35,655 nt of DNA from a virus: positions 1-35,655 of IMG/VR virus record IMGVR_UViG_3300027522_000012, one strand, 5' to 3'. The position numbers and the translations under genes are program-made. The notes below the pieces were generated by a model, which worked only from the letters and a program-made list of their open reading frames with translations, was not told the origin of the DNA and ran no database searches. Positions 1 through 35,655 of this stretch are shown here, piece after piece. The stretch's first letter is position 1; each line of letters opens with the position of its first letter.

Positions 1-289
1 CCACTAAGTCTCTATTGGTATCTGATACTACTTTAATTATCTGACCAGCTACTTCATATGCTCTAGGTGATTGACTTTGGCTAGCTAGATCAAGTATACC
101 ATCTAAGGCATCTCTACCTCTTTCAATAAGATGGTATAAGTTCTCTCTGGAATATTTTAAATCTCTTTCAGACTGACCCGCTGTATCATCTACCTCTACT
201 ACAGCTTGAACAGGTTTAGGTTCATCTATTAATGGTTCTAAGTCTAATGATTTTGCTATTGGATCTTCTTTAGGCACTTGTGTTTGCAC
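1..289 (-). CDS. 16: Terminase small subunit, gp16-like (partial, cut at window edge)
   Basis: Only the first 96 codons are visible; the frame stays open to the window edge. The start is taken as GTG at 289-287 because a strong GAGGAG ribosome-binding site lies 7 nt upstream and no better ATG is in frame. Residues 40-96 look helical and contain SPRAYEVAGQIIKVV (74-88) followed by DTNRDL. This matches the central part of T4-type gp16, where T4 has a comparable SPRHMEV...TTTNREIL segment. In T4 phages gp16 assists the large terminase gp17 in recognising and cutting concatemeric DNA for packaging. Position directly after gp15 is the T4 gene order (13-14-15-16-17), which is strong support. The gene overlaps the end of gp15 by 20 nt, suggesting translational coupling. 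The rest of the protein is outside the window. Confidence 0.8.
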   Translation of the reverse strand, partial: MQTQVPKEDPIAKSLDLEPLIDEPKPVQAVVEVDDTAGQSERDLKYSRENLYHLIERGRDALDGILDLASQSQSPRAYEVAGQIIKVVSDTNRDLV

Positions 290-1163
290 TGAACCACTCC
301 TCAAAATTATGTATGTATCCGTAATCATCATCTTCATCTATAGAACCTATGCCTACTGAAAGTGATGCGTTGGATGTTGGACTACCGTTTGCTAATAGAC
401 CTGGTGTTGTTGTTGTCCTACTATGTATGTAGTATCCTGGTTGAGAGGAGTCTGTCACATTGACATTTGCAAATACTGTATTAGATGGATGTTCATTTGC
501 ATATACAGCAGATGTGTCCACATGTGTCATAACATTAGCAGTTTTAATAATACCAGATTTTCTTACGGGTCCCCATAGATAACCTTTGAGTGTAAAGTTT
601 ATTGTATGAATTAATGCTCGTCTAGTTTCAAAGTCACCTTCGTATGTGTCTTGCATAGATACTCCATTCAATACAATTGGTATGTCTTGCTTCCAATTCA
701 TCTCTGGAACTAAATTCATAGTTACTGACCACTCTGGTGTAAAGAATGGTAGTATCTGTTCTAATATTTTTGTAGAGTCTTCTGCGTATCTTGTGTATAT
801 GTTTAATTCAAAACCTATATCATATGCTACAGGACTATAAGCTGCATACAATTTTGTTTTATCATCTGCAAATGCAGATACATTTCTATGAATTTTATTT
901 AATTTTCTTTCTGGAGCATAGTTAATAGATGTCATTTCAAAAGACATACGTGGTAATACCATACCAACTTTCTTTGAAAGATCAGGATCAGCATTTATTC
1001 TTGCTAATGCTTTCTCTCTAGGTGCATATGCTAATGGTACTTTAATGTCTTGCAAGATGTTGCCGTTAGCATCTTTCCTCTGTACTATGACATCATTGAA
1101 CAGTGTTCCAAAAACAATTACATATTTACGTATGTGTTGATGATAAAAATTATGTCCTAACAT
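270..1163 (-). CDS. 15: Tail sheath terminator / tail completion protein, gp15
   Basis: A 297-residue protein close in length to T4 gp15 (about 270). Recognisable gp15 features are the N-terminal FYHQHIRKY segment (6-14) with FGTLFNDV (18-25), the VLPRMSFEM block (69-77), and a long conserved stretch at 119-145 containing ELNIYTRYAEDS and ILPFFTPEW. T4 gp15 has equivalent LPRI and ELSIFTRYEDD...ILPYF segments. In T4, gp15 forms a hexameric ring that caps the tail tube and sheath and connects the tail to the neck. The C-terminal 80 residues are rich in Asn, Thr and Ser and end in an acidic patch (IDEDDDYG), a part that is variable in the family. Its ATG overlaps the last base of gp14, and the ribosome-binding site lies in the 3' end of gp14. 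Confidence 0.92.
   Translation of the reverse strand: MLGHNFYHQHIRKYVIVFGTLFNDVIVQRKDANGNILQDIKVPLAYAPREKALARINADPDLSKKVGMVLPRMSFEMTSINYAPERKLNKIHRNVSAFADDKTKLYAAYSPVAYDIGFELNIYTRYAEDSTKILEQILPFFTPEWSVTMNLVPEMNWKQDIPIVLNGVSMQDTYEGDFETRRALIHTINFTLKGYLWGPVRKSGIIKTANVMTHVDTSAVYANEHPSNTVFANVNVTDSSQPGYYIHSRTTTTPGLLANGSPTSNASLSVGIGSIDEDDDYGYIHNFEEWFSANTSA
297..302 (-). promoter_or_regulatory. Ribosome-binding site deciding the GTG start of gp16
   Basis: The minus strand reads GAGGAG, 7 nt before GTG at 289. It lies inside the 3' end of gp15. No in-frame ATG has comparable spacing, so this site is the main reason for calling a GTG start. Confidence 0.65.
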
Positions 1164-1930
1164 TAAAAGGTCCCACCTTCACTGAACGGATCTCCATCAC
1201 TAAAGTCTAATATTGCATCCGCATCTGTTTCAATTTGTATATTATCTGAGTTACTTACTGTATCGTAATCTAATGTTGCTTCTGTACTACCATCACTTCT
1301 ATCTTCATCCTCTGTCATTAGTCGTACACCCTCTTGTGTATATATTGGTGTTATACCATCTTCACTCATAAGCTGCGTATCAAGATATATGTCTGTGCTA
1401 AAGCTAGTTTCAACAACATCAACTTCAGCAAAGCCTGTGTTAATTCTTTCACCACTATACTCAAATAACTCACAAGTGATATCATAGAATTGTAATGAAC
1501 CCATTTGATAGAATGTTGGCTCATGTTCTACAAATTTAATTGAATATATTTTTTTGTTCAATGGAAGAAAAATTAAGTCACCTTCTCTTGGTCTAGTAAG
1601 ACCTTGATCAGCTTCAATAGATTCACTAAATGCTCTACGAGCAATAGAAAAAGTAATCCTGTCTCTAATTTCAAGACCAAACTTACCTAAGAAGTCACCT
1701 TCTCCTTCAAAGCCATCTACGTTTTTAACGTACACTTCACATTGAGAGTATGTACTATAATGTTTCTTATTGTTTTCATTAAGTATATCATCAGTACCGT
1801 CTTCTGTGTATGCCATGTAACCAACATCAATGCCATAAATCTTTATTGATTCATAGACAAGATCGTTGATTAAGTTTTGCTCATCTGGACTTGCAAAGTT
1901 ATTGAAGAACAGATTAGTACCTCTAGCCAT
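1163..1930 (-). CDS. 14: Neck protein gp14
   Basis: 255 residues, the same size as T4 gp14 (256). The diagnostic core is residues 113-158: RPREGDLIFLPLNKK, then IKFVEHEPTFYQMGSLQFY and ITCELFEYS. The N-terminal part has a YGIDVGYM segment (32-39). In T4, gp14 joins gp13 in the neck that seals the DNA-filled head and receives the tail. The C-terminal tail (190-255) is highly acidic and low in complexity. The last residues are GGTF, and their codons also form the ribosome-binding region for gp15 (stop TAA overlaps the next ATG). gp13 ends 4 nt upstream. Identity is supported independently by sequence and by gene order. Confidence 0.9.
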   Translation of the reverse strand: MARGTNLFFNNFASPDEQNLINDLVYESIKIYGIDVGYMAYTEDGTDDILNENNKKHYSTYSQCEVYVKNVDGFEGEGDFLGKFGLEIRDRITFSIARRAFSESIEADQGLTRPREGDLIFLPLNKKIYSIKFVEHEPTFYQMGSLQFYDITCELFEYSGERINTGFAEVDVVETSFSTDIYLDTQLMSEDGITPIYTQEGVRLMTEDEDRSDGSTEATLDYDTVSNSDNIQIETDADAILDFSDGDPFSEGGTF

Positions 1931-1934
1931 TTAA

Positions 1935-2675
1935 TTATCCAGTCATGTCATGAACAGGAAGAGAGTAACTAGAAATCATTTCTTCTTCTAGTTTAGTTTT
2001 TTCTTCCAATCCTTGTTGTAGAATTTGTTCTCCGTTGAATTGAACTCCACCTGGTAATTGCATACCAATAAATTTAGTTAGGTTGTTACCCCACTGTATT
2101 CTAAACAATGCTGATGCATATCTTTGTAACCATCTATCATTATACACATCTGTATATGTATCTGGGTCTACTTTCTGATAACCTTTAGCTACTATAAAGT
2201 GACCTGCAGTTACTTTACCCCAGTCCATATCAATCCATAATTTATTAACATGTCTGTTATATCTGATAGGTTGTTTACCAACAAGCATCTCTTCTATATG
2301 TCTTAGGTTCATCATATTCATAAAGTATGGTACAAGATCCATTCTTGATAGATCGTACATATCATTCAATGCTATTTGATATCTAACATTAAATAAATTA
2401 TTAGTACTTGTTGAATCACCTATATCAAATATATCAACTATACCTATGTAGTCATTAGCAATTGTTATATACTCATTAGATATATCGGTAGCTGTTATCT
2501 CATGTTTTAAAAACATGTCTTGTGTTCCATCAAAGTGATAATCTTGATAAAACATTAGAGCCTCATCAATACGATCATCCATTTGATCATCATCAATATT
2601 AATTTCTATTACAGGCTTACCTAATCTTCGTAATATATATTCTTTGAATGTTGCTTTACTATTTGGTGCTGCCAT
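1935..2675 (-). CDS. 13: Neck protein gp13
   Basis: 246 residues, shorter than T4 gp13 (about 309) but like the compact versions in marine T4-like phages. The N-terminus is characteristic: a helix with FKEYILRRLGKPVIEINIDDDQ (10-31), then the acidic helix DRIDEALMFYQDYHFDGT. This is the gp13 signature. The middle contains a hydrophobic helical segment (YFMNMMNLRHIEEML) and WIDMDWG. In T4, gp13 is added with gp14 to complete the neck after DNA packaging. gp14 and gp15 follow immediately, as in T4. A GGGGAT sequence about 8 nt before the ATG is a modest ribosome-binding site. Confidence 0.92.
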   Translation of the reverse strand: MAAPNSKATFKEYILRRLGKPVIEINIDDDQMDDRIDEALMFYQDYHFDGTQDMFLKHEITATDISNEYITIANDYIGIVDIFDIGDSTSTNNLFNVRYQIALNDMYDLSRMDLVPYFMNMMNLRHIEEMLVGKQPIRYNRHVNKLWIDMDWGKVTAGHFIVAKGYQKVDPDTYTDVYNDRWLQRYASALFRIQWGNNLTKFIGMQLPGGVQFNGEQILQQGLEEKTKLEEEMISSYSLPVHDMTG

Positions 2676-2678
2676 TTG

Positions 2679-3080
2679 TTATCCCCAAATCTTTGTGCCA
2701 CTAGAATTATATATCTCTAGTTTATTACCACTGCTGTCTTTTAGAGAACCTCTAAAATTAACATTATATAGATTGGCTGTTGATGTACTTGTCATTGTTA
2801 TGTTTGCTTCTGTGTTCATTGTTGCTTTAACTGTATGTATAGTAAGATTAGCAACATTTATTTCATTAATAAAAGATGTACTGTTTGCAACAAGAGCTTG
2901 GTTTGCTGTTAACGTACCTGGTGTTCTTATTCCACCAATAGATACAAGATTAGATGTGTTACCATCTTGTCTACCTATACTTATTGTTTGACTATTAGAG
3001 GACCAAGCTAGCTCTCCAAACTCTAATGCTGTTGGTGTAGCAGTGTTTGCTGATCTTTTGATCTGAATTGTACCAGCCAT
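2679..3080 (-). CDS. Small tail-fibre-like protein, Mtd-type N-terminus
   Basis: 133 residues. Residues 3-37 (GTIQIKRSANT...ALEFGELAWS, then ISIGR) match the opening seen in many phage fibre proteins, including the N-terminus of the Bordetella phage major tropism determinant: a virion-attachment beta domain with a GELAxS core. The remainder is rich in Thr, Asn and Ala with a repeated beta pattern (VANLTIHTVKATMNTEANITMTS), as in fibre shafts, and it ends SSGTKIWG. It is too short to be a complete fibre with a receptor-binding tip. It may be a collar or whisker component, or an adaptor. It sits in the position of T4 wac (fibritin), just before gp13, but I see no fibritin coiled coil. Translation is coupled to the preceding 66-residue gene by a TAATG overlap with an AAGGAGGAA site. 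Confidence 0.6.
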   Translation of the reverse strand: MAGTIQIKRSANTATPTALEFGELAWSSNSQTISIGRQDGNTSNLVSIGGIRTPGTLTANQALVANSTSFINEINVANLTIHTVKATMNTEANITMTSTSTANLYNVNFRGSLKDSSGNKLEIYNSSGTKIWG

Positions 3081-3280
3081 TAAAATGTTCCTCCTTCTAA
3101 ATTTCTCTCAGTTGCTTTATATGTATCATCAGATTTATTATATCTTAATACAAATGTGTTTGCATTATTAGTAAGACTTATGTCAGCCATATCGTCTACA
3201 ATTTCTGCTTTACGTGTTAATACTTTTGAACTGATACCAGATGTAGCTGTTATGGATCCTGCAATGTTAGCTGTGTTCAA
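3080..3280 (-). CDS. Very small fibre-like protein with TTG start
   Basis: 66 residues. The first codon is TTG (3280-3278), overlapping the TGA stop of the preceding gene, with GGAGGA 5 nt upstream; no nearby ATG would serve. Residues 43-56 (FVLRYNKSDDTY) match a motif also found in the neighbouring 70-residue protein (ILVYNADRDQY), and both end in GGTF, so the two are probably paralogues. Similar short 'LxYN..DxY' units occur in marine phage fibre and collar proteins. It is expressed between other small virion-like genes under the putative late promoter at 3853-3860. Function is not known; a structural role is inferred from context. Confidence 0.55.
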   Translation of the reverse strand: MNTANIAGSITATSGISSKVLTRKAEIVDDMADISLTNNANTFVLRYNKSDDTYKATERNLEGGTF

Positions 3281-3489
3281 AATGTTCCTCCATCTGCATC
3301 TGGTTTTTGTAGTAGGTATTGATCTCTATCAGCATTATACACTAATATATTATTATTTGCTCTACTAACTTCTTTAACATCATCCATACCATCTAGTCTA
3401 GGTTGTGTACCTCCAGCTCCTGTTTGAGCTATTCTTACAGCAAGTCTAGTTTGGTTTGTTAGTATAGCATTGTTAGTTGTTATTGCCAT
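3277..3489 (-). CDS. Very small fibre-like protein
   Basis: 70 residues, opening MAITTNNAILTNQ. It carries the ILVYNADRDQYLLQ segment (48-61) and a DADGGTF end, both shared in form with the adjacent 66-residue protein. The pair looks like a tandem duplication of a short beta unit that in other phages forms part of longer fibre proteins. It starts 3 bases after the stop of the 110-residue gene, whose last codons supply an ACGAGG site. No catalytic motif, signal peptide or membrane segment is visible. A minor virion component is the best guess from its neighbours. Confidence 0.55.
   Translation of the reverse strand: MAITTNNAILTNQTRLAVRIAQTGAGGTQPRLDGMDDVKEVSRANNNILVYNADRDQYLLQKPDADGGTF
3286..3291 (-). 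promoter_or_regulatory. Ribosome-binding site deciding a TTG start
   Basis: GGAGGA on the minus strand, 5 nt before TTG at 3280. The same bases encode Gly-Gly at the C-terminus of the upstream 70-residue protein. Placement and strength support initiation at TTG. Confidence 0.6.
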
Positions 3490-3491
3490 TG

Positions 3492-3824
3492 CTACCTCGT
3501 TACATTTGGATTAACTGTTACTAAACCTTCTACCACTCTTGATACAACAGAGCCACCTGATGTTACTTTAACATCATATACATATCTACCAGAATCCATA
3601 GAAGCTGTATTAGCTGCATTCAAAGCTAGTGTCAACTGTCCATTGGTACCACCGTTTGTAATTGAGAATGTTTTTGTAATTGCGGATGATGTATGATGTT
3701 TTCTTATCATTGCGTTTGCTGAGTAGCCTGTCAAGTTAACAACCTCTCCTGTGTCTTCTGTTACAGTTACAACTGTACTAAATGTAGTTCCTTGATCAAT
3801 AATAATATCAGCTCTTGCAGACAT
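3492..3824 (-). CDS. Small virion structural protein, Ig/beta-sandwich-like
   Basis: 110 residues with a clear all-beta pattern: a polar N-terminal strand (IIIDQGTTFSTVVTV), then VVNLTGYSANAMIRKH (28-43), then DSGRYVYDVKV, and a final VVSRVVEGLVTVNPNVTR. The order 'QGxTF...LTGYxxxxxIRK...GRYxYDV...VxRVxEGxVxVxPxVTR' is one I recognise from small structural proteins of marine T4-like phages and from the N-terminal domain of baseplate upper proteins. A role as a baseplate, collar or fibre-attachment component is inferred. It is the first gene after a T4-type late promoter, with an AAGGGAG site 7 nt before the ATG. Confidence 0.65.
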   Translation of the reverse strand: MSARADIIIDQGTTFSTVVTVTEDTGEVVNLTGYSANAMIRKHHTSSAITKTFSITNGGTNGQLTLALNAANTASMDSGRYVYDVKVTSGGSVVSRVVEGLVTVNPNVTR

Positions 3825-3852
3825 AGATAAACTCCCTTATATGTATTATATA

Positions 3853-3860
3853 TATTTATA
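3853..3860 (-). promoter_or_regulatory. T4-type late promoter, TATAAATA
   Basis: The minus strand reads TATAAATA, an exact match to the T4 late-promoter element recognised by the gp55 sigma factor. It sits in the longest gap of the window (44 nt), 28 nt upstream of the 110-residue gene. Transcription beginning about 6 nt downstream would leave a short leader with an AAGGGAG ribosome-binding site. It would drive the small fibre genes and gp13-gp16. Chance matches occur in AT-rich DNA, but the placement in a true gap is persuasive. Confidence 0.65.
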
Positions 3861-3868
3861 AGAAAGGA

Positions 3869-4267
3869 TTATACGTGTCTTGATCTAAACTCTGGAAAAT
3901 TTTTATGAGATTTTTTAGCAACATTTATTAGTGCATACTTCATAATATGCAACTCCTGTCTGTCCTGACTTGAATCTATACCTACCCAATCCACTCTGTA
4001 GTTACTTATACAATACATAATATACCATACATCTGTAAAGTCTTTTAAAATAGGACACGCTGAACCTTTATATTTTAATGCTCTTTCGTATCCTTTTATT
4101 CTATGTTCTTCTGTTAATCCTTCATACAATTCTTTTATTATAGGTTTAATTAAACCAAATTCAGAATCATCTAGCTTACCATCATTATCAAACATCTGAA
4201 GAAACAACTGTTGGCCAAACAACAACATAGTGAAACCATATACTTTTTCATTTATTTCAAACTTCAT
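3869..4267 (-). CDS. Hypothetical protein
   Basis: 132 residues, not recognised. The sequence is mixed alpha/beta, with an N-terminal MKFEINEKVYGFTMLL strand-like start, an acidic segment DNDGKLDDSEFG (27-38) that resembles an EF-hand loop by composition but lacks the flanking helix pattern I would want, two Cys (C71 in GSACPIL and one in YCISNY) and a basic tail (KKSHKNFPEFRSRHV). It is the last gene of the glycan-modifying cassette, 2 nt after the 482-residue gene, with an AAGGAA site before the ATG. The late promoter lies just beyond its stop. Its position could make it either a cassette member or an unrelated accessory gene. Confidence 0.6.
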   Translation of the reverse strand: MKFEINEKVYGFTMLLFGQQLFLQMFDNDGKLDDSEFGLIKPIIKELYEGLTEEHRIKGYERALKYKGSACPILKDFTDVWYIMYCISNYRVDWVGIDSSQDRQELHIMKYALINVAKKSHKNFPEFRSRHV

Positions 4268-4269
4268 TT

Positions 4270-5718
4270 TTATAATTCCTTAATCATAGAGGTATCAGAA
4301 ATAATAGCATAATTATTATTCATTTGATTTGGGGAATAGCCTGTTAATTTTATTCCTGGTTTTGAAAATAATTTAATCTGCAAATCATTAAACAATTTAA
4401 TAGCACCACCAAATCCATACTTAGCTACCAACCAATCTGTAGAAAAAATATTAGATACATGAAATAATGTTTTACCATGGAAGTGTTTAATTATATTATC
4501 TGGTTGTTTTATAACATCTGCTTGCATAAATGATGTGTCAGTATTTCGAAACATTGTAACATATTTCCAAAATTGTTTTTCTCCACCAAAATATTCTAAA
4601 GTTCTTCTGAAACTTTTCATAAATGCTGGATTAATATTTTTATTATCCTGAAGTATATTTTTGTTATTGATGCCATACCATGTTAAATATTTCCAATCTT
4701 TAAATGTACGTATTAGTTCGACTATATCTGTTGCTTGTGAGTTTTTGATATGCTGAATCCAATCCAATGCTTTTATATTCCAATCATAAAAAATTATATT
4801 ACCATTGTTTTTTAATGCGTTGGAATGAAAACAATCTAACCATTTAAAACCACTTGCTGGTAAAGCTATATTATCATAGTCATCACCATTGTTTTGTATA
4901 TACATATCTTCACTGTTAAGTATCCATATTTGATCTTGTACACCATGGACTATTATATTTAAAAATTGTTGGTGGCCACCAATCATTTTCTGATACTCTT
5001 CTTCTGAGGGTTGGTAGTCATTTTTAATTACATCCCAAAGTAATTGTTCTCCGTGGGTCAAAGAAGCTGCATTTCCTTCTGGGTAATAATAGGTACGCTG
5101 AAGTCTTATTTTAAGGTTCCAATTAATTATTTCACAACCAAATCTAAGACCAGTATCTATTAGGTTCCAACCAGGGCATGAATAATGCTGTACCTTTCTC
5201 ATACCACTGTCCTTGATCCAGAGAGGGGTATAATTATCATGGAAGTTTTCTTCACTGCGTTCTATGACGGGAAGTTCTTTTTCTCCTTCAGTAAAAGTTC
5301 CAAATTCTGGACGTCCAATTTCTTTCCATGTCTTACTATTAATTAAAACAAATTGTTCATGTAATTCATACCAACGATTTTGCCATGTCCAATCTAATAT
5401 ATGAGCAGCTGCCAGATAATCCGGATGGGCTTCTATTTCAGTTGCAATGTCATTAATAATACTTCCACTGAATAATCTTACACCGGCAGCCATAAATAAT
5501 ATATGATCATACCTATCTGCTAATTTTTTTAATCCTTCATCAATTGACTTTGCTTGAACAACATGAAGTTTGGTAGACTGTGTTGTTAACCAACCTGCAT
5601 AGAAGGCTGTATATTCTCTCATATGATCAGTCAATTCTTCATGCTTACATGCACTGTGTTGATGTATACATATACATAAATTTATATTATTATTAAATCG
5701 TCTTTGAGGTACGTTCAT
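4270..5718 (-). CDS. Two-part glycosyltransferase-like protein of unknown specificity
   Basis: 482 residues. The N-terminal half (about 10-260) has the look of a divergent GT-A fold: YDHILFMAAGVRLF (69-82) occupies the place where a DxD metal motif would be expected but lacks it, and VLINSKTWKEIGRPEFG resembles an acceptor-side region found in family-2-like transferases. The C-terminal half starts around 285 with ALPASGFKWLDCFHSNALKNNG and IIFYDWN, which suggests a Rossmann-type or methyltransferase-like domain, though no glycine-rich nucleotide loop is clear. The fusion of two domains within a run of glycosyltransferases suggests a part in glycan assembly. The start overlaps the methyltransferase-like gene by 4 nt (ATGA). 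The function call is inference from context and weak motifs. Confidence 0.5.
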   Translation of the reverse strand: MNVPQRRFNNNINLCICIHQHSACKHEELTDHMREYTAFYAGWLTTQSTKLHVVQAKSIDEGLKKLADRYDHILFMAAGVRLFSGSIINDIATEIEAHPDYLAAAHILDWTWQNRWYELHEQFVLINSKTWKEIGRPEFGTFTEGEKELPVIERSEENFHDNYTPLWIKDSGMRKVQHYSCPGWNLIDTGLRFGCEIINWNLKIRLQRTYYYPEGNAASLTHGEQLLWDVIKNDYQPSEEEYQKMIGGHQQFLNIIVHGVQDQIWILNSEDMYIQNNGDDYDNIALPASGFKWLDCFHSNALKNNGNIIFYDWNIKALDWIQHIKNSQATDIVELIRTFKDWKYLTWYGINNKNILQDNKNINPAFMKSFRRTLEYFGGEKQFWKYVTMFRNTDTSFMQADVIKQPDNIIKHFHGKTLFHVSNIFSTDWLVAKYGFGGAIKLFNDLQIKLFSKPGIKLTGYSPNQMNNNYAIISDTSMIKEL

Positions 5719-6311
5719 TTACCTATCACCATTATTCTCTTATGCTCATATATTATTTTTGAACCAGCATATTTAATATCTGTTAACCCTGCTTGCTCTA
5801 TCAGCTCTCCTTGGTTCATAGCACAATTGATATGTAACCATTTAACATTACTATTATCGTTACTTTGAAATACAAATAGTTTATCATTATAATTTTTTGT
5901 AATGTACTTCATATCCATCATATGCTCACAGGATGTGTTAATAATTACTTCACCTTTATAATCAATATCATCAAATACAACATCTTTTGTATGTACATTT
6001 ACTTTAGGATAATCATTCCATATATGTTTTGCAATGTCTGTTGTATACTCATCCACATCATATAGATCAATATCTATCTCACCAAAGGTTTCATATAAAA
6101 ATGGTACAGCAACTAATCCATACCAACTAGCTAATATTGATATGTGTTTAACATCAGGTTTAACTTTTTTTAATTGATGACAAAGCCATTCCTTACTTTC
6201 AATCTGAGTATCAAATACTGCTTCTGAATAATCTTTGTATTTGTATATGTGGTTATCAGCTACGTAGCCTAATCCTTTAGCCCATAACTTTTGAACTTTG
6301 CCATAGTCCAT
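5715..6311 (-). CDS. SAM-dependent methyltransferase-like protein
   Basis: 198 residues with a class I methyltransferase layout. ISILASWYG (57-65) corresponds to motif I in a variant form, IDIDLYDVDEYTTD (79-92) ends strand 2 with an acidic residue suited to bind the ribose of S-adenosylmethionine, and VIINTSCEHMMDM (122-134) matches motif IV. The central part has the alternating strand/helix pattern expected. Substrate cannot be read from the sequence. Between glycosyltransferases, O-methylation of a sugar or formation of a capped glycan is plausible. It overlaps the upstream transferase by 35 nt and the downstream gene by 4 nt, so it is surely part of the same transcript. An AAGAGGTG site precedes the ATG. 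Confidence 0.65.
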   Translation of the reverse strand: MDYGKVQKLWAKGLGYVADNHIYKYKDYSEAVFDTQIESKEWLCHQLKKVKPDVKHISILASWYGLVAVPFLYETFGEIDIDLYDVDEYTTDIAKHIWNDYPKVNVHTKDVVFDDIDYKGEVIINTSCEHMMDMKYITKNYNDKLFVFQSNDNSNVKWLHINCAMNQGELIEQAGLTDIKYAGSKIIYEHKRIMVIGK

Positions 6312-6948
6312 CTAACACCTCTTTTCTATTTTGTGCATCATCAAATATGCATACTGGTAATTGTCTTAATTTATTTTGTTCTATATCTAATGGATACATA
6401 CAACCATGTTTAAATGAATAAGCTAACCCAGGTTGAAAGAATTGCATGCTACTCATATGTCTCCTGTACAACCATGGATCTAACCCATAGAAACTCTTGT
6501 ACATTCGATCTATATGGTCATGGCACTCTTTCCACATAGGCTCACAATTATGATCATTAATAACCATTATAGATGAGTTAACATTACACATATGTATTTT
6601 TTTTGCTATACCATCACTGAACCATGCTGTTTTAAGAATGTTTAGTTTATCAGGATGAGAGGTTTCTAGGAACTTATCTAATGGTGTATGTATGTAACAA
6701 TCTAAATCTAAGTAGATAGTAGGCTCATTAAAAAGACCTGGTTCAAATAACTTTATCTTGTTCCACCACTTACGTTCTTTAAAGCTATCAGTAATTTTTA
6801 TTATCTGTATGTCTTTATGTAACCCTTCTGGGTCATCTGTCATACAATAGTATACACAATCTTTATGGAAGGTCAACAGTTGTTTATATAACTGGTTGAC
6901 ATATTCAACACCATATAGTTTACCAACCTTTACAGATACAACTTGCAT
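6277..6948 (-). CDS. GT-A glycosyltransferase with DLD motif
   Basis: 223 residues. IYLDLDCYI places a DxD-type metal/sugar-nucleotide motif at D81-L-D83, preceded by a KWWNKIKLFEPGLF segment (60-73), a layout seen in family-8-like retaining transferases. The N-terminal strand and YYCMTDDPEGL (33-43) resemble the next upstream gene (SYCMTDDPTGL), so these are tandem paralogues. No signal peptide or membrane helix is seen, consistent with a cytoplasmic enzyme in the infected cell. A strong GGGAGG site lies 7 nt before the ATG. It overlaps the upstream gene by 19 nt and the methyltransferase gene by 35 nt. Acceptor and donor sugars are unknown. Confidence 0.78.
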   Translation of the reverse strand: MQVVSVKVGKLYGVEYVNQLYKQLLTFHKDCVYYCMTDDPEGLHKDIQIIKITDSFKERKWWNKIKLFEPGLFNEPTIYLDLDCYIHTPLDKFLETSHPDKLNILKTAWFSDGIAKKIHMCNVNSSIMVINDHNCEPMWKECHDHIDRMYKSFYGLDPWLYRRHMSSMQFFQPGLAYSFKHGCMYPLDIEQNKLRQLPVCIFDDAQNRKEVLDGLWQSSKVMG

Positions 6949-7676
6949 AAGTCAGCCTCCCAACCTTTTTTTATATCTAAAGGATCAGGTTCATGGTCTT
7001 CCATAAAAACACAGACCTCATGATCTGATCTATACTTTCCTTTTTGTTGATCAGGATACTTTGCACCTCTACTATGTGAGTATACAGTACCTTCAGGATA
7101 TGTATTAATCTTATCTCTATGGCATCTCCATAAATATGCATCACTACTATACAAAGAACCTTTTGCTCTGTCATAATAATTTACAAAGTGATCCCATATT
7201 TCTTTTGTTACTGGTGATGTGTTGTCCACATAAATTAAACTAGCATTGAATCCCATAGTAAGAAAATAATTACCACTATGCATTCCTAAATGATAATTAG
7301 CATTCCAATCTGTTTTTATTATTGCTGGAGGGGTTGTTTGAATTACTCTGTCCAGTCTATTTAAAAATAAGTTATCTAGATCTGTAAATAATATCTTACC
7401 TTCTATACCACATAACTTAGGAGCAAACAAAGACATTTTAATTGCATCCCAAAACCACCATTGCTTCATTGATAGTATATCATCCCATAACCATTTCTCT
7501 GTACATTCAACAGGTATAATGTCTTTATCTAAACCAGTAGGATCATCAGTCATACAATATGAATTAAACTCACAAGGCATGTGACGTTTGGCCATTCTAT
7601 GAATTAGGTTAGGATACTCAGCTGCAAACTTATCACCCCACTTAATTGTCATTAAGTTAATCTTTTCCTGGACCAT
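6930..7676 (-). CDS. GT-A glycosyltransferase with DLD motif
   Basis: 248 residues. ILFTDLDNLF gives a DxD motif at D99-L-D101. Upstream are SYCMTDDPTGLDKDI (39-53) and KQWWFWDAIKMSLF (71-84), the same blocks as in the neighbouring transferases. Later conserved points are LGMHSGNYFLTMGFNASLI and a SHSRGAKYPDQQ segment. These fit a family-8-like fold; donor and acceptor are unknown. A second possible start at residue 9 (MTIKWG) has an AGGA site farther away, but the first ATG also has an AAGG site and is kept. It overlaps its upstream neighbour by 20 nt. Confidence 0.78.
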   Translation of the reverse strand: MVQEKINLMTIKWGDKFAAEYPNLIHRMAKRHMPCEFNSYCMTDDPTGLDKDIIPVECTEKWLWDDILSMKQWWFWDAIKMSLFAPKLCGIEGKILFTDLDNLFLNRLDRVIQTTPPAIIKTDWNANYHLGMHSGNYFLTMGFNASLIYVDNTSPVTKEIWDHFVNYYDRAKGSLYSSDAYLWRCHRDKINTYPEGTVYSHSRGAKYPDQQKGKYRSDHEVCVFMEDHEPDPLDIKKGWEADLCKLYL

Positions 7677-8367
7677 TCAGTAACCTTATATAATAATTAT
7701 CTCTTTTAATGTTGCTCTTTTTATCTCTAGGAAAGAATTCAGAACCAACATCTGCTCCATAGTACTGTGAATAACATATACCTCTTGGAAGAGCTTTCAA
7801 CTTATCTAATTGTTTGTGTCCTAGATAATCATCATTACCTCTATACTCTAACAAGTATCGTTGATCATCATCTTTAAAGTCATCCCATATACTTGTTAAT
7901 GTATGGCCTTGCCAACCCATCACAGATGAATTAAACATAGATGGATATTTCATATCAGGATCGTCTTGTAATTCTTTAGGTTGAGCACTCCGGTCTAACC
8001 AATCAATTGGCTTCCAATAACAAAATACAGATGTTAGAAGACCAGGTGATATGTACTTATCAATATCTGATATGTCTCTATGGAATGTGGTATCTAAATC
8101 AAAGTATAGATTAGTACCTTCTTTATCTATATCAGGATGGAACAGTAACATTTTATTCCACCAACCATCATACTTAAATTTAGATATATCAACAATTTTA
8201 ATTTCAGGATGGTTAACAGTTGTAAAGTTTGTTAGTAAATAAAACTTAAATGGCTTCTTGTAGTAATTCTTACATTGCCAAAAGATGTCCCACACATGAG
8301 CATCTTTATACTTTTCTTTGACTGTGGCTTTCTCTGGTATTGTCTTTACAACAAATATGTTATTCAT
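7657..8367 (-). CDS. GT-A glycosyltransferase with DLD motif
   Basis: 236 residues. NLYFDLDTTF places the DxD motif at D90-L-D92, preceded by DGWWNKMLLFHPDI (67-80), homologous to blocks in the two transferases that follow. Residues 140-155 (PSMFNSSVMGWQGH) resemble the acceptor-side region of family-8-like enzymes. All three consecutive genes are diverged copies of one ancestral transferase. The ribosome-binding site is weak (AAAAGAAAA), and the 8-nt overlap with the preceding gene suggests coupled translation. Probably cytoplasmic. Sugar specificity is unknown. Confidence 0.77.
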   Translation of the reverse strand: MNNIFVVKTIPEKATVKEKYKDAHVWDIFWQCKNYYKKPFKFYLLTNFTTVNHPEIKIVDISKFKYDGWWNKMLLFHPDIDKEGTNLYFDLDTTFHRDISDIDKYISPGLLTSVFCYWKPIDWLDRSAQPKELQDDPDMKYPSMFNSSVMGWQGHTLTSIWDDFKDDDQRYLLEYRGNDDYLGHKQLDKLKALPRGICYSQYYGADVGSEFFPRDKKSNIKRDNYYIRLLNGPGKD

Positions 8368-8785
8368 AATAATATTTTCTTTTAATTGTTAGCCACTCAT
8401 CTATTTGTTTATCAGGTTGTTCATCTCTATGCATTAGTGTTAACGTATCAACTCTTTTGCTACATATGATATGAAGCAGTGTGTGATGATCTTGGAGGAA
8501 GAACTTTTCAATCATACCATCTCTGCCATGATTAACATATCGTATGTTAGATTTTCTAACTATATGCTCTCTTAACTTAGCATCATAATCAAAAGGTATA
8601 CGTTCATTTAATTCAGCTCTAAATTTAAATACATTATCATAACCTTGATATGTATCATTATATGTTGTGACAAGATAGTTTTTCCAACCTCGATTGTTCA
8701 CCACTTGTCTATAATAATCCATAATACTACCACGACAAGGTATAAAATATTCAGGTAACTCTACTCCTGCTGTGTTGTTTGGCAT
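8360..8785 (-). CDS. Hypothetical protein in the glycan cassette
   Basis: 141 residues, not recognised. It begins MPNNTAGVELPEYFIPC and is rich in aromatic and basic residues (DYYRQVV, RYVNHGRDGM, LTIKRKYYYE). The C-terminal half contains a His pair (QDHHTLLHIIC, 98-108) and a conserved-looking TLMHRDEQPDKQIDEW segment. No DxD, Walker or HxD motif is complete. It is tied to its neighbours by a 1-nt overlap with the oxygenase-like gene (TAATG) and an 8-nt overlap with the transferase that follows, so it is co-expressed. A glycan-related accessory role is only a guess from position. Confidence 0.55.
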   Translation of the reverse strand: MPNNTAGVELPEYFIPCRGSIMDYYRQVVNNRGWKNYLVTTYNDTYQGYDNVFKFRAELNERIPFDYDAKLREHIVRKSNIRYVNHGRDGMIEKFFLQDHHTLLHIICSKRVDTLTLMHRDEQPDKQIDEWLTIKRKYYYE

Positions 8786-9537
8786 TATGAATACGTAGCT
8801 CCCTTAGGTAACATAGTTTTATCAAATGGTGCTAGTGGCCACACTAATGCTTTGCCGGCAATATCTTCTACCATATTTTTCCATATCTCTTCATTGTATA
8901 CAACATACCCTAAAGTCATTCTTGGCTCACCACCATAAGCACTATGCCACATAATCTTATCTTCTTCTTCCTTCTTACCATAATAGCCAGTCTTCATATG
9001 CCATCCTGGTACATCAGGTATATGTACTAAGTTCTTTTCAATAGGTTTATTAATCTTGCCTTTAGAACCTTCAGGATTAATATGTCTCCAGAAACCATTA
9101 CCAGTTTCTGTAAATGTAAATAGAACATTGTACCCTGGTACATTCCAATTGTTGTGCCATGCAATGTATCCATCTTTTGGATACCACATCTTCAATGCAC
9201 AAAATCTTATACCAAGCAATGCACCCAACTCGTTATCAAGCCACTGGTTCTTTTCTTGTATTACTTTTGCTAATGATAAATCTTTAATGTGATCATTCTT
9301 GACCCATGTAGCTATCTGATTAAAATCGTAACCATGTGAGTCAGGTGGAAAGCCATCATGCGTATCATGCTCCATAGAGTTTAAACATTCAATGCTTGTT
9401 GCATACAATGATCTGTTTTCTCTAAAGAACTTTCCTTTTCGTGTCATGAGTGTTGACATGTCTAAGCCCCAGACAAATGTTTTCCACTCATTTAATAATT
9501 TTAAAATCTCCGATTGTATCTCGTATACCGGGGTCAT
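8785..9537 (-). CDS. 2OG-Fe(II) oxygenase-like protein (HxN...H...R)
   Basis: 250 residues. The C-terminal part looks like a double-stranded beta-helix oxygenase: KDGYIAWHNNWN puts H128 and N130 where the HxD/E iron ligands lie, IMWHSA gives a distal H198, and PRMTLGY gives R206, suitably placed to bind the 2-oxoglutarate carboxylate. The usual Asp/Glu ligand is replaced by Asn. Some family members, such as aspartyl beta-hydroxylase, also lack the acidic ligand and are active, so activity is possible but unproven. Related proteins are common in marine T4-like phages. It overlaps the upstream transferase by 50 nt and has a GGAG site 8 nt before the ATG. Hydroxylation of a virion protein or a sugar is possible. 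Confidence 0.62.
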   Translation of the reverse strand: MTPVYEIQSEILKLLNEWKTFVWGLDMSTLMTRKGKFFRENRSLYATSIECLNSMEHDTHDGFPPDSHGYDFNQIATWVKNDHIKDLSLAKVIQEKNQWLDNELGALLGIRFCALKMWYPKDGYIAWHNNWNVPGYNVLFTFTETGNGFWRHINPEGSKGKINKPIEKNLVHIPDVPGWHMKTGYYGKKEEEDKIMWHSAYGGEPRMTLGYVVYNEEIWKNMVEDIAGKALVWPLAPFDKTMLPKGATYS

Positions 9538-10348
9538 TGTATGTGCTCCTATCTACTAAGTCATTTGGTATTGTGTAATGCCAGAATACTGGCTCTTCGT
9601 TATTTTTTAATTCAACCTCAGGTCTATACCCTTTGATATAGTTCCACTTAGAATGAATTTCTTTTATTTTTACACCGTAGTCTGTTTTGTAGTTAGTATT
9701 AAAAAAAGCAAATGTATCCCAATACCATAACGTGTGAGGGAAATCGTAAGGCCAGTTCTTTCTAGGATTAGATTCAATCTGAGTCCTATAATTTTTATAC
9801 CACATATCTAGCATCTTAAATGTACGATTGTTCTTTTTATAAACAAACATACCACAGTGCCACTTCATACGCCAACAACCTTCAGGACCTTTAAAGTCCC
9901 ACTCATGAACTTTTGCTGTCTTAATAAGTTCTTTATGTTCTGGCTTATAATGAGTTAATTCTTCATCACGAGTTATATAAACTACTTTTGCATTGTACGG
10001 TCTATTGCATGTCATTGCCATGTCATGCTCGTCATCTATTTCGTCAAACATATGCCTGACGTCTTGGTGCTGACAATATATATCTGCATCAATATATGCT
10101 GTTATATCATAAGGAGTTTTTGTTAGTGCCCAGAGCTTAGCTCGGACATGGACTGGCACTTCCAAATGAACATGATCAAATAAATGTCTATGTTCTTCTT
10201 GGAACCAATCTTTATGTGTATAGATAGCTATCTTTGCTTCAGGATAAAAATCTTTAATTGAATCAGCACACATAACAGCTGCATCATAATAAGGTTTAGA
10301 AAATGAAGCAACTAACATAAATCCTTTAGTCTGTTGCTGGTTTTCCAT
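9488..10348 (-). CDS. GT-A glycosyltransferase with DAD motif
   Basis: 286 residues. ITAYIDADIYC gives a DxD motif at D87-A-D89 following an N-terminal Rossmann-like half (GFMLVASFSKPYYDAAVMCADSIKDFYP). WKWHC-like and WHYTIPND segments toward the C-terminus fit the acceptor side and the late His seen in family-8-like enzymes. It is more distant from the three DLD transferases than they are from one another, so it is not a recent copy. The ATG is supported by GGAGAG 5 nt upstream. It overlaps the charged 313-residue protein by 23 nt and the oxygenase-like gene by 50 nt. It is the first enzyme gene after the giant fibres. Confidence 0.77.
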   Translation of the reverse strand: MENQQQTKGFMLVASFSKPYYDAAVMCADSIKDFYPEAKIAIYTHKDWFQEEHRHLFDHVHLEVPVHVRAKLWALTKTPYDITAYIDADIYCQHQDVRHMFDEIDDEHDMAMTCNRPYNAKVVYITRDEELTHYKPEHKELIKTAKVHEWDFKGPEGCWRMKWHCGMFVYKKNNRTFKMLDMWYKNYRTQIESNPRKNWPYDFPHTLWYWDTFAFFNTNYKTDYGVKIKEIHSKWNYIKGYRPEVELKNNEEPVFWHYTIPNDLVDRSTYNDPGIRDTIGDFKIIK

Positions 10349-11267
10349 TCATACTCTCCAATGCTATAATTGCGCCTACGTAAGCGGTCAGTTCCATAAT
10401 ACTTTTTGATCTTCTAATTTTAGATTTCATATCTCTATTAGTTGTATTACGAATCACATCCATTTCAAAAGCATCTATCTTAGCTTGGAACAACTTCTCT
10501 TGATCCATTTTATGCTGACGATCCTTATCACCTACTTCTTCTTTTTTTCTCATCTTATCAAGACGATCAATTTCTTTTTTAGTATTTCTATTGATAGCTT
10601 CTTGACCTACGAGCTTATGTACCCAATACCAAGCGTCTTGATGTTCTTTGGTATTATGAATTTGGTGTGCGTCTGTAGGTCCAGGTTGACCTTGTGGGCC
10701 GTCTGGATGTCTTAGAATGAAATGCATAAGAGATTTTTTATCATTACCGTAGTAAGCAAAGATTGGCTCTGCATCATTGAACGGAAACTTCGGTTCCTGT
10801 TTTTGTTCTTGTTTTTTCTCCGGTTGCTTCTCATCATCAGCACGAGCTACAACCTTGGTTTTTTCTTCTTCCATAATATTATTCTCTCTCTCCCAAGATG
10901 TTGTCTGGGGTGGTGGTCTGTTAATATTTAAACGGTCTTTTGATTTTTCTTCTCTGGCATCTATTGTTCTATTAGCTTGCTCTGCTTCAGTTGAAGCATG
11001 CTCAGTTACTGATGCGTCATCAAAATCTCCATTCTCTTTATGCTCTTGTGGTGTCATTTTACTGGCTCCAGTAATATATTTATCATCAATATTTCCATTC
11101 TCTTTATGCTCTTGTGGTGTCATTTTTACGTTGGGCTTTATGATTTCGGACAAAGCTGGGTATAATGGATTAACAGTATTATTTTTCCAATCCATAAAAA
11201 AATAGGTATTTCTAAGTTCTTCAACAGCATAATAATCAAACAATTTTCCTTGCTCTTTATTATTCAT
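10326..11267 (-). CDS. Charged low-complexity protein with a 22-residue duplication
   Basis: 313 residues, not recognised. The first third contains two tandem copies of a 22-residue unit beginning MTPQEHKENG (about residues 49 and 71). The middle is Lys/Glu/Gln-rich (KQPEKKQEQKQEPK) and probably disordered. Then come FNDAEPIFAYYG, a collagen-like GPQGQPGP and an aromatic DAWYWVHKLVGQ segment. The last 90 residues are a likely coiled coil (KKEIDRLDKMRKKEE...QHKMDQEKLFQAK). An internal ATG at 10874-10872 (MEEEKTK) has a GGGAG sequence about 12 nt upstream and could start a shorter form. It lies directly after fibre B, separated by 20 nt with an AAGAGGA site, so a role in fibre assembly or attachment is possible but unsupported. 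Confidence 0.6.
   Translation of the reverse strand: MNNKEQGKLFDYYAVEELRNTYFFMDWKNNTVNPLYPALSEIIKPNVKMTPQEHKENGNIDDKYITGASKMTPQEHKENGDFDDASVTEHASTEAEQANRTIDAREEKSKDRLNINRPPPQTTSWERENNIMEEEKTKVVARADDEKQPEKKQEQKQEPKFPFNDAEPIFAYYGNDKKSLMHFILRHPDGPQGQPGPTDAHQIHNTKEHQDAWYWVHKLVGQEAINRNTKKEIDRLDKMRKKEEVGDKDRQHKMDQEKLFQAKIDAFEMDVIRNTTNRDMKSKIRRSKSIMELTAYVGAIIALESMNGKPATD
11028..11126 (-). repeat. Perfect 33-bp direct repeat, 66-bp period
   Basis: Bases 11028-11060 and 11094-11126 are identical over 33 positions. They encode the two copies of the MTPQEHKENG unit in the 313-residue protein. The 66-bp offset is in frame (22 codons). The lack of silent changes suggests a recent duplication. Confidence 0.9.
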
Positions 11268-11287
11268 ATTATAAAGTCCTCTTATTG

Positions 11288-14200
11288 TTAAGCGGTCCTA
11301 ACCCATAAACTCACTGTGCTTATCACTTCAGTTTCATCATCTATGTTAGTACCGACGTATGCTTTGTTATAATCTTTGTTCCAAACTTTAGACCATACCT
11401 TATTATATATCTTTGTATAAACAGCCGTATATGCCTTAGTGTATGATCCACCATATAGTTTGATATAATCTTTAGCCCAGTCACCACTATACTCTTTAAT
11501 ATAATTTGCTTCCCAAATCTTACTATATGTTTTAGAATAATCTTTTGTATAATTCTTATTGTATTGTCCCACATATACCTTGTTGTAGTCAACACTAAAG
11601 TTCACTTCTCCTACATATATTTTAGACCATATCTTTGTATATGTCTTGTCATAATTTTTAGTATAGTTACGATCAAAGGTTCCTGTGTATACAGCAGTGT
11701 AATCTTTTGAATAATCTTTTGTATAGTTTGCTTCGTAGTCTGTACTATATGTCTTTGTGTAGTCTCTATCATATGTTCTTTCATAAGATGCTTGCCATAC
11801 TTTTGTATAAGCTCTATCACCTGTATATGTTCCAGTGTATGCTTTTGTATAATCTCTATCGTATGATTTTTCATATTCTTTAATGTATGATGTTGCACTA
11901 GTGTAGCCACCCTCATAAACTTTAGTCCATCCTGTTGTATACTCAGTAGTGTAAGCTCCAACAAATGTTGCAAGTGCCCAATTTGTACCTACAAATTCTG
12001 TATCACCTGACCACAGTTTTGTATATCTTACAGGACCAGAATATGAACCTGTCCATACTTTAGTGTAGGATTTTGAATATGTTTTAGTATAGTCGGCAGT
12101 ATAAGTTTTTTGATATTCTACAAGATAGTCTTTTGTCCATGTTGAGATAAACTCTTTATTATAATCACCCAACCATTCTTTAGTCCAAAGTTTTGTATAA
12201 GAAGCCTCATAGTCTTTTGTCCATTGCTTAGTAAACTCTTGTTGCCATAAACCTTCGTAGTGAGCTACATATGCTTTAGTCCACACTCTTCCATAATTAA
12301 CTGAATAGTCTGTATCAAATGTACCAGTGTAGACAGTTACATAATCTTTATCCCAATTCTTAGTATAGAATTTTTCCCATTCTCTAAACCAGTCAGTATG
12401 CCAATCCTTATCATAATTTTTTTCCCATAGAGTTGAGTATACAGTTGTATATGTTTTTACATAATCTTTATCATAGTTAGTTACCCACTCATGAGTCCAA
12501 TTAGCATGCCAAATTTTAACATAATCTTTTAACCATAACTTCGTATAGATTGTTGTATAATCTTTTTCATATTCACCCACCCATACTTTAGCATACACAG
12601 CATCATAATCTTTATTCCAAACTTTAGTATAGGTCTTAACATAATTTTTTATATAATCTTTATTCCATATCTTAGTATATGTCTTAACATAGTTTTTAAG
12701 ATAATCTGTAGAATAATCTTTAGTCCAGATCTTAGTATAGTTGGCATCAAACGATCCTTCGTACGCATCAGCATAAGCTTTATTATATAATTTCTGGTAA
12801 TTCTTTTCCCATATTTTAGTATACACACCAGTGTATGTTTTAACATAATCTTTATTGTAGTCTGTTGTATATGTCTTTACATAATTTTTAAGATAATCTT
12901 TGTTGTAATCTTTAACCCAGATCTTTGTATACTCACCTACCCAAACCTTTGCATAATCTTTATTATAGTCTTTAGTCCAGATCTTAGTATAAATTTTAGT
13001 CCATACTTTTTCATAATTTTTAGTCCAATCAACATGGTAGTCTTTAGACCATATCTTTGTATAATCTTTACCCCATACTTTAGTATAAATTTTAGTATAG
13101 TTAGTCTCATCTGATCCTGACTCATAGCCACCATAGTATGTTGGACCTACCCAAATCTTAGTGTATTCTTTATCCCATACTTTAGCATAAATCTTTGTAT
13201 AATCTTTAGTCCAAGATAATTGATATGCTTTAACATAGTTTTTAAGATAGTCTTTTGAATAATCCTTTTGCCATACTTTAGTATAGTTAGCATCAAAGCT
13301 ACCTTCATAGGCTTTAACATAAGTCTTGGACCAAATTTTGGTATAGACTGCATCATAATCTTTAACGTAATCTTTATTGTACACACCTACATAAGAACCA
13401 ACCCATACCTTAGCATAAATTTTAGTATAGTTAGTTTCATCATCTCCAGACTCATAGCCACCATAGTAAGTTGGGCCTACCCATATCTTAGTATAGTTAG
13501 CATCAAATGAACCATCAAAAGATCCCTCATATGATTTAACATAATTTTTAGACCAAAGTTTTGTATAAATTTTAGTGTAGTCTTTTACATAATCTTTTTC
13601 ATATACACCCACCCATACTTTAGCATAAATCTTTGTATAGTCTTTAGTCCAAATTTTAGTATAAGTTTTAACATAATCTTTATGCCAATGTTGAGCCCAT
13701 GTGTTAACATAAATTTTAAGATAATCTTTATCGTAGGTTGTAGTGTAATCTTTGGAATATGTTTTAACATATGTTGCATCAAAGGATCCTTCATATACAG
13801 CATCATAATCTTTACTGTATGTCTTTACGTAATTTTTAACATAATCTTTATTCCATACCTTAGTATAGGTTTTAACATATGCTGTATCAAATGTACCTTC
13901 ATAAGTTGTTGTATATGTTTTCACATAATCTTTAACATAACCTTTAACCCAACCTTTAGTATATTCCCCTAGCCAGACTTTAGCATATATTTTAGTATAG
14001 TCTTTTGACCAGATCTTAGTATAGGCTTTAACATAATCTTTATCATATGTTGTTGTATAGGCCTTGACATAATTTTTAAGATAGTCTTTATTATAATCTG
14101 TTGTATAAGTCTTAACCCATATCTTAGTATAGTTAGCATCAAATGATCCCTCATATGCTTTAGTCCATACTTTTGTGTATAGCTTTTCATATGCTTTTAC

Positions 14201-17200
14201 ATAATTTGCAGTCCACGAGTCTTGATATGCTGCCTCATAATCTTTAAGATAATTTTTAGACCATAACTTTGTATAGATTTTTACATAATCTTTTTCCCAG
14301 ATCTTTGTATACTCTCCTACCCATACCTTATTATAAATTTTAGTATAGTCAGCACCATAACTCTTTACATAATTCTTTTCCCAGATCTTAGTATACTCTG
14401 CATCATAACTCTTTACATAGTTTTTAAGATAGTCTTTTGAATAAGCTTTTTGCCATGCTTTAGTATAGTCTGTGGAGTAATCTTTGACCCATACCTTAGT
14501 ATAGTTAGCATCAAACGAACCTTCATATACATCTACATAATCTTTATTGTATAGCTTATTCCAAATCTTAGTATACTCTCCAACCCAAACCTTTGCATAT
14601 ATTTTAGTATAGTCTTTAGTCCAGATCTTTGTATAAGTCTTAACATAATCTTTAAGATAATCTTTAGTCCAAACTTTTGTATACTCACCTACCCATACTT
14701 TTGCATAAATTTTAGTATAATCTTTTTGCCAAATTTTAGTATACTCTCCTACCCAAACTTTAGAGTATATCTTTGTATAATCTTTAGTCCATACCTTAGC
14801 CCAAACTTTAGTATACTCACCTAGCCAGACTTTAGCATAGATTTTAGTATAGTTAGTCTCATCTGATCCAGACTCATAGCCACCATAGTAAGTTGGTCCA
14901 ACCCAGATCTTAGTATAGTTAGCATCAAATGATCCCTCATATATTTTAGTATAGTCTTTACCATAATCTTTAGCCCACACTTTAGTATAGTTAGCATCAA
15001 ACGATCCTTCGTATACAGCATCATAAGCTTTAGCCCATACTTTAGTATAGTTAGCATCAAACGATCCTTCGTATACTTTATCATAGGCCTTACTATATGT
15101 TTTAACATAATTTTTGAGATAGTCTGTACTGTAATCTTTAGCCCATACCTTTGTATAGTTAGCATCAAACGATCCCTCATACACAGCATCATAGGCTTTA
15201 ACATAACCTTTGACCCAACCTTTAGTATATTCCCCTAGCCAAACTTTAGCATAGATTTTAGTATAGTCTTTTGACCAGATCTTAGTATACACTTTATCAT
15301 AATCTTTCAACCATAACTTTGTATAAGTCTTTACATAATCCTTGTCCCATAGTTTGGTATAGATAGTGGTGTATGTTTTGACATAATCTTTATCCCAAAG
15401 TTTAGACCATACTTTTGTATACGCAGCATCAAAAGATCCTTCATATATTTTTGTATAAGTCTTAACCCAATTTTTAGTATAGTCAGCTGAATAATCTTTA
15501 ACATAATCTTTAGTCCACAATCTATGCCACTCTTTAGCATACTCAGCTTCCCAGGCTTTTACATATGTTTTAACATAATTCTTTTCCCATATCTTAGTAT
15601 AGTCGCCTTCATAATGTTTTAAGTATCTGGCAGAAAATGATTGTTGGTATGCTTTCTCATATGTTGTTTCATAATCTTTGGAATATGTTTTGAGGTAATT
15701 TTTTCTATATCTTTTAACATAATCTTTTTGCCAGATCTTTGTATAGGTTTTAAGATAGTCTTTACTATAATCAGCATCATAAGATTTAACATAATTTTTT
15801 AGATAGTCAGTAGTATATGTCTTAGTCCATATCTTAGTATAGTCTGCATCAAACGATCCCTCATATACATCTACGTAATTTTTATTGTATAGCTTTTGAT
15901 AATTTTTAAGGTAATCTGTTTCCCATAACTTAGTCCAAACTTTAGTATATGTCTTAACATAATTTTTTATATAATCTTTATTCCATACTTTAGTATAAAC
16001 CCCTACATAATTTTTAGTCCAGATCTTAGTATAGTTAGCATCAAATGACCCCTCATATACATCAACATAATCTTTGTTGTATAACTTATTCCAGATCTTT
16101 GTATACTCACCTACCCATACTTTAGCATAAATCTTTGTATAATCTTTAGTCCAGATCTTTGTATAAATTTTAGTGTAGTCTTTTAGATAATCTTTTTCAT
16201 ATAATTTAGTATACTCACCTACCCAAACCTTTGCATATACTTTGTCATAGGCCTTAGTCCATACTTTAGTATATTCCCCTACCCATACTTTAGCATATAT
16301 TTTAGTCCAGGCACCAACATAAATTTTAGTGTAGTTAGTCTCATCTGATCCAGACTCATAGCCACCATAGTAAGTTGGACCTACCCAAATCTTAGTGTAT
16401 TCTTTATCCCATACTTTAGTATAATTAGCATCAAAAGAACCTTCATATATCTTAGTGTAATCTTTATTCCAGATCTTTGTATAGTTAGCATCAAACGAAC
16501 CTTCGTATACTTTATCATATGCTTTAGTATATGTCTTAGTCCAGATCTTAGTATACACTGCATCATAATCTTTTTGCCATACCTTAGTATAGTTAGCATC
16601 AAACGAACCTTCGTATGCAGCATCATAAGCTTTTACATAACCTTTAACCCAACCTTTAGTATACTCACCCAACCATACCTTTGCATAAATTTTAGTATAG
16701 CCAGTTGTGAATGTACCCTCATAAGTTGTAGTATATGTTTTAACATAATTTTTTATATAGTCTTTATTGTAGTCAGTACTATAATCAGCTGACCAAACTT
16801 TAGTGTATGCTTTTACATAGTCCTTTGTATATCCTTTAACCCAACCTTTAGTATATAACCCTAACCATACTTTTGAATATATCTTAGTATAATCTTTTTC
16901 CCAGATCTTAGTATAGGCTTTAACATAATCCTTATCCCATAACTTAGTATAAATTTTTGTATAGGCTTTAACATAATCTGTTTCATAATTTTTTACATAG
17001 TTTTTAAACCAATTATTTTGATACTTCTTAACATAATCTTTTGTCCATATCTTAGTATAGAGCTTATGCCATTCTTGAGCATAAGATGTTTCCCAAACTT
17101 TTTGGTATTGTGTAATATATGACTTGACCCAATTCTTTGTATAGTTACCTGTATAGGTTTTAGTCCACAATTTTGTATATAATTTAACGTAGCCTTTTTC

Positions 17201-18880
17201 CCATTGGTTTTCATATGCACCACCAGCAAAATGTCCTTCATATATCTTGCTATATTCTTTTGTCCAGTTATGTGTATATTCAACAGAGTAATCTTTTGAA
17301 TATGATCCAACAAATGTGTGAATGTAATTACCAATATAATCTTTAGACCATGCTTTACCATAACCTTTTAAATAATCAACTGAGTATGTCTTAGACCAAT
17401 TCTTTGCATAGTTAACATCAAAGGTACCTTCATATGCAACGTCTCCTGCATAATGCTGTTCATAATTAACAACGCTAGTGTATGCACCTGTATATACTTT
17501 TGCTCCTGTATACGTACCTTCATATATTCTATCGTAGTTAGTTAAATAACTTTTAGCTGATGAACCTCCATACACTGTGTCCCCAACATATGTTTTTTCA
17601 TATAACTTTGTCCATGCATGAGTGTATATTTTTTCCCAATTGTGATCAAATGTTTCTGAAGCTACATAGTTTTTTGACCATAACTTTATATACTCTTTTA
17701 AGTAAGCAGATGTATATGCTTTTGTATAATTCTTTGTCCATTGTTTAACATATATCTTATCATAAAGTTTAGTCCAAATTTTTGTATAGTCACCAGTAAA
17801 GGTTTTAGTATAAATTTTTTCATAAGCCTTGTTGTAATCTTTAACATAATCTTTTGTATAATTTACTTCACCCACCCACAACTTAGTATATGTTTTAGTA
17901 TACTCTCCATCATATGTTTTTGTATATGTTTTAGTATATGTCTTACTATAGTCTGTAGCATAACCACCTACGTAAACTTTTTCATATGAGTTACCATATA
18001 GTTTTGTATAAGTCTTAGAATATTCACCAGCATACTCTTTAACATATACAGAGGTATAAGTTTTTGTATAGTCAGCTGAATAGTCTGCACCATAAGATTT
18101 AGTATAAGCTTTTGTATATGTTTTACCAGAACCTAATATATGTCTTCTATCTGTAAAAGCAACTCCCTGTCTTAACCATGTTCCTGATGCTGGAGCATTC
18201 TCCTGTAATACATACTTACCAATACCAGTAGTCATCATTTGATTTCTAAACCTACTAATAAATGCTGCTAGATTAGTATTAGACATTTCATTAAGTGAAC
18301 CACTACTACTACCAAGTTTAAGAGGATATAGTGCTGTTGTGCTGGCACCAGTTGTTCTTCTCCAAATTTGTGTTGTTGTATTAGAAGCTGTACCATTACC
18401 TGTTACTGTATCTGATAAAGTAAGTATAGAAGTGTATTGACTATTTGGTTGAGAAGGATTCATAACATAAGACCCAACACCATTAGAAACTAAATTAGTT
18501 AATGCTCTGTTTATTATTGAAGCATTTAATGTTGTGTCTGTTTGTTCTTGAATTGGATATGTACTTGAAACGTACTCTAATGGTCTGACCATTCCAGACT
18601 CATCATTGTTGCTATTACCTTGCCATTGGCGTACTGTTGTTGTACTGACAGTTGATGTAGCACCACCTGGTGTTGTTTGACCTACACCTTCTGTTCTTCT
18701 AGTATCAACAAAAGAACCTATAGATGTATAATCACCTGAGGTAGAAATAATTCCAGGACCAGTATTAGCCACAAACTCAGTAAGAATTTGATGGACAGTA
18801 TGATCCATATTTTCATTGGTCATAGTTTGAAGACCGTTGAATGTACTACCTGAATATTTTATCTTTAGTGGGTTGGCCAT
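11288..18880 (-). CDS. Giant tetrad-repeat fibre-like protein B (2530 aa)
   Basis: Residues 1-250 are a non-repeat head with three diverged copies (about 17-61, 115-158 and 196-246) of a helix-plus-strand motif ending in a GxGxY...DT/DR pattern. From about 253 to 2508 the protein is a tetrapeptide repeat, aromatic-x-Lys-x, as in YTKIW, SKDYNKDY and AKVWVGEY. Tyr or Trp recurs every four residues with Lys two residues later. Recurring sub-modules are YEGSFDANYTK (about 16 copies), VGPTYYGGYESGSDETN (four copies) and LGEYTKGWVKGY. The C-terminus is only about 20 non-repeat residues, ending in LWVRTA. It is twice the size of T4 long-fibre proteins. Role as a fibre is inferred from repeats, size and place among virion genes. 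An AAAGGTGA site precedes the ATG. I recall repeats of this general style in marine phage fibres but cannot verify that here. Confidence 0.85.
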   Translation of the reverse strand: MANPLKIKYSGSTFNGLQTMTNENMDHTVHQILTEFVANTGPGIISTSGDYTSIGSFVDTRRTEGVGQTTPGGATSTVSTTTVRQWQGNSNNDESGMVRPLEYVSSTYPIQEQTDTTLNASIINRALTNLVSNGVGSYVMNPSQPNSQYTSILTLSDTVTGNGTASNTTTQIWRRTTGASTTALYPLKLGSSSGSLNEMSNTNLAAFISRFRNQMMTTGIGKYVLQENAPASGTWLRQGVAFTDRRHILGSGKTYTKAYTKSYGADYSADYTKTYTSVYVKEYAGEYSKTYTKLYGNSYEKVYVGGYATDYSKTYTKTYTKTYDGEYTKTYTKLWVGEVNYTKDYVKDYNKAYEKIYTKTFTGDYTKIWTKLYDKIYVKQWTKNYTKAYTSAYLKEYIKLWSKNYVASETFDHNWEKIYTHAWTKLYEKTYVGDTVYGGSSAKSYLTNYDRIYEGTYTGAKVYTGAYTSVVNYEQHYAGDVAYEGTFDVNYAKNWSKTYSVDYLKGYGKAWSKDYIGNYIHTFVGSYSKDYSVEYTHNWTKEYSKIYEGHFAGGAYENQWEKGYVKLYTKLWTKTYTGNYTKNWVKSYITQYQKVWETSYAQEWHKLYTKIWTKDYVKKYQNNWFKNYVKNYETDYVKAYTKIYTKLWDKDYVKAYTKIWEKDYTKIYSKVWLGLYTKGWVKGYTKDYVKAYTKVWSADYSTDYNKDYIKNYVKTYTTTYEGTFTTGYTKIYAKVWLGEYTKGWVKGYVKAYDAAYEGSFDANYTKVWQKDYDAVYTKIWTKTYTKAYDKVYEGSFDANYTKIWNKDYTKIYEGSFDANYTKVWDKEYTKIWVGPTYYGGYESGSDETNYTKIYVGAWTKIYAKVWVGEYTKVWTKAYDKVYAKVWVGEYTKLYEKDYLKDYTKIYTKIWTKDYTKIYAKVWVGEYTKIWNKLYNKDYVDVYEGSFDANYTKIWTKNYVGVYTKVWNKDYIKNYVKTYTKVWTKLWETDYLKNYQKLYNKNYVDVYEGSFDADYTKIWTKTYTTDYLKNYVKSYDADYSKDYLKTYTKIWQKDYVKRYRKNYLKTYSKDYETTYEKAYQQSFSARYLKHYEGDYTKIWEKNYVKTYVKAWEAEYAKEWHRLWTKDYVKDYSADYTKNWVKTYTKIYEGSFDAAYTKVWSKLWDKDYVKTYTTIYTKLWDKDYVKTYTKLWLKDYDKVYTKIWSKDYTKIYAKVWLGEYTKGWVKGYVKAYDAVYEGSFDANYTKVWAKDYSTDYLKNYVKTYSKAYDKVYEGSFDANYTKVWAKAYDAVYEGSFDANYTKVWAKDYGKDYTKIYEGSFDANYTKIWVGPTYYGGYESGSDETNYTKIYAKVWLGEYTKVWAKVWTKDYTKIYSKVWVGEYTKIWQKDYTKIYAKVWVGEYTKVWTKDYLKDYVKTYTKIWTKDYTKIYAKVWVGEYTKIWNKLYNKDYVDVYEGSFDANYTKVWVKDYSTDYTKAWQKAYSKDYLKNYVKSYDAEYTKIWEKNYVKSYGADYTKIYNKVWVGEYTKIWEKDYVKIYTKLWSKNYLKDYEAAYQDSWTANYVKAYEKLYTKVWTKAYEGSFDANYTKIWVKTYTTDYNKDYLKNYVKAYTTTYDKDYVKAYTKIWSKDYTKIYAKVWLGEYTKGWVKGYVKDYVKTYTTTYEGTFDTAYVKTYTKVWNKDYVKNYVKTYSKDYDAVYEGSFDATYVKTYSKDYTTTYDKDYLKIYVNTWAQHWHKDYVKTYTKIWTKDYTKIYAKVWVGVYEKDYVKDYTKIYTKLWSKNYVKSYEGSFDGSFDANYTKIWVGPTYYGGYESGDDETNYTKIYAKVWVGSYVGVYNKDYVKDYDAVYTKIWSKTYVKAYEGSFDANYTKVWQKDYSKDYLKNYVKAYQLSWTKDYTKIYAKVWDKEYTKIWVGPTYYGGYESGSDETNYTKIYTKVWGKDYTKIWSKDYHVDWTKNYEKVWTKIYTKIWTKDYNKDYAKVWVGEYTKIWVKDYNKDYLKNYVKTYTTDYNKDYVKTYTGVYTKIWEKNYQKLYNKAYADAYEGSFDANYTKIWTKDYSTDYLKNYVKTYTKIWNKDYIKNYVKTYTKVWNKDYDAVYAKVWVGEYEKDYTTIYTKLWLKDYVKIWHANWTHEWVTNYDKDYVKTYTTVYSTLWEKNYDKDWHTDWFREWEKFYTKNWDKDYVTVYTGTFDTDYSVNYGRVWTKAYVAHYEGLWQQEFTKQWTKDYEASYTKLWTKEWLGDYNKEFISTWTKDYLVEYQKTYTADYTKTYSKSYTKVWTGSYSGPVRYTKLWSGDTEFVGTNWALATFVGAYTTEYTTGWTKVYEGGYTSATSYIKEYEKSYDRDYTKAYTGTYTGDRAYTKVWQASYERTYDRDYTKTYSTDYEANYTKDYSKDYTAVYTGTFDRNYTKNYDKTYTKIWSKIYVGEVNFSVDYNKVYVGQYNKNYTKDYSKTYSKIWEANYIKEYSGDWAKDYIKLYGGSYTKAYTAVYTKIYNKVWSKVWNKDYNKAYVGTNIDDETEVISTVSLWVRTA
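11357..18124 (-). repeat. 12-bp-periodic coding array in fibre B
   Basis: About 6.8 kb of nearly uninterrupted 12-bp periodicity. On the plus strand a CATA/CCA/GTA-type aromatic anticodon complement recurs every 12 bases, for example in aaattttagtataatcttta. Units differ at the x positions, so it is a diverged, not a homogeneous, satellite. Boundaries are set by the first and last regular Tyr/Trp spacing in the translation and are accurate to about 20 bases. Confidence 0.88.
13028..13700 (-). repeat. Block shared with fibre A (copy in B)
   Basis: This stretch aligns without gaps to 21701-22373 at a constant offset of 8673. I checked four landmarks: the HVDW codons at 13028, the TYYGG codons at 13128 and 13458, and the AQHWH codons at 13681. 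Encoded residues are almost the same in both copies (for example YNKDYVKDYDAVYTKIWSK and NYVKAYQLSWTK). The repeat elsewhere in A and B is far less similar, so this is a specific duplicated or converted segment. Confidence 0.85.
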
Positions 18881-18899
18881 AGGTTCACCTTTACCTACT

Positions 18900-18907
18900 T
18901 ATTTATG
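18900..18907 (-). promoter_or_regulatory. Possible late promoter variant, CATAAATA
   Basis: The minus strand reads CATAAATA, one base from the T4 late element TATAAATA. It lies in the 36-nt gap between fibre A and fibre B, 19 nt before the B start, so a transcript could begin just ahead of the AAAGGTGA site. This would allow B to be expressed apart from A. One mismatch and an AT-rich background limit confidence. Confidence 0.35.
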
Positions 18908-18916
18908 ATATATTAA

Positions 18917-21900
18917 TTATGCCAATTTGAATGTTTCATCACCAGCAATGTTACCTCTATTAGATCCACCTGGTCCTGTAAAGTGAACTCTAGCTGCATC
19001 AAATCCATCAACAGCTTTACCTGGTATACCACCATCACCACTCATAGCCCAAATTGTTCTTGTAGAGACGCCTGTCACAGTTTTATCCATATTAGCACCA
19101 TAACCTATACCACCTAGCACACCACCTGTACCTCCTGATACTCTTGAGTTATGTGTTGTAGATATATCTGGTTTAGCTCCTGTACCACCTACTAATAACT
19201 GGCCTGCTGTTGAGGCTGCTGTTACAGCACTTGCTGTTGCACCTGCTGCACCACCTGGGAAGCCAGCACCACCACCGCCACCAGAACCTGATTGGTTAGT
19301 AAACTCAGATGATTTGTCACCAGTTAACGGATCACTATACATTGTCAAGCCACCAGCACCACCTCCGCCAGCTCCACCACCTATAGTACCATAATTTTCT
19401 ACAAATAATTTAACATGAGCATCAGTCTTAATAGCTGAACCACCATTTGCTCCATCAGCACCTGCTGTATTATCTGCAGCTGCTCCACCAGCTCCACCAG
19501 CACCTACAATGTAACCATTGTTATATGTAACAATTCTTACTAAGTGTTGGAATGATTGAGCACTACCACCGTCTGTTTGATTAATTGATATAGATGCAAA
19601 TCCAGTTAGATCAATAGCAGGTCTTGCTGCATTGTTAGATCCCATTACAAAATAATTATCAAATTGATTTTGTTGACCAACGTGGATAGTAGTCATTGTT
19701 GGATAAGTTCCACTGTCTCTACCTTTATGATCTAAGAATTCTTTTAGGTTGAATTCATTTACAAAGTAAGATGTCTTAGCACCTTCGTGTCCTGTAATAG
19801 TTGCTGAACCTTTAGATGAGAACTCTCCTAACGTATCTGGAGTAGCAGTTGTATCATTTTCACCTCTTAAATAATATTCACTAGCTGTATTAGCTTGAGC
19901 ACTACCTACATGGGAATCAAGATATACATCTGTATGTTTATATCCTATGTTTACAAGTTTCCAATTACCACCTTCTTTACTATGGAAGTAAGGTACTTCT
20001 TTCCATACATCATCTTCTCTTACCCATAGCTTCTTAGCTTGTTCCCAGTTATCATCTTTCTTAATAAACAATTGAGGTTTAGTATTTGCTAATGCACCAC
20101 TATGTGATCCAACAAAGTTTGTAGGTCCAACATAAGTTGAATGTGATGTTCTTTCACCTGTGTAAGCTATTTCAAAATATTGATCCCCTGTATATGTTGG
20201 ACTATATGTTTGAAGGAAGTTAGTATCTAAATTATAAACCTTAGTATATATTTTATTGTAATTTATTAGACCATCAAATGTACCTCTGTAATTAAATATA
20301 GCTTCACCCTCATAAGTTTTTACATAATCTTTATTGTATACTGTAGTATAATCTGTGCTGTAATCTTTTGTATAAGTTTTAGTCCAGATCTTAGTATAGT
20401 TATCATCACCATCAGCATATATTTTAGTATAGTCTTTATTATAATCTTTTGACCATATCTTAGTCCACACTTTAGTGTATGCCTTTGTATAAGTTTTAAG
20501 GTAATTTGTTAATGCAAAGAACAGTAGACCGGTAGTATAATTTTTTACACTTACATATGATACTGCAGTAGCAGGATTTAAGAATGATACTTCAGCTGAG
20601 AATGTTCTTGTACCAGCAGACCCACCTTCGTAAACTTTAGTATATGTCTTCTCCCAAATTTTAGTATAGTCTTTATTATAATCTTTAGTGTATGTTTTTG
20701 TAAATGCACCAGTATATACTGCGGTGTAAGATGCATCATAACTCTTAGCCCAATCTCTTGTCCACACTTTACCATATACTTTATTATAAACAGATGTATC
20801 ACTACCACTAGCAAAACCACCATAGTAAGTAGGTCCAACCCAATCTTTAGCATAATCAGCACCGTACTCAGTACCATAATCTTTTTGCCAAAGTTTGTGC
20901 CAGTTACGTGAGAAGTCTGATGCATAATCTTTATTGTAATCTTTTGAATATGTTTTAACATATATTGTTGTATAAGTTTTAACATAATCTTTTGAGAAGC
21001 CACCTGATGCATAGTTACCTGTGTAACTTAATATGCCTGTGTAAGATGCAGTGTATGCTTTTGGTGATGTGTAAGCTGTTACCCCAGAATAATACGCAAT
21101 CCATACAGCCCATATTCTTTCATATGCTTTTGTATATGTTTTAGTCCAGATCTTAGTATAGTCTGTAGTGTATGTTTTAACATAATTTTTAGACCAGATC
21201 TTTGTATATGTTTTAACATAGTCTGTCTCATAATCTTTAACATAGTTTTTAAGATAGTTCTTAGTCCAGATCTTAGTATAGTTGGCATCATAAGCCTTTA
21301 CATAATTTTTAAGATAAATTGTTGTATAGTCTTTAGTGTAAATTGTGGTATATGTTTTTACCCAATTTTTTGTCCACTCTGCATCATAATGTTTAGTATA
21401 AATTTTAGTATAAGTTTTAACGTAACCTTTAACCCAACCTTTAGTATATTCTCCTACCCATACTTTAGCATAAATTTTAGTATAATCAACAGCATAATCT
21501 TTTGACCATACTTTTGTATAACTTTTTACATAATCTTTATTCCATATCTTAGTATATACTGTAGTATAATCTTTAAGGTAATCTTTTTCCCAAAGCTTAG
21601 TATACTCTCCAACCCATACCTTAGACCAAATTTTAGTATAATCTTTAAGGTAATCTTTTGAATATACTTTAGTCCATATTTTTCCATAATCTTTAGCCCA
21701 ATCTACATGGTAGTCTTTAGACCATACCTTAGTATATTCTTTATCCCACGCCTTAGTATAGATTTTAGTATAGTTAGTTTCATCTGATCCAGACTCATAG
21801 CCACCATAGTAAGTTGGTCCAACCCAGATCTTTGTATATGTTTTATCCCATATTTTAGTATAAATTGTGGTGTAGGTTTTAGTCCAAGATAACTGGTATG

Positions 21901-24900
21901 CTTTAACATAGTTTTTAAGATAGTCAGTGGAATAATCTTTTTGCCATACCTTAGTGTAGTTAGCATCAAATGAACCTTCATATGTTTTAACATAATTTTT
22001 AGACCAGATCTTAGTATAAACTGCATCATAATCTTTAACGTAATCTTTATTGTAGACACCTACATAAGAACCAACCCATACCTTAGCATAGATTTTAGTA
22101 TAGTTAGTCTCATCTGATCCTGACTCATAGCCACCATAGTATGTTGGTCCAACCCAGATCTTAGTATAGTTGGCACCAAACGATCCATCAAAAGAACCTT
22201 CATATGCTTTTACATAATTTTTAGACCAGAGTTTAGTATAAATTTTAGTGTAGTCTTTTATATAATCTTTATTGTATTCACCAACCCATACTTTAGCATA
22301 AATCTTTGTATAATCTTTAGTCCAGATCTTTGTATAAGTCTTAACATAATCTTTATGCCAATGTTGGGCCCACGTCTTAGTATAAACTTTACCATAGTCT
22401 TTAGAGTAGTCTTTAGTATATGTCTTAACATATACTTTTGTATAGTCTGCATCAAATGAACCTTCATATATTTTATCGTAAGCCTTAGTATAAGTCTTAA
22501 CCCATATCTTAGTATAGGCGGCATCATAAGCCTTTACATAATTTTTAAGATAGATGGCATCATAATCTTTAACCCATATCTTAGCCCATACCTTTGTATA
22601 GTTGGCATCAAAAGAGCCTTCATATACATCTACATAATCTTTAGCATATAATTTATTATAGTCTTTTGAATAATCTTTTGCAAATGAATGTACGTAATCT
22701 TTTACATAATCTTTAGACCAAATTTTAGTATAGATTTTAGTATAGTTAGTTTCATCTGATCCAGACTCATAGCCACCATAGTAAGTAGGACCTACCCATA
22801 TTTTTGTATATTCTTTATCGTAATCTTTTACATAAGCCTTTGCATATGATTCAACATATATTTTAAGATAATCTTTATTCCATATCTTAGTATAGGCTTT
22901 TTGCCAGACTTTTGTATACTCTTTTATATAATCTTTATTCCATATTTTAGTATAAATTTTAGTATAATCTTTTAGATAATCTTTTACATAATCCTTAGAC
23001 CAAATTTTTGTATAAGTTTTTAAATAGTCAGTACTATAATCTTTAACATAATCCTTTTCCCAGATCTTAGTATACACTGCCGTATAATTTTTTAAATAAT
23101 CTTTTTCATATAATTTTAAATATCCAGCTATACTGTAGTTAGAAGCAACACCTGTATAAAGTTTATTATAAGCTACGTCTCCTGCAAAATTATGAATACC
23201 TGTGAAAGATAATGTACCTACATAAGCTTTAAAATAAATCTTACTATAGTTTACTTCACCTATATAAGTAACATCTGTACGATATGATTTAACATAATCA
23301 AGCACACCTGTATATGTCTTAACATAGTTGACAATATAATTCTGAGTTCCTGTCCATGTTGCAGCACCTGTATATGCTTTAACATAATCTACTGGGCCGT
23401 CCCATATCCTACTAAAGTCTGCACTCTGCCATATCCTTGTATACACAGTTGTATAGTCAGCACTATAATCTTTTGTATATGTCTTGGTATAATCTGTAGT
23501 CCAAGTCTTGGTATAGTCTGCTTGGTAATCTTTTGAATATGTTTTAACGTAGTTGTCACCTAAGGTATCAACATAATCTTTATGGTAATCTTTAGACCAT
23601 AGTTTAGTATAAACTGCAGTCCATATCTTAGTATAAATTTTATCATAATCTTTTGTATATACTTTAGACCATACCTTTGTATAATCTTTTGAGTAGTCTG
23701 CTACAGTAGCACCTTCCCATAATTTAGTATATGCTACTATTCCCATATATGCTTTAACGTAATCCTTAGCTCCAACAAAAGTCCCTAGATAATCTTTTGT
23801 GTAGCTTCCAACACCAGTATAATATATTAATCCTACATAATCTTTATTGTAGTTTAATAATCCTACGTAGGCTTTATTATAATCTTTGGAATAAATTTTA
23901 GTATAGTTGTCACTACCATCTGCCCAAATTTTAGTATAATCTTTAGTATATGTTTTTGTATATGTGGCGTTACCTTCATATGCTTTTGTATATGGTTTAG
24001 TAGTTCCTATATAACTTGTATTGAATGTTTCTGCACCAGTGAAGTTACCTTCTGATTGATACACCTTTGTAAAAGTTCCTGTATAAGGAGCAGTTCCTGT
24101 GTACGCTTTATTGTAACCTAATTCACTACCTGTGTACACTCCTTGCCAAACTTTTGTAAATGCTTTTTCATATGATCCAAACGAACCAATATATTCAGCT
24201 GTGTAGTCCCCTGTGAAGTTTAATGTTGTTGCATATGATGCTTCATAATTTGTAAGGCCTTGATATATTTTAACAAAATTAACACTACCAGTATATGTTT
24301 TTAAATAATCTTTTGTTAATTTTACATATGCACGAGTCCATGTTTTATTATAGACAGCTGTATACTCTGCTGCATAAAGTTTAATATAGTTTGCACTATA
24401 GTCTTTACTATATGCTTTTGTATAACTCTTAGTCCAAATTTTTGTATAGTCTTTACTATATGCTTTTTGATATATTTTTGTATATGTACCAGTCCAAGCA
24501 CCAACATAAATTTTTGTATATTGTTTAACCCAATTTTTAGCATAGTCTGTACTATAGGCTTTTTGATAGGCTTTAAGATATGCTTTTTCATATACGGCTG
24601 TGTAATCTTTATTCCAAACTTTTGTATATTCTTTTATATAACTTTTTGTCCATACTTTTGTAAATGCACCAACATAATCTTTATCATAGTCTTTACCGTA
24701 TTCAGAACTACCCCAAACTTTAGAGTAAGTCTTGGTAAAGGCTCTTGTATATATTTTAGTATAATCTTTATCATAATTCTTTAAGTAATCTGTAGTATAT
24801 GTTTTAGTCCATACTTTTGTATATGCTTTTACGTATGCTTTATTATAATCTTTTGTCCACAGTTTAGTATATACTTTGACATAATCTTTTTCCCATACCT

Positions 24901-26581
24901 TAGTATAGTTCTTTGCATATGCTGTACCATCCCAAGTCTTAGTATAATCCTTAGTCCAAAGTTTTGTATAAATTTTAGTGTAATCTTTATTGTAAACTTT
25001 TTCATAATCCTTAGCCCACAACTTAGTGTAAGTTTTATTATAATCTTTTACATATATTTTAGTATACGCCGCAGCAAAGTCTCTAGTACTTCCAGACATA
25101 AAATTAACTTCTGCTGTATAAGTAACACTATATGTTTTAAGGAAATCTGTTACACCCTCATATGCTTTATTATAAACTAAAAATGTACCTGTGTAGATTT
25201 TTGTATAATCTTTTACATATGTTTTAACATAATCAGTACTGTAATCTTCAGCCCATAACTTTGTATAAGTTTTATCATAATTAGCACTATAATCTTTTGA
25301 CCATATCTTAGTCCACACTTTAGCGTAGTCTTTTGAATATGATGGACTCCATGCGCCTACATATATTTTAGTATATGCTTTACTGTAATCTTTTTCATAT
25401 GTTTTATTATATTCACCTGAATAAACTACAGCATAATCTTTAGACCAAATTTTAGTATATGTTTTAACATAATCTTTTGAGAAGCTACCGTCAAATGATC
25501 CTTCATATATCTTAGTATAACCTTTAGTGTAGGTCTTAACATAATCTTTATTGTAATCTGCTGAATAATCTTTAGTATATGTCTTTGTATAATCTTTTAA
25601 ATAAGTAACAGTAAATACATCTTCATTACTATCTACATAGGCTTTCGTATAACCTTTTGTATATGCTTTATTATAATCCTTAGACCAGATCTTAGTATAG
25701 GTCTTAACATAATTTTTGTTATAATCTTTAGACCAGATCTTAGTATACTCACCTACAAAGGCTCCAACATATGTTTTAACATAATTTTTATTATAGTCAG
25801 CTGTATAATCTTTAGACCAAAGTTTTGTATACTGACCAGAGTATTGTTTAGTATAATTTTTTACATAACCCTTAGACCAGTCCTTACTATAATCAGATTC
25901 ATAAGATGCTGAGTTAGTATACACTTTTGTATAAATTTTATTATAATCAGCACTATAATCTTTAGACCAAATTTTAGTATATGTTTTGGTATAATCTGTA
26001 GAGTAATCTTTAGTCCAAATTTTTGTATAATTTTTGTTATAGTCCTTAGACCATATCTTAGTAAAGTTTGCTTCACCAGCAAAAGCAACTAGCCCTACAT
26101 ATATTTTTGTATAAGCTTTTGTATAACTAACATCTGTAACATAAGCGGCTGGACCTGTATAAAAATTTGCTCCTAAATATGCCTTTGAATAATCTACAAG
26201 ACCAATACCATATGCACCACCTGAATCTGAGAATGCTGAAGCAAAATTTATAAAAGAACCTTGAGCATACATTTTCAAATACTCTAACCCACCAAGGAAA
26301 TCTGTATCACCAGCCCACTGCTTTGAATAATTTGTAAGGACAGAACCTAACCAATTTCTATCATATAGTTTTGTGTATGGAACTTCAGAAGTATATGCTT
26401 TAATATAACCATGCAGCTGGGTATTCTCATCTTTTAAATAGTGACCACTATAGCCTCCAAAGGTCCCTTCATATGCAGCACTATAGGACGTTAAGGGTGT
26501 GTGAGCTGTCGTACTTAGGTACGAGCGTACAAAGCCCTCGTCTGCTCCTATAAAAGATGATGCAAATTGTCTAGTGGCCAT
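18917..26581 (-). CDS. Giant tetrad-repeat fibre-like protein A (2554 aa) with glycine-rich tip
   Basis: Residues 1-167 form an aromatic-rich head (opening MATRQFASSFIGADEG) that grades into repeats. About 168-2150 are tetrads aromatic-x-Lys-x (YTKIWSKDYNKNY and similar). Stretches near 830-990 and 1080-1150 instead use aromatic-x-Gly-x (YTGTAPYTGTF). From about 2171 comes a non-repeat tip: three Trp-Lys/Glu motifs (NWEQAKKLWVREDDVWKEV and NWKLV), a beta domain, then a glycine-rich region (about 2355-2475, such as YIVGAGGAGGAA and GGGAGGGGAGG). That region resembles the polyglycine segments of T2-type gp38 adhesins and other phage tips. I infer a long fibre whose C-terminus contacts the host. 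It begins 16 nt after the 98-residue gene. The repeat makes automatic annotation difficult, since other frames stay open too. Confidence 0.87.
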   Translation of the reverse strand: MATRQFASSFIGADEGFVRSYLSTTAHTPLTSYSAAYEGTFGGYSGHYLKDENTQLHGYIKAYTSEVPYTKLYDRNWLGSVLTNYSKQWAGDTDFLGGLEYLKMYAQGSFINFASAFSDSGGAYGIGLVDYSKAYLGANFYTGPAAYVTDVSYTKAYTKIYVGLVAFAGEANFTKIWSKDYNKNYTKIWTKDYSTDYTKTYTKIWSKDYSADYNKIYTKVYTNSASYESDYSKDWSKGYVKNYTKQYSGQYTKLWSKDYTADYNKNYVKTYVGAFVGEYTKIWSKDYNKNYVKTYTKIWSKDYNKAYTKGYTKAYVDSNEDVFTVTYLKDYTKTYTKDYSADYNKDYVKTYTKGYTKIYEGSFDGSFSKDYVKTYTKIWSKDYAVVYSGEYNKTYEKDYSKAYTKIYVGAWSPSYSKDYAKVWTKIWSKDYSANYDKTYTKLWAEDYSTDYVKTYVKDYTKIYTGTFLVYNKAYEGVTDFLKTYSVTYTAEVNFMSGSTRDFAAAYTKIYVKDYNKTYTKLWAKDYEKVYNKDYTKIYTKLWTKDYTKTWDGTAYAKNYTKVWEKDYVKVYTKLWTKDYNKAYVKAYTKVWTKTYTTDYLKNYDKDYTKIYTRAFTKTYSKVWGSSEYGKDYDKDYVGAFTKVWTKSYIKEYTKVWNKDYTAVYEKAYLKAYQKAYSTDYAKNWVKQYTKIYVGAWTGTYTKIYQKAYSKDYTKIWTKSYTKAYSKDYSANYIKLYAAEYTAVYNKTWTRAYVKLTKDYLKTYTGSVNFVKIYQGLTNYEASYATTLNFTGDYTAEYIGSFGSYEKAFTKVWQGVYTGSELGYNKAYTGTAPYTGTFTKVYQSEGNFTGAETFNTSYIGTTKPYTKAYEGNATYTKTYTKDYTKIWADGSDNYTKIYSKDYNKAYVGLLNYNKDYVGLIYYTGVGSYTKDYLGTFVGAKDYVKAYMGIVAYTKLWEGATVADYSKDYTKVWSKVYTKDYDKIYTKIWTAVYTKLWSKDYHKDYVDTLGDNYVKTYSKDYQADYTKTWTTDYTKTYTKDYSADYTTVYTRIWQSADFSRIWDGPVDYVKAYTGAATWTGTQNYIVNYVKTYTGVLDYVKSYRTDVTYIGEVNYSKIYFKAYVGTLSFTGIHNFAGDVAYNKLYTGVASNYSIAGYLKLYEKDYLKNYTAVYTKIWEKDYVKDYSTDYLKTYTKIWSKDYVKDYLKDYTKIYTKIWNKDYIKEYTKVWQKAYTKIWNKDYLKIYVESYAKAYVKDYDKEYTKIWVGPTYYGGYESGSDETNYTKIYTKIWSKDYVKDYVHSFAKDYSKDYNKLYAKDYVDVYEGSFDANYTKVWAKIWVKDYDAIYLKNYVKAYDAAYTKIWVKTYTKAYDKIYEGSFDADYTKVYVKTYTKDYSKDYGKVYTKTWAQHWHKDYVKTYTKIWTKDYTKIYAKVWVGEYNKDYIKDYTKIYTKLWSKNYVKAYEGSFDGSFGANYTKIWVGPTYYGGYESGSDETNYTKIYAKVWVGSYVGVYNKDYVKDYDAVYTKIWSKNYVKTYEGSFDANYTKVWQKDYSTDYLKNYVKAYQLSWTKTYTTIYTKIWDKTYTKIWVGPTYYGGYESGSDETNYTKIYTKAWDKEYTKVWSKDYHVDWAKDYGKIWTKVYSKDYLKDYTKIWSKVWVGEYTKLWEKDYLKDYTTVYTKIWNKDYVKSYTKVWSKDYAVDYTKIYAKVWVGEYTKGWVKGYVKTYTKIYTKHYDAEWTKNWVKTYTTIYTKDYTTIYLKNYVKAYDANYTKIWTKNYLKNYVKDYETDYVKTYTKIWSKNYVKTYTTDYTKIWTKTYTKAYERIWAVWIAYYSGVTAYTSPKAYTASYTGILSYTGNYASGGFSKDYVKTYTTIYVKTYSKDYNKDYASDFSRNWHKLWQKDYGTEYGADYAKDWVGPTYYGGFASGSDTSVYNKVYGKVWTRDWAKSYDASYTAVYTGAFTKTYTKDYNKDYTKIWEKTYTKVYEGGSAGTRTFSAEVSFLNPATAVSYVSVKNYTTGLLFFALTNYLKTYTKAYTKVWTKIWSKDYNKDYTKIYADGDDNYTKIWTKTYTKDYSTDYTTVYNKDYVKTYEGEAIFNYRGTFDGLINYNKIYTKVYNLDTNFLQTYSPTYTGDQYFEIAYTGERTSHSTYVGPTNFVGSHSGALANTKPQLFIKKDDNWEQAKKLWVREDDVWKEVPYFHSKEGGNWKLVNIGYKHTDVYLDSHVGSAQANTASEYYLRGENDTTATPDTLGEFSSKGSATITGHEGAKTSYFVNEFNLKEFLDHKGRDSGTYPTMTTIHVGQQNQFDNYFVMGSNNAARPAIDLTGFASISINQTDGGSAQSFQHLVRIVTYNNGYIVGAGGAGGAAADNTAGADGANGGSAIKTDAHVKLFVENYGTIGGGAGGGGAGGLTMYSDPLTGDKSSEFTNQSGSGGGGGAGFPGGAAGATASAVTAASTAGQLLVGGTGAKPDISTTHNSRVSGGTGGVLGGIGYGANMDKTVTGVSTRTIWAMSGDGGIPGKAVDGFDAARVHFTGPGGSNRGNIAGDETFKLA
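20130..26080 (-). repeat. 12-bp-periodic coding array in fibre A
   Basis: About 6 kb of 12-bp periodicity encoding aromatic-x-Lys-x tetrads, more degenerate than the array in B and broken by Gly-type stretches (roughly 23130-24200) and by inserts that shift the aromatic spacing by two residues. Degenerate units continue toward 26480. Boundaries are approximate and come from the translated aromatic spacing. Confidence 0.83.
21701..22373 (-). repeat. Block shared with fibre B (copy in A)
   Basis: Gap-free counterpart of 13028-13700 at constant offset 8673, with matching TYYGG codons at 21801 and 22131 and matching AQHWH codons at 22354. Silent and replacement differences are scattered, for example Asp/Ser in ESG[S/D]DETN, so the copies have diverged since the event. 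Confidence 0.85.
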
Positions 26582-26597
26582 AGTTTAATTTATCCCA

Positions 26598-26894
26598 CTA
26601 ACTATATGTCTGATAATGTATGTCGCCATTGTTCCCACCTGAAGGTGCACCAGTAGTAACGGTTACTGCGTAACCACCATCATGGGAACCATCAAATGTT
26701 CTTGCTGTGAAAGATAATGATATATCATTGTTGACAGTGGCAGTTGCTAAACCTTTTGTATCAAACGTAACAATTGCACCATTGGCTCCTGCACCATATG
26801 TGCCTGTTATTCCTGATATTGTTGGTAGCGTTGCCGATTGTACATTTGCTGTGCTGTTAACAACTTCAACATTATTTACCTTGAGTGCGCCCAT
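26598..26894 (-). CDS. Small fibre-associated protein
   Basis: 98 residues with a beta-rich, Ala/Thr/Asn/Gly-rich composition: LPTISGITGTYGAGANG (23-39), then ISLSFTARTFDGSHDGG and a terminal GGNNGDIHYQTYS. The end motif GDIxYQ/K after Gly/Asn is frequent in phage fibre and collar proteins, where it marks a short surface domain. No chaperone or catalytic site is visible. It overlaps the S74 protein gene by 23 nt, is preceded by an excellent AAAGGAGAT site and ends 16 nt before giant fibre A. It may be a connector between the short fibre and A, or a separate minor virion protein; both are inference. Confidence 0.6.
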   Translation of the reverse strand: MGALKVNNVEVVNSTANVQSATLPTISGITGTYGAGANGAIVTFDTKGLATATVNNDISLSFTARTFDGSHDGGYAVTVTTGAPSGGNNGDIHYQTYS

Positions 26895-27555
26895 CTTCTA
26901 TCTCCTTTAAATCGTCGACTTCTTGTTTTAAATTTTTGACTGCATCTATAAGCAAAGGAATTAGAGATTGATATTTAACAGATAACTTTCCATCATCTCT
27001 TTCGTTTACCAAGTATGGAAGAACATTTTGTACTTCCTGAGCTATAACACCTATATCTGTTTGACCGTCTCTATGATCCTTAGCATCCCACTCAAATAAA
27101 TAACCATTTATCTGTTCAAGAATTTCCCATGTATCAGGTATTGCTCTTACATTAAGTTTTAAAGTTTGATCAGATGTGTAACTTGCTTCAAGGTCACCAA
27201 ATGCTCTTATGTTATTAGCATAGACATTACCCCAAGCCTTTGTAGCTGTGCCCATATCTAATGTTAAGTTAGCAGCTGGATGTGTTGCTGAACCAATAAT
27301 TAAATTAGCAGAGGCAGATGTTGTACCACCTCTTAACTGTGTGTTAGCCACTAGATAGTTACTTGAAAAGTATCCATTGACGTGACCGTTGCCAGTTGTT
27401 TCAGCGTGATTAGTACCACTTGGTTGAGCCACAGCTGCAGTAGTTATAACAACAGTACTCAAGTCATATGTAATACGGTTTGTTAAATCTACCCACTCAC
27501 TAAACGTATCAGTTGTAGGTGCTACGTTTGCTCCTGTATATGTTGTCTTAGCCAT
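26872..27555 (-). CDS. Short fibre protein with S74 intramolecular chaperone domain
   Basis: 227 residues. The first 120 are a Thr/Asn/Ala-rich beta region with GTATKAWGNVYANNIRAFGDL just before the chaperone, a typical fibre-to-chaperone junction. Residues about 121-225 form a Peptidase_S74 domain: YTSDQTLK (126-133) carries the conserved Ser128-Asp129 pair, followed by the EILEQINGYLFEW and DIGVIAQEVQNVLP blocks and a C-terminal helix (LLIDAVKNLKQEVDDLKE). In this family the domain trimerises the fibre and then cleaves itself off just before the Ser. Cleavage here would leave a mature part of about 127 residues, unusually short. An AGAGGGT site precedes the ATG, and the gene overlaps the upstream one by 8 nt. 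Confidence 0.83.
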   Translation of the reverse strand: MAKTTYTGANVAPTTDTFSEWVDLTNRITYDLSTVVITTAAVAQPSGTNHAETTGNGHVNGYFSSNYLVANTQLRGGTTSASANLIIGSATHPAANLTLDMGTATKAWGNVYANNIRAFGDLEASYTSDQTLKLNVRAIPDTWEILEQINGYLFEWDAKDHRDGQTDIGVIAQEVQNVLPYLVNERDDGKLSVKYQSLIPLLIDAVKNLKQEVDDLKEIEDGRTQGK

Positions 27556-27763
27556 TGGACCCTCTAATGATACTATGTAGCATCTGTTTAATTTCGTGTA
27601 TGTCTTGTTTTAAATTATTTACGTCTTGTACCAAATCATTAGCCTTTTTATCTTGTTCTCTCTTTGCCTTGTACATACTATATGCAGTTCTATCAGTATT
27701 TATAACTGCACGAGAATTAGTATCTCTAACAAGATGTTTTTCTTCTGTTGCTACTATCGCCAT
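27548..27763 (-). CDS. Small coiled-coil protein
   Basis: 71 residues, opening MAIVATEEKHLVRDTNSRA. Residues about 33-66 form a charged heptad-like helix (KREQDKKANDLVQDVNNLKQDIHEIKQML), consistent with a coiled coil. No other domain is seen. It sits between the large DUF4815-type protein and the S74 protein and overlaps the latter by 8 nt. I recall small proteins with a similar start near baseplate genes in marine T4-like phages but cannot name a function. The ribosome-binding site is weak, so translation may depend on coupling to the upstream gene, which ends one base before it. Confidence 0.6.
   Translation of the reverse strand: MAIVATEEKHLVRDTNSRAVINTDRTAYSMYKAKREQDKKANDLVQDVNNLKQDIHEIKQMLHSIIRGSNG
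27697..27704 (-). promoter_or_regulatory. TATAAATA match inside a gene (weak candidate)
   Basis: An exact TATAAATA on the minus strand within the 71-residue gene, about 140 nt before the S74 protein start. T4 late promoters can lie inside upstream genes, but several chance matches are expected in DNA this AT-rich. Confidence 0.2.
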
Positions 27764-27764
27764 T

Positions 27765-30700
27765 TTATATACTCAATGCTATAGCTCGGAAATCTTTGAT
27801 AGCTGGTGCTGTTGCAGTGCTATCAGATAGTAGAACTATTTTTATTGCAAACATTTTATATGTATTAAATTTAGATCCATCACTATTGAAGTATGTTACT
27901 ACTGAACTGTTTTGAGGATCTTTAAATGCTGTCTGTGGAAGAGTAACTGTCGATACATCTGCTGCAACATTATTTGCAAATTGTATTGCTTCATCTAATA
28001 TAATTGTTGTAGTACTTGCAGATTTTACTGTAGCTATTTGATAGTCAGTATTAGGATCACTGTTTGTTATTTTAACTAATGTACCTGCTGATAATGTACT
28101 TGCTTGATTACTTGCTGTAGTAATAGTTGTGTTACCAAATGTTTTAGCTTTCTCAACAAATACTGTTGCAGGTGTTTTAGGTAATTGATATTCATACTCT
28201 CTGTAATCTAATCTATTATCAACATTACTGAAATGATCAGGTCCTATTAAATCTAGTTCAGTCCAATGTCTATCATAGAATGTACTATTATCTTCTTCGT
28301 TTAATAATTTACCATAAACTTTAATGTTGCAATTATCTTTACCAGGTTTAAATGCTGTTACATATACTCTAAGATCCTCTGCGTCTAAACCATCATCTAA
28401 TGTTACAGTCTTAGAAACATAACTACAAGTAGCATTACCTTGACCTGTAAGATGTTCATTAGTAGCATCATTATTAATTTGATTCTCGTATATGTTGAAT
28501 CCTAATGTTTGTGAATCTATCATAGGAGATATTCTTGCACTGTTAGTACTCATCTTAAAGTATGTTTTAAAGTTACCAGTTAAGTCATTGCTCTTACTTT
28601 TTATAACAGCCTTTTCTCTCATATGGAATCTATCATTAGTTCTAATTTGAGTATTACCAGTATCTCCTGAAGCTGTATTAGCATGAATATATAACTCTAC
28701 ATCTGTAGATGATGGGTTTGTTTTATATAATACAGGTTCTAAATAACTTACTGCTTTATCATTAATACTGCTTATTGTAGCATTAGCATATGACTCTGCA
28801 CCTACTATATCTGCATCAGCTGCAAATTTAAATGCTGAACTTGATGCTGTAGAATCTTCTATATGCATATCTTTTGTTGAACTATCATAATAGTACACTA
28901 TACCAGTAGGTGTTTTACTAACTGCTATACCAGTTGTATTGGCTATTAATGGGTAACCTTTTAATATAATTTGTGTTGAGTTTGTTACACTATCAATCTC
29001 TACAATGTCTTGAGCAGTTGTATTTGAGAATGTAAGGAAGTCCCCTGCTGCATACTCAGTATTAAATGCTGTACCACTACCAGTCACAATTGTATTAGAT
29101 GTAGACATAGTGGCCGTACCAGTTGTTTGAGCTGTGGCATTAACTTGGTATACCATCTCACCTTGTTTGAAGTTACCATTAATACCCGTAAGCGATAAAT
29201 ATTCATTGGCTTTATTATAGAATGTTACTACACCTGCGTTTGCATTATTAGTAGTAAATCCAGCTCTATATAAAGTAAATTTAATATCCTCATCAATTAA
29301 TGGTTTCCAAGCAAGATTGTTTGTTGACATAAACATGCTTCCCATAAATTGATCTACCACTACTGGTTGACTTGTGGCCACATCTGTTCCACCAGTTTTA
29401 GATATCCATAGTTGATAGTCAGGACTATTACCATCAGGTATTACTACAAAACAATATTCTTCAGTAGTAGAAAGAAATATAGGTCCATCAAAAACTATTA
29501 CTGATGCTGTGGCACCGTCTGCGCTTGTATTAATTTGAGAAGATCTCAAATGCTTTCTACCAAAAGGTATTAAGTCTGGTGCTGGAACACCACCTAATGT
29601 TTTTCTAATTTCTACTGTTACACCAAGTGTAGGATCTTTGGAAGCAAAATATAAATCCATTGATATAAGTTGAATGCCAGCTGTCTGTTCAAAATCTGGA
29701 TTACTTATTTTAAATGTCTGAGCCATTGGATCTGTACCATTTTGTCTCCATGGGATAATACCACCTCGACTCCAAGATGTTAGTACTGTTCTAGTTGCAA
29801 CTTCTTCTACTTGTATCATTGATATGGTAGGAGCTCGAGTACTCATCTCTATGGTACCTGTCTCTACACCAAAGTTAAATGCATTGAAAGGTTCATCTGC
29901 TATTGATACTGCATTATTTACTATATTTGAATAAGTTGCATTATCAGCTAATACTAGATGTCTTTCGCCAACATAAAATTCCCCTTGAGGTATATGCAAA
30001 ATACCAAACATCTCACCATTTGCATCAGTTGTAAGACTATCACCATAAGCACCAGATCCATAAATTGTACTTTTACCAAAATGAGTTGCGTTTGTAGATA
30101 AAGCAGGCCTTGTATTAGCGTCCATGTTTACACCATCAAAATATAGATAATGTCTTACATTTGGTCTTAGACTCCATGCATGGAAATGAATCATTTGTTC
30201 TCTTATGTATGGCTGCATTCTTACATCTGTTACAAACTCTCCAACATTCTGTGTTGTTGTAGTAGTTTCATTATTAAAAAGGTTTCTTGTTATTAATTCC
30301 TCTCTATCTAGAGAGTTCATCCCACTCACTGACCACCTAATTCCATCATTACTACTACCTGTAGTCCACGATCTTTGATTTGTCTCACTGAGTGTTCGTC
30401 TATCAACTTCTGTCAGTGATTCAATTGAATTCAATCCTTCTATAAGTGCGTCAAACGGTGTAGCTAAATCTATATCTAATGTTAAGGCTAAGTCTGGATT
30501 ATTTCTTATCTCTGAGAACCCATCATAATTAGGAAACAAATCCATTTTACCATTCCATTGCCAATTACTTTGTGTTACAGCACGTGCTATTGTTGCAAAT
30601 CTTTGACTGGCAAATGGTGTAGCAATATAAGGATGTGTAATAACATCCCCAGTAATTGCTGTATTACTATGACCAACAATAGTTAAATTTAAAGCGTTTT

Positions 30701-33700
30701 GTTTAAATTTTGGAATAATAGTTTGCTCTGATTTATTTCTACCAGCGTTCCAATCTTCATCATCTGTTCTAGCTATTTTTAAATCAACAAAATTATCTAC
30801 TAAGAAACCTTGTTTAAATCTATCTACAGCATTATTAGATTCAGCAGGGATAGTTAAATCTTTTGTTTGTTTTTCTAATAAGTTTAATGAAGTATAATAT
30901 TCAAGACGATTTACTCTTTGATCAAGCTGTCCTATATCCTTCATTGTATAATTACGTGATTGCTTGGCTGAAGCTATAACTGCATAATCCATTCTATTTG
31001 CCGCAGTAGCTTCTTTAGATGATAGTGTGGGATATGCTGGAACTAATACAGTAGCCAATGTCATAGCGTCATTTTTGTCTCTTGGTGTAAGTGGACTAGT
31101 ACCAGGTGCACCTTGTACCGTTTCCATTAATCCCTGAGGATTCAAAAATACTTTATCTATTCTTGGTAAATAATATTGGTAATCAAATTCAAAGTTTTGA
31201 TTTGGTGCAGCTATAGAATGTTCACTTGCAGCAAACGCTACTGCTACATTTGGATTAATAGTTGCTGCGCCTACTGTTGCAGATTGTACTGCTGTGTTAG
31301 CTGCCACTGGTCTAAAGTCTACAGCATTCCTTAAATCTATTCCTTCACCAGTTAATTCCGATATAAAAACTGGTATCTCTTCTGTCTTAACATATTCATT
31401 TGAACCATTAGCAGTAGTATCATCAACTGGATATGAATCTACTGTGAAGAAACCTTTACCACCACCTGATGTATCTTTCTTAAAATGCCTTACTTTTGCT
31501 ACAAAGAAATCATTTGCTACAAATGATTGTGCATTAGAATAATTTTTATATATTTTACCTAAACCATAGAAGGCATCTTTTTGGCCTGTATCTAATCTAA
31601 AACTATCTGTGTAATCTAACACTGTACTATTAGCTGCAGTAGTTCCATCCCAATATGCTTGGTTAGCAACATAGATAGCTTGTACATCTAGCACGTCTGT
31701 TAAACCTAAGGACCATGGACCATTTATTCCACCAGCATTATTACTACATACTATTTTTACAAATGATGTAGCTAATGTTTTATCTACTTGTGGTGCACTT
31801 ATTTTTTTAACATTATGATATACATGCACTGGTAATGTTTGAGAACCATGAAGTGCTTTACCTCTTGTAGCATTAATTGTTACCGTGTTAGAATTTGTAC
31901 CAACAAATACATTAGATGTTGAACCTTCCATATTAATTGCAACGTCTACAGGGAAGTAACGTGCATGTGTCTTTCCTGATACACCTGCACCAAAGTTATT
32001 TGCTGTTACCATTAATGTGTTACTAACCACAGATGTAATTCTATGTGTGTTTGCTGATTGTACTGTTATAAAGTCACCTGCTTTATACTCAGTTGTAAAT
32101 AAAGTACTTGTACCAGTTACATTACCAGCTCCACTACTTACCGCTACTGTACCTGTTAATGAAACTGTTTGTGCAGTACTATTATTAGATACTGCTATCC
32201 AATCTTTTTCTTGTGTATCATTTAAAAACGCACTTGCTGTATATGGAAATGTTTCTGTTCCTGTTACTGCAAATGTAACTGAACCATTAGTTGCCAAAGA
32301 ACCATCTGTCTTTGCTGTTCTATAAATATATTGGTTATTAGAAGTACCATTTATACTTAATGATTTAACTCCTTGTCTACCAACACCAGTTACTAATGTT
32401 CTAAAATTTGTTTCTTTTAATGAAGCATTAGCATTATCATCTAATACAACATCTGCTAGACCTTGTGCACTATACCATATTGATCTTACATCTTGATATT
32501 TTTGACCTTGGTTCATTGCTATATCAAATAAATATAATCTATATCTACCAAGAGGAGCACCAACTGTATTTCCATCATACTCTATAGATCTTATTTTTGC
32601 AGTACCTAAAATGTTAGAAGTGAATGTAGGATTGACTCCTGATACAACACTTGTATTAGAAGTTGCTGGAACAGTTGGTACAGCTGTACCTAATGAAGAC
32701 GATAGTCTGTTAGCTGCTGTATCTAATAATTTTACTTCGGCACCAAAGTTAAATGCAAAATGACCAATAGATTCATCAACCAATTGATAGTTACCATAGT
32801 TACTTGCTACAACTGCGGAAGAAACATTTTGTGTTGTGTCAGCTTTTGGAATAGCTAGTCTTGATGCACCTATTGAACTTACATTATAACCACCTACATA
32901 AGCATTACCAGCACCAACAGTTATATTAAGATGTGTGGTGTTACCTGATATACCTTCTGATATTGCACTAAATTGTTTTGTTACATAGTCGCCACTTTCT
33001 TCTTTTGTACGTTTGGCTAATCTGTCACCAATTTTATTATATACTGATTCTTGTTTAAGGGTTACAATTTTACCACTTTCGTATCTTGCTATGATAAAGA
33101 AGTTGTTAGTTGATTCTGCACTAGCAACTGTATTAACAACTAGTGTTGGTGTTAATTTTAATCTAAAAGCTCCTGGTGCATTCTCGTTTTGGAAACCACT
33201 TGCGTTATCAGTTAATGATGTATCGTTTGTATTATTAGCAATTGTTTCAGTAGTATTAAATCCTACTGCTATATTGTTAGGTACATTTGTATAATCACTA
33301 ACCATTACTGATTGTTGTGATATTTGTGAGAAGTGACCTTTTTGGAATAAGACACCTTCATTAACTTCAAATCTTTTTGCTAGTCCTATTGTTAAGAAGT
33401 CTGTGTTACCAGCAGCGTCATTAAAACTTGTGTTGGCTACTGTTATTATATTTTTCTTTGTAAGAGATACAGCAAATAATTCTAAGTTAGCATTTGATCC
33501 TGTACTTGTTACAATGTTTGCTACTGAAGGTATGTCTGTAATTTTAAACGATACACCTTGTGATGCTACATTGTTAAATGATGTACCAATAATACCACCT
33601 GTGCTATTTGTTGTAAGATTAGCAGATGCATTTGTACCATATGTAGAACTAAATGTTATTGTATCAGCATTAGAATAACTTGAACCAGTATTGCTTGTTA

Positions 33701-34187
33701 ATGTAACTGTAGCTACAGATGTATTTGTTGCATAAACATCTAAGGTTTGACCAGCTGAAAATGATGTTTGTTCTGTACCAGCATTGTTACCTGCATTAAC
33801 ATATTGAAAGAAAATTCTATTAAGATCTGGGTTAGTAGATTCAAATCCACTCTTAGATTCATACACTTGACCAATTAAATTAGCAGATGTTACAACGTGT
33901 GTGTCAGTAAAGTCTGACATAATTAATTGACCTAATGAAGTATTAGCATCATTAAGTTTAGCAAATCGTATATTTTCATCTGTTATTGCTCCACCGTTTA
34001 CAATAGTACCTTCTTTAAATATATGTTCACCAAAACGCTCAACTTGGTTTTGTAGTATTGTTTGTAACTGTGTTAGCTCTCTTGCTTGGATAGGCACAGA
34101 TGGACGGAACAATACTTTGTGGAATTTCTTATCCTCATCATAATCATCATAATATGGGGTTACGTTTAAATCTGTATTAATTGGCAT
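27765..34187 (-). CDS. Large baseplate-region structural protein, DUF4815-type (2140 aa)
   Basis: The first 70 residues (MPINTDLNVTPYYDDYDEDK, then FRPSVPIQARELTQLQTILQ) are the diagnostic start of DUF4815 proteins, found in marine T4-like phages next to baseplate genes. Much of the rest is beta-rich and Asn/Thr/Ala-rich. Two related units occur near 680-712 (GTSTLFTTEYKAGDFITVQS) and 1689-1722 (GTAFNTEYAAGDFLTFS). Around 1486-1610, DPMAQTFKI...LISMDLYFASKDPTLGVTVEIR and a later EEYCFVVIPDG fit a jelly-roll or carbohydrate-binding-like module. It follows gp8, where T4 has genes 9 and 10, so it may replace the T4 peripheral baseplate proteins. Exact role is inferred. An AAGGATAG site lies before the ATG. 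Confidence 0.78.
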   Translation of the reverse strand: MPINTDLNVTPYYDDYDEDKKFHKVLFRPSVPIQARELTQLQTILQNQVERFGEHIFKEGTIVNGGAITDENIRFAKLNDANTSLGQLIMSDFTDTHVVTSANLIGQVYESKSGFESTNPDLNRIFFQYVNAGNNAGTEQTSFSAGQTLDVYATNTSVATVTLTSNTGSSYSNADTITFSSTYGTNASANLTTNSTGGIIGTSFNNVASQGVSFKITDIPSVANIVTSTGSNANLELFAVSLTKKNIITVANTSFNDAAGNTDFLTIGLAKRFEVNEGVLFQKGHFSQISQQSVMVSDYTNVPNNIAVGFNTTETIANNTNDTSLTDNASGFQNENAPGAFRLKLTPTLVVNTVASAESTNNFFIIARYESGKIVTLKQESVYNKIGDRLAKRTKEESGDYVTKQFSAISEGISGNTTHLNITVGAGNAYVGGYNVSSIGASRLAIPKADTTQNVSSAVVASNYGNYQLVDESIGHFAFNFGAEVKLLDTAANRLSSSLGTAVPTVPATSNTSVVSGVNPTFTSNILGTAKIRSIEYDGNTVGAPLGRYRLYLFDIAMNQGQKYQDVRSIWYSAQGLADVVLDDNANASLKETNFRTLVTGVGRQGVKSLSINGTSNNQYIYRTAKTDGSLATNGSVTFAVTGTETFPYTASAFLNDTQEKDWIAVSNNSTAQTVSLTGTVAVSSGAGNVTGTSTLFTTEYKAGDFITVQSANTHRITSVVSNTLMVTANNFGAGVSGKTHARYFPVDVAINMEGSTSNVFVGTNSNTVTINATRGKALHGSQTLPVHVYHNVKKISAPQVDKTLATSFVKIVCSNNAGGINGPWSLGLTDVLDVQAIYVANQAYWDGTTAANSTVLDYTDSFRLDTGQKDAFYGLGKIYKNYSNAQSFVANDFFVAKVRHFKKDTSGGGKGFFTVDSYPVDDTTANGSNEYVKTEEIPVFISELTGEGIDLRNAVDFRPVAANTAVQSATVGAATINPNVAVAFAASEHSIAAPNQNFEFDYQYYLPRIDKVFLNPQGLMETVQGAPGTSPLTPRDKNDAMTLATVLVPAYPTLSSKEATAANRMDYAVIASAKQSRNYTMKDIGQLDQRVNRLEYYTSLNLLEKQTKDLTIPAESNNAVDRFKQGFLVDNFVDLKIARTDDEDWNAGRNKSEQTIIPKFKQNALNLTIVGHSNTAITGDVITHPYIATPFASQRFATIARAVTQSNWQWNGKMDLFPNYDGFSEIRNNPDLALTLDIDLATPFDALIEGLNSIESLTEVDRRTLSETNQRSWTTGSSNDGIRWSVSGMNSLDREELITRNLFNNETTTTTQNVGEFVTDVRMQPYIREQMIHFHAWSLRPNVRHYLYFDGVNMDANTRPALSTNATHFGKSTIYGSGAYGDSLTTDANGEMFGILHIPQGEFYVGERHLVLADNATYSNIVNNAVSIADEPFNAFNFGVETGTIEMSTRAPTISMIQVEEVATRTVLTSWSRGGIIPWRQNGTDPMAQTFKISNPDFEQTAGIQLISMDLYFASKDPTLGVTVEIRKTLGGVPAPDLIPFGRKHLRSSQINTSADGATASVIVFDGPIFLSTTEEYCFVVIPDGNSPDYQLWISKTGGTDVATSQPVVVDQFMGSMFMSTNNLAWKPLIDEDIKFTLYRAGFTTNNANAGVVTFYNKANEYLSLTGINGNFKQGEMVYQVNATAQTTGTATMSTSNTIVTGSGTAFNTEYAAGDFLTFSNTTAQDIVEIDSVTNSTQIILKGYPLIANTTGIAVSKTPTGIVYYYDSSTKDMHIEDSTASSSAFKFAADADIVGAESYANATISSINDKAVSYLEPVLYKTNPSSTDVELYIHANTASGDTGNTQIRTNDRFHMREKAVIKSKSNDLTGNFKTYFKMSTNSARISPMIDSQTLGFNIYENQINNDATNEHLTGQGNATCSYVSKTVTLDDGLDAEDLRVYVTAFKPGKDNCNIKVYGKLLNEEDNSTFYDRHWTELDLIGPDHFSNVDNRLDYREYEYQLPKTPATVFVEKAKTFGNTTITTASNQASTLSAGTLVKITNSDPNTDYQIATVKSASTTTIILDEAIQFANNVAADVSTVTLPQTAFKDPQNSSVVTYFNSDGSKFNTYKMFAIKIVLLSDSTATAPAIKDFRAIALSI

Positions 34188-34196
34188 CTTCTATCC

Positions 34197-35655
34197 TTAA
34201 AATGTTATAACAAGTCGAACTATTTCTGTTGTTGTGTTGGAACGACTAACTGCGTCTATATTATTTAGGTAGATTATATCACCGGCATTGCGAACTAAAT
34301 CTGGATTTGTTTGAGCAGTTAACTTGCTTGACCTTGATGTTGTTTGTCCAGTCACTACATTATCCGTTGCAATGTTAAATGTACCTTTGACACTTGTTGC
34401 AGATACCTTTGAGGTATTAGCAAAAAATACAAAAGCGTTTGCACTTGTATCATCTTGTACTATTTTTTCATCTTCACTAAATGCACTTGCTGAACCAAGG
34501 TTCTGTTTAAATATATATCTCTGATCAAATGTAGTAAATGATGATCTCTGAGATTCATTTGATACATTAATTGTTGCTGCTTCTGTTGTATTAACAAATA
34601 AGGATGAGACATTCATTGTTGCACTAGAAGTGCCACCAGATACATTTGCATGGTTAGTTGAATTGCCTGTACTTATATGACCTACTACGTTAGCTAGTAA
34701 CACTGAACTACTGTTAGCAGATATAACATATCCATAACTTGTTGTGTTGGCTTGTGTTACTAATTCACCAGTTGTCCATGTACCAGATACTATACCATTT
34801 ATTTGTACATTGGCATGCATAGGATCTTTTATTATACCTACTTGTCTAAAATCATTATCTGTTGGTATATTTGCTGACTCTGTATTTGCAAACTCAACAC
34901 TAATACCTACACGACTAGCTTCTAATTCATTAATTGGATCAAAGCCATGGCCACCTGTAGGTGCTATTGGTGCTCTTATTGCAGCAACATTAGCTGATGC
35001 CATGTTGTTAGCTTCTATAGTTGCATCAACATATGTATAACCTGAACCTCTTGTTACTACTTCTACATTAGCAATTGTATTACTTGAAGTATTGACTAGT
35101 GCTCTTGCTGTTGCACTAGTGCCATCACCTTTTATAGTTACACTTGGTGTTATTTCAAACACACTATCAGATGTACTTGGATTAGTACCCCATGCATTTT
35201 CTAAAGTAATTGTTTTACTACTACCAACGTAATCTATAATTTTATTTAAACCACCCGCTCCAGTACCAGATTTAATATAGATAGCACAATTAACAAAGAA
35301 ATCATTATTAGTCGATAATGTGAAATCACTACTTGCTAAAACTTGAGATGTTGCATTAGTAACAGTAGTGAACGTACCGTTACAAAATTCATTATAGTTA
35401 TTACCTGAATTTGTTACTAAGTAAGCATCTAATGAGCCTGATACTGCATTAGTAGATGCATTAGTATGTGCAATATAAGGAATGTAATTTGTTGTTGTAA
35501 ACTTAGTATTGTTTGTTCCTGTTACTGTATACATAAATCTCCACTGATAACCATCAGCTGTTTTAAGATATAATGTATTTAAACTTGATGATACATCTGA
35601 GTATAAAGGTTTAGATGTACTGTTGCCACTACTTTGATTATTAGCTATGCATTTC
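34197..35655 (-). CDS. 8: Baseplate wedge subunit gp8 (partial, cut at window edge)
   Basis: The frame is open from the window edge to the stop, so at least 485 residues are visible; the true start lies outside. An ATG at 35534 lies inside the conserved region (ADGYQWRFMYTV), so it is not the start. That motif matches GDGYVWEYLFEI in T4 gp8. The segment FRQVGIIKDPMHANVQ matches T4 FRQISIITNPLEAKA, and the end NAGDIIYLNNIDAVSR...TEIVRLVITF matches the T4 C-terminus (SGEMIYMENRPPI...EINILFTF). In T4, gp8 dimerises and joins gp10 and gp7 in each baseplate wedge. It is longer than T4 gp8 (334), the extra length being an Asn/Thr/Ser-rich insert in the middle. Confidence 0.87.
   Translation of the reverse strand, partial: KCIANNQSSGNSTSKPLYSDVSSSLNTLYLKTADGYQWRFMYTVTGTNNTKFTTTNYIPYIAHTNASTNAVSGSLDAYLVTNSGNNYNEFCNGTFTTVTNATSQVLASSDFTLSTNNDFFVNCAIYIKSGTGAGGLNKIIDYVGSSKTITLENAWGTNPSTSDSVFEITPSVTIKGDGTSATARALVNTSSNTIANVEVVTRGSGYTYVDATIEANNMASANVAAIRAPIAPTGGHGFDPINELEASRVGISVEFANTESANIPTDNDFRQVGIIKDPMHANVQINGIVSGTWTTGELVTQANTTSYGYVISANSSSVLLANVVGHISTGNSTNHANVSGGTSSATMNVSSLFVNTTEAATINVSNESQRSSFTTFDQRYIFKQNLGSASAFSEDEKIVQDDTSANAFVFFANTSKVSATSVKGTFNIATDNVVTGQTTSRSSKLTAQTNPDLVRNAGDIIYLNNIDAVSRSNTTTEIVRLVITF

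Follow-up and report, generated by a model that had tools for sequence, protein, structure and literature searches.

What kind of structure might be built from two adjacent giant proteins of a marine phage in which an aromatic residue recurs every four residues? The question is raised by a 35.6-kb virus record (IMG/VR record IMGVR_UViG_3300027522_000012; its full stretch of 35,655 nucleotides is called the window here) that carries part of a T4-like structural block. The block runs from gp6 through a 2140-aa DUF4815/VrlC protein, a fiber protein with an S74 chaperone domain, and a 98-aa ORF to the giant proteins B and A; past A follow a 313-aa protein, a 286-aa glycosyltransferase-like protein, a 250-aa protein, further accessory genes, and the neck and sheath-stabilizer genes. 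The two giant ORFs are exactly as given in the first-pass annotation, with protein A (P0001; 2530 aa) at 11288 to 18880 and the adjoining protein B (P0002; 2554 aa) at 18917 to 26581, both on the minus strand. Their comparison with the site of T4 genes 11, 12, and wac is borne out by the presence of the gp6 wedge and DUF4815 proteins on one side and of neck proteins and the tail sheath stabilizer on the other.

The DUF4815/VrlC-type protein upstream of the fiber genes (27765 to 34187, minus strand) has its nearest relatives in alphaproteobacterial T4-like phages, namely Caulobacter phage Cr30, Sinorhizobium phages phiM7 and phiM12, and Pelagibacter phage HTVC008M. The small tail-fiber protein (26872 to 27555, minus strand) harbors an S74 intramolecular chaperone domain (Peptidase_S74, 9.9e-13) and matches tail-fiber PHROGs. 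Three minus-strand genes lie 3′ of A: the 313-aa protein (10326 to 11267) has a weak, sub-threshold gp53-like match (Phage_gp53, E = 0.0011), the 286-aa protein (9488 to 10348) resembles glycosyltransferase family 2 just under the cut-off (Glycos_transf_2, E = 2.9e-4), and the 250-aa protein occupies 8785 to 9537. Relative to contigs L013 (23688 to 27189) and L014 (23439 to 27137), the gene block between the fiber cassette and a homolog of the L-shaped-fiber-assembly protein (3869 to 8785 in the window) is inverted. Among the loci compared, a 482-aa gene (4270 to 5718) was found in the window and the near-identical contig L010 only.

Another aromatic residue stands at +4 for a fraction of 0.917 of the aromatics in A and 0.768 in B, whereas shuffles of the same composition gave 0.226 and 0.209 (z = 46 and 36, respectively); the same test showed no such excess in the neighboring DUF4815 protein (z = −1.3). 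In uninterrupted ladders of these tetrads, position 0 is Tyr (71 to 75%), Trp (20 to 24%), or Phe (5 to 6%), while position 2, where Lys had been noticed two residues past the aromatic, is indeed Lys in 67 to 75% and Gly in 7 to 12% of tetrads. The aromatic content, 22.8% in A and 20.9% in B, is nearer one residue in 4.5 than the one in four first described; the estimate of about 2000 ladder residues per protein agrees with A (2120 residues in runs of at least five tetrads) but is too high for B (1440 residues). A recurrent insert, GPTYYGGYESGSDETN, breaks the ladders at residues 832 to 850, 1326 to 1344, 1800 to 1818, and 1910 to 1928 of A and at several places in B, and possibly forms a side loop.

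Comparison of A with a 77%-identical homolog from contig L013 gave a ladder dN/dS of ~0.19, with 556 of 558 ladder aromatics kept, which indicates that A is a real coding sequence under selection. The same protein (2713-residue ORF) is encoded by contigs L011 and L013, which come from separate metagenomes, arguing against an assembly artifact. A disordered low-complexity or adhesive polymer with no defined fold would be in line with the composition, as well as with the low ladder pLDDT in both structure models described below. However, the conservation of the aromatics at 77% identity, the low dN/dS, and paired indels that preserve the register (see below) need a fixed structure, and we consider such a polymer scarcely credible. 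The repeat was unlike any known shaft repeat, as had been suspected: Pfam, PHROG, NCBIfam, and PDB searches gave no match to it. Among known tail-fiber families, no Pfam or PHROG match was found in A, and in B only a C-terminal Gp38 domain; a match of A to PHROG 5353 (4e-12) was set aside as an uninformative repeat match to a PHROG of unknown function. A literature search covering papers available outside subscription found no description of such a repeat or fiber.

Judged by its sequence, A is a member of an undescribed phage protein family in which a 250-aa N-terminal domain (N-domain) is followed by a ladder ranging from 17 to ~580 tetrads and, at the C terminus, by a conserved cap ending in [ST]x[VY][ST]L[WY]xRxA. 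The N-domain of A (residues 1 to 250; 18131 to 18880, minus strand) is the family hallmark: in phmmer and hmmsearch comparisons it is conserved in dozens of ladder ORFs, which match an HMM built from these same residues of A, and A itself matches at 9e-81. A has +4 aromatics in most tetrads and ends in the cap (residues 2509 to 2530 plus stop; 11288 to 11356, minus strand; ...STVSLWVRTA), assigned from the conserved end motif and from strand pairing in homolog models, whereas B has the ladder with neither N-domain nor cap. Profile searches found the N-domain to be unlike any Pfam, PHROG, NCBIfam, or PDB profile, with no significant PDB sequence match, and Foldseek of a confident N-domain model matched no fold in either the PDB (best E, 0.64) or BFVD (best E, 0.47). 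In the model of the homolog L160 (6080 to 7144, residues 1 to 258), the domain apparently consists of three successive β-β-α-β-β-β repeats, and the final strand of the third continues into the ladder.

A tblastn search with A of 50,697 phage genomes identified one record, phage C48C1 (Kyanoviridae). Pattern scans of IMG/VR yielded at least ~120 stretches for the Lys-type ladder and at least as many for the Gly/Arg type, some of which are unrelated simple repeats; the family members come from dozens of uncultured phage contigs and the one named record. Ladder-like bacterial and archaeal sequences were rejected as simple repeats lacking the N-domain. Vibrio phage matches to C48C1 were rejected too, since they fall at residues 1831 to 2067, near the chain middle and outside the ladder. 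The ladder gene of the family occupies one genome site, with gp6/DUF4815 ahead of it and a conserved set of three genes behind it: homologs of the 313-, 286-, and 250-aa proteins follow it in 28 of 28 loci with enough downstream sequence, and DUF4815 lies upstream in 22 of 28 loci with enough upstream sequence, counts that include some near-duplicates. Two or three N-domain ladder genes per phage occur in tandem in L201, L166, L246, L142, L211, L192, L202, and L223.

The idea that the chain runs out and back came from AlphaFold2 (AF2) models of short homologs and was afterwards tested on sequence alone. In L160, a complete homolog of 355 aa modeled with 65 sequences, the pLDDT of the N-domain is mostly >90, and strands at residues 237 to 258 and 324 to 353 correspond to the ladder start and the ladder end. 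A pairing sum of 582 follows from where these strands end, so that Tyr 249, the first of the ladder, faces Tyr 333, the last. The L246 model (488 aa) has strands at 243 to 269 and 459 to 486, with a sum of 728 to 729 and the first ladder Tyr, 261, again opposite the last, 467. The pairing in these monomer models was deduced from strand ends, and the ladder base alone is modeled, the pLDDT being <50 over most of the ladder in both proteins. In the models the cap pairs with the N-domain, and the C terminus of the A family is thus not placed at a tip. Such a tip would be expected of a conventional linear shaft, in which three chains lie parallel, each with its N terminus at the base and its C terminus at the tip, and the tetrad is a new trimeric shaft repeat; this arrangement is typical of T4-like long tail fibers and fits the genome position and the Gp38-type C terminus of B.

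Paired arms require four-residue phase slips to match across the arms. When A is folded in the register Y255-Y2508, so that residue i faces residue 2763 − i, the first 300 residues contain 71 N-arm aromatics, of which 70 meet an aromatic of the C-arm, and this match crosses five phase breaks (e.g., LWVGEVNY opposite FNVEGVY), after which an apparent one-residue shift occurs at FAGGAY. With 600-residue arms, the mirror score of A is 260, versus 160 in direct order and 141 ± 13 with shuffled spacings. L011 and L064, both homologous to A, show the same mirror pattern. A separate Lys clade with about ten matched phase breaks gave mirror scores of 246 for L014 (direct order, 124; null, 134 ± 10) and 183 for L062 (direct order, 104; null, 113 ± 9). 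Mirror order scores about the same as direct order in the G-type members L142, L192, and L211. For several R-type members, this test, which counts aromatics only, ranks the predicted register under other registers, Arg having taken the place of aromatics in one of the arms. An 83-residue insertion (residues ~241 to 323) is present near the ladder base in one arm only of L062 (6003 to 10364).

A DP trace through A extends over 1108 paired residues; it contains 270 aromatic pairs, 10 mismatches, and 3 gaps and ends with residue 1376 opposite 1384, which puts the apex near 1380. Periodicity, mirror pairing, and this trace delimit an N-arm (residues 255 to 1376; 14753 to 18118), a putative hairpin apex (residues 1377 to 1383; 14732 to 14752), and, with the 2763 − i pairing and its five matched breaks, a C-arm (residues 1384 to 2508; 11357 to 14731), all on the minus strand. 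The position of the apex is uncertain: the ladder is uniform there, and the GPTYYGGYESGSDETN loop at 1326 to 1344 is an alternative apex.

Compensating indels were sought by aligning pairs of homologs and comparing indels between the arms, with direct order as a control. Between L247 and L159, the N-arm differs by +12, −58, +14, −4, and −12 at 68, 388, 460, 580, and 595 from the N end, and the C-arm by +12, −58, +14, −4, and −12 at 66, 394, 466, 572, and 598 from the C end. Equal mirrored indels thus number five of five in this pair, six in L219/L239, and five in L232/L239 (each P < 0.0005 versus random positions), against no direct-order matches in any of the three; L247/L239 has four (P = 0.007), and, as some sequences are common to several pairs, these tests are not fully independent. 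Pairs of short members have arm indels of +32/+32, +12/+12, and 20+28/48. The mirrored-indel match was not significant in pairs with large rearrangements (e.g., L232/L219 and L247/L179), nor do the interior indels of A versus L011 or L064 match in mirror order. In the interior of A, direct block duplications outscore mirroring, and the absence of an indel signal in this clade is attributed to a uniform ladder with such duplications. Pairing in A is therefore direct for the basal 300 residues, and we infer the remainder from the family, including the register beyond ~300 residues and the apex position.

Facing residues gave a further test in an Arg-rich clade (ten proteins, related to each other). 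In the predicted register, large-large (Arg-Arg) position-2 pairs were observed 0 times against 21.3 expected, 103 of 120 pairs combine a large residue, mostly Arg, with a small one (Gly/Ser), and this complementarity is lost on a shift of one tetrad or more; in G-type proteins, all register shifts are alike. Short members have a similar turn, Y-[TIV]-L-[FY]-[FY]-x-G..., at the exact ladder midpoint, where many long members have an irregular or globular segment. A β-structure with aromatics and Lys sharing one face, as first proposed, is supported. The accompanying idea of a cation-π ladder is compatible with the observations, Lys facing Lys between aromatic rows in the clade of the window and Arg alternating with aromatics in a related clade.

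A linear shaft leaves unexplained the mirrored indels and phase breaks, the Arg/Gly complementarity across arms, the pairing of cap and N-domain, and the mid-chain turn. We regard it as improbable; for A it was rejected because of the mirrored indels and the AF2 base pairing, and for B it may still apply. Of the first-pass proposal, the virion fiber with a repeat unlike known shafts is supported, and in the A family the linear shaft gives way to antiparallel arms. In our view, antiparallel pairing of the two ladder arms in the A family is established by these sequence comparisons. The same mirror signature would be expected if the arms paired between different subunits of an interlocked oligomer, and fibers usually are oligomers; yet the AF2 monomers already close the base within a single chain and nothing requires swapping, which makes this arrangement unlikely, and the models strongly suggest that the pairing is intrachain.

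A short regular repeat would also suit a compact β-solenoid or a repeated short meander, and A taken as a whole reaches 39 bits with the Hexapep model of Pfam. That score is the sum of weak matches: no single stretch passes, the period is 4 rather than 6, and aromatics at +6 are not enriched, so identity as a Hexapep β-helix (PF00132) was rejected. The super-period varies across the family (3 tetrads in C48C1, 5 in L141, and weak in the window), which led to the rejection of a solenoid with fixed tetrads per turn, and long-range mirrored indels would be unneeded in a solenoid. We consider this fold very unlikely.

We conclude that A is very likely a virion fiber protein whose ladder forms one giant antiparallel β-hairpin. 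The N-domain would sit at the fiber base, presumably fixed to the baseplate or close to it. From this domain the chain would emerge as a β-strand, run ~1,120 residues out, turn near residue 1380, and return over ~1,120 residues, and the last 22 residues would pair back onto the N-domain, which would bring N-domain and C terminus next to each other at the base and leave the middle of the chain as the free end. With ~0.33 nm for each residue, A would probably be an out-and-back β-ribbon of roughly 370 nm. Aromatics of both arms would be directly opposed every fourth residue, with rows of Lys (Gly or Arg in relatives) between them and Thr/Ser/Val and Asp/Asn on the other face, and length would evolve by the addition of tetrads to both arms in register. 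Several hairpins probably bundle, stabilizing the ribbon. In relatives, the mid-chain free end (a conserved turn or small domain) is likely the part that contacts the receptor. It is tempting to speculate that the glycosyltransferase-like neighbor modifies the Thr/Ser-rich face.

B differs in its C-terminal part. Residues 1 to 2090 (20312 to 26581) comprise an N-terminal region and, by periodicity, aromatic-x-Lys-x ladders with irregular segments; residues 2091 to 2330 (19592 to 20311) contain repeated Trp/Val segments and a domain that phmmer finds common to B homologs; and residues 2345 to 2547 (18941 to 19549) form a Gp38-type glycine-rich adhesin (PF05268 GP38, 1.2e-7; phrog_2056, host specificity, 1e-11), all on the minus strand. 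The last region passes the PF05268 gathering cut-off (32.2 bits versus 25). In solved relatives of Gp38, receptor loops protrude from a polyglycine-II lattice (PMC12892980). In six B homologs (L014, L080, L134, L062, L090, and L107), ~1,000 to 1,300 ladder residues lie inside the Gp38-type domain, between glycine-rich motifs, an arrangement in which the two ends of the insert would have to be close as well. In the mirror test, these inserts were suggestive in L080 and L014 and not in L062, L107, and L134, and the ladder of B in the window showed no clear mirror symmetry; on this sequence evidence, we claim no hairpin for B. The structural gene block, the adhesin domain in the neighbor of A, and the mid-chain tips indicate that A and B most likely serve as host-binding virion fibers. 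A host-binding fiber had been predicted, and the T4 gene 10-12/wac position and the Gp38-type C terminus of B agree with it. Because the adhesin recognizable in the window lies at the end of B, the two proteins probably act as paired fibers or as one composite fiber.

To our knowledge, all known phage fiber shafts are bundles of parallel chains that extend from the base to the tip. It is likely that the A family represents a new class of virion fiber, made of a single β-hairpin of up to ~1000 residues per arm with matched expansion of the arms and with the receptor end mid-chain or on a partner protein; a hairpin-shaped fiber of this kind appears not to have been described. A kilo-residue hairpin, if true, would be a different way of building a long fiber, with the receptor-binding end in the middle of the chain, and would raise questions about folding, assembly, and length evolution. 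Matched arm expansion, if true, would be for a protein what compensatory change is for an RNA stem, and compensating indels offer a sequence-only way to find paired long strands in repeat proteins that are hard for structure predictors. Many contigs of uncultured T4-like phages carry the family, yet its one annotated member is named as hypothetical only.

Among known systems, the trimeric shafts of T4 gp37, gp34, and gp12 share with A and B the neighborhood and the probable role as host-binding fibers, but differ from the A family in having another repeat, no sequence match, and no out-and-back chain. The Gp38 adhesins of T2/S16/PP01-type phages (PF05268; PDB 6F45; PMC12892980) share the glycine-rich C-terminal domain with B; Gp38, however, is a separate protein capping the gp37 trimer, whereas the domain of B is fused to a 2,000-residue ladder in a 2554-aa protein. 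Cyanophage tail fibers with VTGN-type Gly tetrads (e.g., the S-RIM2 structural protein AOO04672) resemble A in that their repeat is four residues long, has a hydrophobic residue at position 0 and Gly at position 2, and is encoded at the same place ahead of the neck genes, but they are aliphatic and short, with no N-domain seen in the sequence, and S-RIM2 matches were rejected as family members because this fiber has neither ladder nor N-domain. The one annotated counterpart is the C48C1 hypothetical protein WJE88074.1 (Kyanoviridae; OQ984149), which is longer than A (3347 aa), carries several inserted domains, and has [YF]-x-[GR]-x tetrads with Gly/Arg instead of Lys, yet shares with A the N-domain, the ladder, the cap, DUF4815 upstream, and the companion genes downstream.
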